Of a DNA stretch of 64,000 bases, positions 1 through 64,000 are shown in pieces. The stretch is from contig NZ_JAXIVS010000006.1 in NCBI RefSeq assembly GCF_034259325.1, forward strand, positions 310,001 through 374,000, read 5' to 3'. The stretch comes from Hyalangium ruber (GTDB lineage: Bacteria; Myxococcota; Myxococcia; Myxococcales; Myxococcaceae). The notes beneath the pieces were generated by a model, which was not told where the DNA came from, did not search any database, and saw only the letters and a program-made list of their open reading frames with translations. A program made the translations under genes and the position numbers. Every line of letters starts with the position of its first letter. The stretch's first letter is position 1.

Positions 1-873
1 CTTCTTGACCACATCCCAGTCACCGGTGCCCCCCATGGCGGCCAGCGTCGCCCCGAGCTCCATGGACATGTGGCTGGCGAGCCAGTCGTTGCCGGAGGCC
101 TCGGCGTCGAACATCTCGTGCTTGAGGTTGCCGACGTTCGAGACGACGGTGGAGACCGTGCCGCCCTGTCCCACGTAGCCCGCGAGCACCCAGAAGAAGC
201 AGTGGAAGGCCTGGTTGTCCGTGCCGTCCTGGAACTCGGCGCGCAGGTCGGGGTCTTGATAGGCGCCCCCAGCGTCCTGGTCGCCGACGCCCGAGGAGAG
301 GCTGAGCCCGAGGAAGGCGTCGGGGTGCATCTCCTTGAGGGAGTCCATCAGCGTCGACACCGAGTTGCCGTTGGCGATGCTGTTGAGCTGATTGGACCAG
401 TCCGGGCCCACGAGCAGCGAGCCCATGGAGGCCATGACGTAGTCCATCATCTCCCGGGTGCTCATGTCGGGGTGGTTCTGGTGCAGGTACTCGAGGCCGA
501 TCGAGACCCCGCGAGTCATGAGCGCCGCGGCGCCTGCCCCTTGGGCGATCTGGGATTCGAGGTAGCCGCGAATGGCGCCATATGTGCCGTTGAGGGCGGG
601 GCGGTTGACGCCCGAGCCGACGCCATCCACCTGTTCGGTGGTGGCGACACTGACTTGCTGGGGCTGCACCTGTCCGGTGAGGGCGAAGTTGCGCAGCGCC
701 GCGTTGCGATCGTTCGAGAAGCCGGAGGTGAACACGTCCGCCGCGCCCGCGGACGGGAGCGCCGCCTGCTGCGGGGTGGGCTGTGCCTGGCTCTGGGAAG
801 TCGTCTGGGGCTTGGAGGACGACTGCGCCTGGACACCAGGGCGGAAGAACGAGGAACCCGGGATGCGAGACAT
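1..873 (-). CDS. Hypothetical protein, C-terminus beyond window edge
   Basis: The frame is open from an ATG at 871-873 to the left edge (291 codons, no stop seen), so the 3' end is missing. A GGAGG about 10 bases upstream supports the start. The first 45 residues are rich in Ser, Gln, Pro and Ala and look disordered. The rest looks like a soluble helical protein, with stretches such as TREMMDYVMASMGSLLVG and a single Cys in an AFHCFFWVLAGYVG segment. There is no signal peptide or clear membrane helix. I do not recognise the family. It is divergent from the acetate kinase fusion, with 151 bp between the starts. Confidence 0.7.
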   Translation of the reverse strand, partial: MSRIPGSSFFRPGVQAQSSSKPQTTSQSQAQPTPQQAALPSAGAADVFTSGFSNDRNAALRNFALTGQVQPQQVSVATTEQVDGVGSGVNRPALNGTYGAIRGYLESQIAQGAGAAALMTRGVSIGLEYLHQNHPDMSTREMMDYVMASMGSLLVGPDWSNQLNSIANGNSVSTLMDSLKEMHPDAFLGLSLSSGVGDQDAGGAYQDPDLRAEFQDGTDNQAFHCFFWVLAGYVGQGGTVSTVVSNVGNLKHEMFDAEASGNDWLASHMSMELGATLAAMGGTGDWDVVKK

Positions 874-1024
874 GGGAGAGGGACCTCCAGCGGCAGGGAG
901 CTGAAATTCACTGAGAGTATGAATTCTCTGGAGGCACGGAGGAAAGGAGCCAACGGGTAGGCCCCTGAGGAGGCCGGTTCCCGCGCTCGACCCTCAAAAC
1001 CTGATCCGGCAGAATTCGCGTCCC

Positions 1025-2827
1025 ATGAAAGTCCTCGTCATCAATGTCGGGAGCACCTCGATCAAGTACCAGCTCTACGAGATGGATACGGAGGCGATCC
1101 TCGCGGGAGGGGTGGTCGAGCGGGTGGGCTCGCCCCAGGCGGTCCACAAGTGGCGGGTGGGCGAGACGCGCTCCCAGGCGGAGATCTCCGCGCCCACGAC
1201 GCGCGCGGGGCTCGAGGCGGTGCTGGCGCGGCTGACAGGCCCTGGCGGCGCGCTCAAGGACGTGTCCGAGCTGCGAGCGGTGGGGCACCGGGTGGTGCAT
1301 GGCGGTGAGAAGCTGGTGCGCCCCTGCGTGATTACGCCCGAGGTGAAGGACATCATCTCGAAGTGCGCGCAGTTCGCGCCGATCCACAACCCGGCGAACC
1401 TGGCGGGAATCGAGGCGGCGGAGGCGGCGCTGCCCAAGGCCGTCCACGTGGCGGTCTTCGACACGGCGTTCCATGGCGAGCTGCCGCCGCACTCGTTCGT
1501 CTACGCGGTGCCCTATGAGCTGTACCTGGAGCGCGGCGTACGCCGGTACGGCTTCCATGGCCCGAGCCACCAGTTCATGGCGGCGAGCGCCTCGGAGTTC
1601 CTCAAGACGGACCAGTCTCGGCTGAAGCTCATCACCTGCCACCTGGGCGGCGGCGCGTCGGTGTGCGCGATTGACGGCGGGCGCTCGGTGGACACCTCGA
1701 TGGGGATGACGCCGCTGGAGGGGCTGGTGATGGGCACGCGCTCGGGAGACGTAGACCCAGCGCTGTCGATCGTCCTCGGGCGGCAGGGAATGACGCCGGA
1801 CGCGGTGGACGAGGCACTGAACCGGAAGTCAGGGCTGCTGGGCATCTCGGGCGTCTCCTCGGACTTCCGAGACATCGAGCAGGCGGCGGCGGGAGGAAAC
1901 GATCGGGCGCGCCTGGCGATCGAGGTGTTCGTCCACCGCATCCGCAAGTACATCGGCGCGTACGCGGCGGTGCTGGGCGGAGTGGACGCAATCGTCTTCA
2001 CGGGAGGCATCGGCGAGAACAGTGTGAAGGTGCGCACGGCGGTCTGCGACTCGCTGGTCTACATGGGCGTGGTGCTGGACGCGGACAAGAACCAGCACGC
2101 GGATGCGCGGGGCTCTGGGGGCGTGGTGGACATTGCTTCGCCGCGAGCTCCAACCAAGGTGCTGGTGGTGGCGACGGACGAGGAGCGGATGATCGCCCGC
2201 GAGGTGGTGCGGGTGACGGCGGGCCCGACGGCGGCGCGGCAGCGGGTGAGCGGGCACGCGATTCCGGTGGGAGTGAGCGTGCGCCACGTCCACCTGACGC
2301 GGGAGCACTGCGATGCGCTCTTCGGCGCGGGCTACGAACTGACGGAGCGCCGCCAGGTGTCGCAGCCGGGGCAGTACGTGTGCCGGGAGACGGTGGACCT
2401 GGTGGGGCCGAAGGGGACGATCGAGCGGGTGGCGATCATCAACCCGCTGCGGAAGGAGACGCAGGTCGAGGTGTCCCGAACGGACGCGATCGCGCTGGGG
2501 GTGAACCCGCCGTTGCGCGAGTCGGGGAAGCTGGACAACACACCGGGGCTGACGCTGCGAGGGCCGAAGGGGACGGTGGCGATCGACCACGGCGTCATCC
2601 TGGCGCACCGTCACGTGCATATGCACCCGGAGGACGCGCGTCGTTTCGGGGTGCAGGACAAGAACGTCATCCGCGTGCGAGTCGAGGGAGAGCGCGAGAC
2701 GATCTTCGGAGATGTCATCGTCCGAGTGAACGAGCAGTTCGCCTTGGACATGCATCTGGACACGGACGAGGCGAACGGGGCAGGGCTCAACAACGACAGC
2801 GTGGCCACGTTCGACGGCGTGCAGTAG
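1025..2827 (+). CDS. ackA: Acetate/propionate kinase fused to PduL-type phosphotransacylase
   Basis: Residues 1 to about 395 are an acetokinase: N-terminal NVGSTSIKYQ (a variant of the usual NAGSSSLKF), VFDTAFHGELP, HLGGGASVCAI and the late GGIGENS motif. Residues about 405-600 are a complete PduL phosphotransacylase, with its two metal-binding His clusters VRHVHLTREH and AHRHVHMHPEDA. The kinase makes acetate and ATP from acetyl-phosphate and ADP; PduL exchanges acetyl-CoA and acetyl-phosphate. One chain could therefore run the whole acetyl-CoA to acetate plus ATP step, or the reverse. Each half is near its normal family length (about 400 and 200 residues), and the frame shows no break at the join. 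No shell-targeting peptide or microcompartment genes are nearby. Confidence 0.93.
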   Translation: MKVLVINVGSTSIKYQLYEMDTEAILAGGVVERVGSPQAVHKWRVGETRSQAEISAPTTRAGLEAVLARLTGPGGALKDVSELRAVGHRVVHGGEKLVRPCVITPEVKDIISKCAQFAPIHNPANLAGIEAAEAALPKAVHVAVFDTAFHGELPPHSFVYAVPYELYLERGVRRYGFHGPSHQFMAASASEFLKTDQSRLKLITCHLGGGASVCAIDGGRSVDTSMGMTPLEGLVMGTRSGDVDPALSIVLGRQGMTPDAVDEALNRKSGLLGISGVSSDFRDIEQAAAGGNDRARLAIEVFVHRIRKYIGAYAAVLGGVDAIVFTGGIGENSVKVRTAVCDSLVYMGVVLDADKNQHADARGSGGVVDIASPRAPTKVLVVATDEERMIAREVVRVTAGPTAARQRVSGHAIPVGVSVRHVHLTREHCDALFGAGYELTERRQVSQPGQYVCRETVDLVGPKGTIERVAIINPLRKETQVEVSRTDAIALGVNPPLRESGKLDNTPGLTLRGPKGTVAIDHGVILAHRHVHMHPEDARRFGVQDKNVIRVRVEGERETIFGDVIVRVNEQFALDMHLDTDEANGAGLNNDSVATFDGVQ

Positions 2828-2871
2828 CGGGGGAGCGGGAGAACGCCGGGGTGTTTGCCCTCAAGGCAGGG

Positions 2872-3363
2872 ATGCTTGTTTGTGTGGCTTCTCGTGCTGA
2901 GTCAGACGGGACTTTGAACGAAGCCGCGCAGACAGTGTTGCCCCTGGAAGAAAGTGTCTTGATGGAGTGGAACGGGGTGACGTTGTCCCTGAACTACAAA
3001 TACGACATCAGCGTGATGCTGGAGGACATTGTCGAACTGGTCCTCGCGGTCGAAAAGACGGGGACAGGCTCATACCAGGTGGACTGGCCTTCATCGGGGT
3101 TCCCGTTCCGGTGGACGGTGAAATGGAACGAGTCCGAAGTGGATGTGCGCGCTGACTCACGTGATGAACCAGGAGCGGTGAATCTCACCGGACGTGAACG
3201 GGTTCGTGTGGAGAGAGGCTCGTTTGTGGGGGCCTGGAAAGCGCTCCTCCGCGCCGTTCTGTCTTGCCTTGAAGGCGCGGGTTACACCAGCCAGCAAGTT
3301 CATGGGTTGGCCCGATTGAGGACGGCTGCGATTGGTGGCTCATGGCCAACGGCAACCGGGTAA
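2872..3363 (+). CDS. Small hypothetical protein upstream of toxin locus
   Basis: A 163-residue protein lying 44 bp after the kinase fusion and 126 bp before the lipoprotein toxin. I chose the ATG at 2872; an in-frame ATG at 2962 (MEWNGVTLSLNYKYD) is an equally good or better start, because conserved-looking alternating beta-strand sequence begins there. It is acidic, has no signal peptide or membrane helix, and has Trp-rich strands (WPSSGFPFRW, WNESEVDV). Size and position would fit an orphan immunity-type protein of the neighbouring toxin locus, but I recognise no family and this is inference from context only. Confidence 0.55.
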   Translation: MLVCVASRAESDGTLNEAAQTVLPLEESVLMEWNGVTLSLNYKYDISVMLEDIVELVLAVEKTGTGSYQVDWPSSGFPFRWTVKWNESEVDVRADSRDEPGAVNLTGRERVRVERGSFVGAWKALLRAVLSCLEGAGYTSQQVHGLARLRTAAIGGSWPTATG

Positions 3364-3489
3364 GCGGCCAGAGTGCAGCAGAGATTCGATGGGTTGTGGC
3401 GGTCGGGACGCGGATGGGACCCAGAGCATCATCCTCACGGGGATGACGTTCCCGTAGCCTGACTCCCTTCCTGATCTGGAGGGAGTTAC

Positions 3490-4842
3490 ATGCCAGTGCA
3501 TCTTGGCGTTACGGTCCTGTTCTTGGTCCTGTCCACCGCGTGCAGTACCTCGCGCCTGGTACGCCTCGACACAGGCCATGGCGAGCCCCTCCTTCTCGTC
3601 TCTCGCGCGGACGAGGCCGAACGGGTCGAACTCGAGGAGGACGAGTTCACCAAGGCCATCGCGAAGGAAGCCAGGCAGTGGAGGCTCCTGGCCAATCCTG
3701 AGATGGCCGCTCGAGAGATGTTCGACGTCCCTCCGCGTAGCGGTTGGTACGGCTACACAAAGCGCCAGGGAGTCGTTCCCTTGCGCGAACAGATTCCTGC
3801 TGCGCAATGGGCCCAGGTGGACGAGGCGGTAACTCAGGAGTACGTGCGGTTCTGCGAGGCTGCGGGCAAGCCTCGGGACTGCTTGCGGCTGTTGCTCAAC
3901 AGCCCGGTACTCAACGGGGATGGCCGATACGCCCTCGCCATGTCCTTCGCCATGGAGGAGGTGCTGCCCGAGATGATGAAAGCCTTCAAGGACATGGCTG
4001 ACCCCGAAGCGGTCAAAGCGGCCATTCTCTGGGCGATGACCATCTACGCCGTGATGTGGCTGGCGCCCGAGCCGGTATTTTCCAAGGGGCTGGCGACGGT
4101 CGTGACGGCCAGCTTTATCTGCTACGTCGGGGTGGACACGTTCTGGACGCTCATTCAGGGCTGGAGGCGACTGGTGGATGCAGCCGACCACGCCACCTCG
4201 TTCTCGGAGCTTCGTGCTGCTGGTGAGAGATACGGCAAGGTGATGGGGCAGAACGCGGCGCGAGCCTTCGCGCTGCTGCTGTCGGCGGCCATCGGCCAGA
4301 CTGCCTCCAGTCTCTCGGCCAAGATACCTACCCTCCCAGGTTCGGCGCAGGCGTCGGTGGTGGGCGCGGCGGAAGTGGGAGTCCGGCTGACAGCAGTGGC
4401 CCAGGTTGAAGCAGTGGCTGTATCCGCTGATGTGTTCACCATGGCCCTTCCCCCCAATGCTGTCGCCTCGACTGCGGAGGGCCTGCGCGGAGCTGTTGCC
4501 GCGCCGGTGGAAGGGGAAGGTCAGTGGCACCATATTGCCACTGACAAGTGGCTCGATGCCGCACACAGTGGTGGTCCGTGGACTCCCAAGTTCCAGAAGC
4601 TCTTTGACCGGGCTGGCATGTCGCTGAACGATTCAGCGAACAGGGTGCGTGTCATGGGCCACCAAGGGCCACACCCCGAGGAGTACCATCGGGAGGTTTT
4701 CCGGCGGTTGCGCGATGCGATGAAAGAGTGTCGCAGCATGCATCAATGCCGAGAGGCGCTGACCGTGGAACTCAAGAAACTGGCTCAGGAACTCTCCACC
4801 AAGGGCTCCTACCTCAACAAGCTGGTCACCCGGAGCGAGTGA
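3490..4842 (+). CDS. Sit-type lipoprotein polymorphic toxin with AHH nuclease domain
   Basis: A 450-residue lipoprotein: the signal peptide ends in VLSTAC with lipidation expected at Cys18. The middle (about 170-330) holds hydrophobic helices (AILWAMTIYAVMWLA, ALLLSAAIG). The C-terminal 110 residues look like an AHH/HNH-family nuclease: WHHIATDKW with His347-His348, then GHQGPHPEEYHREV with His391, His395 and His400. In Myxococcus, SitA lipoprotein toxins are passed to kin through TraA/TraB outer-membrane exchange and kill recipients that lack the partner immunity protein; the layout here (lipobox, hydrophobic middle, exchangeable nuclease tip) matches that. The likely immunity gene follows 16 bp downstream. 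A GGAGGG lies just before the start. Confidence 0.82.
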   Translation: MPVHLGVTVLFLVLSTACSTSRLVRLDTGHGEPLLLVSRADEAERVELEEDEFTKAIAKEARQWRLLANPEMAAREMFDVPPRSGWYGYTKRQGVVPLREQIPAAQWAQVDEAVTQEYVRFCEAAGKPRDCLRLLLNSPVLNGDGRYALAMSFAMEEVLPEMMKAFKDMADPEAVKAAILWAMTIYAVMWLAPEPVFSKGLATVVTASFICYVGVDTFWTLIQGWRRLVDAADHATSFSELRAAGERYGKVMGQNAARAFALLLSAAIGQTASSLSAKIPTLPGSAQASVVGAAEVGVRLTAVAQVEAVAVSADVFTMALPPNAVASTAEGLRGAVAAPVEGEGQWHHIATDKWLDAAHSGGPWTPKFQKLFDRAGMSLNDSANRVRVMGHQGPHPEEYHREVFRRLRDAMKECRSMHQCREALTVELKKLAQELSTKGSYLNKLVTRSE

Positions 4843-4858
4843 CATCAAGGAGTACTGG

Positions 4859-5428
4859 ATGCCCAAGCGGTACTTTGACCTTTTCGAGGATGTCCATGTG
4901 CCCGGGCGTTGGTATCTGGATGACCCCGTGGACGCCCAGGGGCGTGAGGTGGACCTGTGGCAATTCGAGAGGGGAGTGCCCGTGGATGTTGAGGGGCGTC
5001 TTCGGATTCCGATGGATCGCCCCGGCGAGCCACTGGACTTCAGTGTGACCCCTGTGGGCGGTGCCCCCGTTGTTCACGCAAGGGTGGCCTCACTCTTCAC
5101 GGGTCTTGCCCCTAAAGACGTGCAACTCGTCCCAGTGGAGGTTGAAGGCCAGGCCGAAGAGTACTTTGTCCTCAACGTCACCCGGGTCGTGAGGTGTATT
5201 GATGACAAAGCCTCCGCTGAGGTCCAGTACTGGAAGCCCGAGGACGGACGCCCGGAGAAGACGGGAAACTATCGAGCCGTCCATGGAATGCGCATCAACT
5301 CCTCAATGGTCGGTGACGCCAAGGTTTTCCGCCCTTGGGGATGGTTGGTGGTGCTCCTTGTCTCAGAGGAAATCAAAGCGGCACTGGAAGGCATCAGAGC
5401 CACAGGGGCGAAGTTCAAGGAGGTATAG
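4859..5428 (+). CDS. Imm11-family immunity protein (SitI-like)
   Basis: A 189-residue cytoplasmic protein with no signal peptide. It begins YFDLFEDVHVPGRWYLDDP and contains VDLWQFERG, VVHARVASLF, YFVLNVTRVVRCID and a C-terminal ATGAKFKEV, the pattern I know for myxobacterial Imm11/DUF1629-like immunity proteins. It follows the AHH-type toxin by 16 bp and is surely in the same operon. The expected role is to bind and neutralise the neighbouring nuclease in siblings that receive the toxin. Its last 14 bp overlap the convergent alpha/beta hydrolase gene. Confidence 0.82.
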   Translation: MPKRYFDLFEDVHVPGRWYLDDPVDAQGREVDLWQFERGVPVDVEGRLRIPMDRPGEPLDFSVTPVGGAPVVHARVASLFTGLAPKDVQLVPVEVEGQAEEYFVLNVTRVVRCIDDKASAEVQYWKPEDGRPEKTGNYRAVHGMRINSSMVGDAKVFRPWGWLVVLLVSEEIKAALEGIRATGAKFKEV

Positions 5429-6305
5429 AGGACGGTGGGTGCTGCCCTGGGGCATCATCAAGAAATGACTTGATGGCCGGGAGCACCACCTCCGGTCGTT
5501 CCAAGTGAGGACTGTGCCCAGCCACCACGCGCAGCAGGCGGACCTCGGCCAAGCGTTTGGCTGCCTCCACCGCGAGTGACACGGGCAGGGTGTCCTCCCG
5601 TTCTCCCCAGACGAGGAGCGCGGGCTGGCGCAGGGACGCGAGCTGCTCCCTCCGGTGGAACACCTCTCCCGCCAGCGGCACCAGCGTGTCGAACGCCTTC
5701 GATGCCCTCGGTCGCCCCCCAGGCACCGCCAGCAACTCGTACCCCAGCATCCCCAGCCGCTGCCCCAGCGGCGTCTCCGGCGGCGGCAACAGTCGGTGGA
5801 ACATCCCCGGCCCCAGGCTCCGGGCCACTCGCTCCGGCCCCGCCCGGAAGAACAGGCGCGCCCGGCGCGTCATCTCCGGCCCCAACCCCATCGAGTCAAT
5901 CAGCACCAGCCGTTCCACCGGCACCCGGCCCCGCAGCGCCAGCTCCACGGCGACCAGCCCTCCCAGCGAGTGGCCCACCACCGCCACCGGCCCTGGAGCC
6001 AGCACCTTCAGCAGTTCCTCCACCGGCTCGGTGAAGAAGCGCACCCCGTCCTCCGCCGTGCGCACCGGCCCCTCCGGCGCCGAGGACAGCCCGAATCCCG
6101 GCAGGTCCAACGCCAGCACTCGCCGCCCCCTCGCCAGCACCGTGAGGTAGGAGAACCACATCGGCGCCGCGTGCCCCCGCCCGTGCAACAGCACCACCGT
6201 GGGGCCTTCGCCCCCCTCCAGCGCCCGGAGCGTCCCTCCGCTGGGCAGCCAGTGCGAGCGTGGCGCCACCACCGGGGCCAGCTGCCCCAACAGGTGCGCC
6301 TCCAT
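5415..6305 (-). CDS. Alpha/beta hydrolase
   Basis: A 296-residue alpha/beta-hydrolase fold enzyme. The nucleophile elbow is VVGHSLGGLV, the oxyanion strand VVLLHGRGHAAPMWF, the acid lies in VWGEREDTLP and the catalytic His in VAGHSPHLERPE. It resembles the esterase/epoxide-hydrolase-like group; the substrate cannot be read from sequence. I start it at the ATG at 6303-6305 (MEAHLLGQLAP); the frame stays open to a GTG at 6431, but that extension is Pro/Arg-rich low complexity and lies toward the MoxR promoter. The stop overlaps the convergent immunity gene by 14 bp. Confidence 0.85.
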   Translation of the reverse strand: MEAHLLGQLAPVVAPRSHWLPSGGTLRALEGGEGPTVVLLHGRGHAAPMWFSYLTVLARGRRVLALDLPGFGLSSAPEGPVRTAEDGVRFFTEPVEELLKVLAPGPVAVVGHSLGGLVAVELALRGRVPVERLVLIDSMGLGPEMTRRARLFFRAGPERVARSLGPGMFHRLLPPPETPLGQRLGMLGYELLAVPGGRPRASKAFDTLVPLAGEVFHRREQLASLRQPALLVWGEREDTLPVSLAVEAAKRLAEVRLLRVVAGHSPHLERPEVVLPAIKSFLDDAPGQHPPSSIPP

Positions 6306-6529
6306 CGGCCCCGGAACCAGCGGCGTCACGCCCGGCCTACCCGAAAGGCCCTCGGGGGGAGGGGGAAACTCCGAGCGGCGGCCTTCCGGAAACACACGGG
6401 CATGAGGACTCCGGTGGGTGGGGGCCGACACCTTACCGGAATGCCAGGCCTTCTGCGGTGTTGAGCCGGATACCCGGAAAACCTACGCTGGCCGGCCATT
6501 TCCGCCCGTTTGCGCCTACTTGAGGGGAC

Positions 6530-7519
<990 letters not shown>

Positions 7520-7553
7520 GCCCTGTCCGAGCCCCCGAGCCCCCGAGCGCCCC

Positions 7554-8435
7554 GTGCTCCCGAAGGACCTCATCCGCCGAATCCGCAAGCTGGAGATCCG
7601 GACCCGCAAGGTGGTCTCGGACATGCTCGCGGGTCAGTACCACTCGGTCTTCAAGGGCCGCGGCATGGCCTTCTCCGAGGTGCGTCAGTACCAGCCCGGG
7701 GATGAGATTCGCATCATCGACTGGAACGTCACCGCGCGCATGAACGAGGCCTACGTCAAGGTCTTCACCGAGGAGCGCGAGCTGACGGTGATGCTGCTGG
7801 TGGACGTGTCGGCCTCCAAGGAGTTCGGCTCCAAGGAGCGCAGCAAGGCGGAGGTCGCCGCCGAGGTGGCCGCGCAGATCGCCTTCAGCGCCATCGCCAA
7901 CAATGACCGGGTGGGGCTCATCCTCTTCTCGGACCGGGTGGAGAAGGTGGTGCCGCCGCGCAAGGGCCGCTCGCACGTGCTGCGCCTCATCAGCGACATC
8001 CTCACCTTCAAGCCCCAGGGTCGGGGCACGGACCTGGCCTCGGGGCTGATGTACCTGCGGCAGGTGGCCAAGCGCAAAGCGGTGACGTTCCTCATCTCGG
8101 ACTTCATCGCTCGCGACTATGAGAAGCCGCTGCGGCTGGTGGCCCGGCGGCATGACCTGGTGCCGGTGGTCATCTCCGATCCGCTGGAGGCGGAGTTCCC
8201 CAAGCTGGGGCTGGTGGAGATGGAGGATCCGGAGACGGGCGAGCGCTTCGTGGTGGACACCAGCGCGCCTCGGGTGCGCGGCCGCTTCGCCCGCTTCATG
8301 CAGGCCCAGCGCCAGGAGCGGCTCAAGCTCTTCAAGAAGCTGGAGCTGGACACCGTGGAGCTGCGCGCGGGCGCGGACCACGGCAAGGCGCTTGCGCACT
8401 TCTTCCGCGCGCGGGCCCGGAGGATGGCGGCATGA
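7554..8435 (+). CDS. DUF58 domain protein of the Bat operon
   Basis: A 293-residue protein starting at a GTG (MLPKDLIRRIRKLEIRTRK); the reading frame extends upstream into moxR but that part is an Arg/Ser-rich shadow sequence. Conserved DUF58 features: KGRGMAFSEVRQYQPGDE, IRIIDWNVTARM, and a VWA-like core with MLLVDVSASKEFG and VTFLISDF. DUF58 proteins are the usual second member of MoxR operons and probably bind the ATPase. The stop overlaps the next start by 4 bp (ATGA). Confidence 0.92.
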   Translation: MLPKDLIRRIRKLEIRTRKVVSDMLAGQYHSVFKGRGMAFSEVRQYQPGDEIRIIDWNVTARMNEAYVKVFTEERELTVMLLVDVSASKEFGSKERSKAEVAAEVAAQIAFSAIANNDRVGLILFSDRVEKVVPPRKGRSHVLRLISDILTFKPQGRGTDLASGLMYLRQVAKRKAVTFLISDFIARDYEKPLRLVARRHDLVPVVISDPLEAEFPKLGLVEMEDPETGERFVVDTSAPRVRGRFARFMQAQRQERLKLFKKLELDTVELRAGADHGKALAHFFRARARRMAA

Positions 8436-9487
8436 GGCGGCTGCTTCTCCTGGTGCTCCTGCTCGGGTTGTCCGCCTGCGGCTCAGGACGCGGCGCGGAT
8501 GGGGATGTGGCCCCGCAGCCGCTCCAGGCTCAGGTGCTGGATGGGGGCGTGGCGGGCACGGGCGAAGTCGCGCCCTGGGACGTCAACGGCCGGGTGATTC
8601 CCGTGCAGGCGCACATCGGGGAGCCCTTCACCTACGAGCTCGTCCTCACGCATGCCAAGGACCAGCGCTTCGAGCTGCTGCCTCCCAAGGAGCTGGAGCA
8701 GTTCGAGGTGCTGGAGCAGACCCGCCAGCGCCAGGACGGCCAGGAGGGCTCCGTCACCACCTTCCGCCTGAAGATGTCCGCCTTCGAGCTGGGCGAGCTC
8801 ACGCTGCCGCAGCTCGTCTTCGAGCTCACCGCCCCGGGTGTGAGCCAGACCGTCTCCGTGCCCGGCATGAAGGTGGAGGTGCTGCCCACGCTGCCGCAGA
8901 ACGCGGAGGAGGAGGGCGCCGGACTCTTCGACTATCGGGCGCCCATCGAGGTGCCCATCCGCTCGTGGCGGCTGGTGCTCATCCTGCTCGGCGTGCTGGC
9001 GGCCGGCCTGCTCGGCTGGGCCCTGGTGAAGTGGCTGCGGCGCCCGCGCCCGGAAGTAGTGGACGTCAAACCGCTGGCCCCGCTGGATGTGCGCACCCGC
9101 GAGGCCCTGGACTCGCTCCGGGCCGAGGGCCTGCCCTCCAAGGGCCGGGTGAAGGACTTCTACTTCCGCCTCTCGGAGATCGTCCGTGGCTACCTCGGCG
9201 AGCGCTACGGCTTCGAGGCCCTGGAGTGTACGAGCTCCGAGCTGTTCGCCTCGCTGCGCAAGCTGCAGACCCCCGGGCTGCCCGAGGACAAGCTGATGCG
9301 CTTCGTCTCCGAGTCGGACATGGTGAAGTACGCCCGGGCCGACGCTCCGCCCGAGTCCTGCGAGGCCTCGCTCGTCTTCGGCTACGAGCTCGTCGAGAAG
9401 ACCTACGCCCCGCCTTTGCCGCCCACGCCTTCGGCCCCTACCTCCCCGCTGCCCCCTGACAATGCCCCTGGACCTCGCGTTTCATAG
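8432..9487 (+). CDS. Lipoprotein with BatD-like N-part and one membrane helix
   Basis: A 351-residue predicted lipoprotein: lipobox LGLSAC with Cys16, then an about 150-residue beta-rich periplasmic domain that reads like a BatD-type module (IGEPFTYELVLTH, FELGELTLPQLVF). One membrane helix follows near 180-200 (LVLILLGVLAAGLLGWALV), then a cytosolic domain (VKDFYFRLSEIVRGYLGERYGFEALECTSSEL style) like DUF4381 proteins of MoxR operons. It starts inside the DUF58 stop and overlaps batA by 26 bp. It probably couples periplasmic events to the VWA proteins. Confidence 0.83.
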   Translation: MRRLLLLVLLLGLSACGSGRGADGDVAPQPLQAQVLDGGVAGTGEVAPWDVNGRVIPVQAHIGEPFTYELVLTHAKDQRFELLPPKELEQFEVLEQTRQRQDGQEGSVTTFRLKMSAFELGELTLPQLVFELTAPGVSQTVSVPGMKVEVLPTLPQNAEEEGAGLFDYRAPIEVPIRSWRLVLILLGVLAAGLLGWALVKWLRRPRPEVVDVKPLAPLDVRTREALDSLRAEGLPSKGRVKDFYFRLSEIVRGYLGERYGFEALECTSSELFASLRKLQTPGLPEDKLMRFVSESDMVKYARADAPPESCEASLVFGYELVEKTYAPPLPPTPSAPTSPLPPDNAPGPRVS

Positions 9488-10472
9488 CCCCCAGGCGCTG
9501 TGGGGTCTGCTGATCGTGCCGGTACTCCTGTACCAGGCCTGGCGCGAGCGTCACCGCCGCGCGACGCTGCGCTTCTCCGCCGCGCATGTCTTCGCCCTGC
9601 AGAACCGGGGCCTGCGCGCGTACCTGCTGCCGGTGCTGCCCCTGCTGCGCATCGTCGCGGTGGTGGCCGCCATCCTCGCCATCGCCCGGCCCCAGTCCCG
9701 CGACGCGCGCGTGCGAGACCTGAGCGTGGAGGGCATCGACATCGTCGTGGCGCTGGACCTGTCCACCTCCATGGAGGCCGGCGACTTCCGCCCGCAGAAC
9801 CGCCTCCACGTGGCCAAGGAGGTGCTCGCCGAGTTCATCACCAGCCGCGTCAATGATCGCATCGGCCTGGTGGTGTTCGCCGGCGCGGCCTACACCCAGG
9901 CGCCGCTGACGCTGGACTACGGCGTGCTGCGCGAGGTGCTCAAGCAGCTGCGCACTCGGGTGCTGGAGGACGGCACCGCCATCGGCGACGCGCTGGCCAC
10001 CTCGCTCAACCGCCTGCGCGACTCGGAGGCCAAGAGCCGCGTGGTGGTGCTGATTACGGACGGCGACAACAACGCGGGGAAGATCTCCCCGCTGGACTCC
10101 GCCTCCATGGCGGAGGCGCTGAAGATCCCCATCTACACCATCCTCGTGGGGAAGGGCGGCAAGGTGCCCTTTCCGCAGGGCACGGACCTGTTCGGCAACA
10201 CCGTGTGGCGCGACACGGAGATCCCCATCAACCCCGAGCTGCTGCAGGACATCGCCGCGCGCACCGGCGGCGAGTACTACCGGGCCACGGACCCCGAGGG
10301 CCTCAAGCAGGGCCTCCAGAAGGTCCTCGACTCGCTGGAGCGCTCGAAGCTGATGGAGGGTGGGGCCTCGGCCACCTACCGCGAGGACTATCACCCGTAC
10401 CTGTTGCTGGCCTTCGCCCTGGCCGCGCTGGAGCTGTTCCTGCGCGCCACCATCCTGAGGGTCTTCCCGTGA
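9462..10472 (+). CDS. batA: BatA-like VWA-domain membrane protein
   Basis: 336 residues. N-terminal BatA-type helices (PQALWGLLIVPVLLYQAW and LLRIVAVVAAILAIARPQ), a von Willebrand A domain with the MIDAS motif DLSTS in VVALDLSTSMEAG, the later strand VVVLITDGDNN, and a C-terminal helix (LLLAFALAALELFLRATIL). Aerotolerance (Bat) proteins form a periplasm-facing complex linked to stress tolerance. It starts within the lipoprotein gene and shares one base with batB. Confidence 0.92.
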   Translation: MPLDLAFHSPQALWGLLIVPVLLYQAWRERHRRATLRFSAAHVFALQNRGLRAYLLPVLPLLRIVAVVAAILAIARPQSRDARVRDLSVEGIDIVVALDLSTSMEAGDFRPQNRLHVAKEVLAEFITSRVNDRIGLVVFAGAAYTQAPLTLDYGVLREVLKQLRTRVLEDGTAIGDALATSLNRLRDSEAKSRVVVLITDGDNNAGKISPLDSASMAEALKIPIYTILVGKGGKVPFPQGTDLFGNTVWRDTEIPINPELLQDIAARTGGEYYRATDPEGLKQGLQKVLDSLERSKLMEGGASATYREDYHPYLLLAFALAALELFLRATILRVFP

Positions 10473-11530
10473 TGCCTTCCGTGGAGGCCTGGCGATTTAC
10501 CTTCCTCGGCTACCAGGCGGGCCTGGCCCAGCCTCTGTTCCTGCTGCTGTGCGGGGTGGGGTTGATCCTGGGGCTGATGACCCTGGGGCTGGCGCTGCGG
10601 CGCTCCTCGCGGGTGCGCGCGTTGCTGGCCGAGCGGCTGGTGTCACGGCTTGCCCCTGGGGTCTCTCAGTGGCGTCCGGCGGTGCAGGGCGGCCTCTACG
10701 GCCTGGGGCTGGTGTTGCTCGCGCTCGCGCTCGCCCAACCCCAGTGTGGCAGCAGGAGCGAGGTGACCAAGCGCAAGGGCATCGACGTGGTGGTGGTGCT
10801 GGATGCCTCCAAGTCCATGCTCGCGCGCGATGTGCAGCCCAGCCGCCTGGACCGCGCCAAGCTGGAGCTGGCCACGCTGCTGGACGAGCTGAAGGGCGAC
10901 CGCGTGGGGCTCGTCGTCTTCGCGGGAGATGCCTTCATCCAGTCGCCGCTCACCTCGGACTACTCGGCGGTGAAGCTGTTCCTCCGGGCGGTGGAGCCGG
11001 AGCAGATGCCGCAGGGTGGCAGCAACATCGGCGCGGCGCTGAAGCTGTCCAAGCAGGTGCTGGACAACGCGGACCGCGGCTCCAAGGAGCGCGTCATCGT
11101 CCTGCTGTCGGACGGCGAGGACCTCTTCGGAGAGGTGACCGAGGCGGTGGACGCGCTCAAGGAGAGCAACGTGCAGGTGCTGGCGGTGGGCATTGGCTCG
11201 GAGAGCGGCGAGCCCATCCCCATCTACAACCGGCGCGGCGAGTTCGTGGACTACAAGAAGGACTCCGCGGGCGAGACGGTCATCACCCGATTGGACCGGG
11301 CGGGGCTCACGGCCATCGCCGAGGCCACGGGCGGCTCCTTCTTCTTCCAGCCGCGCGGCGTGGCCATGGGTCAGGTGGTGGAGCGCGTCGACAAGATGCA
11401 GAAGAGCGAGCTCGAGAGCCGCGTGACGGTTCGCTACGACGAGCGCTTCCAGTACTACGCGGTGCCGGGCCTGGCGCTGCTCGTGGCGGGGATGCTGCTG
11501 TTGCCCTCCTCGCGCCGGAGGGCCTCATGA
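10472..11530 (+). CDS. batB: BatB-like VWA-domain membrane protein
   Basis: 352 residues, paralogous to the preceding BatA. Two N-terminal membrane helices (LFLLLCGVGLILGLMTLGLAL and GLGLVLLALALAQPQ), a VWA domain with MIDAS DASKS in VVVLDASKSMLARD, VIVLLSDGEDLFGE, and a C-terminal helix (VPGLALLVAGMLLLP). The start ATG at 10472 shares a base with the batA TGA. The last four bases overlap batC. Confidence 0.92.
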   Translation: MPSVEAWRFTFLGYQAGLAQPLFLLLCGVGLILGLMTLGLALRRSSRVRALLAERLVSRLAPGVSQWRPAVQGGLYGLGLVLLALALAQPQCGSRSEVTKRKGIDVVVVLDASKSMLARDVQPSRLDRAKLELATLLDELKGDRVGLVVFAGDAFIQSPLTSDYSAVKLFLRAVEPEQMPQGGSNIGAALKLSKQVLDNADRGSKERVIVLLSDGEDLFGEVTEAVDALKESNVQVLAVGIGSESGEPIPIYNRRGEFVDYKKDSAGETVITRLDRAGLTAIAEATGGSFFFQPRGVAMGQVVERVDKMQKSELESRVTVRYDERFQYYAVPGLALLVAGMLLLPSSRRRAS

Positions 11531-12525
11531 GGCGCTCGGGCTTGGGAGTCGGCGTGCTGGGGCTGGTGCTGGTCGTGGGACTGGTCCTGCCCGTTTCGGC
11601 GTGGGCGGCGGGGCCGTTGGAGGTGGACCACCCGCGCGTGGCCGAGGGGCGTGCGGCGTACGACGCGCGCAAGTATGAAGAGGCGCTCAACGCCTTCGAG
11701 GCCGCCAAGAAGGAGCGGCCGGATGATCCGGCGGTGGAGTACAACCGCGCCGTCGCGCTCGCCCAGCTGGGCCGGGTGGCGGAGGCGAAGTCGGCCCTCC
11801 AGCGCGTGGCCGAGTCCAACCAGCCGGAGCTGCAGCAGAAGGCCTGGTACAACCTGGGCAATGTCCACGCGGGGCTGGGCGAGCGCAAGGAAGCGCTCCA
11901 GTCCTATCGGCGCGCCCTGAAGCTGGATCCGAACGACGCGCTGGCCCGGCACAACTATGAGGTGGTGCTGCGTAACCTGCCGCCGCCCCAGCAGAGTGGC
12001 GGGCCGGATGGCGGCTCGGACGGCGGCAACGACGGGGGCACCGATGGCGGTCGCCCGGATGCGGGGCAGGATGGGGGCCAGAAGGCAGACGGCGGCAGCC
12101 CGGTGGATGGGGGCACGGACGGTGGGGATGCGGGCGCGGATGCGGGCCCTCCAGCAGATGGCGGCATGGACGGGGGCGCCGATGGCGGTGCCGATGGCGG
12201 CGCCGATGGGGGAGGGGACGGTGGGATGGACGGCGGCGGGGATGGTGGCCAGCAGCAAGAGGGCCAAGGGGACGGCGGCTCGGATGGTGGCTCCGACGCG
12301 GGTTCAGGAGAAGGTGAGGGGGAGGGGCAGGATGGCGGGGTGGATGCGGGCACCGAGGGCGACGAGCAGACGGAGTCCGAGGTGGACGCGGGTGTCAGCC
12401 CGGAGGACATCGACCGGCTGGAGGCGGAGCGCCTGCTGGATGCGATGAAGCAGAACGAGAAGAATCTCCAGCTGTGGCGTTTCCAGCAGAAGAAGCAGAG
12501 GAAGCCCAATGAGAAGGACTGGTAG
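11527..12525 (+). CDS. batC: BatC-like TPR protein with Asp-Gly-Gly repeat tail
   Basis: 332 residues. A signal peptide (LGLVLVVGLVLPVSAWAAG) is followed by about three TPR units (residues 37-155; YEEALNAFEAAKKERPDD, AWYNLGNVHAGLGERKEA). A very acidic low-complexity stretch of about 115 residues follows (about 158-275), made of repeated DGG, DGGS, DGGA and DAG units, then a short helical C-terminus (RLEAERLLDAMKQNEKNLQLW). The TPR core fits BatC/BatE scaffolds. The DGG stretch resembles calcium-binding or flexible linker sequence; which one is unknown. It overlaps batB by 4 bp and batD by 17 bp. Confidence 0.85.
   Translation: MRRSGLGVGVLGLVLVVGLVLPVSAWAAGPLEVDHPRVAEGRAAYDARKYEEALNAFEAAKKERPDDPAVEYNRAVALAQLGRVAEAKSALQRVAESNQPELQQKAWYNLGNVHAGLGERKEALQSYRRALKLDPNDALARHNYEVVLRNLPPPQQSGGPDGGSDGGNDGGTDGGRPDAGQDGGQKADGGSPVDGGTDGGDAGADAGPPADGGMDGGADGGADGGADGGGDGGMDGGGDGGQQQEGQGDGGSDGGSDAGSGEGEGEGQDGGVDAGTEGDEQTESEVDAGVSPEDIDRLEAERLLDAMKQNEKNLQLWRFQQKKQRKPNEKDW
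11998..12345 (+). repeat. Degenerate GATGGCGG-type repeats coding DGG motifs
   Basis: Inside batC. Irregular 6-9 base units close to GATGGCGG and GACGGGGGC encode DGG, DGGS and DAG motifs. Synonymous codons vary between units, so the repetition looks maintained at protein level rather than a fresh slippage product. Confidence 0.8.
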
Positions 12526-14365
12526 CGGCCGGACGGCGGTGCTCGCCGTACTTGCCCTGCTGGCCGCGTCGCCAGCATGGGCGGAGATCGAGTTCTACCA
12601 ATCGGTGGACCGGACCGAGGTGGGCACCGAAGACACCTTTCGCCTCACGGTGGTGGCGGTGGACGCGCCTCCGTCCGCGCAGGTGCAGCTGCCGGCTCCC
12701 AAGGACTTCGAGGTCCTCTCCTCGTCGCGTGGCAGCCAGCGCTCCATCCAGTTGTCGGGTGGAGGCCCCGCCGTCATCCAGGACATCACCAAGCACACCC
12801 TGCTGATGCGGGCGAGCCGCCCCGGCAAGCTCACCATCCCGCCCGCGGTGCTCACGACCGCCAGCCGCACCTACCGCACCGAGTCCATCGAGATGACGGT
12901 GCGCGAGGGGCGGATGGGGCCTCCTCCGGGACAGCAGGGGCAGGCCACACGCCCGCAGCTGCCGGATCCGTTCCGCAACTTCCCCATGCCGGATCCGTTC
13001 GAGGAGCTGGAGGACAGCCCGACGATTCCTCGCGGAGACTCGGACCTGTTCCTGCGCGCGAGCCTGGACCGCAATGACGTGTACGTGGGCGAGCAGACGA
13101 CGCTGTCGCTCTACATCTACTCACGCGTGGACCTGTCCAGCGTGGACGCCGTCACCATGCCCAAGCTGGAGGGCTTCTGGAGCGAGGAGGTGGAGAGCCC
13201 CACCCAGCTCTCGGGTGAGCAGAAGGTCATCAACGGCATCCCCTACCGCGCCTACCTGCTGCGCCGCCGCGCGCTGTTCCCAGTGAAGTCGGGCACGTTG
13301 ACCATCACCGCCGCCGAGGCGGACATCACCACCGGCTTCCTGTTCGCCGGCCACCGGGTGCATCGGGTGTCCAACGTCCTCAAGGTGAAGGTGAAGCCGC
13401 TGCCACCGGGCGCGCCACCGGGCATGGCCAACGCCCACGTGGGTGACTGGCACCTGTCCATGGACGTGTCGCCCACCCGCGTGGAGCTGGGCCAGCCCGT
13501 CACCGTGAAGATCATCCTCGAGGGCACGGGCAACGTGAAGAACGTCAGCCCGCCCAAGCTCAATGCACCCCAGTCGCTCAAGGTGTACGACCCGACGACG
13601 ACGGACCGGGTCTCTCCGAGCAAGAACCGCATCCAGGGCAAGCGGGTGCAGGAGTACCTGGTGATGCCGCAGCGCACGGGCACCTTCACGCTCCCGGGGC
13701 TGGAGTTCCCCTACTTCGATCCGCGCCGCCGCGAGTACGACGTGGCGCGCACCGACGCCGTCACCATCACCGTGGAGGCGGGCTCGGGCGCGGTGGCGCA
13801 GCAGGGGCCGACGCCCACGCCGATGCAGGACTCGGCCAACGAGCAGAAGAACGTGCTGACCGCGGGAGGCCTGCGGCCGCTGCGCTACCAGGCGCGCTTC
13901 GTGGCGCCCTCCACGCCGGTGTGGCAGCGGGCCTTCTTCCTGCCCGCGGTGCTGGCGCCGGTGGGGCTCCTGTTCGGGGCGGTGCTGCTGGGGCAGGTGC
14001 GCGGGCGGCTCTTCGCGCAGACGGAGGCGGGCCGCAACAAGCAGCAGGCGAAGGCGGCGCGCAAGCGGCTGGCCGAGGCGGAGAAGCTCCGAGGCCAGGG
14101 CAGCAGCACCGCCTTCTACGCCGAGGTGGAGAAGGCGCTGAACGCCTTCCTGGAGGCCCGGTTGGCCACGCCCGTGGTGGGGCTCACCCGCGAGGCGCTG
14201 GGCGAGAAGATGGCGGCGGCGAACGTGGAGCCGGCGCGGCGCTCGCGGGTGCTCTTCGTGCTGGAGGCCTGTGACATGGGCCGATTCGGCGGCGGCGCCG
14301 AGCTGTCCGAGCGGGAGCGCATCCTCAACGAGGCGGCGGCCGTGATGGAGGGGTGGGAGAAGTGA
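12509..14365 (+). CDS. batD: BatD-like protein (oxygen-tolerance family)
   Basis: 618 residues: signal peptide (LAVLALLAASPAWA), a long beta-rich periplasmic region built from repeated Ig-like modules (VDRTEVGTEDTFRLTV, LDRNDVYVGEQTTLSLYIY, VSPTRVELGQPVTVKIIL), one membrane helix near 475-495 (PAVLAPVGLLFGAVLLGQV), and a cytosolic helical domain to the end. This is the BatD layout. It overlaps batC by 17 bp and batE by 4 bp. Confidence 0.9.
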   Translation: MRRTGSGRTAVLAVLALLAASPAWAEIEFYQSVDRTEVGTEDTFRLTVVAVDAPPSAQVQLPAPKDFEVLSSSRGSQRSIQLSGGGPAVIQDITKHTLLMRASRPGKLTIPPAVLTTASRTYRTESIEMTVREGRMGPPPGQQGQATRPQLPDPFRNFPMPDPFEELEDSPTIPRGDSDLFLRASLDRNDVYVGEQTTLSLYIYSRVDLSSVDAVTMPKLEGFWSEEVESPTQLSGEQKVINGIPYRAYLLRRRALFPVKSGTLTITAAEADITTGFLFAGHRVHRVSNVLKVKVKPLPPGAPPGMANAHVGDWHLSMDVSPTRVELGQPVTVKIILEGTGNVKNVSPPKLNAPQSLKVYDPTTTDRVSPSKNRIQGKRVQEYLVMPQRTGTFTLPGLEFPYFDPRRREYDVARTDAVTITVEAGSGAVAQQGPTPTPMQDSANEQKNVLTAGGLRPLRYQARFVAPSTPVWQRAFFLPAVLAPVGLLFGAVLLGQVRGRLFAQTEAGRNKQQAKAARKRLAEAEKLRGQGSSTAFYAEVEKALNAFLEARLATPVVGLTREALGEKMAAANVEPARRSRVLFVLEACDMGRFGGGAELSERERILNEAAAVMEGWEK

Positions 14366-15111
14366 GCGCCATCACCGCCATGCTCGTCGCGACGATGCTC
14401 TCCCAGGGCTATTACACGCCCGAGGAGGCCCAGGCCCTCTTCACCCAGGCCAACGAGGCCTACGCCCGTGAGGAATACAAGACCGCGCAGGAGGGCTACG
14501 AGAAGCTGCTCTCCCACGGACAGGGTGGCCCGGACGTGCAGTACAACCTGGGCACCACGTACCTGGCGCTGGGAGACTTGGGCCGGGCGACGCTCGCGCT
14601 GGAGCGCGCCTGGAAGGAGGGCGGTCGCGCTCCCGACCTGGAAGCCAACCTCGCGCTGGCCCGCGCCCGACAGGTGGACAAGGTGGAAGGGGCCACGTTG
14701 GAGGAGGACTTCCTCACGCGCGTGGTGAAGGCCACGCCGGGAGTGGTCATCGGCTGGGTGTTCCTGGGCGCATGGGTGGCGGGCTTCGGCCTGCTGTTGC
14801 TCTTCCGTTACCTGACGCCAGGCAAGCGCACGTGGGCGGCGGTGCTCGCGGGCGTGGCGCTCACGGTGTCGGGGCCGGCGGGGGCGCTGCTGGCGGCGCA
14901 CGTGTGGATCCACCAGTCGGTGCATGAGGCGGTGGTGCTCTCGCCCACGCTGGTGGCGCGGGAGTTCCCTCGCGGCGAAGCCAAGGTGCTCTTCGAGGTC
15001 CACGCGGGGCTGAAGGTGCGGCTGCTGGAGGAGACGGGGCGCTACGTGCGCATCCGCCTGCCCAACGGCCTGGAGGGGTGGACCGAGCGCGAGGGTGTGG
15101 CGGAGATATGA
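14362..15111 (+). CDS. batE: BatE-like TPR/SH3 membrane protein
   Basis: 249 residues from a GTG at 14362 that overlaps the batD stop as GTGA; a GTG nine bases earlier is possible. TPR units come first (EEAQALFTQANEAYAREEY, VQYNLGTTYLALGDLG), then two membrane helices (VIGWVFLGAWVAGFGLLLLF and WAAVLAGVALTVSGPAGALL), then a C-terminal bacterial SH3-like segment (LKVRLLEETGRYVRIRLPNG). This is the standard BatE arrangement and ends the Bat run. Its stop overlaps the ABC ATPase start. Confidence 0.88.
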   Translation: MSAITAMLVATMLSQGYYTPEEAQALFTQANEAYAREEYKTAQEGYEKLLSHGQGGPDVQYNLGTTYLALGDLGRATLALERAWKEGGRAPDLEANLALARARQVDKVEGATLEEDFLTRVVKATPGVVIGWVFLGAWVAGFGLLLLFRYLTPGKRTWAAVLAGVALTVSGPAGALLAAHVWIHQSVHEAVVLSPTLVAREFPRGEAKVLFEVHAGLKVRLLEETGRYVRIRLPNGLEGWTEREGVAEI

Positions 15112-15800
15112 TCGAGGTCCACGAGGCGACGAAGGTGTACCGCCGGGGGCGCACGGAGGTGCGGGCGCTCGGGGGCGTGTCGCTGACGGTGCCTCGGGGA
15201 CAGTTCCTCTCGGTGATGGGGCCTTCGGGTTCGGGCAAGAGCACGCTGCTCAACCTGCTGGGGGCGCTGGATGTGCCCACCAGCGGGAGCATCCGCATCG
15301 ACGGGCAGGAGCTGTCGCGGATGAACGACACCGCGCTCTCGACGTTCCGGCGGGAGCGGCTGGGCTTCATCTTCCAGTTCTTCAACCTGATGCCCACGCT
15401 CACGGCGGTGGAGAACGTGATGTTGCCGGGGCTGCTGGCGGGCCGTTCGAGCGCTCCGCTGCAGGCGAGCGCCGAGGCCCTGCTGGAGACGGTGGGGCTG
15501 CGAGGCCGGGCCCACCACCGCCCGGACGAGCTGTCGGGCGGAGAGATGCAGCGCGTGGCGGTGGCGCGGGCGCTCCTGACGCAACCGGCCCTGCTCCTGG
15601 CCGACGAGCCCACGGGCAACCTGGACTCGAGGACAGGGTCAGAAGTGCTCCGGCTGTTGCGCGAGGCGACCCGCGAGCGCCAACTCACGGTGGTGATGGT
15701 CACCCACGACCCCCGAGCGGCCGCGGTCGGGGACCGGATCGTCCGCTTGGCGGATGGCGTCATCGTGGGAGACGAGCCGGTTCACGAGCAGGCAGCTTGA
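15108..15800 (+). CDS. ABC transporter ATP-binding protein (LolD/MacB type)
   Basis: 230 residues with Walker A GPSGSGKST, Q-loop FQFFNLMPTL, signature LSGGEMQRVAVARAL, Walker B LLLADEPTGNLDS and the H-loop His in VMVTHDP. This class works with FtsX-type permeases in lipoprotein release or mechanotransmission. The likely partner is the 855-residue permease at 17370, two genes downstream. Its start overlaps the batE stop by 4 bp, so it is translationally coupled to the Bat operon. Confidence 0.93.
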   Translation: MIEVHEATKVYRRGRTEVRALGGVSLTVPRGQFLSVMGPSGSGKSTLLNLLGALDVPTSGSIRIDGQELSRMNDTALSTFRRERLGFIFQFFNLMPTLTAVENVMLPGLLAGRSSAPLQASAEALLETVGLRGRAHHRPDELSGGEMQRVAVARALLTQPALLLADEPTGNLDSRTGSEVLRLLREATRERQLTVVMVTHDPRAAAVGDRIVRLADGVIVGDEPVHEQAA

Positions 15801-15879
15801 CTCCCATCCCAAGCAGGTAGACTGGCGGTCCGAGAAGCCTGGGGGGCTAACCCTTCTCGCCCCTGGGAGGTCGCCACAC

Positions 15880-16251
15880 GTGGTCGTCGACATTCATGCC
15901 GATGTGGGCAAGAACCGGATCTTCATCCGCATCGAGGGCCAGATCGACGACACCGAGGCGAAGGGTGTCGCCGACTCTATCATCCGAGAGATGGATCGCA
16001 TGCGGCCGGGCTTCGACATGGTGTCGGACCTGCGCACCGCCGAGCCGCTGGGCACGGAGGGCGTGGTCCAGCTGAAGCGGGTCATCGAGACGGCGCGCGA
16101 GAAGAAGTCCGGCCGTACGGTGCGAATCGTTGGCAAGGCCGCGCAGACGGCGCTCCAGTTCGCGCGCACCAGCAAGGAGATCCGCCACGAGGCCTACCTG
16201 GCCTTCTCCCGCGAGGAGGCGGAGCGGTTGCTGGACGGCGAGATGCCGTAA
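15880..16251 (+). CDS. SpoIIAA/STAS-like protein
   Basis: 123 residues from a GTG with a good GGGAGG nine bases upstream; the frame runs further 5' into the ABC ATPase gene but without conserved sequence. It shows the beta-alpha order of a STAS/SpoIIAA-like fold (IFIRIEGQIDDTEAKGVAD, FDMVSDLRTAEPLG, RTVRIVGKAAQTALQFAR). There is no signal or membrane helix. The function is unknown; similar myxobacterial proteins are annotated only by fold. Confidence 0.75.
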   Translation: MVVDIHADVGKNRIFIRIEGQIDDTEAKGVADSIIREMDRMRPGFDMVSDLRTAEPLGTEGVVQLKRVIETAREKKSGRTVRIVGKAAQTALQFARTSKEIRHEAYLAFSREEAERLLDGEMP

Positions 16252-16264
16252 GCGCGCTGCCCGG

Positions 16265-17320
16265 TCAGCTGAAGCGCGAGGAGCGACCGCCCTTCCGCCC
16301 CTTGCTGCCCGTCTGGGCGCTCGCCGCCAGGGCCACCACCTTCAGCAGGTTCTGCTGGAAGACGGGGTTGTTCGGCTCCAGCTCCACGGCCTGTTCGAGC
16401 AGCTCCGAGGCCTGCGAGAAGTCCTTGCGCTGGTTCACCAGGATGAGCGCCAGCTTGTTGTAGAGCGGAGCGGGGGACGAGGCCCGCGCCAGCCCGCGCT
16501 TGAGCACCTCGATGGCCCGGTCCACCTGCCCCTCGCGCTCCAGTCGAATGGCGCGCTGGAGGAAGTCCTCGGTCCGCTCCGTGGACCGAGACGCGTTGGC
16601 GGGTTCCTGCAGAGGGGGCGGGGTGGCGCTGGAGCGGGGCGGCGGTTTGGCGATCGGAGGAGGCGTGGAGGGAATGCGAGGGACGATCGGCGGCGGGGTC
16701 GCGGTGGAAGCCCGAGCGGGAGCCGCGGGGCGCGTGGGCGCGGGAGGGGGAACGATGGGCAGGCGCGGCGGGGGCGGCGCGGGGCGAGCGGCGGGAGGTG
16801 GCGCGGGGGGCTCTTCGAGGAACTCCACACCATTGAGCAGCGGCAGCTCCTCCTCGGGAGGGCGCGGAACGGGCTGGCGGTGCAGCTCCACCATCCGCCG
16901 CTCGAGGAGCGACTTGAGCACGACCTTGATCTCGATCTCCGGCAGCCGGGCGGCGCGGGCCAGGGCGGAGACGGTCTGCGTCCCGTCGATGAAGGAGGCC
17001 ACATAGGCCTCGAAGGGGTGCAGGGGCTGGAGCGCGTCGTCCAGGCCGGCGCTCAAGTAGGGGATCGTGCCCTCGTCGATGGGGATGGCGAAGCGCACCG
17101 TGACGGCGTCATGAACGGTGGAGCGCGCGGGGACGGCCGGCATCTCCTGGGAGGCCGTGCGCATCGGCGGGGAGAGCAGCGCCCGGACGATGGTGGGCTC
17201 GGTGATGACGTACTCACCGGACGCCAGGTGCGGGTTGAGCAACAGCTCGCAGCTCTCGCACTGGAAGTCATCCGGCGCGATGGGCGCATGGCACTCGGGA
17301 CATTCGAGGTTTTCGGCCAT
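16265..17320 (-). CDS. Zinc-ribbon, DUF4388-like and TPR protein
   Basis: 351 residues. An N-terminal zinc ribbon has two CxxC pairs (CPECHAPI and CESCELL, residues 7-27). A helical region around 90-150 (HPFEAYVASFIDGTQTVSAL) resembles winged-helix modules that often accompany DUF4388 in this group. A Pro/Ala-rich linker spans about 170-255, and a TPR-like C-terminus follows (DRAIEVLKRGLARASSPAPL, FSQASELLEQAVELEPNN). The gene lies between the ABC ATPase and permease on the opposite strand. I cannot assign a function. Confidence 0.72.
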   Translation of the reverse strand: MAENLECPECHAPIAPDDFQCESCELLLNPHLASGEYVITEPTIVRALLSPPMRTASQEMPAVPARSTVHDAVTVRFAIPIDEGTIPYLSAGLDDALQPLHPFEAYVASFIDGTQTVSALARAARLPEIEIKVVLKSLLERRMVELHRQPVPRPPEEELPLLNGVEFLEEPPAPPPAARPAPPPPRLPIVPPPAPTRPAAPARASTATPPPIVPRIPSTPPPIAKPPPRSSATPPPLQEPANASRSTERTEDFLQRAIRLEREGQVDRAIEVLKRGLARASSPAPLYNKLALILVNQRKDFSQASELLEQAVELEPNNPVFQQNLLKVVALAASAQTGSKGRKGGRSSRFS

Positions 17321-17369
17321 TACGCGGTCATATTACCTCCAAGGGGGCGAGGGGTTAAGGTGGGGGGGC

Positions 17370-19937
17370 GTGTACCTCCCTCTGCTGCGGCTGATCTCCT
17401 TCCGGCACTTTCTCCAGGCGCCGCTTCGCACGGCGCTGACGCTGATGGGCGTGGCGGTGGGTGTGGCGACGATGGTGGGGGTTACCTCCATCAACCGCTC
17501 GGTGATGGATGCGTTCCGCTCCACGGTGGACACCATCGCGGGCAAGGCGGACATCACCGTGGCGGGCGCTCGGGTGGGCTTCGACGAAGCGGTGCTCGAG
17601 CAGGTGCGGGCGGTGCCGGGCGTGGCGCATGCCTCGGGGGGCATCACCTTCATCGCTCCGGTGCAGGGCTCACCGGGCGAGGCCCTCTACGTCATGGGCG
17701 TGGATCTGCTCGATGATGGACACTTCCGGACCTACGAGGGCGTGGACCGGGACATCGGCGTGCTGTCGGACGACCTGGAGTTCCTCAACTCCACGGATCG
17801 GATGCTGGTGTCCGAGCGCTTTGCCCGCGAGCACGGCTTGAAGGTGGGAGACCGCTTCGGGCTGATGACCTCCAGCGGGGCGCAGGACTTCTTCGTGCAT
17901 GCGCTGATCCGCGAGTCCGGGCCGGTGAAGGCGTTCGGCGGCTCGGTGGCGGTGATGGACGTGGCCTCGGCGCAGGTGGCCTTCGGACGGGACCGGGTGC
18001 TGGACCGCATCGACGTGGCGGCCGACCCGAAGGTGGGCGTGGAGGCGACCCTCCAGAACCTGAAGCAGGCCCTGGGGCCAGCCTTCGAGGTGGAGCGTCC
18101 CTCGCGCCGGGGCGGCTCGGTGGAGACGATGGTCCGCAGCTTCCAGATGGGGCTCAACCTGGGCTCGGGCGTGGCGCTGCTGGTGGGCGTGTTCCTCGTC
18201 TACAACACCATCTCCATCGGCGTGGTGCAGCGGCGACGGGAGATCGGCACGCTCCGGGCCCTGGGCGCCTCGCGCCTGCGCATCCGCGCGCTGTTCACCC
18301 TGGAGGCGGTGGGACTGGGTGCGCTGGGGACCGTGCTCGGCCTGCCGCTGGGCGTGCTCATCGGCCGGGGCGCCATCGGTGTGGTCTCCGACTCCATCTC
18401 CAGCCTGTACGTGAAGGTCAACGCGCGCGACGTGACGGTAACCGCGCTGGAGCTAGGGCTGGGCATCGGGCTGGGCGTGCTGGGCAGCGGGTTCGCGGCG
18501 TTGTGGCCGGCGCTGAGGGCCTCGCGCGTGGCACCGGTGGAGGCCTTACGCCGGGACGCGGCCGCGGGCGCGGAGGCGGGCGTCTCTCGCGTGGGAACCG
18601 TGGCCATGGGGCTCTTGTGCCTGGGGTTGGTGTACCCGCTGACGCTGCTGCCCGCGCCGGTGGAGAACCTGCCCGTAGGCGGCTACCTGTCCGTGTTCCT
18701 GGTGATGATGGGCACCACACTGCTGGCGCCGACGCTGCTCCGGGGGCTGTGGTACGTCTACCGGCGCCCGGGAGAGTGGCTGCTGGGCATCAGCGGGCGG
18801 CTGGCGGCGGACAACTTCGCCCGGGCGCCCGTGCGGACGGCGGTGCCCGTCTCGGCGCTCGCCATCGGCGTGGCGCTGGCGGTGTGCATCGCGGGCTTCG
18901 TGGGCTCGTTCCAGCGCTCCACCCACAAGTGGATCAACCAGTCGGTGCCAGCCGACCTCTTCATCACCTCCTCGGCGCGGATGGCGGGCGTGCAGAACCA
19001 GCCGATGAAGCCCGCGCTGGGAGATGCCTTCGAGAAGCTGCCGGGCGTGGCGCAGGTGGAGCGGGTGCGGATGCTGCCGCACGATGTCCTCGGGCTGCGC
19101 GTGTACATCCTGTCGCTCGTTCCCGAAATCTACGAGCAGCGGGCCCAGCCCATCATCCTCGAGGGCCGCATGCTCACGCCCGAGGAGTGGAGCGCCGGGC
19201 GCATCATCGTCTCCGAGAACCTCTCCCGCCGCAGAGACCTCCATGTGGGCGACACCCTGGAGATCTCCACGCCTACGGGGCAGCGCACCTATACGGTGGG
19301 CGCGGTCTCGGTGGACTACACCTCGGACCAGGGCACGGTGGTGATGTCGCGCGAGGTGTACATGGCGCACTTCCAGGACGACCAGGTGGACGTCTTCGAG
19401 CTGTACCTGTCGGACCCGGCGCGGGTGGAGGAGGTGCGTCAGGCCATCACCGAGGCCCACGGCCGCCAGTATGACTTGTACGTGCTGACCAACGGCGAGC
19501 TGCGCCAGGAGGTCACCTCGCTCATCGACGATGCCTTCACCGTCACCTACGCCATGGAGGCGGTGGCGGTGCTGCTGGCGCTGCTGGGTGTCATCAACAC
19601 GCTGCTGGCGGCGGTGCTGGACCGCACGCGGGAGATCGGCCTGCTGCGCGCGGTGGGGGCAGCCCGGGCGCACGTGCTTCGGCTCTTCGTCGGTGAGGCG
19701 GCCTTCATCGGCCTGTCAGGAGGCCTCATCGGTGTAGCGGCAGGCACGGTGATGGGGCTCATCGTGACGATTACGGTAGGCGAGCAATCCACGGGCTGGC
19801 GCTTTCCGTATGTGTTCCCCACGGGGGTGGCGCTGCAGATGTCCGCGGCGGCCACATTGTGTGCCGCGGTCGCAGGTCTGTACCCCGCGCGGAGGGCGGC
19901 GTCGCTGGACGTCATCGAGGCGCTCGCCTACGAGTAA
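17370..19937 (+). CDS. FtsX/MacB-type ABC transporter permease
   Basis: 855 residues from a GTG at 17370 (VYLPLLRLISFRHFLQAP). Two FtsX modules are visible: helix 1 TALTLMGVAVGVATMVGV, first FtsX block with YNTISIGVVQRRREIGTLRALGASR, second block near the end with INTLLAAVLDRTREIGLLRAVGAAR. Large periplasmic loops lie between. Double-FtsX permeases of this size move lipids, lipoproteins or peptides with a LolD-like ATPase; the one at 15108 is the likely partner. Paralogous halves suggest that one chain supplies both transmembrane subunits. Confidence 0.9.
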   Translation: MYLPLLRLISFRHFLQAPLRTALTLMGVAVGVATMVGVTSINRSVMDAFRSTVDTIAGKADITVAGARVGFDEAVLEQVRAVPGVAHASGGITFIAPVQGSPGEALYVMGVDLLDDGHFRTYEGVDRDIGVLSDDLEFLNSTDRMLVSERFAREHGLKVGDRFGLMTSSGAQDFFVHALIRESGPVKAFGGSVAVMDVASAQVAFGRDRVLDRIDVAADPKVGVEATLQNLKQALGPAFEVERPSRRGGSVETMVRSFQMGLNLGSGVALLVGVFLVYNTISIGVVQRRREIGTLRALGASRLRIRALFTLEAVGLGALGTVLGLPLGVLIGRGAIGVVSDSISSLYVKVNARDVTVTALELGLGIGLGVLGSGFAALWPALRASRVAPVEALRRDAAAGAEAGVSRVGTVAMGLLCLGLVYPLTLLPAPVENLPVGGYLSVFLVMMGTTLLAPTLLRGLWYVYRRPGEWLLGISGRLAADNFARAPVRTAVPVSALAIGVALAVCIAGFVGSFQRSTHKWINQSVPADLFITSSARMAGVQNQPMKPALGDAFEKLPGVAQVERVRMLPHDVLGLRVYILSLVPEIYEQRAQPIILEGRMLTPEEWSAGRIIVSENLSRRRDLHVGDTLEISTPTGQRTYTVGAVSVDYTSDQGTVVMSREVYMAHFQDDQVDVFELYLSDPARVEEVRQAITEAHGRQYDLYVLTNGELRQEVTSLIDDAFTVTYAMEAVAVLLALLGVINTLLAAVLDRTREIGLLRAVGAARAHVLRLFVGEAAFIGLSGGLIGVAAGTVMGLIVTITVGEQSTGWRFPYVFPTGVALQMSAAATLCAAVAGLYPARRAASLDVIEALAYE

Positions 19938-19976
19938 CGAAACCCCCATCTGGAATAGTGTCTCGCCCTGAGAGCC

Positions 19977-20378
19977 ATGGCCGCCGCCGAACCCCAAGTG
20001 CCGTTCCACATCCTGCTCGTCGAGGACGAGCCCGTCATCCGCGAGCTGGTCAGCTCGATGCTGAGCGACGAGGCGGTGGACGTGGTGTGCGCGGCCGATG
20101 GAATCGAAGGGCTGAAGCTGGCCAAGAGCCGCCCCTTCCACCTCATCTTGATGGACGTGGTGCTGCCGCAGCTGGACGGGGTGTCGGTGTGCCGCATCCT
20201 CAAGAGCGATCCGAAGACGGCGAGCGTGCCGCTCTACATGCTCACGGCGAAGGCGAAGAAGGCGGATGTGGAGAGCGCCACGCAGGCGGGCGCTGACGGC
20301 TACATCCAGAAGCCCTTCCGGGGCACGGAGCTGATGTCGCTGGTGGACCGGCTGCGCGCGGCGGTCGCCACGCACTGA
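19977..20378 (+). CDS. CheY-like single-domain response regulator
   Basis: 133 residues, receiver domain only: acidic pocket in LLVEDEPVI, phospho-acceptor Asp in LILMDVVLPQLDG, Thr/Ala switch in YMLTAKAKK and Lys in YIQKPF. There is no output domain. The PilZ gene 13 bp downstream on the other strand and the missing sensor kinase leave the partner unknown. Confidence 0.9.
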   Translation: MAAAEPQVPFHILLVEDEPVIRELVSSMLSDEAVDVVCAADGIEGLKLAKSRPFHLILMDVVLPQLDGVSVCRILKSDPKTASVPLYMLTAKAKKADVESATQAGADGYIQKPFRGTELMSLVDRLRAAVATH

Positions 20379-20391
20379 AGCCCGGCGCCGC

Positions 20392-20718
20392 TCAGGGCAG
20401 GCGCGGGTGGAGGAAGCGGGCCAGGGCGAGGAAGTCGTCCCAGTCGAGCGTGCCGAACTCGAGCGCCACGCCGTTGCTCTCGCGGCGGAGGATGGAGCAG
20501 TTGGCGACGATCTCCCGGTCTCCCGGCAGGGGGATGGAGAGGGTGAGCTGCCGCATGGACTCGGCGGGCTGGGCATGGAGGAAGAGGCCGGCCATGGACA
20601 GGTCCTTGGCCTTGGCCACCACGGCGCGCCCCGGGAGGATGACCTTGACCATGAGGTTGGCCTCCACGCGGGGGTGGAAGCGATCCGGGGCGCGGGAGCC
20701 TTGAAGGGTGGTCGTCAT
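20392..20718 (-). CDS. PilZ-domain protein, TIGR02266-like
   Basis: 108 residues starting at an ATG preceded by GAGGAGAG. It begins RFHPRVEANLMVKV, the R-x3-R plus later DLSMAGLFL of PilZ proteins, which can bind cyclic-di-GMP. The arginine motif here is RFHPR, and the second half DxSxxG is DLSMAG, so the key residues are present or nearly so. Myxobacteria carry many such short PilZ proteins. The 231 bp between it and the T3SS operon hold both promoters; nothing stronger is visible there. Confidence 0.85.
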   Translation of the reverse strand: MTTTLQGSRAPDRFHPRVEANLMVKVILPGRAVVAKAKDLSMAGLFLHAQPAESMRQLTLSIPLPGDREIVANCSILRRESNGVALEFGTLDWDDFLALARFLHPRLP

Positions 20719-20949
20719 GTTCTGGGTCTCTCCTCGGGTGCAACAGGGTGCGACGAGTCTGGAGCAGGAACCCGGCGACGCAACTTTTCGGGCGGCGCGC
20801 GAGGGCAGTACGCGCGGCCGGACCCCCGTCCCGCCGCGTGGACTCCCAGGGTGAGCGGGGCGGGTAACCCCGAGCGCTTTCAAGCACTTGGGCGTTGGCA
20901 CGGCGGCTGAAAGGGCCCCTGGCGGAGTTCAACCGCAAGGAGGCTGTCC

Positions 20950-21417
20950 GTGGAGAACGAGAACCGCATTGCTTCGATGTCCATCACCCCGACCCTGAGC
21001 CGCCAGACGCCGAAGAACGAGTTCGGCAACGTGCTGGCGCGCACCGCGCAGGAGGTCGTCTCGACGGGAGCGGGGCTCGTCGGAGGGGTGATTCCAGGAG
21101 TGCCGGTGGTGAGCGCGGCGGTGTCCAGCGTGCGCGCGGTGGTGTCCTCGGTGGCGTCGACGAGCAGTTCGGCGGTGCCGGTGCCGGGGAGTGGCGCGGG
21201 GATTTCGGGGAGCGTGGGAGGGGCGACGGGGAAGGGCGAGGCGTGGGACATGCTGGAGGCCCAGAAGCTGATGGCGGCGGAGGGCCAGAAGTTCAACCTG
21301 GCCTACCTGCAGCTGCAGAACGAGATGCAGCAGGAGAGCCGGGAGCACAACGCGGTCTCCAACATCATGAAGGTCCGCCACGACTCCGCGAAGGCGGCCA
21401 TCAACAACATTCGCTAG
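20950..21417 (+). CDS. Candidate T3SS needle subunit (SctF-like C-terminus)
   Basis: 155 residues from a GTG with AAGGAGG seven bases upstream. The first 100 residues are Ala/Ser/Val/Gly-rich. The last about 35 residues are helical and end NAVSNIMKV...DSAKAAINNIR. From memory, needle proteins such as PrgI end in NAQSNTVKV...DIDAAIIQNFR; about 12 of the last 34 positions agree, with the spacing kept. It is the first gene before sctI, where sctF sits in many T3SS operons. This is inference: the length is nearly double that of a usual needle protein (about 80). Confidence 0.55.
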   Translation: MENENRIASMSITPTLSRQTPKNEFGNVLARTAQEVVSTGAGLVGGVIPGVPVVSAAVSSVRAVVSSVASTSSSAVPVPGSGAGISGSVGGATGKGEAWDMLEAQKLMAAEGQKFNLAYLQLQNEMQQESREHNAVSNIMKVRHDSAKAAINNIR

Positions 21418-21430
21418 GGGCCCAGGCGCC

Positions 21431-21916
21431 ATGACGATCGACAAGGTCGGTTCGGTCGGCGGCGCGGGGAGTACTCCCGCGCTGGAGACCGGCAAGGAGC
21501 AGTTCGGCAAGGTGCTGCAGGGCGTGAAGGGCGTGGGGACAGGTCCCCAAGTGCCCGTCGCCACGGAGGGAGCGCCGCGCCCGGTGTCCTCGGAGGCGGT
21601 GCGAGGCACGCACCGCGCGCAGACGGTGGAGCGGGCGGCTTCGGGCAAGGCGGAGGTGACGGCGGGGGGGCGGGTGGACTCGGTGCAGTCGGCGCGGGCT
21701 CAGCAGGCCACGCAGATGCTGGATCGGGTGAGCCAGGCGCAGAAGCGGCTGGACCACATCCTGAAGCTGGCCGAGTCGGGCCGGACGTTCACCCCGGCCG
21801 AGCTGCTGGCGTTCCAGGCGCATGTGTACCGCGCCAGCCAGGAGCTCGACCTCGCCGGCAAGGTCGTCGAGAAGGCGACCAGCGGCGTCAAGCAGGTCCT
21901 CCAGACCCAGATTTGA
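21431..21916 (+). CDS. sctI: T3SS inner-rod protein SctI-like
   Basis: 161 residues. The N-terminal two-thirds is low complexity. The last 60 residues form the rod-type helix: FTPAELLAFQAHVYRASQEL then DLAGKVVEKATSGVKQVLQT, matching the YscI/PrgJ pattern (a Q-x-H/Y helix then SKVV..ATSGV..L..Q). The inner rod joins the export gate to the needle. It lies 13 bp after the needle-like gene and 11 bp before sctJ. Confidence 0.75.
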   Translation: MTIDKVGSVGGAGSTPALETGKEQFGKVLQGVKGVGTGPQVPVATEGAPRPVSSEAVRGTHRAQTVERAASGKAEVTAGGRVDSVQSARAQQATQMLDRVSQAQKRLDHILKLAESGRTFTPAELLAFQAHVYRASQELDLAGKVVEKATSGVKQVLQTQI

Positions 21917-21927
21917 GGAGCTTTGCC

Positions 21928-22728
21928 ATGAGACCCTCTCTCCGACGCTGCTTGTTGCTCGGGGTATTGCTGTGTACCGCCGCATGCAGGGAGCGCATCC
22001 AGCACGGCCTGGACGAGCGCCAGGCGAACGAACTGCAGACCGTCCTCATCGAGCGAGGACTGGACGCGCGCAAGGTTCCCGAGGCGGGCAAGAAGCCCAC
22101 CTGGGCCATCGAGGTGTCCGAGGAGCAGTCCTCGGACGCGGTGCGAGTCCTGGCGGAGCTGGGGTTGCCCCGGCCCGTGGCCGAGGCGGGGTGTGACGTC
22201 TTCGGTGGGGGAGGGCTCATCCGTTCGCCCGTCGAGGAGCAGCTCTGCCGGGTCCGGGTGCTCGAGCGGGGCGTCGAGAAGACGTTGCAGAGCGTCGAGG
22301 GGGTGCTCATCGCGCGGGTACATCTGATGGTGCCCCCTCCTCCACGTCCGGGGCAGACCGCGCCGCCAGCGAAGGCTTCGGCCATGTTGCGCGCGGCGCC
22401 GGGACAGGCGGCGCGAATCCGCCAGTCGCAGGAGACGCTCCGCTCGCTCATCGCGGGAGGCGTGGAGGGACTGTCTCCGGAGGCGGTGGCACTGTTGGTG
22501 GACGAGGCCACCACGCGGGTGGAGGTGTCCGCGCCTCGGGAATCTCCGTTGATGCGGCTGCGCGTGCTGCTGGCGGTGATGGGCGTGCTGGTGACGGGGC
22601 TGGCGGTGGCCTTGGTGTTCGTCGCGCTGCGCCTGCGCCACTACCAGGCGCTGGCCACAACGCCGCCCGCTACGCCACCCGTGCCCGCGCGGCCGGTGGT
22701 GGCGAATGCCGCGCGCAAGGTGGCGTGA
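21928..22728 (+). CDS. sctJ: T3SS inner-ring lipoprotein SctJ
   Basis: 266 residues from an ATG with GAGGAG nine bases upstream. A lipoprotein signal peptide (LLLGVLLCTAAC) is followed by a YscJ/HrcJ domain (ANELQTVLIERGLDARK, VEEQLCRVRVLERGVEKTLQ, VLIARVHLMVP) and a C-terminal membrane helix (LLAVMGVLVTGLAVALVFVA) with a short tail. This is the inner of the two membrane rings of the basal body. The ring-building motifs and the length are normal. Confidence 0.92.
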   Translation: MRPSLRRCLLLGVLLCTAACRERIQHGLDERQANELQTVLIERGLDARKVPEAGKKPTWAIEVSEEQSSDAVRVLAELGLPRPVAEAGCDVFGGGGLIRSPVEEQLCRVRVLERGVEKTLQSVEGVLIARVHLMVPPPPRPGQTAPPAKASAMLRAAPGQAARIRQSQETLRSLIAGGVEGLSPEAVALLVDEATTRVEVSAPRESPLMRLRVLLAVMGVLVTGLAVALVFVALRLRHYQALATTPPATPPVPARPVVANAARKVA

Positions 22729-22731
22729 GCC

Positions 22732-23280
22732 ATGGAAGCCACGCGCATCATTCAGCGGGCCAAAGTGGGGAAGCGGGCCGGAGCGGGCAAGAGCGACGAG
22801 GAAGCGACGCGCATTACTCGGCAGCCGGTCCAGAAGAAGAGCGCCGCGCCTGCTCCGCTGCCGAAGGCCCCCGCGGTCGAGGCTCCCCCGGCCAAGACCC
22901 CGCCCGCGTTGTTGCCGTTGGCCCGGTATGCGCTGGTGGCGCTGGTGTTCGGTCGGGAGCGGGCGCCGGAGTTGCTCGAGGGGTTGGGAGAGCGCGAGGC
23001 CGAGCGGGCGAAGGAGCATCTGACGCGCCTCGCGGCGCTCTCCTCGGCCGAGCGGCAGGCCAAGGTGGCGGTGGAGTTCGGGATGCGGAGCGATCCCTCG
23101 GAGCAGATCCGGCAGGTGATGTCGGAGTCTCCGGAGGTGTTGAGGCGGGAGATCTTCCGAAGGCTGCCGCCCTACCTCCGCACCCTCTTTCCAGCGCGCT
23201 CGGTGCAGCCCGCCGACGCTTCGGCAACCCCCGCCCTGTGCGCGCTGGCCGAGCGGTTGATTCGCGAAGTCACGCGCTGA
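22732..23280 (+). CDS. Unassigned T3SS protein at the SctK position
   Basis: 182 residues, 3 bp after sctJ. The first 55 residues are basic and Pro/Ala-rich, the rest helical (ALVALVFGRERAPELLEGLG, LRREIFRRLPPYLRTLF). There is no signal peptide. In Yersinia-type operons the gene after sctJ is sctK, the sorting-platform adaptor; this protein is about the right size but I see no clear SctK motif. Repeated LG-E and LSSxERxAKV sequences also recall parts of the flagellar FliG N-domain. A cytosolic platform role is inference. Confidence 0.6.
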   Translation: MEATRIIQRAKVGKRAGAGKSDEEATRITRQPVQKKSAAPAPLPKAPAVEAPPAKTPPALLPLARYALVALVFGRERAPELLEGLGEREAERAKEHLTRLAALSSAERQAKVAVEFGMRSDPSEQIRQVMSESPEVLRREIFRRLPPYLRTLFPARSVQPADASATPALCALAERLIREVTR

Positions 23281-23299
23281 GTTTTTTCAGGAGCCCTCC

Positions 23300-24451
23300 A
23301 TGCAGACCCAACCCCGTGTTTCCAAGTCTCAGCTTCCGAAGGTGCCCCGACTGACCCGGCTCGGTACGCGCCGGCTCACACGGGCGCATGTGACGCTGGG
23401 CGAGCGTCCCCAGGTTTCACAGTGGGGAAAGCAGGCGCTCCAGGTCGTCTGTGATGCCCTGGGGCGTGAGCTGGGCACTCCCATGACCGCGGCGGCTCGG
23501 TTGGTCGATGCGCTCGTCATTCCAGCGGAGGGGCTCTCGCACACGGCGGCCTTCATCCTCCTGGACTTGTCGGAGACGGGGGGCACGGCGGTGTTGGAAC
23601 TGGACCTGCCGGTGCTTTTTGCCGCGCTGGAACGCCTCTCTGGGAGTCGCCAGCGGCCCGGACCCATGATGCGCCTGACCCGCCTGGAGGAGGCGACCTG
23701 CGCCTATCTGGTCCTGTCGGCGCTCGCGTCGCTGCGGCCCCAGGCAGAGCTTCACCGGCGGTTGGGACCTCGGCTCGCGGGTGTGTCGATGAGCCGGGTG
23801 GAGGCACTGGCGCGGCTGGACGGGCGTCGGCCGCACCTGGGCGTGGAGTTGTCGCTGACCGTGGGGCAGGTGGCGGCGAGTGGGCGGCTGGTGGTTCCCG
23901 CGGTGGTCCTCGAGTCCGCATGTAAGGACCTGCCCGTGGAGCGGGGCGCGGCTCTCGCATCAGAGCTCCTCGCGGCTTCACTGGGCGCCCGATGTTTTCT
24001 CGGGAGCGCCCGGCTTCCACCCGCTTCGCTGGAGGCGCTGTCGGTGGGCGACGTCATCGTCTTCGAGGCGGCCCGCCATGGAGGTGCGCACCTTCTGGGA
24101 CAAGGGCGGCTGGTGACCCGTGGCTTCGAGCTGACGGGTGAGTTCACCCCTGAAGGTTTCACCCTGACCCGTGCGCGCAAGCGCGCTCTTCCCCTGGAGT
24201 CGAACATGGCGAACGTAATGGAGCCGAGTGAGGGCATGCCCTCGCTCCCCGTGGATGTGGAGATTGAGCTGACGCGGTTGATGTTGCCGCTGTCGGAACT
24301 CGCGGCCCTGAGACCGGGCCACCTGTTGCCGCTGCGTATCAACGCCAGCGAGCCGGTGGTGTTGCGCATCGGGGATCGCGCGGTGGCTCGTGCCGAGTTG
24401 GTCGATATCGAGGGCGAGGTGGGGGCCCGCATCATCGCGCTGCTGCCATAA
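23300..24451 (+). CDS. sctQ: T3SS C-ring protein SctQ (SpoA domain)
   Basis: 383 residues. The C-terminal 70 form a SpoA/FliN-type domain (LPVDVEIELTRLMLPLSEL, LRPGHLLPLRINASEPVVL, RAELVDIEGEVGARI), typical of SctQ and FliM/FliN. The upstream 300 residues match the middle region of YscQ-type proteins only loosely. It forms the cytosolic sorting platform that docks export substrates. GAGG and a clear ATG at 23300 support the start. Confidence 0.88.
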   Translation: MQTQPRVSKSQLPKVPRLTRLGTRRLTRAHVTLGERPQVSQWGKQALQVVCDALGRELGTPMTAAARLVDALVIPAEGLSHTAAFILLDLSETGGTAVLELDLPVLFAALERLSGSRQRPGPMMRLTRLEEATCAYLVLSALASLRPQAELHRRLGPRLAGVSMSRVEALARLDGRRPHLGVELSLTVGQVAASGRLVVPAVVLESACKDLPVERGAALASELLAASLGARCFLGSARLPPASLEALSVGDVIVFEAARHGGAHLLGQGRLVTRGFELTGEFTPEGFTLTRARKRALPLESNMANVMEPSEGMPSLPVDVEIELTRLMLPLSELAALRPGHLLPLRINASEPVVLRIGDRAVARAELVDIEGEVGARIIALLP

Positions 24452-24468
24452 GCGCCAGGAGATTCATC

Positions 24469-24873
24469 ATGCTTTCATCTCTCTCTCCCCGGCACCGCTT
24501 GCTGCTCGCTGGCGGACTCATCCTCGGTCTCGCGGCGTTGGCTCCACTGGGAGGGCTCTCGGCCTCCGGCGTCGCCCGTTGGTTGCTGGGCGCCATCGCA
24601 CTCGCGGGGCTTGGCTGGTGGCTGCGGCGGCGCAGCACCACGGGACCGCGCTTCTCCTTGCCCGAGCGCTTGCGGGTCATCTCCCGAGCAGCCCTCTCCC
24701 AGCGATGTGGCCTCGCGTTGGTCGAGGCGGACGGTCGCAGCTTCCTCGTGGCGTTCGGAGACTCGTTCGCGGAGATCCGCGAGGCGCCGATGCCCAACCG
24801 TGCGCCGAGTCTGGCACGCCGGATGGTTCTTCGGCGTAGGAGCGCGATGCCCCGGAAGGGGGCCATGCCATGA
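24469..24873 (+). CDS. FliO-like membrane protein in the T3SS operon
   Basis: 134 residues. Two N-terminal membrane helices (LLAGGLILGLAALAPLGG and WLLGAIALAGLGWWL) are followed by a short cytosolic FliO-type module: LRVISRAALSQRCGLALVE then ADGRSFLVAFGD. Flagellar FliO helps assemble the FliP ring and is normally absent from non-flagellar T3SS. Here it sits directly before the FliP homologue sctR, with a 4-bp ATGA overlap, exactly where fliO sits in flagellar operons. Confidence 0.72.
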   Translation: MLSSLSPRHRLLLAGGLILGLAALAPLGGLSASGVARWLLGAIALAGLGWWLRRRSTTGPRFSLPERLRVISRAALSQRCGLALVEADGRSFLVAFGDSFAEIREAPMPNRAPSLARRMVLRRRSAMPRKGAMP

Positions 24874-25595
24874 CGCGAGGACTTCTGGTGTCGCTGTTGC
24901 TCGTTCCGGCGTGGGCCTTCGCGGGTGAGCAGACGCTCTCGCAGGCGTCCTATGCGGGCAGCCCGCTGTCGATGATGTCGATGCTCGCGGTGATGTCCCT
25001 GTTGCCGTTCGCGGTGCTGATGCTGACGAGCTTCTCGAAGATCGCCGTGGTGCTCTCGCTGGCGCGCTCGGCGATGGGGACGCAGCAGGCCCCGCCAACC
25101 CTCGTGCTGACGGGGCTGGCGGCGGTGCTCTCGGGGCACATCATGGCGCCGGTGATGGAGCGCATGTACGACGCGGGACGCATCGCGTACCAGGAAGTGG
25201 AGTCGGGTGCGCAGATGCTCTCCGCGGCGAACCGTGCGACGGAGCCGTTGCGAGCCTTCCTGGTCAAGCACGGCAGCCCCGAGGAGCGGGCCCGCTTCGT
25301 CGACCTCGCGCGGGAACTGCGGCCGCCCGAGGAGGCGGAGCAGGTCCAGGAGATGGACCTCTTCGTGGTCATCCCGGCCTTCGTCCTCACCGAGCTGAAG
25401 GAGGCCTTCCAGATTGGCTTCCTCATCTTCCTCCCGTTCCTGGTGCTGGACATGGTCATCGCCAACGTCCTGCTCGCCCTGGGCATGCAGACGCTGTCGC
25501 CGAGTCAGGTGAGCCTGCCCTTCAAGATCCTCCTCTTCGTGGCCGTGGATGGCTGGTCGCTGCTCGCGCGCGGGCTCATCCTCGGGTACCGGTGA
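24870..25595 (+). CDS. sctR: T3SS export gate protein SctR
   Basis: 241 residues. A signal-like N-terminus (LLVSLLLVPAWAFAG) like FliP, then LPFAVLMLTSFSKIAVVLSL, the FliP/YscR signature ELKEAFQIGFLIFLPFLVLD, and MQTLSPSQVSLPFKILLFVA. It forms the core of the SctRST export gate. It starts 4 bp inside the FliO-like gene and ends 4 bp before sctS. Length and motifs are normal for SctR/FliP (215-245). Confidence 0.95.
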   Translation: MTRGLLVSLLLVPAWAFAGEQTLSQASYAGSPLSMMSMLAVMSLLPFAVLMLTSFSKIAVVLSLARSAMGTQQAPPTLVLTGLAAVLSGHIMAPVMERMYDAGRIAYQEVESGAQMLSAANRATEPLRAFLVKHGSPEERARFVDLARELRPPEEAEQVQEMDLFVVIPAFVLTELKEAFQIGFLIFLPFLVLDMVIANVLLALGMQTLSPSQVSLPFKILLFVAVDGWSLLARGLILGYR

Positions 25596-25599
25596 TGCC

Positions 25600-25869
25600 A
25601 TGACCCAGGACGTCCTGCTCGCGCTCGGTCGCGAGGCGTTGCTCCTGATGGTCTTCGCCTCCCTGCCGCCCATCGGGGCGAGCCTGGTGGTGGGTTTCCT
25701 CATGAGCCTGTTCCAGGCGACCACCCAGCTTCAGGAGAGCACGCTCACGGTAGTGCCCAAGCTGTGCGCCGCGGTGCTGGCGCTGGTGCTCACCGGGCCG
25801 TGGATCGCCGGGCAGCTCACCCGCTTCACGCACCAGTTGCTCACGATCATCGCCGAGGTGTCCGCGTGA
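25600..25869 (+). CDS. sctS: T3SS export gate protein SctS
   Basis: 89 residues from an ATG at 25600, four bases past the sctR stop. Two membrane helices (ALLLMVFASLPPIGASLVVG and LCAAVLALVLTGPWIAG) and the family signature SLFQATTQLQESTLTVVPKL. It is the usual FliQ/YscS size. The last four bases overlap sctT as GTGA. Confidence 0.95.
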   Translation: MTQDVLLALGREALLLMVFASLPPIGASLVVGFLMSLFQATTQLQESTLTVVPKLCAAVLALVLTGPWIAGQLTRFTHQLLTIIAEVSA

Positions 25870-26660
25870 GCTGGAGCCTCCTGGGTGAGCAGCTCGAGCT
25901 GCTGGGGCCGGATATCGTGGCGGTCGCGCTGTGTGCCGCGCGCCTGGTGCCGGTTGCCTTCCTGTGCCCGCTCTTGGGCGGGCAAGCCGCGCCGACCACC
26001 GTCAAGCTCTCCCTGGTGCTGAGCCTGTCGCTGTTCCTGCGCCTGGTGGCGGGCGTTGGGCTCTCGACGCCCGTGGAGTCGCCGCTGGTGCTGGGAGCGC
26101 TCGTTCTCAAGGAGCTGGTTTATGGAACCTCCGTGGGGCTCGTCGCGGCCCTACCGTTCGACGCGGCGCGGATGGGAGGGCGTTTCATCGACCTTTTCCG
26201 GGGCACCTCCGCCGAGGCGAGTCTTCCGGTGGCGGGCAGCCGGGAGTCAGCGACAGGGGATGGCCTGTACCAACTGCTCGTCATGCTGGTGGTGACGGGA
26301 GGGCTGTTTCCGGCTGTGGTCTCCGGGTTGCTGCGTGGGTTCGGAGTGGTAGGGCTGGGTGCCTTCGTTCCCTCGGAATCCGCGGCGCTCTTCGTCGTGC
26401 GGCTGGCGGGAGGAGCGATGGCCACGGGACTGGCGGTGGGAGCCCCCATCGCCGCAGCGGCGCTGGCCGTGGACTGCCTCATGGGAATGGCGTCTCGCGC
26501 GGCACCTCAGATGAACCTCCAGGAACTGGGAGCTCCACTGCGAATCCTGGGCGGGGGCGCCATTCTGTGGCTCGGCATTGGAGTGCTCTGCGAGCGGCTG
26601 CTCGCGGGCGTGATGGACTTGGAGGGGACGCTGCTGCTGCTGGGGGAGGCCGCGCGATGA
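25866..26660 (+). CDS. sctT: T3SS export gate protein SctT
   Basis: 264 residues from a GTG overlapping sctS by 4 bp. Polytopic FliR/YscT protein: ARLVPVAFLCPLLGGQAAPT, ALVLKELVYGTSVGLVAALPF and PIAAAALAVDCLMGMASRAAPQMN are family-typical. It completes the SctRST pore with sctR and sctS. The stop overlaps sctU by 4 bp. Confidence 0.93.
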   Translation: MSWSLLGEQLELLGPDIVAVALCAARLVPVAFLCPLLGGQAAPTTVKLSLVLSLSLFLRLVAGVGLSTPVESPLVLGALVLKELVYGTSVGLVAALPFDAARMGGRFIDLFRGTSAEASLPVAGSRESATGDGLYQLLVMLVVTGGLFPAVVSGLLRGFGVVGLGAFVPSESAALFVVRLAGGAMATGLAVGAPIAAAALAVDCLMGMASRAAPQMNLQELGAPLRILGGGAILWLGIGVLCERLLAGVMDLEGTLLLLGEAAR

Positions 26661-27703
26661 GCGAGAAGACGGAGAAACCCACGGCGAAGCGCCTGCGTGA
26701 GGCGCGCCACAAGGGACAGATTCCGCGCAGTCGCCTGCTGTCCTCCAGCGCCGTAACGCTGGGAGGGCTGCTCGGCTTCACCGCCTTTGCACCCGAAGGC
26801 TTCGAGCGACTGAAGGACTGGACCGCCCGGTTGTTCCTGGGGGCGGAGGCCACCGGCGCCTGGGAGGAGGGACTGTGTTTGATGGCGCTCCTGTCGGGTC
26901 CCGCGCTGGGGGGAGCGTTGGTGGCCGCCCTCACCGTGTCCGTGGCCATGGTGGGCTTCGAGCTGAACACGGAGCACCTGACGCCCAAACTGGAGCGCAT
27001 CAACCCCGCAGCGGGCTTCAAGCGCCTCTTCAGCGTGCGCTCGCTGGTGGAGACGGCGAAGGCCCTGGTGGTGGCGGCAGTGGTCGCCGCCATGGTGTGG
27101 AACGAGGTGGAGGAGGCAGGGCCGGACGCACTGCGAGCGGTGTGGCTCGAGGGAACCGCAGGCCTGAGCCACCTGGTAGGGCGCCTTGCGCCCTTGGCTA
27201 CCCGCATCGGCTGCGTGCTGCTGGTCCTGGGCGTGGGGGACTACGCGTTGGCGCGGGTCCGGCACACCAAGGACTTGATGATGACCCGCGAGGAGGTGAA
27301 GCGGGAGTACAAGGAGAGCGAGGGCGATCCGCACCACAAGGCGCAGCGCAAGGCTCTGCACCGCCAGTTCGCGCAGGGCGGTCCGGCACGCGGGGTGCAA
27401 AAGGCCACCGCCGTGGTCGTCAACCCCACGCATATCGCGATCGCGCTCCGTTACGACACCCAGGAGTGTGATGCGCCCTACCTCGTCGCGAAGGGGCGCG
27501 AGGCGGACGCACTCATGCTCCGGCAGGAGGCCCAACGCCGTGCAATCCCGGTGGTTCGGGACGTTCCGCTGGCGCGCAGCCTCATCCACTACGACGTCGG
27601 GGAGCAGATCCCCGAGGAGCTCTACCAGGCCGCGGCCGTCGTGCTGAGGGTGGCGATGGAGTCTCGCGATACGGACAGGAGTCCACGGAGTCGGATGCCA
27701 TGA
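26657..27703 (+). CDS. sctU: T3SS autoprotease switch SctU
   Basis: 348 residues. Begins EKTEKPTAKRLREARHKGQ, the FliB/YscU N-motif, then four membrane helices, the linker EVKREYKESEGDPHHKAQRK and the self-cleavage site NPTH in VVVNPTHIAIALRY. Cleavage between Asn and Pro switches substrate class in flagellar and T3SS relatives. The NPTH motif is intact. It overlaps sctT and sctV by 4 bp. Confidence 0.95.
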   Translation: MSEKTEKPTAKRLREARHKGQIPRSRLLSSSAVTLGGLLGFTAFAPEGFERLKDWTARLFLGAEATGAWEEGLCLMALLSGPALGGALVAALTVSVAMVGFELNTEHLTPKLERINPAAGFKRLFSVRSLVETAKALVVAAVVAAMVWNEVEEAGPDALRAVWLEGTAGLSHLVGRLAPLATRIGCVLLVLGVGDYALARVRHTKDLMMTREEVKREYKESEGDPHHKAQRKALHRQFAQGGPARGVQKATAVVVNPTHIAIALRYDTQECDAPYLVAKGREADALMLRQEAQRRAIPVVRDVPLARSLIHYDVGEQIPEELYQAAAVVLRVAMESRDTDRSPRSRMP

Positions 27704-29775
27704 AGCAGCTCGTTCAGATTCTCTTGAAGGCGCGCAAGTCGTCGGACGTGGTGCTCGCGGTGGCCATGGCCGCGGTGCTGGGCGCCCTGATCATTCCCCT
27801 GCCACCGGCGGTCCTGGACCTGGGGCTCGCGATCAACCTGGCGGCGGCGGTGGCGCTGCTGGTCGCTGCGCTCTACGCCCAGGATGCGCTCAAGGTGACG
27901 GCCTTCCCGACGCTGCTGCTCTTCACCACGCTCTTCCGGCTCGCGCTCAATGTGTCCTCGACGCGGCTCGCGCTGGCCGAGGGGCATGCGGGTGAGGTCA
28001 TCCAGGCGTTCGGGGAGTTTGTCGTGCGAGGGGACTACGTGGTCGGAGCCGTGTTGTTCGCCATCCTCACGCTCGTCCAGTTCCTCGTGGTGGCCAAGGG
28101 CGCCGAGCGCGTCGCGGAGGTCTCCGCGCGCTTCACCCTGGACGCGATGCCGGGCAAGCAGATGTCCATCGATGCGGACCTGCGCGCTGGAGCCATTGAT
28201 CAGGCACAGGCCCGCCAGCGACGGCGCAACCTGGAGCGTGAGTCCCAGATGTTCGGCGCGATGGATGGTGCGATGAAGTTCGTGAAGGGGGATGTCATCG
28301 CAGGGCTCGTCATCGTGGCTGTGAACCTGCTGGGAGGAACCGCCATCGGCGTCCTGCAGCAGGGCATGAGCCTGTCTGAGGCCGCAGCGACCTTCGCCCT
28401 CATCGCCATTGGTGACGGGCTGGTCTCGCAGATCCCCTCGCTGTGCATCGCCGTGGCGGCGGGCCTCGTCGTCACACGGGTGGCATCGGAGAAGGAGGAG
28501 GACTCGCTCGGCTCGGAGATCGGTTCCCAGTTCTTCGGGCAGTCACGGGCGCTCTGGGTCGTCGCGGGACTGTGCGGGGCGCTCTCCCTGATGCCGGGGA
28601 TGCCGTTTCTGACCTTCCTGGGCCTGGGAGCGCTGCTCGGAGGGCTGGCTCATGTGCTCACTCACTTGAAGAAGGCAGTGGCTGAGAAGGAGGCTCGGGT
28701 CGAGAAAGAAGCTCAGTCCTCTGCCGAGGGCTCGGATGCAGGCGCGGCGCCGGCAAGCGCGGCGGCACCGGTAGGTGTCTCGCCACTCACCTTGGACCTC
28801 GCCCCGGATCTGACGCCGCTGGCGCAGGAGCAAGGCGGTGCCTTCGTCCACCAGCAGCTCAACCAGCTTCGCGACGAGGTCTTCTACGAGTTGGGGGTTC
28901 GAGTGCCGGGGATCCGGGTGCGAACCCACGCGGCGTACCTGCCCGCCGGGGGCTACGCCATCCTCGTGGATGAAGTCCCCGCGGGAACCGGCCAGGTGGT
29001 GCCAGGGACCCTCTACGCGCTCTCCCCACCGGACGAGTTGTCGTTCCTCGACGTTCCGCTCGAACCGGCGACGGACCCCGCCACGGGCAAGCCCATCAGC
29101 CGGCTGGCCGAGAGCGGGCGCACGCGGCTGGAAATGGCTCAGGTCCCCATGAAGCGGCCGTCCGAGCTGATCATCCACCACTTCCAAAGCATCCTGCGCG
29201 CCCGCGCCGCGAGTCTGCTGGGAGTCCAGGAAGTACAAGGGCTCCTGGAGGGGCTGGAGGCACAGGCGCCCATGCTGGTGAAGGAGGCGCTCCAGAAAGT
29301 CCCGCTGCCGCTGCTCGCCGAGGTGCTGCGCAAGCTCCTCCAGGAGCGAGTGAGCATCCGGAACATGCGCGCCATCCTGGAGGCGCTCGTCTCTCCCACC
29401 ACCGAGGGGGATGCGACGGCGCTCGCGGAGCGCTGCCGGCAAGCCCTGCACCGCTACCTGAGCCACCGGTTCGCCCCCTCGGGGCCGCTCTTCGCCTACC
29501 TCGTGGATCCCGAAGTGGAGGAGAGCCTTCGGGGCACGGGGCCTCGGGGGCCCGCGCCCGACCCGGAGCGCGTCGCGGAGATCCTCGAAGGGGTCCGGCG
29601 CATCGCCACGGAGGGCAAGGCGGTACTCCTGACGGCGCCGGATGTGCGCAGGACGCTCCGCAGGCTCATCGAGGGAGCTTTCCCCGAGGTGGCGGTGCTG
29701 ACCTACGGCGAACTGGACGTGGATCTGCAGATCCGGCCCCTGGGACGCCTGGCGCCCGTGCCGGTCACCGCATGA
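27700..29775 (+). CDS. sctV: T3SS major export apparatus protein SctV
   Basis: 691 residues. The N-terminal half has about eight membrane helices with the conserved FHIPEP-type loop (FPTLLLFTTLFRLALNVSSTR and the later FTLDAMPGKQMSIDADLRAG). The C-terminal half is the cytosolic ring-forming domain (HHFQSILRARAASLLGVQEV, YRLSHRFAP-type helices). It docks substrates with the ATPase and drives export. It ends the operon; the stop is 6 bp from the convergent IHF gene. No SctN ATPase, SctL stator, secretin or tip protein gene is in the window. Confidence 0.95.
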   Translation: MKQLVQILLKARKSSDVVLAVAMAAVLGALIIPLPPAVLDLGLAINLAAAVALLVAALYAQDALKVTAFPTLLLFTTLFRLALNVSSTRLALAEGHAGEVIQAFGEFVVRGDYVVGAVLFAILTLVQFLVVAKGAERVAEVSARFTLDAMPGKQMSIDADLRAGAIDQAQARQRRRNLERESQMFGAMDGAMKFVKGDVIAGLVIVAVNLLGGTAIGVLQQGMSLSEAAATFALIAIGDGLVSQIPSLCIAVAAGLVVTRVASEKEEDSLGSEIGSQFFGQSRALWVVAGLCGALSLMPGMPFLTFLGLGALLGGLAHVLTHLKKAVAEKEARVEKEAQSSAEGSDAGAAPASAAAPVGVSPLTLDLAPDLTPLAQEQGGAFVHQQLNQLRDEVFYELGVRVPGIRVRTHAAYLPAGGYAILVDEVPAGTGQVVPGTLYALSPPDELSFLDVPLEPATDPATGKPISRLAESGRTRLEMAQVPMKRPSELIIHHFQSILRARAASLLGVQEVQGLLEGLEAQAPMLVKEALQKVPLPLLAEVLRKLLQERVSIRNMRAILEALVSPTTEGDATALAERCRQALHRYLSHRFAPSGPLFAYLVDPEVEESLRGTGPRGPAPDPERVAEILEGVRRIATEGKAVLLTAPDVRRTLRRLIEGAFPEVAVLTYGELDVDLQIRPLGRLAPVPVTA

Positions 29776-29781
29776 GGAAAA

Positions 29782-30126
29782 TCAGAGGTTTCCAGTTCCC
29801 GTGTTGCCCTTGGCGGGGTCCGTCATGTCGGACGGGGCGGACTGTGGGGCCGGGCGGTTGACCCGGTCGCGCAGCTCCTTGCCGGTGCGGAACAGCAGGC
29901 CCCGCTTGGGCTTCACCGGGATGACCTGGCCCGTCTTCGGGTTACGGCCTTGATATCCTTGGTAGTTCTTGACGTGGAAGGCGCCAAGCCCGCGGATTTC
30001 AATGTTCTCGCCGCGGCAGAGAGCCTCCTTCATCGATTCGAAGATCGTCTCGATGGTGGCTTCGGCCTGCTTCTGAGTCACGCCTCGCTTGGAGACGAGG
30101 ATGTTGATCAGGTCGGACTTGAGCAT
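29782..30126 (-). CDS. ihfB: IHF/HU-family DNA-bending protein
   Basis: 114 residues. The DNA-binding arm GRNPKTGQVIPVKP and the end GKELRDRVN are like IHF beta; the start MLKSDLINILVSKRGVTQKQ is family-typical. A short non-conserved tail (about residues 92-114, Pro/Ser/Asp-rich) extends past the normal 90-95. The frame runs upstream to 30345 but the ATG at 30124-30126 fits the family length. It is convergent with sctV. The alpha/beta subunit assignment is not certain. Confidence 0.87.
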   Translation of the reverse strand: MLKSDLINILVSKRGVTQKQAEATIETIFESMKEALCRGENIEIRGLGAFHVKNYQGYQGRNPKTGQVIPVKPKRGLLFRTGKELRDRVNRPAPQSAPSDMTDPAKGNTGTGNL

Positions 30127-30193
30127 CGGACGCTCCCGCAAACCGCGTGACCCCTCAGAAGGAGGGCGCTGTGGCCCGTGATCGAATCTCGAA

Positions 30194-30221
30194 AACATAA
30201 CAGAACACCCAGCTCTTGCAA
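30194..30221 (-). promoter_or_regulatory. Putative sigma-70-type promoter of the IHF gene
   Basis: On the minus strand: TTGCAA (-35, 4 of 6 bases) at 30216-30221, a 16-base spacer, TATGTT (-10, 4 of 6) at 30194-30199, about 70 bases upstream of the IHF start. The AT-rich stretch around it stands out from the GC-rich surroundings. Confidence 0.4.
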
Positions 30222-30260
30222 GACGCCTGGACGGCGAACCTCTTGGAAATCTTACGGATT

Positions 30261-31637
30261 TCAGCCACCGGCCGCCGTGGAGGCGGGGGAGGGGGACTCC
30301 TGGGCCGCCGGGGCGGGGCGAAGGGGCGCCACCAGATCGCTCCACCGGGTGCGCCGCAGCACGTCCGCGGTGGCGCAGTCGGCGGCCTGGAAGAAAGTCT
30401 CCACCTGCTCGAAGCCCGGAGCCCGGGGGCCCGACCAGGTCTCCGGCCCTCCGGTAATCATCACCCCGTGGAGGGCGAGGACCAGGTCCGCCAGGGTCAT
30501 CTCCGCCGGGTCCCTGGCCGGCCGGATGCCCCCTTTGCGTACACGCTCCAGCAACTTCGCGCTCACCATCCGCTCGATGGCGTCATGGACGAAGGACTCG
30601 GGCACACGCAGGCGGGTAGCCAGCTGTCGGGGCAGGGGGGCAGGCTGCCCATCCACCCAGGCCAGGGTGGCCTCCAGGGCGACCCGGGCGGCCACCAGCT
30701 CCAGGGCACGGGGATGGTTGCCGAACGCCCACAGCGAGTCCCGGAAGGCGGCGTGCTCCACCGCGTAGGACAGCCGCGCTCCACAGAGCACCAGCAGCCA
30801 GCTCATGTAGATCCACGCCAGGAACAGCGGGATGGCGCTCAGGGAGCCCCAGAGCTTGTCGTAGCGGAAGATCTGCTCGGCGAACCCCTCGTAGAGCTCC
30901 TTGGCCAGCACCCACCCCAGGCCCGCCATCAGTCCCCCGGCCAGCGCCGAGCGGACGGCCACCTTGGCGTACGGCGTCCAGTAATAGAGGAGCGTCAGGC
31001 CCGTCACCGCGAGCGTGCCCATGGTGACCATGACGATCTGCGGGGCGATGGAGTAGCCCGCGTTGACGATGAGCGCCCGCACCGCGCCCGTGCCCGAGAA
31101 GGAGGCAGCCAGGAAGATCGGCCCCAGCACCAAGAGTCCCAGGTAGATGGCCGCCCGGATGAGGATGGGCCGCTGGCGCCGGATGCCCCAGACCTCGTTG
31201 ACGGTGCCGTCGATGTTGCGCAGCAGCGAGCTGGCCGAGAACAGCAGCGCCAGGAAGCCCACGCTGCCCAGGGCCATGGAGTTGGCCGGGTTCAGGAAGC
31301 CCTCGAGGAACGCGGAGGACTCCTCGCGGATGCCCGGCGCGAGCGCCATGTGGATGGCGGTGCGCATCCGCCGCTCGAAGCCCTCCTGGTGCAGGGTGCG
31401 CAGCAGCACCAGGCCCACGGTGACCAGGGGCACCAGCGAGAAGACGCTGATGTAGGTGAGGGACTCAGCCCGGAGGCTGATGTTCTCGCCCTGGAAGTCG
31501 CGGACCACGGCGCGCCCGGCCAGGTAGACGTCCGTCGCGAAGCGGCCCACGGAGGTCTTCGCCACGGGCTCCCAGGACTTCTGGGCCCAGCCGACCAGCT
31601 TGGTGTGCAGGTTCCGCAAGGGGAGCAGTACGGGCAT
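30261..31637 (-). CDS. YihY/virulence factor BrkB family membrane protein
   Basis: 458 residues from the ATG at 31635-31637; a TTG at 31652 gives an alternative start five codons earlier. A YihY fold with about six membrane helices (SLTYISVFSLVPLVTVGLVL, MALGSVGFLALLFSASSLL, AAIYLGLLVLGPIFLAASFS, LTLLYYWTPYA) and the aligned IDGTVNEVWG loop, then a long cytosolic tail with a winged-helix-like segment. Old names (RNase BN) are wrong for this family and the substrate is unknown. Confidence 0.9.
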   Translation of the reverse strand: MPVLLPLRNLHTKLVGWAQKSWEPVAKTSVGRFATDVYLAGRAVVRDFQGENISLRAESLTYISVFSLVPLVTVGLVLLRTLHQEGFERRMRTAIHMALAPGIREESSAFLEGFLNPANSMALGSVGFLALLFSASSLLRNIDGTVNEVWGIRRQRPILIRAAIYLGLLVLGPIFLAASFSGTGAVRALIVNAGYSIAPQIVMVTMGTLAVTGLTLLYYWTPYAKVAVRSALAGGLMAGLGWVLAKELYEGFAEQIFRYDKLWGSLSAIPLFLAWIYMSWLLVLCGARLSYAVEHAAFRDSLWAFGNHPRALELVAARVALEATLAWVDGQPAPLPRQLATRLRVPESFVHDAIERMVSAKLLERVRKGGIRPARDPAEMTLADLVLALHGVMITGGPETWSGPRAPGFEQVETFFQAADCATADVLRRTRWSDLVAPLRPAPAAQESPSPASTAAGG

Positions 31638-31763
31638 TGGAGGCGGACGCAAGGCTAGTCAAAGCCGCGCCCCTTCGACCAGTCTCCCCCTACGGGGCTT
31701 ACTTGGAGAGCCGCCTGCCGTGCATGACAGCCGACAGGCGGCGCTCCTTACGAGAGGACACGC

Positions 31764-34526
31764 TCAGGAAGCGTCGCCCCCGGAGGGCGTTCCGTTCCCG
31801 CCGTTCGAAGAGGCGGGAGGCGGGGGCGGAGTGCCACCGCCGGAGGAGGAAGGCTCGGTGCCGCCCGTGGGCTGCTGGGGCGGACGCTGGGACTGCTCAC
31901 CCCGGCGCTCCTCGCCACGGCGGTCATCCCGGCGCTCGCCACCCCGGTTGCGGTCACCCCGGTTCTGGTCGCGGTCCGGGCGACGGCCCTCGCGCCGGTC
32001 ACGGTCACCGCCCCGGTCACGCTCGCCGCGTTCCCCACGCTCGCCGCGCTCAGCCCGTTCACCGCGCTCACCGCGCTCACCGCGCTCGCGGTCGCCGCCC
32101 CGGTCACGCTCGCCGCCCCGGTCGCGGTCGCCGCCGCCCCGGTCACGGTCACCACCCCGGTCACGGTCGCCGCCCCGGTCACGGTCACCACCCCGGTCGC
32201 GGTCCCTGCCACCCCGGCGGCCCTGATCCTGACGGTAGCGATCGCCCTGGCCTCCGCCGCTCTCGGGCCGCCGCTGCATCGACAGCTCGCCGTCACCGGA
32301 GCCAGGAGACGAGGCCACCTTGTGCTCGGGGCCCAGGCCGGAGCGGCCGTAGATGTCGTACTGCTCGCGGTGGTAGTTCTGCTGCGCCTTGACCTGGATG
32401 GACTTGTTGTAGCGGTCCATCAGGTGACGAAGCTCCTGGCGCTCCTCGCCCTGGAGCAGCCGCGCCACCTCCGCGCTGCAGTTGATGACCAGCGTGGAGT
32501 CCTTGTAGCCCGGCGCCTCGCGGCGGATCTCCCGGAAGATCTCGTAGCAGACCGTGGTGGCGGTCTTCACGAAGCCCTTGCCGTCGCAGTACGGGCAGTC
32601 CTCGTGCAGCACGCGGCCGATGGACTCGCGCACGCGCTTGCGCGTCATCTCCACCAGGCCCAGCTCGGAGATGCGCAGCACGTTCGTCTTCGCCTTGTCG
32701 CGGCCCAGCGCCTCCTGCAGCGACTTGAAGACCTTGTCCCGGTTCTGCGCCTTCTCCATGTCGATGAAGTCGCAGATGATGATGCCGCCGATGTTGCGCA
32801 GCCGCAGCTGGTAGACGATCTCCTTGGCCGCCTCGACGTTGATCTTGGTGATCGTCTCCTCGAGGCTCTTCTTGCCGACGTAGCGGCCCGAGTTGACGTC
32901 GATGGCGGTGAGCGCCTCGGCCTGGTCGATGATCAGGTAGCCGCCGCTCTTGAGCCACACCTTGCGCTGGGTGGCGCGGTGCATCTCCTGCTCAATCCCG
33001 TAGGCGTCGAAGACGGGCTCGTCGCTCTCGTGCAGCACCACCCGGTCCTTGAGCGCCGGGTCCTGGGCGATGACGAAGGCCTGGATGCGCTCGTACTCCT
33101 CGCGGTCGTCGACGACGAGCTTCTCCACGTCGTGGGCGAACAAGTCGCGCGTGGCGCGCAGGATGAGGTCCAGGTCCGGGTGCAGCAGGCCCGGGCCGCC
33201 GCGCTTCTCATTGCGGCGCACCACCTGGTTCCACACCTCGATGAGGAAGCGGATGTCGGTCTCGAGCTTCTCCTGCGGGACGTTCTCCGCCACGGTGCGG
33301 ACGATGAAGCCCGTTCCGGGTGGGCGCAGCCGGTCGACGATTTCACGCAGCCGCTTGCGCTCCTTCTCGTTGGAGATGCGGCGGCTGATGCCCACGTGGT
33401 CCACCGTGGGCATGAACACCAGGTGACGGCCGGGGATGGAGATGTGCGAGGTGAGGCGGGCGCCCTTGGTGCCGATGGGATCCTTGGAGATCTGGACCAC
33501 CACCTCCTGGCCCACCTTGAGCAAGTCCTCGATGCGCGAGCTCTTGCGGACCTTGGACTTCTCCTCCTTGTCGCGGCGCTGCTGCTCATCGCGCTGGCGC
33601 CGGGCCTTGTCCTTGTCGCGCTGCTCCCGCTCCTTCTCGCGCTCCTTCTGGCGGGCCTCACGCGCCTCGCGGCCCTCGCGCGGGGCGCGGCGCTCACCGG
33701 TGGTGACCTCGGGACGCGGCGTCGCGGCGGAGGCCTCGGCCGACGGGGCAGGGATGATCTCGCCCAGCGCGGTGGCGGCGTGCGGCGGGGGCTCGGGCTG
33801 AGCGGTGAGGTCGGGCGTGGGCTCGGCGGTCTCCGTCGAGACAGCCGCCTCGGGAGCGACAGCCGAAGCCTCGGTCGAAGCGGGGGGAGCGGCCTCGGAA
33901 GCCGTGGCCACGGGAGCCGACTCCGTGGTGGGCTCGAACGCGGCGGCCGGAGGCGGGGGAGGCGTCACGGCCTCCGCCGCCGGAGCCGCGTCAACCACCG
34001 GGCTCTCCACGGCCGGAGCGGCGACGACACTCGGCGACTCGGTGGCCACGGCGGGCTCCGTGCTCGCGGGGGCCGCCACGGCGGCGGGCTCCTGGGAGGG
34101 CGCGGCGGCGGGCTCACCTTGGGGAGGAGCCAGCTCACCGGGGGCCAGCTCCTGCACTTCCAGCTCGACTTCGGCGGCGGCGACCGGACCGTCACCCGCC
34201 GCGGCCTCGGCGGCCTCGGCCTCCGTTTCGGAGGGGACGTCCGGGAAGTCCTCGTGCTCGCCCTCGGTCAGCTCGAACTGGGCGCGCGCGAAGTCCGGGT
34301 CGTAGACGACGTCGCTGACATAAAGGAAAGCGGCCTTTTCGAGCCCGATGTCCACGAAGGCCGCCTGCATGCCCGGGAGCACCCGGACGACGCGGCCCTT
34401 GTAGATGTTACCGACGACGCCTTTGTCCTTCTTACGCTCGAGATAGAACTCCGCGATGTGCCCACCCTCGACGAGGGCGACTCGGGTCTCTCGACCCGCG
34501 GAGTTGATGACAAGGATGCTGCCCAT
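31764..34526 (-). CDS. rne: Ribonuclease E/G with S1-domain insert and Arg/Asp/Gly tail
   Basis: 920 residues from ATG 34524-34526 (MGSILVINSAGRETRVALVE); a further 38-codon upstream extension looks non-coding. The S1 RNA-binding domain starts near 35-75 (GNIYKGRVVRVLPGMQAAFV) but is split by an insert of about 235 residues (90-325), acidic/Ala/Pro-rich then strongly basic, before VGQEVVVQISKDPIGTKGAR. Catalytic region: ALTAIDVNSGRYVG and GGIIICDFIDM (about 540 and 585) carry the Mg-binding Asp residues; CPYCDGKG near 645 is the Zn-link. The C-terminus (about 750-920) is full of RGGDRDR-type repeats. It probably initiates mRNA decay and rRNA processing. Confidence 0.92.
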   Translation of the reverse strand: MGSILVINSAGRETRVALVEGGHIAEFYLERKKDKGVVGNIYKGRVVRVLPGMQAAFVDIGLEKAAFLYVSDVVYDPDFARAQFELTEGEHEDFPDVPSETEAEAAEAAAGDGPVAAAEVELEVQELAPGELAPPQGEPAAAPSQEPAAVAAPASTEPAVATESPSVVAAPAVESPVVDAAPAAEAVTPPPPPAAAFEPTTESAPVATASEAAPPASTEASAVAPEAAVSTETAEPTPDLTAQPEPPPHAATALGEIIPAPSAEASAATPRPEVTTGERRAPREGREAREARQKEREKEREQRDKDKARRQRDEQQRRDKEEKSKVRKSSRIEDLLKVGQEVVVQISKDPIGTKGARLTSHISIPGRHLVFMPTVDHVGISRRISNEKERKRLREIVDRLRPPGTGFIVRTVAENVPQEKLETDIRFLIEVWNQVVRRNEKRGGPGLLHPDLDLILRATRDLFAHDVEKLVVDDREEYERIQAFVIAQDPALKDRVVLHESDEPVFDAYGIEQEMHRATQRKVWLKSGGYLIIDQAEALTAIDVNSGRYVGKKSLEETITKINVEAAKEIVYQLRLRNIGGIIICDFIDMEKAQNRDKVFKSLQEALGRDKAKTNVLRISELGLVEMTRKRVRESIGRVLHEDCPYCDGKGFVKTATTVCYEIFREIRREAPGYKDSTLVINCSAEVARLLQGEERQELRHLMDRYNKSIQVKAQQNYHREQYDIYGRSGLGPEHKVASSPGSGDGELSMQRRPESGGGQGDRYRQDQGRRGGRDRDRGGDRDRGGDRDRGGDRDRGGGDRDRGGERDRGGDRERGERGERGERAERGERGERGERDRGGDRDRREGRRPDRDQNRGDRNRGGERRDDRRGEERRGEQSQRPPQQPTGGTEPSSSGGGTPPPPPASSNGGNGTPSGGDAS
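31990..32215 (-). repeat. 15/18-bp tandem repeats coding (G)GDRDR units
   Basis: Near-identical 15-18 base units, such as CGGTCACGGTCACC on the plus strand, encode GGDRDR and GERGER motifs in the C-terminal tail of the RNase E/G gene. Several are almost identical at DNA level, so the tail length is likely unstable between strains. Confidence 0.85.
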
Positions 34527-35057
34527 GGGCGAATCCTGGACGCGCGCGCGGACGGGCGTGCCCCACCGGACGGGAGGCGACGAGGCCTCGCGCTTCCACG
34601 CGCGCTGCGAGGGGAGAGGGGACCCAGGACCCTCCCGCATGGGCGGACCAGACTCTGGCTCGCGTCTCGCGGGTGGGGGTTGAGGGCACCGCCTGCTCCT
34701 CCGAGTTCATGACGCCTCGCGACCACCGGCACCGTGCCGGGCGAGGCCTTTAACCGACAGCGTTCAAGGTTCCCCCACTCGCGCGGGCCGCCCGCTCCTT
34801 CATTCCACACCCGGTCGGAGCCCATCCGCGGGCGCCTTGGGGGGGTGAAAGGAGACTCGGTGCAACCGGCACGCCCAGGGGAGCCTGGGAACGCAACCCG
34901 TCTCAAAAAGTCACCTGGACATGACGACCCACCAACGCGGGGCGTCATACAACTGCCCAGAAACACATGGAGTTTTTCACGCCTTTAACGGGCATGTAAA
35001 GGCGAGAAGTAGCGAATGTTGTCCCAACGTCAGAGATTGCCCCCCGCTTTCCTGGTT
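34527..35057. other. 531-bp upstream region of the RNase E/G gene
   Basis: No gene is supported here. It probably holds the RNase E/G promoter and 5' leader (transcribed leftward). Notable contents are a GC-rich half near the start codon, an AT-richer stretch around 34920-35020 and the inverted repeat described at 34980-35004. No convincing -35/-10 pair was found. Confidence 0.5.
34980..35004. repeat. 8-bp perfect inverted repeat, 9-base loop
   Basis: CGCCTTTA (34980-34987) pairs with TAAAGGCG (34997-35004) around a 9-base loop. Neither strand has a U-run after the hairpin, so it is not an obvious terminator for the DUF3052 transcript. It could be an operator or leader hairpin. Confidence 0.6.
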
Positions 35058-35504
35058 TCAGGCCTGGGCGGTAGGGGCTTGCTTGCGCGACTCGGGCTTG
35101 TCCAGGCGGCCGCGCGGCCGGCGCACCAGCCGCAGCCCGGTCCACGTCGGGTCGATGAGGCAGATCTTGTTGTCCACCATGCCGATGTCGAGCGCGGCCT
35201 GGCGGATGAAGTCCTCGGACAGCGAGCTCTTGATGCCCTCGCCGCTGGGCCAGCACACCCAGATGCCGCCGGTGAGCGCCATGGCGCGCGAGAGGGCAGG
35301 CAGGCGCTGGACGAGCTCGTGCGCATCCGAGGTGAAGAAGAGGATGACGTCCAACCCGGACTGGGCGGTGATGAGGAACTCCACGCCCTCGGGCAGCGGG
35401 TTGAGGCGCTGGACGAAGCCGCGCGGGGGGTTGATGACGGAGACCTTGTGACCGGCCCGGATGCCGAGCATCGCGGGCAGGGAGGCCATCGTGTACGGCG
35501 TCAT
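35058..35504 (-). CDS. DUF3052 domain protein
   Basis: 148 residues. Conserved [55 protein letters not shown] and [20 protein letters not shown], the DUF3052 pattern. No signal peptide. It starts inside the acylphosphatase stop (ATGA, 4 bp), so the two are coupled. Function is unknown. Confidence 0.88.
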
Positions 35505-35785
35505 GACGTGCGCTCCACGGTGAAGGTGCGGAACTCTCCGGTGGGCTCGCTGTCCGCGCGCTCGACGTCCGTCACGCGCGCGGAAACGGGGCCCCGGTGG
35601 CACCAGCGGATGAAGTCCTCGAGCGCGGCGGGCTCGCCCTCGGCCACGGCCTCCACGGAGCCGTCGTCGCGGTTGCGCACCCAGCCGGTGAGGCCCAGTC
35701 GGGCGGCCTCGACGCGGGTGCTCTCCCGGAAGAAGACGCCCTGCACCTTGCCCCGTATCCGCAGGCTCACGCGCTGGATGCCCAT
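35501..35785 (-). CDS. acyP: Acylphosphatase
   Basis: 94 residues: [16 protein letters not shown] with the catalytic Arg, [15 protein letters not shown] with the catalytic Asn, and a normal C-terminus. It hydrolyses acyl phosphates. It lies 20 bp downstream of ligA and overlaps DUF3052. Confidence 0.93.
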
Positions 35786-35805
35786 TGTGCCCGCCTCCTC
35801 GACTC

Positions 35806-38442
<2,637 letters not shown>

Positions 38443-40062
38443 ATGCGCAAAGCCCGTTCAACCAAAGAGAAGGCCCCGGACATCGAGGTCGAGGCCGAAG
38501 AGCGCCCCAAGCGCCGCCGCACCACCACCGCCAAGGCCGCCCCCGAGCGGGAGGAGCCCGAGAAGCCCGCTCGTCGCCGCACCCGCCGCGCGGACGAGGG
38601 CGAGGCCGAGGCCGCTGACGCCGGTGAGCAGGCCGCCGAGCCGCCTCGCCCCGTGCTCACGCCCATGCCGCGCCCCGTGCGCGACGAGGAGTTCCAGGAG
38701 GCCCGCGCCGTCGCCGCCGCCGAGCCCCCCGCCGCTCCCGCCGCTCCCGAGCCCGCCGAGACGCCCTCCATCACCGAGGTGACGCGCGATGGCGCCCCGA
38801 TGCAGGTCATCAAGCTCAATGACCTGAAGCGGATGAAGATCACCGAGCTGTCGAAGATGGCCCACGACTTCAACATCGAGGGCTACCAGGGTCTGAAGAA
38901 GCAGGACCTCATCTTCGCGCTGCTGTCGGGCATCGCCGACAAGCGCTTCGAGGTCCACGCGGAAGGGGTGCTGGAACTGCTCAGCGACGGCTTCGGCTTC
39001 CTGCGCAGCTCCGACAGCGACTACCAGCCCAGCCCGGACGACATCTACGTGTCCCCCTCGCAGGTGCGCCGCTTCAACCTGCGCCCCGGCGATACGGTGA
39101 CGGGCCCCATCCGCCAGCCCCGCGAGGGCGAGCGCTTCTTCGCGCTGCAGAAGGTGGACCGGGTCAACTTCGTGGATCCGCTGTCCGAGGCGGCGCGCGA
39201 GCGCATCCTCTTCGACAACCTCACGCCGCTCTACCCCACGCGCAAGCTGAAGCTGGAGCACGAGGGGTCGGAGATGACGACCCGCATCATCGACATGTTC
39301 TGCCCCATCGGCATGGGCCAGCGCTGCCTCATCGTGGCGCCTCCCAAGGCCGGTAAGACGGTGCTGCTGCAGAACATCGCCCACGCCATTGCCAAGAACC
39401 ACCCGGATGTCTACCTCATGGTGCTGCTGGTGGATGAGCGCCCGGAAGAGGTGACGGACATGGAGCGCAGCGTGCGCGGCGAGGTGGTGTCCTCCACCTT
39501 CGACGAGCCGGCCACGCGCCACGTTCAGGTGGCGGAGATGGTCATCGACAAGGCCAAGCGCCTGGTCGAGCAGAAGTACGACGTCTGCATCCTCCTGGAC
39601 TCCATCACCCGTCTGGCGCGCGCCTACAACACGGTGGTGCCGGCCTCCGGCAAGATTCTCTCCGGTGGTGTGGACGCCAACGCGCTGCACAAGCCCAAGC
39701 GCTTCTTCGGCGCCGCGCGCAACATCGAGGAGGGTGGCAGCCTCACCATCATCGGCACCGCGCTCATCGACACCGGCAGCCGCATGGACGAAGTGATTTT
39801 CGAGGAGTTCAAGGGCACCGGTAACTCGGAAATCGTCCTGGACCGCAAGCTCTTCGAGAAGCGCATCTTCCCGTGCCTCGACATCAACAAGTCGGGCACG
39901 CGCAAGGAAGAGCTGCTGCTGGGCCAGTCGGACCTCATCCGCATCACCGCGCTGCGCCAGGTGCTGCACCCCTTCACGCCGATCGACGCGATGGAGTTCG
40001 TGCTCAAGCACATGCGCCCCACCGCTTCCAACCCCGAGTTCCTCGGGTCGATGAACCGCTAG
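38443..40062 (+). CDS. rho: Transcription termination factor Rho
   Basis: 539 residues from ATG 38443. The first 120 residues are an added basic/Ala/Pro-rich region ([17 protein letters not shown] style). Rho_N helix bundle near 130 ([18 protein letters not shown]), RNA-binding cold-shock fold ([36 protein letters not shown]), Walker [13 protein letters not shown], Walker B region [16 protein letters not shown]. Hexameric RNA-dependent ATPase that ends transcripts. Actinobacteria-like N-extensions are known to widen RNA binding; here this is inference. Confidence 0.95.
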
Positions 40063-40075
40063 CAAGGAGCCCTGT

Positions 40076-40387
40076 ATGCGCCGCACCCGCTTCGGACGAC
40101 TGGCCACCCTCGCCTTGGGGGTGGTTTTGGGATTCGGAGTGGGGTGCGAGCCCATCGATCCAGAGCTCGGAGAGATCCCCATCGGGCTCTCCGACGCGAT
40201 CTGCTACCGCGACAGCGACTGCGCCCCCAACGGGTGCTGCGGCGAGGCCACCAACCCCACGCATGTCTCCGAGGCGCCCAGCTGTGTCAACGTGCGCTGT
40301 GACGGGACCTGCACGCCCAACAGCATCGACTGCGGGCGCTGCATCGCCGTGTGCCGCGACTCGCGCTGCGCCGCGGCCTGCCAGTAG
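40076..40387 (+). CDS. Small Cys-rich lipoprotein
   Basis: 103 residues. Lipoprotein signal peptide (LALGVVLGFGVGC) with Cys24, then 75 residues with about a dozen Cys in pairs (CYRDSDCAPNGCC, CDGTCTPNSIDCGRCIAVC). Disulfide-rich outer-surface proteins of this kind are common and uncharacterised in myxobacteria. It lies 13 bp after rho. Confidence 0.75.
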   Translation: MRRTRFGRLATLALGVVLGFGVGCEPIDPELGEIPIGLSDAICYRDSDCAPNGCCGEATNPTHVSEAPSCVNVRCDGTCTPNSIDCGRCIAVCRDSRCAAACQ

Positions 40388-40393
40388 AACGTC

Positions 40394-41581
40394 TCAGGGG
40401 TTCGGCGGAGCGATGACCGGCGCCGGCTGGGCCTTGAGGCGCGCGTAGTCGAAGCACGCCACGAAGACGGCGGCGATGGGCACCGCGAACAGCGCGCCCA
40501 CCAGCCCGAAGAGGCGCTCCCCGGCAATCAGGCTGAAGGCCACGATGACCGGGTGGATGCGCGCCGCCGAGCCCATGATCTTCGGGTTGAGGAAGTAGGC
40601 CTCCAGCGCGTGGATGCCGATGATCCACACCAGGATGGCAAACGCCTTCTGGAACCCGTCCGCCAGCGCGATGACGACGATGGGCACCGAGCTGAGGATG
40701 CTGCCAAAGATGGGGATGAGGCTCAGCAGCGTGGCGATGGTGGCCAGCAGGAAGGCGAACTTCACCCCGAACACCAGCAGGCCGATGCCCGTGAGCACCC
40801 CGTTCACCAGGCAGATGGTCACCTGGCCGCGGACGACACCCGACAGCGAGCGGTCGATGCGATCCACCAGCACGCGCGCGTCAGCGGCGTACTCGGGCGG
40901 GATGAGGGTGCCGAAGTAGCTGCGGATGCCCTGCGCGTCGATGGAGAAGAACGCGCCCACCATCAGGATGAAGAACACCATGAAGACGCCGGCGACCACG
41001 CCGCCGATGATGGTGCGGGAGATGGTGACGATGTTGCCCAGGTTCTCGCGCACCAGCACCGCCAGCCGGGCCGCGGAGTCCTTGAGCATCTGCGCCAGGT
41101 CCACCGCGAAGCTGAAGTGCGGCCCGCTCGCCGAAGGGTCGGCGCCCTCCACCGCCCGGTTGGACAGCGCGATGGGGATGCCGTAGCCGCTCAGCCACGC
41201 CTCGGCGCGCTGGGCGACCGACTGGAGGTACTCCGGGGTGAGCGAGTTGGCGAAGGCCAGCGCGTCACGGCTGATGCGCGCCAGCTCGCGGTAGAGCTGC
41301 GGCACCAGCGCGATGAAGAACAGGTACACGCCCACGAAGAACAGGGCGTAGATGAGCAGGATGGCCACCCACCGGGGGATTTGCCTGCCGCCTACGCGGA
41401 GGCGGGTGATGCGGGCCACCAATGGCTGCACGAGGTAGGCGATGAGGGCCGCGCCCGCGAAGGGCATCACCACCGAGCGGAAGGTGATGAGCACCGCCGC
41501 GATGGCCAACCACAGGCACGCGAGGATGATGAGTCGCTTGCGGCGCTCCTCGGGAGGCGTGATATCGGCGGGCTGCAACAT
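40394..41581 (-). CDS. AI-2E family (UPF0118) transporter
   Basis: 395 residues with about seven membrane helices (LIILACLWLAIAAVLIT, WVAILLIYALFFVGVYLFF, GVFMVFFILMVGAFFSI, LVNGVLTGIGLLVFGV, AFLLATIATLLSLIPIFG) and the family signature GSILSSVPIVVIAL plus AYFLNPKIMGSAARIHP. The family includes TqsA-type exporters and Na/H antiporters, so no substrate is assigned. Its ATG overlaps the position where the frame begins after CTGCAACAT. Confidence 0.92.
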   Translation of the reverse strand: MLQPADITPPEERRKRLIILACLWLAIAAVLITFRSVVMPFAGAALIAYLVQPLVARITRLRVGGRQIPRWVAILLIYALFFVGVYLFFIALVPQLYRELARISRDALAFANSLTPEYLQSVAQRAEAWLSGYGIPIALSNRAVEGADPSASGPHFSFAVDLAQMLKDSAARLAVLVRENLGNIVTISRTIIGGVVAGVFMVFFILMVGAFFSIDAQGIRSYFGTLIPPEYAADARVLVDRIDRSLSGVVRGQVTICLVNGVLTGIGLLVFGVKFAFLLATIATLLSLIPIFGSILSSVPIVVIALADGFQKAFAILVWIIGIHALEAYFLNPKIMGSAARIHPVIVAFSLIAGERLFGLVGALFAVPIAAVFVACFDYARLKAQPAPVIAPPNP

Positions 41582-41631
41582 GGCGCGGCTTATGGCAGAG
41601 CCGCCCCCCCGTCACAAGTCCTCTACCCCCC

Positions 41632-42102
41632 TTAGACGATGAGGCCGGAGGGCGGGGGCTGCACCAACCGCAGCTTCGCCTCCACCTTGTCGAGCACCTG
41701 GCTCATCAGCGGCCGCTTCACCCGGCCCTCGGTGGCCTCGCCCAATCCCAACATTTGCTCCACCAACCAGCGGTTGAGAAAGAGCAGCGTCAGCCGGTCC
41801 GTCGGCGCCAGCCCTCGCTCGAGGTAGCGCTTGTTGCGCATGTAGTCGTCATACGCGTCGAACTCGCGCGCCAGCTCCCAGCGCGAGAGCCGCAGCGCCT
41901 CGGTGTAGACGGCCGGGCCCGGCCGGGGCGTGGGCTCCAGGAAGAGCGGCGCGAAGGTGCCGCCCACGTCCAGGTCGATCTCCTGGATGGGCGGCGGCCA
42001 CTGGGTCAGGTCCTTCGCCAGCAGCTTCGCCACCTCCTCCAGGAGGTGGTCCATCATGGGGATGGGCTTGGTCTCGAAGAGGTAGTCCCAGCGCGAAGGC
42101 AT
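41632..42102 (-). CDS. Hypothetical conserved-looking protein
   Basis: 156 residues, soluble, no signal peptide. Acidic, with IQEIDLDVGGTFAPLFLEP and FDAYDDYMRNKRYLERG. The start ATG at 42100-42102 is reasonable. It is co-directional with the lipoprotein gene 14 bp upstream. Not recognised. Confidence 0.65.
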   Translation of the reverse strand: MPSRWDYLFETKPIPMMDHLLEEVAKLLAKDLTQWPPPIQEIDLDVGGTFAPLFLEPTPRPGPAVYTEALRLSRWELAREFDAYDDYMRNKRYLERGLAPTDRLTLLFLNRWLVEQMLGLGEATEGRVKRPLMSQVLDKVEAKLRLVQPPPSGLIV

Positions 42103-42116
42103 CGTGCCAACCTAGC

Positions 42117-42599
42117 TCAGCGTCCGCCGTCCGTGGAGGTGCCGCCGTCGGGAGTGGAGGTGCCCCCGTCCGGAGTGCCTCCATCCGTCGGCTCGCCCTG
42201 GCAGCAGGCGGTGTTGGAGAAGTAGAGGCCCGCCTGCGTACACGAGGCGCGGATGACGCGCTTGTACTCGCTGCAGCCGCTGATGATGCCCTGGGCCCCC
42301 TGGCCATCACAGGTGGGCGCGCCCGAGGTCGTCGGATCACACGAGGCGCTGCCCTCCTGCACGCACAGCGCGCGGGAGCGGAAGAAGCGCTGCGAGTTGA
42401 TGTCTCCGGGGACGATGCTGCACATGGCGCTCTCGCCACACGGCAGGATGTTCGGGCCGTTGGAGCAGGGCCCCACGGTACAGGACGGCTCGCAGTTGAC
42501 GGCGCGGTTCTCCTCGCAGAGGGGGGACTCGGCGCACAGGTCTCGGTCGTTGCAGGCCAGCAGCCACAGCAGGGGAGCAAGGGGAAGGAGGCGGTACAC
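42117..42599 (-). CDS. Cys-rich lipoprotein with Asp-Gly-Gly tail
   Basis: 160 residues. Lipoprotein signal (LLPLAPLLWLLAC, Cys16), about 14 further Cys (CAESPLCEENRAVNCEPSC, CTQAGLYFSNTACC), and a C-terminal TDGGTPDGG linker repeat like the one in BatC. Probably an outer-membrane surface protein. No function can be assigned. Confidence 0.75.
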   Translation of the reverse strand: MYRLLPLAPLLWLLACNDRDLCAESPLCEENRAVNCEPSCTVGPCSNGPNILPCGESAMCSIVPGDINSQRFFRSRALCVQEGSASCDPTTSGAPTCDGQGAQGIISGCSEYKRVIRASCTQAGLYFSNTACCQGEPTDGGTPDGGTSTPDGGTSTDGGR

Positions 42600-42612
42600 A
42601 GGGGGGCTCCAG

Positions 42613-43350
42613 TCAGGGAAAGCGTTCCAGGAAGTTCACCAGGATCTGTCGTCCGGCGGGAGTGGGAGCGATGGCCGACAGCAGCCGGGGCACGCGCTCT
42701 CCGGGCGGCACGCCGCGCGCGGTGGCCTCCGCCTCCAGCCGCTCCGCCCGCGCCTGGATGAGCGCCTGCATGGCGGCTGGCTGCACCTCCGGGTGGAACT
42801 GCACGCCGCGCGTATGCGGACGGAAGGCCAGCGCCTGCACCGCCGTGTTGGTGTTGCCCGCCAGCACCACCGCGCCCGCGGGAGGCTCCGGGACGATGTC
42901 CTCGTGGGTGGCCTGCACGGCGATGGTCTCGGACAAGCCCTGGAAGAGCGGGTCGGCTCGGCCGTGCTCCGTCAGGCGGACCTCCACCGTGCCAATCTCC
43001 CGGCCCTGGGGGTTTCGCACCACCCGGCCGCCATAGGCATGCGCCAGCAGTTGGTGGCCAAAGCACACCCCCAGCACCGGGATGCCCCGCTCCTCCGCGC
43101 CCACCATGAGCTCCGCGGCACGCTCCATCCACGGCTCCAGTCGGGTGACGGACAGTGGTGAGCCCGTCATCATCACCGCGTCATAGCCCGAGATGTCCGT
43201 CGGCAGCTTCGCTCCCTGGTGGGCGGCCACGATGTCGAATCGATAACCGGACAGTCCAAGCGTCTGGAGGAACCACCGGTCGTAGTCGCCCACCGAGAGG
43301 CGGACCGAGGCCGCGGCTTCTCCCGCTTTCAGCAACAGAACGTTCTTCAC
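42613..43350 (-). CDS. Class I glutamine amidotransferase-like hydrolase
   Basis: 245 residues from a GTG at 43348-43350 with GGGAGG eight bases upstream. Catalytic Cys in VLGVCFGHQLLAHA, catalytic His in VQFHPEV with a Glu beside it, and VMMTGSPLSV early on. GMP-synthase-type amidotransferase fold standing alone. It is divergent from the aldehyde dehydrogenase/GS-like/alcohol dehydrogenase operon (117 bp between). Stand-alone enzymes like this can hydrolyse gamma-glutamyl amides, which would fit that operon; this is inference. Confidence 0.85.
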   Translation of the reverse strand: MKNVLLLKAGEAAASVRLSVGDYDRWFLQTLGLSGYRFDIVAAHQGAKLPTDISGYDAVMMTGSPLSVTRLEPWMERAAELMVGAEERGIPVLGVCFGHQLLAHAYGGRVVRNPQGREIGTVEVRLTEHGRADPLFQGLSETIAVQATHEDIVPEPPAGAVVLAGNTNTAVQALAFRPHTRGVQFHPEVQPAAMQALIQARAERLEAEATARGVPPGERVPRLLSAIAPTPAGRQILVNFLERFP

Positions 43351-43467
43351 CGCACGCCTCCCGGCCCTGGGTTGCCGCACTCGGCGGGCATCCCTACCGT
43401 TTTACGCCGATCTTGATCGGCGCCCGAGCCCGCGAGTCCTCGCGTCCGGGCCCTCCTAGGAGTCTCC

Positions 43468-44958
43468 ATGACCGACGCTCGTTCGCTCACGCCCCAGCTC
43501 CCCGCGGCCAAGCTGCTCATCGACGGCCAGCTTGTGGACCCCGTGGAAGCGGGAACCCTTACCGTGACGAACCCCGCTACCGGGGAGAAGATTTGTGACG
43601 TGCCCTCCGCCACGGGCGCCGATGTGGACAAGGCGGTGAAGGCCGCGCGCCGCGCGTTCGAGTCCGGACCGTGGAGCAAGATGAACCCCAGCGAGCGCGG
43701 CAAGCTCATCCGCAAGCTGTCGGATCTGCTCTGGCAGCGCCGCGAGGAGTTCGCCCTCGTCGAGTCGATGAACAACGGCAAGACGTTCCGTCAGGCCATC
43801 ACCGGCGATGTGGCGCCCGGCGCCGCCACGCTGTCCTACTTCGCCGACTGGGCCAACAAGATCACCGGCGAGGTGCTGCCGGTGGACGGCCCCTTCCTCA
43901 CCTACTGCCTCAAGGAGCCGGTGGGCGTGGTGGGCGCCATCGTTCCGTGGAACTACCCCACGTGCCTGCTGTGCTGGAAGCTGGGCCCGGCGCTCGCGTC
44001 CGGCTGCACCGTGGTGGTGAAGCCCTCGGAACTCACCCCGCTCACCGCCCTCAAGCTGGGCGCGCTCGCCCTGGAGGCGGGCTTCCCGCCGGGCGTGCTC
44101 AACGTGGTGACGGGCTACGGCGACCCCGCGGGCGAGGCGCTCGCGCGGCACCCGGACGTGGACAAGATCTCCTTCACCGGCTCGGGGCGCACCGCGCGCC
44201 GGCTGCTTCAGGCCTCGGCCAACAGCAACCTCAAGAAGCTGACGCTGGAGCTGGGCGGCAAGAGCCCGCAGATCGTCCTCCCGGACGCCGACTTCGCCAC
44301 CGCCGTGGAGGCGTGCTTCTGGGGCATTTTCAGCAACAAGGGGGAGATCTGCAACGCGGGCAGCCGCGTGCTCGTGCATGAGAAGGCCTATGACGCGTTC
44401 GTCGGCCAGCTCACCGAGCGCGCCAAGAAGATGCGCGTGGGTGACCCGCTGGATGCCGCCACGGAGATGGGCGCGCAGATCAGCCCTCGCCAGCTCGAGA
44501 CCATTCTCAGCTACGTGGACAGCGGCAAGCGCCAGGGCGCGAAGCTGCTGGTGGGCGGCGAGCGCGACACGCAGGGCACCAAGGCCAAGGGCCTCTTCAT
44601 GCAGCCCACCATCTTCGGAGACGTGCAGCCGGAGATGAAGATCGCCCAGGAGGAGATCTTCGGTCCGGTGCTGAGCTGCATCCGCTTCCGGGACGAGGCA
44701 CACGCGCTGGAGATCGCCAACGGCACCCAGTACGGCCTGGCCGCCTCCATCTGGACACGCGACGTGGCCAAGGCGCACGCCATGGCGCGCAAGGTGAAGA
44801 GCGGCGTGGTGTGGATCAACTGCTTCAACGAGTTCGACGATGCCGCGCCCTTCGGTGGCTACAAGGAGTCGGGCTGGGGCCGGGACCTTTCACATCACGC
44901 CCTGGAGGGTTACCTCCAGTACAAGGCCGTGTGGACGAAGCTGCCCGCGGACCTCTGA
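43468..44958 (+). CDS. NAD(P)-dependent aldehyde dehydrogenase
   Basis: 496 residues with catalytic Glu in LTLELGGKSPQIV, catalytic Cys in NKGEICNAGSR, nucleotide site FTGSGRTARR and PWNYPTCLLCWKLGPALASG. Betaine/gamma-aminobutyraldehyde dehydrogenase-like. It begins a three-gene operon, 28 bp before the GS-like gene. With a gamma-glutamyl-amine ligase next to it, the substrate may be a gamma-glutamyl-aminoaldehyde (as for PuuC). Confidence 0.92.
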   Translation: MTDARSLTPQLPAAKLLIDGQLVDPVEAGTLTVTNPATGEKICDVPSATGADVDKAVKAARRAFESGPWSKMNPSERGKLIRKLSDLLWQRREEFALVESMNNGKTFRQAITGDVAPGAATLSYFADWANKITGEVLPVDGPFLTYCLKEPVGVVGAIVPWNYPTCLLCWKLGPALASGCTVVVKPSELTPLTALKLGALALEAGFPPGVLNVVTGYGDPAGEALARHPDVDKISFTGSGRTARRLLQASANSNLKKLTLELGGKSPQIVLPDADFATAVEACFWGIFSNKGEICNAGSRVLVHEKAYDAFVGQLTERAKKMRVGDPLDAATEMGAQISPRQLETILSYVDSGKRQGAKLLVGGERDTQGTKAKGLFMQPTIFGDVQPEMKIAQEEIFGPVLSCIRFRDEAHALEIANGTQYGLAASIWTRDVAKAHAMARKVKSGVVWINCFNEFDDAAPFGGYKESGWGRDLSHHALEGYLQYKAVWTKLPADL

Positions 44959-44986
44959 TTTCTCTCAAGGACAAGGACGCGTACCG

Positions 44987-46444
44987 ATGGCAATCCGTCC
45001 CAAGGCAAAGGTCATCTCCCACCCGGTCATGGCGCGTCGCGCGCGCGCCAAGGAGAAGGTGGATGCGGCGCGCACCGTCATGCGAGAGCCGGGCGGGGTG
45101 GACTTCCTTCGCAAGTGGTTCGAGGAGAAGGGCGTCCGCAAGGTGAAGCTGGGCGCGGTGGACATCGACGGGGTATGGCGCGGCAAGTACATCTCCCTCG
45201 ACAAGTTCTTCTCCGCGGCCAAGGGCGGCCTGGGCTTCTGCGACGTCGTGTTCGGCTGGGACCTGGCCGACGAGCTGCTCGACAACACGCAGGTGACGGG
45301 CTGGCACACGGGCTACCCGGACGCGAACGCGCGGGTGGACGTGTCCACCGGCCGCATCATCCCCTGGGAGCCGGACACCGCGGCCTTCCTGCTCGACTTC
45401 GTCAACAAGGACGGCTCGCCCTTCGGCGCCAGCCCACGCCAGCTCCTGCAGAAGATCGGCCGGCGCGCGCGGGACATGGGGTACCTGCCCAAGTTCGGCG
45501 CCGAGTACGAGTTCTTCATCTTCAAGGAGACGCCGCAGTCGCTGAAGGAGAAGGGGTTCCAGAACCTCACCCCGCTCACCCCGGGCATGTTCGGCTACTC
45601 GTGGCTGCGTACCTCGCTCAGCGCTCCGCTGGTGCATGCCATCATCGACGGGTGCAACGCCTTCGGGGTGGACATCGAGGGCTTCCACACCGAGACGGGC
45701 CCCGGCGTGTTCGAGGCCGCCATCCGCTACGACGACCTGGAGAAGTCGGCGGACAAGGCGGTGCTCTTCAAGACGGTGGTGAAGGAGATCTGCGCCCGCC
45801 ACGGGCTCACCGCCTGCTTCATGGCCAAGGTGAACGCGAAGCTGCCGGGATGCTCGGGGCACGTGCATCAGTCGCTGTGGAACATGAAGGGCGACCGGAA
45901 CACCTTCCATGACGAGAGCGTGCCAGATGGCATGAGCCAGACGATGCGGCACTACATCGGCGGGCAGGTGTCGCTGATGCCGGAGTTCACCGCGCTCTAC
46001 TGGCCCACGGTGAACAGCTACAAGCGCAGCGTGGAGAACACGTGGGCGCCCACCACCGCCACGTGGGGTCAGGAGAACCGCACCACGGCCATCCGCGTCA
46101 TCGGCGACAGCCCCAAGTCCATGCGGCTGGAGTACCGCCAGCTCGCCGCGGACATGAACGCCTATATCGGCATGGCGGCGAGCCTCGCCGCGGGCCTGTG
46201 GGGCGTGGAGAACAAGGTGGAGCCGCCGCCCATGTGCTCGGGCAACGGCTACGAGGCCAACGCCCAGCCGCTGCCGCGCAACCTCAAGGAGGCGGTGGAG
46301 CTGCTGGAGCGCTCCGACCGGGCGCGCGAGCTGCTCGGCGAGGACTTCGTGGACCACTACGTGCGCACGCGCAAGTGGGAGGTGCGCCAGTACGAGCGCG
46401 CCGTCACCAACTGGGAGCTCGAACGCTACATGGAGCTCATCTGA
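44987..46444 (+). CDS. Glutamine-synthetase-like gamma-glutamyl amine ligase
   Basis: 485 residues, PuuA/GlnT type rather than housekeeping GlnA: GAEYEFFIFKETP, NAKLPGCSGHVHQSLWNMKG, RLEYRQLAADMNAYIGMAAS. No adenylylation tyrosine loop is visible. Such enzymes attach glutamate to an amine (putrescine, ethanolamine and others) using ATP. Upstream ribosome site is the AAGGACGCG just before ATG 44987. The two dehydrogenase neighbours suggest an amino alcohol or polyamine substrate. Confidence 0.88.
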   Translation: MAIRPKAKVISHPVMARRARAKEKVDAARTVMREPGGVDFLRKWFEEKGVRKVKLGAVDIDGVWRGKYISLDKFFSAAKGGLGFCDVVFGWDLADELLDNTQVTGWHTGYPDANARVDVSTGRIIPWEPDTAAFLLDFVNKDGSPFGASPRQLLQKIGRRARDMGYLPKFGAEYEFFIFKETPQSLKEKGFQNLTPLTPGMFGYSWLRTSLSAPLVHAIIDGCNAFGVDIEGFHTETGPGVFEAAIRYDDLEKSADKAVLFKTVVKEICARHGLTACFMAKVNAKLPGCSGHVHQSLWNMKGDRNTFHDESVPDGMSQTMRHYIGGQVSLMPEFTALYWPTVNSYKRSVENTWAPTTATWGQENRTTAIRVIGDSPKSMRLEYRQLAADMNAYIGMAASLAAGLWGVENKVEPPPMCSGNGYEANAQPLPRNLKEAVELLERSDRARELLGEDFVDHYVRTRKWEVRQYERAVTNWELERYMELI

Positions 46445-46473
46445 GCCACACGGGAAGGACCGGGTCCATTACG

Positions 46474-47658
46474 ATGCATCCATTCGATATGCCGACCGAA
46501 GCGCGCGTCACGGAGATGTCCTGGCCCACGAAGATCGTCTTCGGCGTGGGAGCCCTCAAGCGTCTGCCGGCGCAGGTCGAGCGGCTGAAGATGAAGCGCC
46601 CGCTCGTCGTCACCGACGCGGGCGTGGTGAAGGCGGGGCTCGCCCAGCGCATCTACGACGTGCTCAAGGGCGCGGGCGTGGAGTACGCGGTGTTCGACCG
46701 CGTGGAGCCCAACCCCACCGAGAAGGACGTCTTCGCCGGCCTGGAGGCGTACCGGCGCGGCGGGTGCGATGGAATCGTCGCGCTCGGGGGCGGCAGCCCG
46801 CTGGATGCGGCCAAGCTGGTGCAGTTGCTCACCACGCACGAGCCGCCGCTGTCGCGCTACGACGACGCCAAGGGCGGTGACCAGTACGTGCGCGACGACC
46901 TGCCGCCGCTCATCGCCATTCCCACCACGGCCGGGACGGGCTCGGAGGTGAGCCGCTCGGGCGTGGCCACGCTGGAGGACACGGGCCGCAAGACGGTCAT
47001 CTTCAGCCCGCACCTGCTGCCCAAGGCGGCCATCTGCGATCCCGAGCTGACGCTGGGGCTGCCGCCGGGAGCCACCGCCGCCACGGGCATGGACGCCTTC
47101 ACGCACTGCCTGGAGGCTTATCTCTCCAACGGCTTCCACCCACTGGCGGACGCGGTGGCCATCGACGGCATCATCCGCGTGGGGCGCTCGCTGCTCACCG
47201 CCGTGAAGGAGGGCAGCAACGTCTCGGCCCGCGCCGACATGATGGTGGCGGCGATGCAGGGCGCCATGGCCTTCCAGAAGGGCCTGGGCGCCTGCCACGC
47301 GCTGGCGCACGCGCTCACGCCCATCTCCGGGGTACACCACGGCCTGGCCAACGCCATCGTCCTGCCCGTGGTGATGGAGTTCAACCGCCCCATGTGTACC
47401 GCGCGGCTGGCGCGCGTGGCGGTGGCCATGGGCGAGTTCGCCAACATGCGCGAGGACGTGCTCGCCGGTAACGCCATCGAGCGGGTGCGCAAGCTCAACG
47501 CGGCCATCGGCATCCCCGCGCGGCTGCGCGACGCGGGCGTACAGGAGAAGGACTTGTCGCGCATCGCCGCCAAGGCCTTCGAGGACGCCTCGCACCTGAG
47601 CAACCCGCGCAAGTGTACCGAGGCGGATCTGCTCGCCATGGCGCGCGAGGCGTTCTGA
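46474..47658 (+). CDS. Iron-containing (group III) alcohol dehydrogenase
   Basis: 394 residues: GGGSPLDAAKLVQLL for NAD, IAIPTTAGTGSEVSR, metal ligands in GMDAFTHCLEAYLS and LGACHALAHALTP and HGLANAIVLPVVME. Family includes enzymes for 1,3-propanediol, lactaldehyde and 4-hydroxybutyrate. It is the third gene of the operon and would oxidise a hydroxyl to an aldehyde for the first-gene dehydrogenase. Start ATG 46474 follows a GGAAGGACC. Confidence 0.93.
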   Translation: MHPFDMPTEARVTEMSWPTKIVFGVGALKRLPAQVERLKMKRPLVVTDAGVVKAGLAQRIYDVLKGAGVEYAVFDRVEPNPTEKDVFAGLEAYRRGGCDGIVALGGGSPLDAAKLVQLLTTHEPPLSRYDDAKGGDQYVRDDLPPLIAIPTTAGTGSEVSRSGVATLEDTGRKTVIFSPHLLPKAAICDPELTLGLPPGATAATGMDAFTHCLEAYLSNGFHPLADAVAIDGIIRVGRSLLTAVKEGSNVSARADMMVAAMQGAMAFQKGLGACHALAHALTPISGVHHGLANAIVLPVVMEFNRPMCTARLARVAVAMGEFANMREDVLAGNAIERVRKLNAAIGIPARLRDAGVQEKDLSRIAAKAFEDASHLSNPRKCTEADLLAMAREAF

Positions 47659-47671
47659 GCACCTGAGTCCG

Positions 47672-48676
47672 TCACGCACTCGCGGAGAACCGACGCCGGT
47701 ACTCCGCGGGCGTGACTCCGAGCGAGCGCCGGAACACGCGGTGCAGCGTCTCCAGCGTGCCGAAGCCGACCTCGGTGGCGATCTCCTTCACCGTCCGCCG
47801 CGTCGCCTCCAGGGAGGACCGAGCCGCCTCCACGCGCAGCTTCTCGACGTACTTCGCGGGCGTCAGCCCGACCTGCTCGCGGAACGCGCGCGCGAAGTTG
47901 CGGGGGCTCATCGCCGCGCGCCGGGAGAGCGACTCCACCGTCAGGTCCTCCCGCAGGTGCTCCGGCAGCCACTCCTGCACCTCGCGGATGGGCGCCCTGT
48001 CGGCCCACTGCGAGGCGAGCTGCACGCTGAACTGGCTCTGGCCTCCGGGGCGGTGGCGGTACATCACCAGCCAGCGCGCCACGCCGCGGGCCACCTCTCG
48101 GCCGAGGTCCTCTTCCACCAGCGCGAGGGCGAGGTCCATTCCGCTCGTCACTCCCGCCGAGCTCCAGGTGCGGCCGTCCTGGACGAAGATCCGATCCGCG
48201 AGCACCTCACAGCAGGGAAATTGTCGTTGCAGGTCCTCGCTGGCGGCCCAGTGGGTCGTGGCGCGCTTGCCATCCAGCAGCCCTGCCCGGGCCAGCAGGA
48301 AGCTGCCCGTGCAGACGGAGGTCACGCGTCGGCTGCGTCCGGCCAGTCGGCGCAGGTGCGGCGAGAGCGCGGGTTCCGCGTCGGGTGACGTGGCCACCAG
48401 TCCACCGGGGACCACCAGCGTATCCACCGGCTCGCGCACCCGGTCCAGCCGCGTGGTGGCGTGGAGCATCATGCCCCCCATCGTCGGCACCGGGCCCTTG
48501 CGGAGGGCCGCGATCTCGACGCGGTAGCCCCGCTGGTTCGGCCCCACCAGGGAGGCGGCGGTGGTGAACACCGAGGCCGGGCCCGTGATGTCGAGGATCT
48601 GCACCTCCGGGTACGCCACGATCAGCACCAGTCGGTCCCGCCGGCTTCGCGTGGGTCTTCTCAAGCGCTCATTCAT
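47672..48676 (-). CDS. GlxA-family AraC/DJ-1 transcriptional regulator
   Basis: 334 residues. N-terminal DJ-1/PfpI-like domain (LVLIVAYPEVQILDITGPA, TSVCTGSFLLARAGLLDGK) followed by an AraC-type pair of helix-turn-helix motifs (VESLSRRAAMSPRNFARAFR, VKEIATEVGFGTLETLHRVF). Catalytic Cys is kept but the domain usually acts as a sensor. It is divergent from the DJ-1 protein gene (114 bp), which it probably regulates. Start ATG at 48674-48676. Confidence 0.92.
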   Translation of the reverse strand: MNERLRRPTRSRRDRLVLIVAYPEVQILDITGPASVFTTAASLVGPNQRGYRVEIAALRKGPVPTMGGMMLHATTRLDRVREPVDTLVVPGGLVATSPDAEPALSPHLRRLAGRSRRVTSVCTGSFLLARAGLLDGKRATTHWAASEDLQRQFPCCEVLADRIFVQDGRTWSSAGVTSGMDLALALVEEDLGREVARGVARWLVMYRHRPGGQSQFSVQLASQWADRAPIREVQEWLPEHLREDLTVESLSRRAAMSPRNFARAFREQVGLTPAKYVEKLRVEAARSSLEATRRTVKEIATEVGFGTLETLHRVFRRSLGVTPAEYRRRFSASA

Positions 48677-48790
48677 GTCAGGACCCGACCTAGCCCGGGT
48701 TGGCGGAAATCGTCAAATCAATGGCAGTCCTGCCAGCGCCGCTCGCGCGTAGGGTGTCATCCGCAGCCCCCCTTCGTCGGAGGACACGCC

Positions 48791-49426
48791 ATGGACATTG
48801 CCTTCCTGCTCTACGAGAACATGACCTCGCTGGACTTCATTGGCCCGTACCAGGTCTTCACGCTGGTCCCGGGAGCGCGCATCCACCTGGTCGCCGCCGA
48901 GCCGGGGCCGCTGCGGACGGACGCGGGCGTACGGATGCACGCGGACCGGCGGCTGGAGGAAGTACCCCGCGCCGACATCGTCGTCGTCCCCGGCAGCTCG
49001 GATCCTTCCAAGACGATGGGAGATGAGCGGGTGCTCGCGTGGCTGCGGGAGATGGACAGGTCCACGAAGTGGACGACATCCGTGTGTACCGGCGCGCTCA
49101 TCCTGGGCGCGGCGGGCCTGCTCCAGGGCAAGCGCGCCACCACGCACTGGACGGCCACCGAGATGCTCCGGCAGTTCGGCGCCACGCCCGTGGCCGAGCG
49201 AGTCGTGTTCGACGGAAAGCTGGTGATCGCCGCCGGAGTGTCCGCGGGCATCGACATGGCGTTGACGCTGGTGGCGCGGGAGTTCGGCGAGCTGGTGTCT
49301 CAGTCCATCCAGCTCGGCATCGAGTACGACCCCGCGCCTCCCTTCGCCACCGGCTCGCTGCGCACCGCCTCGCCCGCCCTCATCGAGGCGTCCAAGGCCT
49401 TGCTCCAGGCGAGCCTTCAGCGCTGA
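48791..49426 (+). CDS. DJ-1/PfpI family protein (isonitrile-hydratase-like)
   Basis: 211 residues: IAFLLYENMTSLDFIGPYQV, ADIVVVPGSSDPSKTMG and catalytic-type Cys in TTSVCTGALILGAAGLLQG, followed by THWTATEM. Close in pattern to isonitrile hydratases and ThiJ-like hydratases. It ends directly where the 336-bp repeat begins. Its divergent neighbour is the GlxA-type regulator. Confidence 0.88.
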   Translation: MDIAFLLYENMTSLDFIGPYQVFTLVPGARIHLVAAEPGPLRTDAGVRMHADRRLEEVPRADIVVVPGSSDPSKTMGDERVLAWLREMDRSTKWTTSVCTGALILGAAGLLQGKRATTHWTATEMLRQFGATPVAERVVFDGKLVIAAGVSAGIDMALTLVAREFGELVSQSIQLGIEYDPAPPFATGSLRTASPALIEASKALLQASLQR

Positions 49427-49762
49427 GCACGCTCAGGGGCCGGCGTCCGTGGCAGGCACGCCCGCGTCCATGCCTTCGGGCATGGCGCCGGTCATGTCCA
49501 GGGTGGTGCCCTCCGGGGTCTCCTCGGTGGCCTCGGTCTCTCCGTTGGCCACCTCGCCCCCCGCGCCAATCACTCCGCCGGTGACGGGGGCGCCTCCCTC
49601 CTCGGGAGTGAACTCCAACTGCTCGATGAACGCCTGGCCCGGCAGTCGGAAGTCCATGCCGGTGACGCGCGGCCGGTCTCGCAGCTCATAGAGCTGCTGC
49701 GCCACCGAGCCCGCCTGGATGCGCTCGTTCGAGAAGATGACGTACACCTTCACCGTGCCTTC
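49427..49762. repeat. Direct repeat, left copy (336 bp)
   Basis: Matches 53237-53572 over 336 bp with 2 mismatches (G/C at 49490 versus 53300, G/A at 49661 versus 53471). Alignment stops on the left at 49427 (after the DJ-1 stop) and on the right after TC at 49762. It holds the 3' part of the minus-strand lipoprotein gene only. Confidence 0.97.
49433..49762 (-). pseudogene. 3' fragment of the lipoprotein gene, displaced by insertion
   Basis: The last about 110 codons of the 201-residue protein at 53243-53848, without its signal peptide and first 92 residues. A frame remains open (a GTG near 49753 could start a 106-residue peptide), but the signal and promoter are lost and AT-rich foreign sequence replaces the 5' half. 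It is a remnant left at the original gene position. Confidence 0.9.
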
Positions 49763-49781
49763 TATATATGTAGGAGAATGT

Positions 49782-51245
49782 TCAACGTATAGGCTTAATT
49801 CCTCCTTTGCGCTTCAAGCCAAATCCGACACGATAAACGTCTGGCATGTTAATACGCCCATCGGGCATTTGCTCGAATACGCCGAGTTCGAGCAAGTCTT
49901 CACGCACTCCTGCAAAGCCACGATCAAGCCTCTTGGGGCGAATATCGCGATGCCGCTGAAGTTCTGAGATGACATCTGCTTCTTTCCACCGCCGGTACAC
50001 GTCAGTGAAGTCACAAGGAATGACCAAGTCCCTGAGTGGCTTCATTGCTATACCAATCCACTTGTGATCTTCCTGGATCTCCTTGACGCGAATTTTGGAG
50101 GCTTCTTGGACTCCAAGTTTGATAGCTTCGTAGAAGATGGGAACGTCCTTGTTAGAATTGGTATCGCTTAATGCTGCTGTGCGAATGGCCGATAGAAAAC
50201 TTCGTGGGCTGACTTTTTTATGTGCGTCAGCGAGATGGTTGGGAAGCCAAGTGTAGGCTGCCCCGCGCCTCTGATCTTTACCCATGTAGGGACTTGCAAT
50301 GGCATGAAATACAGAACGCTGGGTTTCTTCATTCTTCCGAAGTTCGGAAGGAACCCGCCATACTCCCATGAATTCTCGCCATGTTAATCCAAAGATGTTG
50401 TTGCAACGGTCGCGAAACGCGCGGCCAAATCTTTGTCCATTAGAGAGATGTTGCCAGAGTAGCCCATAAAGATCGGCTCTTGGCCAGTCCAAGCTTACTC
50501 GGCTCGATAGGACTTTAGAGGCATCAGGAAAGCTACTGACCTCCGGATCGTCTAGCATGTCTGGACGGACAAATGCTTTGGCTCGTAGTGAATAGAACGA
50601 TCTGAAGTCGAGCGCAGCTTGTAATAGCCCGCGCAGAAGAGACTTGAGATCATTCCAAGTGCTTGCAGTGCGGTCCAGTGCATCAAATACGATGAGGTGC
50701 TGCTGCTTCTTATCGGCGAGTTTTCGATCAGCATCAAAAAGTGCATGAGAAGTTTCTTCGGGGTGCTGGAGAATCCACCCAACGCGCTCTTCCCATGCTT
50801 TCGTGTGTCTCAATAGGCCGTCTTCCTTGCCGGTGACGTGCCAAGTGATGATGGTGCGCCAAATAAGTTCTGGCTCGTAGATTCCAATAAGCTTCCGGAA
50901 AATTTCCTTGTCGGGGTAGTCGCGGGGATTCTTCCGAACACCAAAGCCAGGGCTAACGATGGTGTTGTCATCAAAAGGTGCTGTGCGAGTAGTCTGAGCA
51001 ACAACCAGTTTGCGGTAGTCGGGATCTTGTAGTGCTGCCCACCATACACTCTTCCCGGCACCACGTGTGCCTACTACAAGCATGCTGTCAGGATGTAGCG
51101 CACGGACATGAGCAGTAGGAACATAGAGAAAGCCATATTTGGGAGGCTCACCATGAGTGTCGGTTTCCTCAGGCAGGGTCTCCTGAATAAGCCTTCTGAT
51201 TTCTCTTGGAGGGAAAAAGTTGGTTTGGACCCTACGCTGAATCAT
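49782..51245 (-). CDS. STAND/KAP-like P-loop ATPase, third gene of island operon
   Basis: 487 residues. Walker A GTRGAGKS at 59-66, Walker B LIVFDALDR at 184-192, then a KAP/STAND-like stretch with RAKAFVRPDMLDD (about 221-233), DASKVLSSRVSLDW and LYGLLWQHLSNG. The C-terminal 200 residues end with a winged-helix-like segment (VREDLLELGVFEQMPDGRI). No membrane helix. It is the last gene of the operon; its start overlaps the ParA-like gene by 4 bp (ATGA). It could be the large sensor or effector-gating subunit. Confidence 0.82.
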   Translation of the reverse strand: MIQRRVQTNFFPPREIRRLIQETLPEETDTHGEPPKYGFLYVPTAHVRALHPDSMLVVGTRGAGKSVWWAALQDPDYRKLVVAQTTRTAPFDDNTIVSPGFGVRKNPRDYPDKEIFRKLIGIYEPELIWRTIITWHVTGKEDGLLRHTKAWEERVGWILQHPEETSHALFDADRKLADKKQQHLIVFDALDRTASTWNDLKSLLRGLLQAALDFRSFYSLRAKAFVRPDMLDDPEVSSFPDASKVLSSRVSLDWPRADLYGLLWQHLSNGQRFGRAFRDRCNNIFGLTWREFMGVWRVPSELRKNEETQRSVFHAIASPYMGKDQRRGAAYTWLPNHLADAHKKVSPRSFLSAIRTAALSDTNSNKDVPIFYEAIKLGVQEASKIRVKEIQEDHKWIGIAMKPLRDLVIPCDFTDVYRRWKEADVISELQRHRDIRPKRLDRGFAGVREDLLELGVFEQMPDGRINMPDVYRVGFGLKRKGGIKPIR

Positions 51246-52573
51246 GCTTCTTCTCCGAGAAGCAATCTGCTTGCCTCGGCTAAGAAGTGGCCAAAAGCTG
51301 CATCGACTTGTTCTTGGCCCAGCGTTTCTACTCCTCGAACTGGGTCAAATTCGAGGAATGCACGAGACCAGCGAATACGAATAGGGTGGTGCGGGGCATC
51401 TTCATCCCCAATATCGTAATTGAAGGCGTCGAGATCGGTTGCTTCCGCTTCTTCATAAAGAAAGTCCTGGAAGAGGCGATAAGCAGAAAGGCTGAATCGC
51501 TCTATGTATGCATCAGCCCCAATCTCTGGAATAAGAGCAGCAACCATTTTTAGGTTTTCCCGAATCGCTACAGCACGTTCAGGATGTGCTCTCCACTTTT
51601 GGAATAGCAGTTCGTAGTCAGCCCAGGTTTGGCGGCTGTTTCCTGCGAAGAGTAGACACAGTGCGCCGAGTCGAGTAATGGCGGCTGCCGCGATGTCGTG
51701 CATCCCGGCTCTGCTGTCAATAATGGTTACGTCGGGCTTGTATGTATCCTCTGCTTGAGAGACGAATCGCTCTATGCGATCTCCAAACTCTAGCATTCGT
51801 TTCTCGGTTTGGATTGGCATGTAGGCGCGAGATAGTTTTGCGAGGTAGTCGTAACTGGCTCGGGCACGCCCTCCTGCTGGGACAACGAGTACTTCGCCTT
51901 GAGTTCCTTCGGCGAGCGTGCTTCTTGCGACCATGTCTTGGAACAGAAGCCGGTCTGATTGCCCCACCGCATCCTCAACTAGCCAGTCAATGACGCCGAA
52001 GTCGGGATGGGATTCATGTGGCAACAAAGAGGATCCAACTCCTGGCGACTCCAAGTCTAGATCTATGACGAGAACACGCCTGTCTTTCTGCGCTAGGTGT
52101 CGTGCCCACACAGCTGTGGCAGTTGAGCGGCCGACTCCTCCCTTGATACCGAACATGGTTGCTCGGTGCGTCTGCGCAGGAGTTGCCGTACTGGGCTGAC
52201 GCAGCCAGTCTGAGCCGATAACCTGACGTTCAACAAGATGGATATAGGTAGGCTCAGTGCTCAGCAGAAGGTTGTCAGGGGAGTCGAAAAGGGATTTCGG
52301 ATCAATAAGATTCGATGCAAGCAGGAGGTCTGTCTCTGGATCTGGGGCAAACGCACCAAGCTCTGTGCCCAATGCTTGGAGAAGCTTCTTGATAGTGTCT
52401 TCTGGCGGTGCTGCATATGGAGGTCTGTCGTCAAGTGCTAGGTGAATGCGACCATAGAGATCGCGGATCAGCACTATTCGTGAATTCGGCAGTTCGGTGC
52501 GACGGATGATTGCCACCGCAAGGTTGAGTGCTTGATCAAAGCGAACGGCATGCTTGGTTGGTGTGGCGTTCAC
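51242..52573 (-). CDS. ParA/MinD-like ATPase with KGGVGR P-loop
   Basis: 443 residues. An N-terminal region of about 140 residues of unknown fold is followed by a ParA/MinD-type ATPase. The deviant P-loop reads KGGVGRST at 144-151, where the usual KGGxGK has Lys at position 149; here it is Arg. DLDLESPGVGSSLL (171-184) is the A' motif and DVTIIDSRAGMHD (281-293) the Walker B. This matches the KGGVGR-motif variant ATPases. It overlaps the genes on both sides by 4 bp. Confidence 0.87.
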   Translation of the reverse strand: MNATPTKHAVRFDQALNLAVAIIRRTELPNSRIVLIRDLYGRIHLALDDRPPYAAPPEDTIKKLLQALGTELGAFAPDPETDLLLASNLIDPKSLFDSPDNLLLSTEPTYIHLVERQVIGSDWLRQPSTATPAQTHRATMFGIKGGVGRSTATAVWARHLAQKDRRVLVIDLDLESPGVGSSLLPHESHPDFGVIDWLVEDAVGQSDRLLFQDMVARSTLAEGTQGEVLVVPAGGRARASYDYLAKLSRAYMPIQTEKRMLEFGDRIERFVSQAEDTYKPDVTIIDSRAGMHDIAAAAITRLGALCLLFAGNSRQTWADYELLFQKWRAHPERAVAIRENLKMVAALIPEIGADAYIERFSLSAYRLFQDFLYEEAEATDLDAFNYDIGDEDAPHHPIRIRWSRAFLEFDPVRGVETLGQEQVDAAFGHFLAEASRLLLGEEA

Positions 52574-52989
52574 TTGAGAATCCCGTCTTGGATGGCCAGT
52601 TGGAAAACTTCTTTGGCTTTAAAAGCCCCTGCGCGATGAGCTTGAACTGTTGCTGCCGTAAAGTGCTCATCACCGAAATATCGCTGGATGACGTGCCAGT
52701 CTTTAAAAGGATTGATGCTGCCCAACTTGGCGGCGTATCTAGCCCCATGGGGGCCTTGGGCAAATATGCGGAAATTAGACCATAGCGTGTTGATGTGTTT
52801 TTGATGGTCTGCGTTGCTCAGATCACCGTCGCTATTGGTCGGTGCGCCGAGAGCGATCATAACGGCCTTAAGCGCGCACTCTGCTGAGATGCCGAAAAGA
52901 TGGTCTGCATTGGCTAGTCGTTTGGCTCGGTCTAAACTGTCTGCGTCGGTCCAATGACGATCAAGTGCTTTTCGAAAATTGATAGCCAT
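52570..52989 (-). CDS. Small HEPN-like protein, first gene of island operon
   Basis: 139 residues, all-helical. A start like HEPN proteins (RHWTDADSLDRAKRLANADHL, AECALKAVMIAL), and near the C-terminus an RYFGDEH stretch that fits the RX4-6H ribonuclease motif (Arg107 approximately, five residues, His). HEPN proteins with this motif are RNases or tRNA-modifying toxins in many defence and toxin systems. Ribosome site AAAGG lies about 8 bases before ATG 52987-52989. The stop overlaps the ATPase start (ATGA). Confidence 0.7.
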   Translation of the reverse strand: MAINFRKALDRHWTDADSLDRAKRLANADHLFGISAECALKAVMIALGAPTNSDGDLSNADHQKHINTLWSNFRIFAQGPHGARYAAKLGSINPFKDWHVIQRYFGDEHFTAATVQAHRAGAFKAKEVFQLAIQDGILK

Positions 52990-53236
52990 GTGCTGCCTTT
53001 GCAGATTGCGCGAAGAAGCTTCTTCCTGCCGAATATGGGTGCATTTGGGTCCGCCATGCGAGCGAAAATGCTAACCGGAATGAAACTATTGCTACTTTCT
53101 AGTGGGTCATGTTGGCCTGTGTGAAGTAGAAAAATGAAGCCCGATGGCGCTTACTCAAGAGTGGAGAAAGCGCCTACGCAAGAAGCGACCTTAGCCCTGT
53201 AGTGCAGTTCAGGTTAGTGGAAGCCGAGAATAGGCT
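52990..53236. other. 247-bp upstream region of the island operon
   Basis: No gene is supported. It should contain the leftward promoter of the HEPN-ATPase operon. It is AT-rich next to the flanks. A perfect 14-bp palindrome GAAGAAGCTTCTTC occurs at 53012-53025, 23 bp upstream of the start codon. A weak -10-like TAGCAT (minus strand) is present near 53070; no good -35 was found. Confidence 0.55.
53012..53025. promoter_or_regulatory. 14-bp perfect palindrome, possible operator
   Basis: GAAGAAGCTTCTTC reads identically on both strands and lies 23 bp upstream of the first gene of the island operon, within the likely 5' leader or near the start site. Position suits an autorepressor or RNA hairpin; no partner protein is known. 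Confidence 0.45.
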
Positions 53237-53572
53237 GCACGCTCAGGGGCCGGCGTCCGTGGCAGGCACGCCCGCGTCCATGCCTTCGGGCATGGCGCCC
53301 GTCATGTCCAGGGTGGTGCCCTCCGGGGTCTCCTCGGTGGCCTCGGTCTCTCCGTTGGCCACCTCGCCCCCCGCGCCAATCACTCCGCCGGTGACGGGGG
53401 CGCCTCCCTCCTCGGGAGTGAACTCCAACTGCTCGATGAACGCCTGGCCCGGCAGTCGGAAGTCCATGCCAGTGACGCGCGGCCGGTCTCGCAGCTCATA
53501 GAGCTGCTGCGCCACCGAGCCCGCCTGGATGCGCTCGTTCGAGAAGATGACGTACACCTTCACCGTGCCTTC
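53237..53572. repeat. Direct repeat, right copy (336 bp)
   Basis: Partner of 49427-49762. It is continuous with the 5' part of the lipoprotein gene (53573-53848), so this copy completes a full-length gene. Alignment to the left copy ends at GCAC 53237 on one side and TC 53572 on the other. Confidence 0.97.
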
Positions 53573-53848
53573 CTGCACCGGCACGCGGAAGCTCGTGTTG
53601 GCCACGGGCCGGCCCGCGTCGCATTTGATGGACCGGTTCTCCCGAGTCATCGTCAGCTGCCGGATGATGCCCTTCTGCGACACCGTGTAGAGCAGGCAGT
53701 AGGGCAGCTGTCCCTCGCTGGGGACGACCTCCATCGTGGAGCCGCTGACCTTGCGTACCTGCGCCCGACGTGGCGCCTCGTCCTTGTCTCCCTTGGTACA
53801 GCCCGCTCCCAGCGCCAGCACCGCCACGGCCCATGGCCACCGCGTCAT
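53243..53848 (-). CDS. Lipoprotein of unknown function, host gene of the insertion
   Basis: 201 residues. Lipoprotein signal (VAVLALGAGC, Cys17). Beta-rich middle (VKVYVIFSNERIQAGSVAQQ, MDFRLPGQAFIEQLEF) and an acidic Gly/Thr-rich C-terminus. The last 106 residues lie in the duplicated repeat and are coded by the copy joined to the element. The gene is full length. Function unknown; the insertion spared it. Confidence 0.85.
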   Translation of the reverse strand: MTRWPWAVAVLALGAGCTKGDKDEAPRRAQVRKVSGSTMEVVPSEGQLPYCLLYTVSQKGIIRQLTMTRENRSIKCDAGRPVANTSFRVPVQEGTVKVYVIFSNERIQAGSVAQQLYELRDRPRVTGMDFRLPGQAFIEQLEFTPEEGGAPVTGGVIGAGGEVANGETEATEETPEGTTLDMTGAMPEGMDAGVPATDAGP

Positions 53849-53948
53849 GTGTCCTCCCTCAGGCGTGAAACGTACGTCTGCCCGGCCAGCCTAGCCGGCC
53901 CTTACACGTGGGGGCAGTCGGTTCGTCCGCTGGAGAACGGTGCGGTGC

Positions 53949-55502
53949 TCAGTAGGCGCCACTGCGCCGCAGCACGGCGGGCACCGTCTTGAGGAGGATC
54001 TCCAGGTCCAGCCATAGCGACCAGCGGTGGATGTACTCGGTGTCCAGCCGCACCACCTCCTCGAAGTCGGTGATGGAGCTGCGGCCGCTGACCTGCCACA
54101 GGCCGGTGATGCCCGGGCGGGCGCCCAGCCGGCCGAAGTGGTGCTCGCGGTAGGTGGCCAGGTCCGCCTCGAAGAAGGGGCGCGGCCCCACCAGCGACAT
54201 CTCTCCGATGAACACGTTCCAGAGCTGGGGCAGCTCGTCCAGGCTCCACTTGCGCAGGAAGGTGCCCACGCGGGTGACGCGCGGATCATTCGGAATCTTG
54301 AACAGGCGCGCGTCGCCGCTGGCGTTGAGGTGGGCCAGATGCGCCTTCTCCGCGTCCGCGCCCACGCGCATGGTGCGGAACTTGAGCATGCGGAAGGTAC
54401 GGCCCCCGAGCCCCGCGCGCTCCTGGGCGAAGAAGACGGGCCCGCGCGAGTCCAGCTTGATGAGCAGCGCCAGGAACCCCAGCAGGGGAGAGATGGCCAG
54501 CAGGCCCATGCCCGCGCCCAGCAGGTCCACCGCGCGCTTGACCCACAGCTGCTGCCCGCGCAGCGAGGGCACCGTCAGCTCCATGAAGGAGATGGGGTGG
54601 TAGGAGACCTCCGAGGGACGGATCCACCCCATGCGCTCGTAGCGGGACACGGCCAGCAGCCGGCCGCCGCCCGAGACCACCGCCTCCATCAGCGTCTGGA
54701 GCTGGGCATCGCCCACGTAGCCACTGAGCACCACGGTGTCCACCGACTGGCCCTGCATCACCTTCCAGAGATCCTCCAGGGAGCCGAGGACCCCCTTCTG
54801 AGCAGGCGCGGACGCCGGGGTCGGCTGGAGCGTGACCCACCCCAGCACCTCCATGGTGTCCAGGTGCGAGAGGCGCTCGAAGACCTTCTGGGAGGCCGGG
54901 TCGTCCGGATTGCCCAGCAGCAGCACGCGCTCACGCGTCTGGATGAGGTGTCGCAGGGGAATGGAGAGCCGCTCGAGCGCGACCCGCGCGAACAGGGTGG
55001 TGACGCCCAGGCCGACGATGGCCGGCGCGGCGTAGAACAGCACCGGGAGCAGGCCGCGTATCCACATGTCGTTCCAGAGCATGAGGCTCACGGCCAGGGT
55101 GACGCCGCTGAGGATGTGCCGGGGCGAGCGCCACGCGTCTCCCGAGTGATAGGCGCCCGCGACCACCAGCCCCACCAGCAGGGCGACCGCCATCTCCCAC
55201 TCGGAGTAGATGCTGGAGCTGGCGCCTCGCCAGCCGGTCATGTCGGCCAGGCGCTCCAGCCAGCTCACATCTCGCAAGAGGGACAGGATGGTGCGGCTGA
55301 GGACGAAGGCGGTGGCATCCGCGGCAAACAACGCCAGCACGCGACCGATGCCGCGCAGGGCATGCTGGCTCAAAGTACGGGAGGCGCGACGCTGTAGGAT
55401 GACTCGGGGAGAGCTCAGCCACACAAGCTTGCCCGCGGGAGCGCTCTCCGGTGCGGAGGACGCCTCCGGGGAGGGCGGCAGAGGGGTGGCGGGTTGACTC
55501 AC
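53949..55502 (-). CDS. Polyprenyl-phosphate sugar-1-phosphate transferase
   Basis: 517 residues from a GTG at 55500-55502; the further 26 codons to 55580 look like noise. N-terminal membrane region (VLALFAADATAFVLSRTILSL, AVALLVGLVVAGAYHS), a Rossmann-like middle (RERVLLLGNPDDPASQKVFE) and the C-terminal bacterial sugar transferase domain: KRAVDLLGAGMGLLAISPLL, RTFRMLKFRTMRVGADAEK, WSLDELPQLWNVFIGEMSLVG and ARPGITGLWQVSGRSS. It starts exopolysaccharide repeat-unit synthesis. Divergent from the WecG-like gene (108 bp). Confidence 0.92.
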   Translation of the reverse strand: MSQPATPLPPSPEASSAPESAPAGKLVWLSSPRVILQRRASRTLSQHALRGIGRVLALFAADATAFVLSRTILSLLRDVSWLERLADMTGWRGASSSIYSEWEMAVALLVGLVVAGAYHSGDAWRSPRHILSGVTLAVSLMLWNDMWIRGLLPVLFYAAPAIVGLGVTTLFARVALERLSIPLRHLIQTRERVLLLGNPDDPASQKVFERLSHLDTMEVLGWVTLQPTPASAPAQKGVLGSLEDLWKVMQGQSVDTVVLSGYVGDAQLQTLMEAVVSGGGRLLAVSRYERMGWIRPSEVSYHPISFMELTVPSLRGQQLWVKRAVDLLGAGMGLLAISPLLGFLALLIKLDSRGPVFFAQERAGLGGRTFRMLKFRTMRVGADAEKAHLAHLNASGDARLFKIPNDPRVTRVGTFLRKWSLDELPQLWNVFIGEMSLVGPRPFFEADLATYREHHFGRLGARPGITGLWQVSGRSSITDFEEVVRLDTEYIHRWSLWLDLEILLKTVPAVLRRSGAY

Positions 55503-55610
55503 CTGCCCAGTTTGACAGCCCCCGTATCCATGAGTCCATGCCCCGCCAAAAGCCGGAATACCGGCTCTGGCGCCCATCAACTATCCTCTGGCACCCGAGG
55601 AGGATGGAGG

Positions 55611-56399
55611 ATGACGGGCAACCCTGCCCCTACCCTGGAAGCCCGAGCGCGGGGCTTCCTCACGCTGCACGAGCGCATTCGTTGCGTCGATGACGCGAGC
55701 GCTCAGGAGGCCCTCCTGGAGGAGCTGAAGCACCCCTCGCGTCCCTACATTGTCTCCTTCGTCAACGCGCACGCCGCCAACCTGGGGTGGAATACACCCA
55801 GCATGCTGGAGAGCCTGCTGCGCTCGGATCTGCTGTTGCGGGACGGTATCGGCGTGAAGTTGGGGCTCCGGGCCTTCGGCCGACCGCAGGGGCTGAACAT
55901 GGTCGGCACCGACTTCATCCCCAAGATTGCCCGCGCCTACCGAGGCCGCCGGGTGGCCCTGTTCGGCACGCGCTCGCCCTGGCTGGACACCGCCCGCCAG
56001 AGGCTGGAGGCGGACGGGCTGCAGGTGGTGGCCTGCCATGACGGCTTCGCCCCGCCCGAGACGTACCTGGAGCTGGCCGCCGAGGCGAAGCCGGAGCTCA
56101 TCCTCCTGGCCATGGGCATGCCCAAGCAGGAGGAGGTGGCGGTGCGGTTGCGCGAGCGGCTCTCCCATCCCGTGCTCATCGTCAACGGCGGCGCCATCCT
56201 GGACTACCTCGGGGACAAGGTGACGCGCGCCCCCGAGTTCATGCGCAACCACGGCATGGAGTGGGTGTACCGCCTCTATCTGGAGCCCAAGCGCCTGGCC
56301 AGCCGCTACCTTGTCGGCATCCCCGCCTTCTTCTCTCATGTCGCGGTTGCTCGGCTGGTGAGCCCTCGGGGAAGCGCCGGAGGCTCCGAGCCCTTGTGA
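55611..56399 (+). CDS. WecG/TagA/CpsF-family glycosyltransferase
   Basis: 262 residues from ATG 55611 with GGAGG directly upstream (a longer frame begins at 55494). Family motifs: IVSFVNAHAANLGWNT, RDGIGVKLGLRAFG, LLAMGMPKQEEVAVR and NGGAILDYLGDKVTRAPEFM. Transfers a sugar to a lipid-linked intermediate in polysaccharide or glycopolymer synthesis. Its divergent partner starts the same sort of pathway. Confidence 0.92.
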   Translation: MTGNPAPTLEARARGFLTLHERIRCVDDASAQEALLEELKHPSRPYIVSFVNAHAANLGWNTPSMLESLLRSDLLLRDGIGVKLGLRAFGRPQGLNMVGTDFIPKIARAYRGRRVALFGTRSPWLDTARQRLEADGLQVVACHDGFAPPETYLELAAEAKPELILLAMGMPKQEEVAVRLRERLSHPVLIVNGGAILDYLGDKVTRAPEFMRNHGMEWVYRLYLEPKRLASRYLVGIPAFFSHVAVARLVSPRGSAGGSEPL

Positions 56400-56410
56400 G
56401 TGGCGGGGCG

Positions 56411-56761
56411 CTACGCGTTTCGCATGCGCCGCGCGAACACCAGGTCCAGCAGGCTGACGCCGAGGACCATGCCGAGGGAGAAGACCACCCGGTCCCGTCG
56501 CAGGTTCTTGGCCAGCGCCACCCCGAGCAGGCCGATGTCGATGACGTCACCGGCGACGCGCGCCCAGAGCGAGGCCTTGGGCTTGTCCTCGGTGAGCACG
56601 CCGATGCCGGACACCAGCTCCCGAGCCCCCATCATCCGCATCAGGACAGGGTGCTCCCCCGTGCCCGTCTTCTGCCCCAGCCAGTTCGGAGCCACGAGCT
56701 GCGTCAGCCCCAGCGCCACGCTGAAGACACCCAGGCCCCTGGCCACTTGCACATCGGTCAT
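56411..56761 (-). CDS. Small membrane protein (DUF4267-like)
   Basis: 116 residues with about four helices (LGVFSVALGLTQLVAP, LMRMMGARELVSGIGVL, VIDIGLLGVALAKN, FSLGMVLGVSLLDLVFA). The pattern GLGVF..LGLTQLVAPNWLG with GARELVSGIG is that of small membrane proteins near cyclase/dehydrase genes (DUF4267-like). No function assigned. It is convergent with the WecG-like gene, 11 bp apart. Confidence 0.72.
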   Translation of the reverse strand: MTDVQVARGLGVFSVALGLTQLVAPNWLGQKTGTGEHPVLMRMMGARELVSGIGVLTEDKPKASLWARVAGDVIDIGLLGVALAKNLRRDRVVFSLGMVLGVSLLDLVFARRMRNA

Positions 56762-56859
56762 GACACTCCTCCTGTGCTCAGAAGCTGGGCGCGCGCCCGG
56801 AGCCGGGCGAGGGCAGGGCCAGGGCCCCTCCTAGGGGGAGCGAGGAGTCGTCCGCTTGC

Positions 56860-57237
56860 TCAGCGGATCCGGCACACCCCGTCCACCAGCCGGGGCTGAG
56901 GCTTGCGCGTCAGGCCGCAGTTGGACATGACCCCGGCTTCCCGCTGCCAGGACTGCTCGGCTTGCTGGAGCGCGGCGAGCTTGCTCTCGAGCGCTGGCAC
57001 ATCCGTCGTCCGCGAGCAGTAGGCGATGTACTCGCGCGGCCCGCCACAGGCCTTGTTGCCGAACCCGGCGACCGCGCACTCCTCCTGCTGCTCGCAGCCT
57101 TCCGTCTTCGCCAGCGCCCGCGCCTCTTGAGCGAGCCGCTCGGCCTGCTGCTTCAGCGCCTGCTCCTTCTTGGCCGGGCCCGCCGACAACAACAGCGCCG
57201 CCGTCCACGCGCCCAGGTGTCCTGGCAGGAACGTCAT
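56860..57237 (-). CDS. Secreted Cys-containing hypothetical protein
   Basis: 125 residues. A short signal peptide (LGAWTAALLLSAGP) is followed by a helical/coiled-coil segment (EQALKQQAERLAQEARAL) and several Cys (CEQQEECAVAGFGNKACGG, MSNCGLTRKP, DGVCRIR). Start ATG 57235-57237 with GGAGGAGG seven bases upstream. Not recognised. Confidence 0.7.
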   Translation of the reverse strand: MTFLPGHLGAWTAALLLSAGPAKKEQALKQQAERLAQEARALAKTEGCEQQEECAVAGFGNKACGGPREYIAYCSRTTDVPALESKLAALQQAEQSWQREAGVMSNCGLTRKPQPRLVDGVCRIR

Positions 57238-57260
57238 TGGGTGCCTCCTCCATAAAAGAA

Positions 57261-57294
57261 ACGCGCCGGCGGGAGAGCTCCACGCCGGCGCGTT
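57261..57294 (-). terminator. Rho-independent terminator of the giant protease gene
   Basis: ACGCGCCGGCG (57261-57271) pairs with CGCCGGCGCGT (57283-57293) and one more A-T pair (57260/57294), about 12 bp of stem. Read on the minus strand it is followed by TTTCTTTTAT, so it ends transcription of the protease gene that stops at 57395. Confidence 0.75.
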
Positions 57295-57322
57295 CTTGTC
57301 AGTTGCTCGACTCCGAAGCGAG

Positions 57323-57347
57323 CGGGCGGAATGCGCTTCTCCGCCCG
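57323..57347. repeat. Inverted repeat, 8-bp stem
   Basis: CGGGCGGA (57323-57330), 9-base loop, TCCGCCCG (57340-57347). It lies between the terminator and the protease stop and may strengthen mRNA 3'-end structure. Confidence 0.65.
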
Positions 57348-57354
57348 TTCCAAC

Positions 57355-57380
57355 CCGGGGGACTGGCTTCAGTCCCCCGG
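57355..57380. repeat. Inverted repeat, 10-bp stem
   Basis: CCGGGGGACT (57355-57364), 6-base loop, AGTCCCCCGG (57371-57380), perfect. It ends 15 bp before the protease stop codon. Confidence 0.7.
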
Positions 57381-57394
57381 AGTCACGTCAGCCT

Positions 57395-60300
57395 TCAGGC
57401 CGCCTTCGCCCGACGCCGACGGTGCGCGTACCGCGCCAGGGCGAGCAGGCCGAAGTAGATGCTGGCATCCGCACCGGAGGTGGCGCCGCAGCCGCAGCCG
57501 CTGTCGCCGCCGCCGTCGCCATCACCGTCGCCATCGCCGTCGCCGTCGCCGTCACCGTTGGTCTGCGTGGTGACGCTCACCGCGGCGGAGGTGGCCGTGT
57601 TGCCCGCGCCATCGGTGATGATGGCGGTGATGGTGTGCGCCGAGCCGGGGGCAACCTTCGTGCTGTCCCAGCTGACCGTCAGCGGCGACTGGGTGCCGCT
57701 GCCGATCTCCGTGCCGTCCACGAGGATGGCGATCTTCACCAGCGTGGTGCCGGAGGCCACCGCGCCCGCGGCGGTGATGCTCACCGTCCCGGAGACAGTG
57801 TTGCCGTTGACCGGGCTGACCACCGCCACCGTCGGCTGAGCGAACGCCGAGACGTTGGTCTCCGCCGAGCCCGTAACGGTCGCGTTGGCCGCGTCCGTCA
57901 GGGTGATGCTCTTCTGGCCCTGCGTCTTGAACGTCACCGCGAAGCCCTGGAGCCGGCCCTCCGCGAACGTCGCGGTAGGCTCGAAGGTCGCCGCCGAGTC
58001 CGAGCTCGTCACATTGACCGTGCCGGTGTAGGGCGAGGCCAGGTTGCCGTAGCCGTCGAAGGCCTCGGCCGAGAGCGTCGTCTCCTGACCCGCGGACACG
58101 CTCTCCGGCAGCACCACCGCGAAGAGGGTGGCCGGGCCCGGCGTCACCGCGAACGCCGCGCTCGTCGCACCCGCGGCGCCCTGGATGCTCGCCGCCAGCG
58201 TGTAGCCATTGCCCGCCTTGCGCAGGGTCAGGCCGGTGAACGTCGCCACGCCGTTGACCGAGGCGGCCGTGGTGGTGCCCTGCAGCGTGCCGTTCGCCGG
58301 GTTCGTGGCAAGCACCAGCGTCACGTCACCCGTGCCGGTGGGGATGCGCACGCCCAGGGAGTCCTGCAGCTCCACTTCGATGGTGGGCAGCGACTCGCTG
58401 GCCTGGACGCTGGTGGGCAGGGCGCGGAAGGCCAGCCGAGCCACCGGGCCCTGGGCGATGTCGAACGCCGTGCTCGTCGCCGAGGTGAGCGCGCCCGCGC
58501 TGGCCTGGAGCGTGTAGCCCACGCCCGCGGGGCTGACGCTCAGGTCCGCGAAGGAGGCGATGCCACCGACCGCCGCCGCCGTGGTGGTACCCGAGAGCGT
58601 ACCGTTGGAGGGGTTGTTGCCCAGGGCGAGCGTGATGGCGTTCGTGGCGTTGGTGACGAGGTTGCCGAAGGCATCCTCCACCGCGACCTGGATCGCCGGG
58701 GTAATCGTCGTGCCCTGCTGAGCGGTGGACGGCTGGACTCGGAAGGCCAGCGCCGTCGCGGCGGCAGGAGAGACGTCGAACGCGTCGCTGGTGGCATCCG
58801 TCAGCCCGTCCGTGTGAGCCGTCAGCCGGTAGCCCACCGCCGCGCGGGCGATGGACAGGTCGGTGAAGGTCGCCACGCCGTTGACGGCGGCCACCGTGGT
58901 GGTGCCGGCCAGCGCGCCACCCAGGCTCTGCAGAGACAGGGTGATGCTGGCGGTGGAGCTCGTCCGGTTGCCGTTGGCGTCGCGGATCTCCACGGAGACG
59001 GTGCCCAGGCTGGCGCCCGCCGTGGTGGAGGTGGGCTGCTGCGAGAAGGCCAGCTGGGTGGGAGCACCCGTGCTGACGTCGAACGCAGCGCTGGTCGCGC
59101 CCTGGAGCGTGCCGGAGGTCGCGGTCAGCGTGTAGCCCACGCCTGTGTGGCTGATGCTCAGGTTGGCGAAGGAGGCGATGCCGCCGACCGCCGCCACCGT
59201 CGTCGTGCCCGAGAGCGTGCCGTTGGAGGGGTTGTTGCCCAGGGCGAGCGTGATGGTGTTCGTGGCGTTGGTGACGAGGTTACCGAAGGCATCCTCCACC
59301 GCGACCTGGATCGCCGGGGTGATGGTCGTGCCCTGCTGAGCGGTGGACGGCTGGACCCGGAAGGCCAGCGCCGACGCGGCGGCAGGAGAGACGTCGAACG
59401 CGTCACTGGTGGCATCCGTCAGCCCGTTCGTGTGAGCCGTCAGCCGGTAGCCCACCGCCGCGCGGGCGATGGACAGGTCGGTGAAGGTCGCCACACCGTC
59501 GACGGCGGCCACCGTGGTGGTGCCGGCCAGCGCGCCGCTCTGCAGAGACAGGGTGATGCTGGCGGTGGAGCCCGTCCGGTCGCCGTTGGCGTCGCGGATC
59601 TCCACGGAGACGGTGCCCAGGCTGGCGCCCGCCGTGGTGGAGGTAGGCTGCTGCGAGAAGGCCAGCTGGGTGGCGGCACCCGTGCGGACGTTGAACGCAG
59701 CGCTGGTCGCGCCCTGGAGCGTGCCGGAGGTCGCGGCCAGCGTGTAGCCCGTGCCAGCGCGGCTGACGCTCAGGTTGGTGAAGGTGGCCACGCCACTGAC
59801 GGCGGCCACCGTGGTGGTGCCGCCCAGCGTGGCTCCCGTCGGGTTGGCGCCGAGGGCCAGGGTGATGCTGTTCGTGGCGGTCGTGACCGTGTTGCCCTGG
59901 GCATCCAGGACGGTCACCTTGACCGCCGGAGAGATGTTCGTGCCCGCGGCGGCCTCGCTCGGCTGGACGGTGAAGGACAGCCGCGCCGGAGCACCCGCGC
60001 CGACGTTGAAGCTGGAGCTGGTCGCGCTCAGCAGATCGGTCGCGCTCAGCACCAGGGTGTAGCCGGTGCCCACGCGATCGATCGACAGATCCGCGAAGTC
60101 AGCCACGCCGTTCACCGCGTTGACGGTGGTGGTGCCACTCAGCGTGGCGCCGCTCGGGTTGTTGCCGAACGCCACCGACACCGCCGTGGTGGCCCCCGTC
60201 ACCGTGTTCCCGCCCTGGTCGACGATGGTGGCCTGGAGGGACGGGGTGATGGTGCCGCCAGCCGAGGTGTTGGTCGGCTGCCGGGTGATGGTCACGCGGT

Positions 60301-63300
60301 AGGGAGGACCCGCGACGATGTTGAACGCGTTGCTGACCACCGCGGTGAGCGTGCCCGACGTGCTCCTCAGCGTGTAGCCCGTGCCGGGACGGTTGATCGA
60401 CAGGTTGCTGAAGGTGGCCACACCGGCGACGGCCGCCACCGTGGTGGTGCCCGTCAGCGTGCCGCCCGAGGGGTTGGTGCCCAGCGCCATGACGACGTTG
60501 GACGTGGAGGTCGTCTGGTTGCCGAACCGGTCCTGGATGGCCACTCGCACCGCGGGGGCGAGGGGCGTGCCTGCCGTGCCGTTGGCGGGCTGGGTGAGGA
60601 TGGCCAGCCTGTTGGCCGCGGCCGGGTTGATCTGGAACGCCGAGCTGGTGGCGCCCGTGAGGCCCGTGGAGCTGGCGGTCAGGGTGTAACCCGCGCTGGT
60701 CTTGTCGAGGGACAGGTTGGTGAAGCTGGCCACACCGTTGACGGCGGCCACCGTGGTGGTGCCGGACAGCGTGCTGCCACCCGGGTTGTTGCCCAGGGCG
60801 ACGGTGATGCTGTTGGTGCCCGTCGTCACCGGGTTGCCAAAGGCGTCCACCAGACCCACGCGCACGGCCGGGGTGAGGGAGGCGCCCGCGACGGCGGTAG
60901 CGGGGGGCTGCACGGTGAAGGTGAGGCTGGCGGCGGGGCCCGCGGTGACCGTGGTGCTGGCGCTCGCGTTCATGCTCGCGTCCGTGGTGTCCGTCGCGGT
61001 GACCGACTGCGCGCCCAGGGTGCGGAAGGTGATGGGCACGTTGTTCGCCACACCCGCCGTGAACGTCGTGCTGGGAGGCAGCGTGGCCTGCGCGTCCGTG
61101 CTGGTGAACGTCGCGGTGCCGTTGTAGCTGGTCGCCGTCGCGCCGATGGCGTCCACCGCCGTGACGGTGAAGGTGACCGGCGAGCCGGCAGCCGCCGAGG
61201 CGGGCAGCCCCGTGACGCGGTAGGCGACGGCCGGGCCGGGCGGAGGCGTCTGCGTGGTGCAGCTGGCGAACGAGTCCGCGGTGATGCGGACGTCGTCCAC
61301 GTAGAAGCCTTCCACGACGTCGCTGCTGTCGGTGTGGATGCGGAACCCGAACCACACCTTCTGGCCGGCCAGGGCACCCAGGTTGACGGTGACGGGCTTC
61401 AGCGAGCCGTTGGCGCCCAGGTTCGCGCTGGTCCAGATGCGCGTGGTGGCGCTGCTGACCAGCGTGTTGTCGTAGCCGCCCGACGAGATGTACGGCTGCG
61501 TCGTCGAGACCACATCGCCCACGTTGGTCCAAGGACCGGTGGCGCTCGTGGTGCTGTAGACCAGCCAGGCACCGTCGTAGCGGGGCTCGATGTTGTACCA
61601 GACGTTGAACGTCATCTGCGGGCCGATGGTGGAGGCCGGCAGGGTGAAGCCGTTGATGGCGGAGGACACCGAGCCGTTACCGCCCAGCGAGAGGACGAGC
61701 TGCTGGCTGCTGGGGTAGGTGCCGCCGCAGGTGGTGTTGGCCGCGCCGAAGCGGTACGACTTGTTGGGCGACTGGTAGTGGCAGCCGGTGACGATGTTCA
61801 GCGTGTTCGCGTTGCCCGCCTGCGCCGTGGGGATCCAGTACGCGGCGGCGTCCGCCGGCCGGTTGGCGTCCAGGTCATCGAAGTAATTCAGGCCCGGCGT
61901 GACCGCGCCGGTGGCCCGCGAGGAACGCTGGACGGTGTTCGACTCCTGGAGGGTGGCGTTGCTCGTCTCGGTGGCGCGGACCACGTAGTAGTACGCGGCA
62001 CCCGAGGTCAGGTTCAGGTCATCCGAGAAGCTGGTGCCCGTCACGCCCGTGGCGATGCGGTTGCTCGCCGACGGGGTGAAGCCCGGGGCGGTGCTCCGGT
62101 AGATGGAGTAGCTCAGGGTGCCCGCGCAGCTCGGGGTGGCCGCGGACCAGGCCAGGTTGTTGGCGCAGGTGGAGGCCTGGGAGTTGCTGGCGGTGGTGAG
62201 GCCCGCGAAGGTGGGCGCCAGCGTACACGTGCCGGAGGTCGCCGCGGAAACCTCGGTGGACGGCGCCGACTCGGCGCAGTCCACGGCGCGCACCACGTAG
62301 TAGTACGTCGTGATGCCAGACACGCCGCTGTTCACGAACGGCGGGGCCGCCGCCGAGCCCACGCGCTCGTACGGACCGCCCGGGGTGATGGCGCGGTAGA
62401 TGTTGTACGAGGGGGCGCCGGTGGGCGTCCAGCTCACGTCGATGCGGTTGTCGCCATTGGCCGCGGCGGTGATGCCGGTGGGCGCCGTGGGCGCCGACGC
62501 GCAGCTGTTGTAGGCGACGAGCGCGAAGTCCTGGTCGAGCGCGGTGCCGCTGTTCGGCACGCCGTCCGAGTTGATGTTGGTGGCCGTCACCGTGACGGTG
62601 TACGCACCCTCGGCGCCCGCGGGCAGGAAGACGCTCTCCACGTTGTTGGCCGCGTCCGCCGAGCCGCCGGTGACGGAGTTGGCGCCGGTGAAGACGTTGC
62701 CGCGGTAGGTGTTCGCGCCCAGGGTGACCGTGAGGTCCAGGTTGTTGCGCCAGGCGTTGCCCGAGGTGGAGCCGGGCGCGTCCGTCCACGCCAGCGTCAC
62801 GCGGAAGGGCTTGGTCGAGTCGGACACCACGCCGCTGAAGGTCCGCGTCTGGCCGGTGGCGGTGAAGAGGCTGGCCGGGCTCTGGTCATCCAGCAGGCGC
62901 CGGGCGCCGTCGAACGCCATGCCCAGGTCCATCAGGCCCATGCCCTGGTTGTTGGAGAAGAGCGAGTCGTTGGCCCCCACGCCCGTCATGTAGCGGGTGG
63001 AGTTCATCAGGTAGGCCTTCGTCATCGCCGCGCTGGGCGGAGTGAAGCCCTGGTTGATGAAGTACTGGCGCACGAGCGCCGCGCCACCAGCCACCGCCGG
63101 GGTGGAGTGGCTGGTACCGGAGGAGGCCGTGAACCACTGCTGGCCGACCGGGTAGAAGTTGTTGTTGGGACCGCCGCACACGCCGTCGGCGTTGAAGCAC
63201 GAGAGCGCCTGCCCGGTGGGGTTGCCCGGGGTGGGGCTGCGCTGGCCGGCTGCCTGGGCCACGCCGCCGGAGACGTGCGTGCCGGGCGCCATGATGTCCG

Positions 63301-64000
63301 GCTTCTTGCGACCGTCGGAGGCGGGGCCGCGGCTGGAGAAGGCGACGATGTCGTAGAGGCTGTTGGCCTCGGTGTCCGTGGTGTTGCAGAGGTCCGGCGC
63401 GCCGAAGGCCCGCACGTTCTCGGAGGCGCCCACGGTGATGATGTTCTTCGCCGTGCCGGGAGTGCCCACCGTGTTCGCGCTCGCGCCGTCGTTGCCCGCC
63501 GCGAAGAGGATGACCATCTCCTGGTTGCCCGCGTTGGGCACCGCGGAGCCCGTGGGCTGCGCGTCACGCACCAGCGCGTCGTAGCGCTGCGCGTCGGCGT
63601 CATAGAGGTTGGAGGAGGCGCCCCAGCTGTTGGAGCTGATGCGCATGCTGTCGCGGTACGCGCGCGACTGCAGGTCCTCGTAGTCCGGGTCGGTGAAGCT
63701 GGCGGGGTCGAACACCACCGAGGAGCCCACCTTCACGAAGGGCGCCACGCCCAGGCCGTGGGTGAAGCCCGACTCGTCCGTGAAGGGCGCGCCGGTCTGG
63801 TTGGCATAGCCCGCGACGATGTGGGCGTTCAGGGTGCCGTGGCCATCGCAGCCCTGGATGGTGCTGCCGGAGTTGGCCGTACCCTCGAGGCGGGCGTAGG
63901 CCACGCGGCTGGTGCCGGTGACGTCGCCGCCCACGTAGAGGCCGAAGTGGTTGGGCGCCAGCGTGGCGTTGTCCAGGCCGCTGTCGCTCACGTCCACGCC
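57395..64000 (-). CDS. Giant secreted subtilase with Fn3/Ig-like repeats and MYXO-CTERM, N-terminus beyond window edge
   Basis: More than 2200 residues; the 5' end is past the edge. Subtilisin triad: Asp in MDVSDSGLD (near the visible start), His in GCDGHGTLNAHI, Ser in GTSHSTPAVAGGAALV. Then a P-domain-like module, two Fn3-like domains with Cys, an immune-inhibitor-A-like jellyroll (WIPTAQAGNANTLN, WFGFRIHTDSSDVVEGFY), about ten Ig-like repeats of about 100 residues, a GDGDGD linker, and the MYXO-CTERM tail (SGCGCGATS, a helix, RRRRAKAA). It is exported and probably processed and retained at the outer membrane by a myxosortase-type pathway. One terminator hairpin follows the stop. Confidence 0.92.
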   Translation of the reverse strand, partial: GVDVSDSGLDNATLAPNHFGLYVGGDVTGTSRVAYARLEGTANSGSTIQGCDGHGTLNAHIVAGYANQTGAPFTDESGFTHGLGVAPFVKVGSSVVFDPASFTDPDYEDLQSRAYRDSMRISSNSWGASSNLYDADAQRYDALVRDAQPTGSAVPNAGNQEMVILFAAGNDGASANTVGTPGTAKNIITVGASENVRAFGAPDLCNTTDTEANSLYDIVAFSSRGPASDGRKKPDIMAPGTHVSGGVAQAAGQRSPTPGNPTGQALSCFNADGVCGGPNNNFYPVGQQWFTASSGTSHSTPAVAGGAALVRQYFINQGFTPPSAAMTKAYLMNSTRYMTGVGANDSLFSNNQGMGLMDLGMAFDGARRLLDDQSPASLFTATGQTRTFSGVVSDSTKPFRVTLAWTDAPGSTSGNAWRNNLDLTVTLGANTYRGNVFTGANSVTGGSADAANNVESVFLPAGAEGAYTVTVTATNINSDGVPNSGTALDQDFALVAYNSCASAPTAPTGITAAANGDNRIDVSWTPTGAPSYNIYRAITPGGPYERVGSAAAPPFVNSGVSGITTYYYVVRAVDCAESAPSTEVSAATSGTCTLAPTFAGLTTASNSQASTCANNLAWSAATPSCAGTLSYSIYRSTAPGFTPSASNRIATGVTGTSFSDDLNLTSGAAYYYVVRATETSNATLQESNTVQRSSRATGAVTPGLNYFDDLDANRPADAAAYWIPTAQAGNANTLNIVTGCHYQSPNKSYRFGAANTTCGGTYPSSQQLVLSLGGNGSVSSAINGFTLPASTIGPQMTFNVWYNIEPRYDGAWLVYSTTSATGPWTNVGDVVSTTQPYISSGGYDNTLVSSATTRIWTSANLGANGSLKPVTVNLGALAGQKVWFGFRIHTDSSDVVEGFYVDDVRITADSFASCTTQTPPPGPAVAYRVTGLPASAAAGSPVTFTVTAVDAIGATATSYNGTATFTSTDAQATLPPSTTFTAGVANNVPITFRTLGAQSVTATDTTDASMNASASTTVTAGPAASLTFTVQPPATAVAGASLTPAVRVGLVDAFGNPVTTGTNSITVALGNNPGGSTLSGTTTVAAVNGVASFTNLSLDKTSAGYTLTASSTGLTGATSSAFQINPAAANRLAILTQPANGTAGTPLAPAVRVAIQDRFGNQTTSTSNVVMALGTNPSGGTLTGTTTVAAVAGVATFSNLSINRPGTGYTLRSTSGTLTAVVSNAFNIVAGPPYRVTITRQPTNTSAGGTITPSLQATIVDQGGNTVTGATTAVSVAFGNNPSGATLSGTTTVNAVNGVADFADLSIDRVGTGYTLVLSATDLLSATSSSFNVGAGAPARLSFTVQPSEAAAGTNISPAVKVTVLDAQGNTVTTATNSITLALGANPTGATLGGTTTVAAVSGVATFTNLSVSRAGTGYTLAATSGTLQGATSAAFNVRTGAATQLAFSQQPTSTTAGASLGTVSVEIRDANGDRTGSTASITLSLQSGALAGTTTVAAVDGVATFTDLSIARAAVGYRLTAHTNGLTDATSDAFDVSPAAASALAFRVQPSTAQQGTTITPAIQVAVEDAFGNLVTNATNTITLALGNNPSNGTLSGTTTVAAVGGIASFANLSISHTGVGYTLTATSGTLQGATSAAFDVSTGAPTQLAFSQQPTSTTAGASLGTVSVEIRDANGNRTSSTASITLSLQSLGGALAGTTTVAAVNGVATFTDLSIARAAVGYRLTAHTDGLTDATSDAFDVSPAAATALAFRVQPSTAQQGTTITPAIQVAVEDAFGNLVTNATNAITLALGNNPSNGTLSGTTTAAAVGGIASFADLSVSPAGVGYTLQASAGALTSATSTAFDIAQGPVARLAFRALPTSVQASESLPTIEVELQDSLGVRIPTGTGDVTLVLATNPANGTLQGTTTAASVNGVATFTGLTLRKAGNGYTLAASIQGAAGATSAAFAVTPGPATLFAVVLPESVSAGQETTLSAEAFDGYGNLASPYTGTVNVTSSDSAATFEPTATFAEGRLQGFAVTFKTQGQKSITLTDAANATVTGSAETNVSAFAQPTVAVVSPVNGNTVSGTVSITAAGAVASGTTLVKIAILVDGTEIGSGTQSPLTVSWDSTKVAPGSAHTITAIITDGAGNTATSAAVSVTTQTNGDGDGDGDGDGDGDGGGDSGCGCGATSGADASIYFGLLALARYAHRRRRAKAA
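58548..59777 (-). repeat. Tandem duplication of two Ig-like repeats (about 618 bp period)
   Basis: 58548-59165 and 59166-59777 line up over about 612-618 bases with roughly 95% identity by eye and a single in-frame 6-base indel (LGGAL versus GAL). Each unit is one domain pair (QLAFSQQPTSTTAGASLG type, then LAFRVQPSTAQQGTTITP type). Recent duplication within the Ig array. Confidence 0.88.

Follow-up and report, generated by a model that had tools for sequence, protein, structure and literature searches.

A gene directly upstream of sctI in a secretin-free cluster

The window analysed here is a stretch of 64,000 nucleotides from the 10.8-Mb genome of Hyalangium ruber (C6:310001-374000). It carries a type III secretion system (T3SS) cluster in which all genes, from the open reading frame under study (hereafter the candidate) through sctV, lie on the + strand (Table 1). 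The candidate begins with a GTG codon behind an AAGGAGG Shine-Dalgarno sequence, its stop codon is followed after a gap of 13 nt by the start of sctI, and its substitutions relative to homologues, 27/22/54 and 30/17/52 by codon position, are concentrated in third positions, which argues that the open reading frame encodes a real protein. The order candidate-sctI-sctJ has its counterpart in prgI-J-K. The preliminary description of this DNA, made from the sequence alone, had placed the open reading frame right before sctI in a Myxococcales-type T3SS, which is borne out, and had mentioned that myxococcal systems are described as early-branching and lacking a secretin. No secretin match was found within the window cluster, and the three secretins of the genome that score above cut-off all lie elsewhere. 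Neither a needle chaperone gene nor a TPR gene of the LcrH/SycD or CdsG type was recognised in this locus. Since the only FliI/YscN-type ATPase above the family cut-off in the genome belongs to a second, long T3SS locus (C1:988601-989878), no separate ATPase gene could be recognised in this short cluster. Based on its gene content, we assign it to the 'short' myxobacterial locus type (PMC3459982).

Table 1. Features of the candidate gene and of the short T3SS cluster, in window positions.
Feature	Position	Strand	Basis or remark
Shine-Dalgarno AAGGAGG	20937..20943	+	6 nt upstream of GTG start; read from sequence
Candidate long SctF (needle/pilin-like) subunit, 155 aa	20950..21417	+	GTG start at 20950, stop 21415-21417
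Conserved N-terminal part, RQTPxxxFGxxL ... SAAVSS, residues ~17-59	20998..21126	+	homologue alignment
Needle-like C-terminal helix, residues 95-155	21232..21414	+	pLDDT mostly 80-88; core motif = residues 120-155
sctI, inner rod	21431..21916	+	Pfam PF17001 (T3SS_basalb_I) 9.7e-5
sctJ, inner-membrane ring lipoprotein	21928..22728	+	PF01514 (YscJ_FliF) 7.6e-17; TIGR02544 5.1e-37
182-aa protein between sctJ and sctQ	22732..23280	+	weak FliG_N match 0.047, non-significant
sctQ, C-ring	23300..24451	+	TIGR02551 2.4e-31
FliO-like protein	24469..24873	+	PF04347 24.2 bits, cut-off 22
sctR	24870..25595	+	PF00813 3e-66
sctS	25600..25869	+	position and sequence, no family search
sctT	25866..26660	+	position and sequence, no family search
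sctU	26657..27703	+	PF01312 7.6e-98
sctV, export gate	27700..29775	+	TIGR01399 7e-208, above cut-off

A relative of the candidate was found in 120 of the 145 genomes of the order, with named records from Hyalangium, Archangium, Citreicoccus, Corallococcus and others of the Myxococcaceae type, and our own family profile, which was built without the Pfam needle model, matches 163 of 195 Myxococcota genomes. The gene is co-inherited with sctI and sctJ of the non-flagellar T3SS: in 50 of 53 distinct loci the next gene 3', in the same orientation, is sctI, and in the three exceptions sctI is contained in an overlapping longer ORF, the contig ends, or no neighbours were recognised.

The protein ends in the helix motif SN..K...D....I..N.R, and in a 31-row alignment of the C-terminal region Q28, Q32, E34, N43, I56 and N58 (alignment numbering) are invariant. 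All aligned homologues keep the C-terminal pattern, whose absence from homologues the preliminary description had named as evidence against a needle subunit. The N-terminal ~93 residues are of low complexity, as had been noted for about 100 residues, and are modelled by AlphaFold with low confidence. They are not random filler, given the conserved motifs RQTPxxxFGxxL and SAAVSS, within which R18, T20, F25, G26 and S55-A57 are invariant or at least 90% conserved among homologues, and this motif region could possibly serve as an export signal. With 155 aa, and 132-197 aa among homologues, the candidate falls outside the ~70-90 aa of SctF needles; this size is typical of needles rather than defining, and Hrp pilins are longer. 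We also observed that an N-terminal FxxxL motif is common to the candidate (FGNVL; window 20950-21417) and SctI (FGKVL; 21431-21916), as well as to many of their homologues, and it might represent a signal for export as an early substrate.

A second, long T3SS locus with small relatives of the candidate

The same genome carries a long T3SS locus at C1:970.8-996.8 kb, in which a 188-aa paralogue shares 34% identity with the candidate over the last 93 residues. The genes here are arranged in the order 92-aa gene, 188-aa paralogue, TPR gene, 131-aa gene, sctI, sctJ, which parallels the order yscE-F-G-H-I-J. Among 22 such long loci, the 92-aa gene was present in 21 and sctI lay within 3 kb in 19. 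The 92-aa gene occupies the position expected of SctE, but we rejected it as a possible SctE, since no similarity to SctE could be detected. The TPR gene directly 3' of the paralogue resembles known T3SS chaperones, with matches to LcrH/SycD in all 11 members and to CdsG in 9 of the 11.

Close to sctV of the long locus we found four identical 75-aa genes and one diverged 73-aa gene, all on the + strand (C1:974567-979278; L044:14567-19278), the products of which carry the same C-terminal pattern as the long proteins. Other genomes contain 2-6 copies of genes of this type. In many cases these copies are identical, which points to recent duplication or to gene conversion. In single-sequence searches, this 75-aa family was detected in 32 of the 145 genomes of the order, compared with 120 for the long protein. 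One genus includes genomes of 9.0-9.5 Mb whose long locus holds the long paralogue together with two 74-aa genes.

Several further genes of the long locus deserve mention in their own right. Between a YscO-like gene and sctQ lies a gene for a FliK-like protein (C1:987095-988039; L045:7095-8039) that matches Flg_hook at 2.2e-6 and 27.8 bits, just under the cut-off of 29.8; a FliK-like protein is a length-control protein, here in a system said to be needleless. A 639-aa protein encoded between sctJ and sctL (C1:990605-992524; L045:10605-12524) matches FliG_C above cut-off (26 bits, 1.1e-5), although Myxo systems have been reported to be without FliG. Beside full-length sctU there is a free-standing copy of the SctU/FlhB cytoplasmic domain of 93 aa (5.3e-28; L045:1697-1978), in which NPTH is absent by eye. 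Finally, a second FliO-like protein that scores above the Pfam cut-off is encoded at L045:5019-5690, so that both T3SS loci contain a FliO-like gene, in agreement with a report of FliO in both Myxococcus xanthus systems, only one of which is involved in prey killing, as cited there (PMC12403147).

Relationship of the C-terminus to needle subunits

When the C-terminus of the candidate was compared directly with MxiH, an ungapped alignment gave 12 identities over the last 34-35 residues, exactly the number that had been counted by eye against PrgI over 34 residues in the preliminary description. The Smith-Waterman score was 49 versus 22.3 +/- 3.9 for shuffled sequences (z ~6.8), and none of 2,000 shuffles reached it. 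The candidate scored 13.5 bits against the Pfam needle family (PF09392 / TIGR02105) and did not reach the cut-off of 29.4; searched alone, it gave weak matches below cut-off to HrpF (0.036), T3SS_needle_F (0.085) and HrpA pilin (0.023). When 49 long members of the family were searched against 24,736 Pfam families, the most frequently matched were HrpF (21 members) and T3SS_needle_F (17), both of them T3SS families, and against 18,950 NCBIfam models the HrpA pilin ranked first (19 of 49, best 2.1e-5). Families without a link to T3SS were matched by at most 8 of the 49. Matches of the candidate to IATP and RTX were dismissed as composition effects, being found in only 4 and 1 of the 49 members, respectively.

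Searches of the PDB with the single candidate sequence returned unrelated low-scoring matches and no needle, and a profile of the long members alone likewise found no needle. The homology thus depends on intermediates. A profile combining the long members with the 75-aa family retrieved a single significant chain, the C-terminal part of a needle in 7y6c (5.7e-5), followed by an unrelated entry at 0.25, and the 75-aa profile on its own retrieved the same chain as the sole significant match (1.7e-4), with unrelated entries from 0.11; neither profile contained a sequence chosen with a needle model. An earlier, broader profile, the top 13 PDB matches of which were needles, was set aside because some of its sequences had been selected by means of that Pfam family's needle model. 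In profile-profile comparisons, the long members matched the 75-aa family (97.6%, 2.7e-12) and those relatives in the phylum that had been picked by the Pfam needle model (98.1%, 6.5e-14), compared with 0.3% and 0.2% for control profiles built from two neighbouring operon genes; the neighbouring SctI family (PF17001), compared with a view to the candidate being a second rod subunit, was matched at 8.9% (E 0.0037). Searches with the Pfam-picked relatives in turn retrieve both MxiH and PrgI, with E-values of 4e-7 to 2e-6, a result that is not independent, given how these relatives were selected. Only three ORFs, in two other genomes and with lengths of 233 and 246 aa, score above the Pfam needle cut-off, at 33 bits. 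Across 30 Myxococcota genomes from outside the order, the Pfam needle model gave ten matches at E<=0.01, nine of which coincide with ORFs matched by our own profile, built without the Pfam model.

Collectively, these comparisons support a link between the candidate and needle subunits that is transitive but strong. The homology spans ~40 residues, and no counterpart of the N-terminal helix known from canonical needles was located in the candidate. The profile alignment to SctF that had been proposed as a check succeeded by way of the 75-aa members and the phylum relatives, and failed for the long members alone. The proposal of a needle-type C-terminus in the sctF position is supported by homology, position and phylum-wide conservation.

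In AlphaFold predictions of the candidate, only the C-terminal helix (residues 95-154) was confident; the pTM was 0.24 and no confident helical hairpin was obtained. The 75-aa relative was predicted as a loose hairpin (pLDDT 65). When this model was compared with solved structures (Foldseek, VIA-align), needles were matched with TM scores of up to 0.60 (PrgI, with E>1) and Z ~6. This is compatible with needles, but we do not use the structure comparison as evidence, since unrelated helical proteins scored alike and needles ranked no better.

A putative filament subunit and the alternatives

Myxo systems have been described as lacking both secretin and SctF, with the argument that SctF would have been found if present, and evolutionary reconstruction placed a loss of SctF in the earliest T3SS branch (PMC3459982). 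Needle homologues were also reported missing in later work and the system was termed needle-less (PMC10433427, PMC12075869, PMC10849154), with Tad pilus tips being proposed as a substitute for the missing needle (PMC12075869). The cluster in the window belongs to the same lineage as the M. xanthus T3SS* (mxan_2434-2464) and the 'Myxo' T3SS of Abby and Rocha (PMC3459982), with which it shares the core export apparatus, rod, ring and a secretin-free cluster; in contrast to those descriptions, we find SctF candidates in loci of either type, short and long. None of the papers covered by our literature search names an SctF in myxobacterial T3SSs, although one may have been recognised before.

We consider it likely that the candidate is the SctF-equivalent of the short myxobacterial T3SS, serving as its needle or pilin subunit, and that the 'needleless' myxobacterial systems probably build their export tube from an unusually long subunit. 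Similar to MxiH, PrgI and EsaG-SsaG (PF09392), the candidate carries the needle motif at the protein end within a sctF-sctI-sctJ order and a T3SS context. It differs from MxiH and PrgI (80-85 aa) in its length of 155 aa with a long, low-complexity N-terminus, in its Pfam score below cut-off and in the lack of a confident hairpin. The LcrH/CdsG-type TPR gene behind the long paralogue and the FliK-like gene of the long locus also favour this reading, whereas the short locus, with no recognised needle chaperone or ATPase gene and no secretin, speaks against it. We infer that the protein is secreted and polymerises: it would exit via the SctRSTUV gate and assemble on the SctI rod, within the SctJ ring, into a periplasmic or extracellular tube. 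The C-terminal ~40-60 residues would form the conserved helix, packed in the core of this filament and lining its channel. The ~90-residue N-terminal part would combine an export signal with a flexible stretch. This stretch would stand in for the N-terminal needle helix or, as supposed for Hrp pilins, cover the outer surface of the filament. Because the cluster encodes no secretin, such a tube would have to stay periplasmic, use another outer-membrane channel or cross in some other way. Should the gene in the sctF position indeed encode a needle or pilin, the filament was retained in the ancestral non-flagellar T3SS, and a genetically tractable predator would allow a direct test of how such a filament operates without a secretin of its own. 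Models of predation have been built on a needleless myxobacterial T3SS, such as the one with Tad pilus tips in place of the needle (PMC12075869).

One form of this reading, which overlaps with it and does not add to it, is a long and flexible pilus subunit of the Hrp-pilin type (HrpA or HrpE) in place of a rigid needle, and we regard it as a tentative option. The HrpA pilin is the most frequently matched NCBIfam model, the Pfam HrpA_pilin family matches two members, and the Hrp pilins (HrpA, NF053530 / PF09589; HrpE, PMC6026121) likewise have a longer subunit with a variable N-terminus and a conserved helical C-terminus. On the other hand, the candidate itself reaches 15 bits against the HrpA cut-off of 34, the match partly covers a low-complexity Ala/Ser/Gly stretch, and Hrp pilins come from plant-associated bacteria, whereas the candidate belongs to a secretin-free T3SS cluster of predatory bacteria. 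The matches to HrpA pilin models do suggest that a long N-terminus in an extracellular T3SS subunit has a precedent, so that its supposed novelty, as put forward in the preliminary description, holds only in part. That the C-terminal resemblance reflects convergence of a short amphipathic helix, the candidate being an unrelated export cofactor, seems highly improbable to us. The homologous stretch of ~40 aa in low-complexity surroundings and the failure of the long members alone to find PDB needles would fit convergence, but two independent profiles hit identical ORFs in 9 of 10 cases, the Pfam and NCBIfam libraries agree, synteny is conserved and the control profiles fail.

The main alternative gains weight from larger proteins. 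Elsewhere in the Myxococcota, this C-terminal tail is found at the end of proteins of 300-1,400 aa, with matches that finish at most 4 residues from the C-terminus, and many of their genes are directly followed 3' by a gene for an LcrH-like TPR protein, the usual partner of translocators. The candidate could accordingly be a needle-tailed tip, translocator or EspA-like filament protein that uses its needle C-terminus for docking or chaperoning, while the true needle is another protein, for example of the 75-aa family, five members of which, of canonical needle size (73-75 aa), are encoded in the long locus of the same genome. We think this unlikely, as in nearly every genome the sctF position by sctI-sctJ is held by the long proteins, the short locus showed no other candidate, and the 75-aa family is far less widespread in the order than the long protein (32 versus 120 of 145 genomes).

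Two of the large tailed proteins contain a calpain-like protease domain (3.7e-13 and 1.1e-12; L194:979-4320 and L201:382-2550). This, the tail at the end of large proteins and the TPR genes that follow many of them led us to the speculative idea that the needle C-terminus may be a portable tail for export or docking, which ends both true needles and large proteins with variable front parts. Needle-tailed subunits would in this way carry cargo out of the cell and become incorporated in the T3SS filament or attached to it, and systems without a secretin in the cluster would deliver effectors as part of the filament and not through it. Large tailed proteins were seen in L183-L202 (G157, G182, G188, G189, G190, G192 and others), with up to 27 matches per genome and often as two adjacent genes. 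In two genomes of another family of the order (G013 and G027), a second needle-tailed protein, of 296 and 284 aa, is encoded away from the sctI locus (L203:8440-9764 and L136:1034-2349). In both G013 (L203:8874-9764) and G027 the next gene appears TPR-like by eye, and the family of G013 includes other genomes that have only the short locus.

Follow-up and report, generated by a model that had tools for sequence, protein, structure and literature searches.

In the 64,000-nucleotide stretch of the Hyalangium ruber genome analysed here (the window), a host gene's 3' end is present as two long direct copies, with a three-gene PDC-M28 cassette between them. The account that we favour, with moderate confidence and from the inserted state alone, is that this A-B-C cassette, whose composition is foreign to its surroundings, was acquired horizontally and inserted at the end of the gene with a long target duplication. 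The layout recurs with repeats of different length, and at a different target each time, around related cassettes.

A PDC-M28 cassette between direct repeats

The features of the locus, with their positions in the window, are as follows.

48791-49426, forward strand: DJ-1/PfpI-family gene beyond the orphan repeat copy, its stop codon abutting copy A
49427-49762, reverse strand: copy A of the 336-bp repeat, an orphaned 3' end of the host gene that differs from copy B at two positions
49763-53236, reverse strand: 3,474-bp insert flanked by the two copies, with a GC content of about 50%, compared with about 70% on either side
49782-51245, reverse strand: PDC-M28 C, 487 aa, a P-loop ATPase with similarity to the Sll1717 family, scoring below the model cut-off
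51242-52573, reverse strand: PDC-M28 B, 443 aa, KGGVGR-motif variant AAA (MinD/ParA-like) ATPase, above the NCBIfam cut-off
52570-52989, reverse strand: PDC-M28 A, 139 aa, HEPN-like, with a relative at another locus (L051, below) that passes the Pfam HEPN cut-off
53237-53572, reverse strand: copy B of the 336-bp repeat, made up of the 3' end of the intact gene and a further 6 bp, and adjoining the insert
53243-53848, reverse strand: intact host gene, small putative lipoprotein of 201 aa, its last 110 codons inside copy B

Three co-directional genes occupy 3,208 bp of the insert, which holds nothing but PDC-M28 A, B and C. They match the corresponding PADLOC profiles nearly end to end (E values of 1e-45, 1e-141 and 1e-173, respectively), so that homologues of all three components stand in one operon and in the order of the PADLOC system, whose models describe the genes and not their mode of insertion. 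The cassette most likely acts in anti-phage defence, combining a HEPN-like protein with two ATPases. This role is deduced from its status as a PADLOC candidate system and from its place inside BREX-2 loci, as A-B-C sets occur within BREX-2 gene sets on three plasmids from three bacterial groups (L146, L147 and L150), suggesting that the two are functionally connected. Among 10 aligned relatives of PDC-M28 A, R103 and Y104 are the only invariant residues in the region of a HEPN ribonuclease motif; as no R-x-H spacing is conserved, the motif was rejected and we do not argue for an RNase action of this protein. Signals in a promoter and terminator scan fell below the shuffled expectation, searching phages and viral contigs for PDC-M28 C led nowhere, a DNA search of E. 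coli gave no PDC-M28 match, and a literature search found no paper naming PDC-M28 or KGGVGR.

The repeat copies agree at 334 of 336 positions and consist of the 3' 330 nt of the gene plus 6 bp. Both mismatches noted in the initial annotation are synonymous: codon 126 reads ACC in the orphan and ACT in the intact copy, and codon 183 reads ACC and ACG, respectively. The same annotation was also right that the C-terminal part of the intact gene belongs to the copy joined to the insert, and it is only because the last 110 codons lie in copy B that the gene is whole. Chance can be rejected as the source of the repeat. A scan of 850 kb of the host genome (positions 1-590000 of contig C6 and 1-260000 of contig C1) for direct repeats of at least 30 bp and at least 88% identity, with starts at least 800 bp apart and within 30 kb, returned the 336-bp pair as the sole member of its class, and flanking repeats (90% identity, E 1e-8) were seen in 0 of 145 random placements of a 3.4-kb segment. 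Elsewhere in the window, an open frame of 2,200 aa (57395-63997), with a subtilisin-like start as judged by eye, contains nine related 262-nt repeats (58081-60826).

The host gene and its orthologues

The product of the host gene aligns over its full length with orthologues (for example at 78% across residues 1-201) and has no family match in Pfam or NCBIfam; the lipoprotein label rests on an N-terminus resembling a lipid-attachment signal, in an atypical form. Matches occur in 78 of 96 genomes of the host family, most of which have a single copy; the nearest relatives compared, none of them a congener, are up to 86% identical at the repeat region. In other genera of the family the 3' end of the orthologue faces an iron alcohol dehydrogenase gene. 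Between these two genes the window has, at 47672-49426, a divergent pair made of an AraC-type regulator with a DJ-1 domain and the DJ-1/PfpI gene, which seems to have been inserted separately at the same position, since the genes on either side are adjacent in those genera.

In a sister genus (g39), nine of 16 genomes have two matches to the gene, in tandem wherever both coordinates are listed; at loci L087-L090 and L094-L098 many genomes carry two full tandem copies. In one further genome (G095; loci L091 and L092) the orthologue is divided over two contig ends, with the break between residues 82 and 109, which would be compatible with an insertion and with a plain assembly gap alike. Apart from copy A and this split gene, no extra 3' fragment was present in the 96 family genomes, and neither the gene nor its end had another carrier among the phages, plasmids and viral contigs searched. 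A fixed docking piece of this gene, borne by the cassette, is not supported: these searches gave no other element with the same end, and other PDC-M28 cassettes come with the ends of different genes.

Recurrence of the layout

We compared 15 other non-plasmid PDC-M28 loci, namely 13 of the 20 matches outside the window and two distant relatives of PDC-M28 C that came from a contig search, neither of them in the host's group. Three have flanking repeats, which together with the window gives four loci with repeats of 336, 213, 140 and 34 bp and a different target at each. At the first (L044) a 213-bp repeat of 94% identity leaves a whole ftsK gene on one side and a piece encoding the FtsK gamma domain on the other; its empty site could not be recovered from relatives, whose downstream genes are unconserved. 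At the second (L050) the repeat measures 140 bp (93%) and the gene behind it matched no identity. The third (L051) has a 34-bp repeat (94%) at the end of a proton-antiporter gene of the NADH:quinone oxidoreductase/Mrp family; its copies differ in the stop codon, TGA against TAA, and the insert contains, by eye, an excisionase-like helix-turn-helix reading frame beside the gene end. In the window, L044 and L051 the order and strand are the same, with the whole gene, the co-oriented cassette and the orphan gene end in succession, and the repeat stops 6-14 bp beyond the stop codon; thus all three cases with an identified gene are at the 3' end and co-directional with it. The other 12 chromosomal loci have no repeat at 90% identity and E 1e-8, and on plasmids none of the 12 loci examined, out of 20 matches, has one at these thresholds. 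Among these loci the flank on one side is short at L048 and L052 (less than 400 bp) and at L101 (less than 2.4 kb). Locus L149 has a 35-bp repeat (91%, E 6e-8) with one side inside an integrase gene.

The layout is also seen with other cargo. Among 20 GmrSD loci of the host family, chosen from a longer list, there is one clear case (L251), in which a 343-bp repeat of 98% identity surrounds a cassette of NsnA-like GmrSD and an AAA ATPase and covers the ends of two convergent genes, both of which remain whole. Two others in this sample are a weak case with 133 bp at 86% and pieces of an integrase-like gene (L241) and one with repeats of only 36-44 bp (L246). The control sample yielded a locus (L221, positions 2787-6692) in which two 253-bp pglX 5' ends, 93% identical, bracket a set comprising a methyltransferase, an NsnA-like GmrSD and a HEPN protein, next to a BREX-like kinase gene. 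Beside a PDC-M28 cassette at L045 (positions 2657-7104) there is a scar with non-defence cargo: a whole 4-hydroxyphenylpyruvate dioxygenase (HPPD) gene, a sulfur-metabolism gene set and a 73-bp orphan end (89%), in which none of eight codon differences is synonymous. Fifteen repeat pairs at L080-L099 lie away from defence cassettes, and among the 10 pairs listed all are at tandem copies of the 53243-53848 gene; a further repeat, at L155, is intergenic and has no defence cassette.

Mobility functions and known insertion systems

Profile searches of the three insert proteins found no integrase or transposase family, and the insert has no terminal inverted repeats above 7 bp. Its ends share no 10-mer with those of the three other M28 inserts, among which two pairs each share one GC-rich 10-mer. 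An origin as a transposon or IS element was rejected, there being no inverted ends, no short target duplication and no transposase, as was a cassette-specific attachment sequence, given the missing common 10-mer. The 49763-53236 insert thus shows the lack of transposase, integrase and conserved ends that goes with long target duplication, and the M28 loci show the variable-length direct repeats, of the order of 100 bp, around a gene unit.

Such duplications are reported for restriction-modification genes, whose insertion is accompanied by target duplications that are long and variable in size, in the 100-bp range (PMC3874152 and PMC3031569); the underlying work is that of Nobusato et al. 2000 and Furuta et al. 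2010, as cited in PMC3031569, PMC3874152 and PMC3154945. The likeness lies in a defence-type unit without a recombinase, in variable repeats in the 100-bp range and in the sparing of the neighbouring genes. The differences are that the window carries a three-gene PDC-M28 cassette and a repeat of 336 bp, and that it is seen without a paired genome with the empty site. Restriction-modification cargo is absent from the window insert; L221 does carry a methyltransferase.

The second precedent is e14, described in PMC11148124 as a cryptic prophage with an integrase gene, intE, that lies in icd with a 165-bp duplication and 12 nucleotide exchanges. The two loci agree in that the 3' end of the gene is supplied by the insert-side copy while the old end is displaced, and in that the changes between copies are mostly silent or conservative. 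They differ in that the window insert measures 3.5 kb and has three cassette genes, and in that related cassettes use different genes. The likeness that the initial annotation drew to the docking of integrative elements therefore holds for the layout, with its whole gene, insert and orphan end, and not for the enzyme: the target gene is kept whole by the element-side end, and no integrase gene is present in the insert.

Origin of the duplication

Insertion with long target duplication would mean that incoming DNA became joined to the host chromosome at two sites some 0.3 kb from each other, whether by staggered joining, joining across sister strands or a single crossover of a circle. The stretch between the joining points would then come to lie on both sides of the insert, and no site-specific enzyme of the cassette would have acted. 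Insertions of this kind would persist since the genes next to them are left intact by the duplication, and the repeats could later allow excision or amplification through ordinary homologous recombination. In the literature consulted, this mechanism is itself unproven. It nevertheless fits the loci better than a model of the e14/icd type, because related cassettes stand at unrelated genes, no recombinase is present and whatever lies at the target is duplicated; the 5' end duplicated at L221 and the convergent pair at L251 make it the simpler explanation. Three observations weigh against it. At L044, nine of the 11 codons that differ do so synonymously, and states known from relatives occur in each copy; the placement of all three identified M28 genes is more orderly than random insertion needs; and in L251 and L044 the differences between copies are concentrated at that edge of the repeat which lies inside the gene.

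The synonymous bias at L044 and the orderly, co-directional 3'-end placement keep alive an origin of the e14/icd type, which we regard as possible but less probable. In that case a circular molecule with the cassette and a foreign version of the gene's 3' end would have recombined into the host gene and displaced the old end, either by a single homologous crossover or with the help of an integrase that was supplied in trans or has since disappeared. The architecture and the kind of divergence between the copies are as reported for e14 in icd (PMC11148124), and at L051 both the difference in stop codons and the excisionase-like frame near the gene end would agree with it. Against it stand the missing integrase, the use of another gene at every M28 site, the 5' end duplicated at L221 and the failure to find the host gene end in phages, plasmids, viral contigs or as an extra fragment in the family genomes.

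The relative age of the copies bears on both accounts. Comparison with orthologues, as proposed in the initial annotation, leaves one informative site of two, as codon 183 falls outside their alignable region. At codon 126 the third-base T of the insert-side ACT is in none of the 43 aligned rows and the ACC of the displaced copy is in ten, which fits copy A being older than copy B. This is a single site, and it would agree with a brought-in allele and with a later mutation alike. The copies at L044 resemble a pair of alleles that were both functional more than a single end that was duplicated; the orphan has a one-base insertion shared by no relative. At L251 it is the orphan, and not the intact copy, that appears derived at most sites polarised by relatives, which speaks against an e14/icd-type origin. 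Over the window, L044 and L251 the sequence evidence on copy age is thus mixed. The initial annotation is in sum confirmed in its observation and partly supported in its interpretation.

Far less probable is a tandem duplication of the gene followed by an unrelated insertion that deleted the 5' part of the second copy. The pairs of matches in nine of the 16 g39 genomes lend it some substance, but it needs two events with one insertion end falling exactly at the duplication joint, and it does not explain why ftsK and other genes show this layout too. An assembly or contamination artefact is very improbable even for a draft genome of 43 contigs with a contamination estimate of 4.52%, as two bases distinguish the copies, the insert lies well within the bounds of a contig of 596 kb and assemblies made independently, one of them a single contig (G089), show the layout again.

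Implications

We read this distinctive locus as extending the reported pattern of restriction-modification insertion to PDC-M28 and GmrSD-type defence cassettes; no title that came up in our literature search describes flanking repeats or a target duplication around cassettes of this type, though this does not prove that none exists. How small recombinase-free defence systems enter chromosomes is poorly explained, and the recurrent scar of gene, cassette and orphan end offers a mark in the sequence that allows such insertions to be located, dated and set against their donors. Whether the gene now ends in its own or in a borrowed end, either answer would be informative. The two models could also be combined: once repeats exist, host recombination could excise the unit and return it to this gene in another, related strain, so that a foreign end would be brought along. 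There is also a broader and more speculative idea, which we think rather unlikely as it stands: small defence cassettes may be recombinase-free mobile units that use 30-350 bp of a host-gene end as a homology arm, leave and re-enter by host homologous recombination and at each insertion rebuild the target gene with the incoming end, the old end being left behind the cassette. If it were true, defence genes would spread at the ends of housekeeping genes with no mobility enzyme, and with the gene unharmed.
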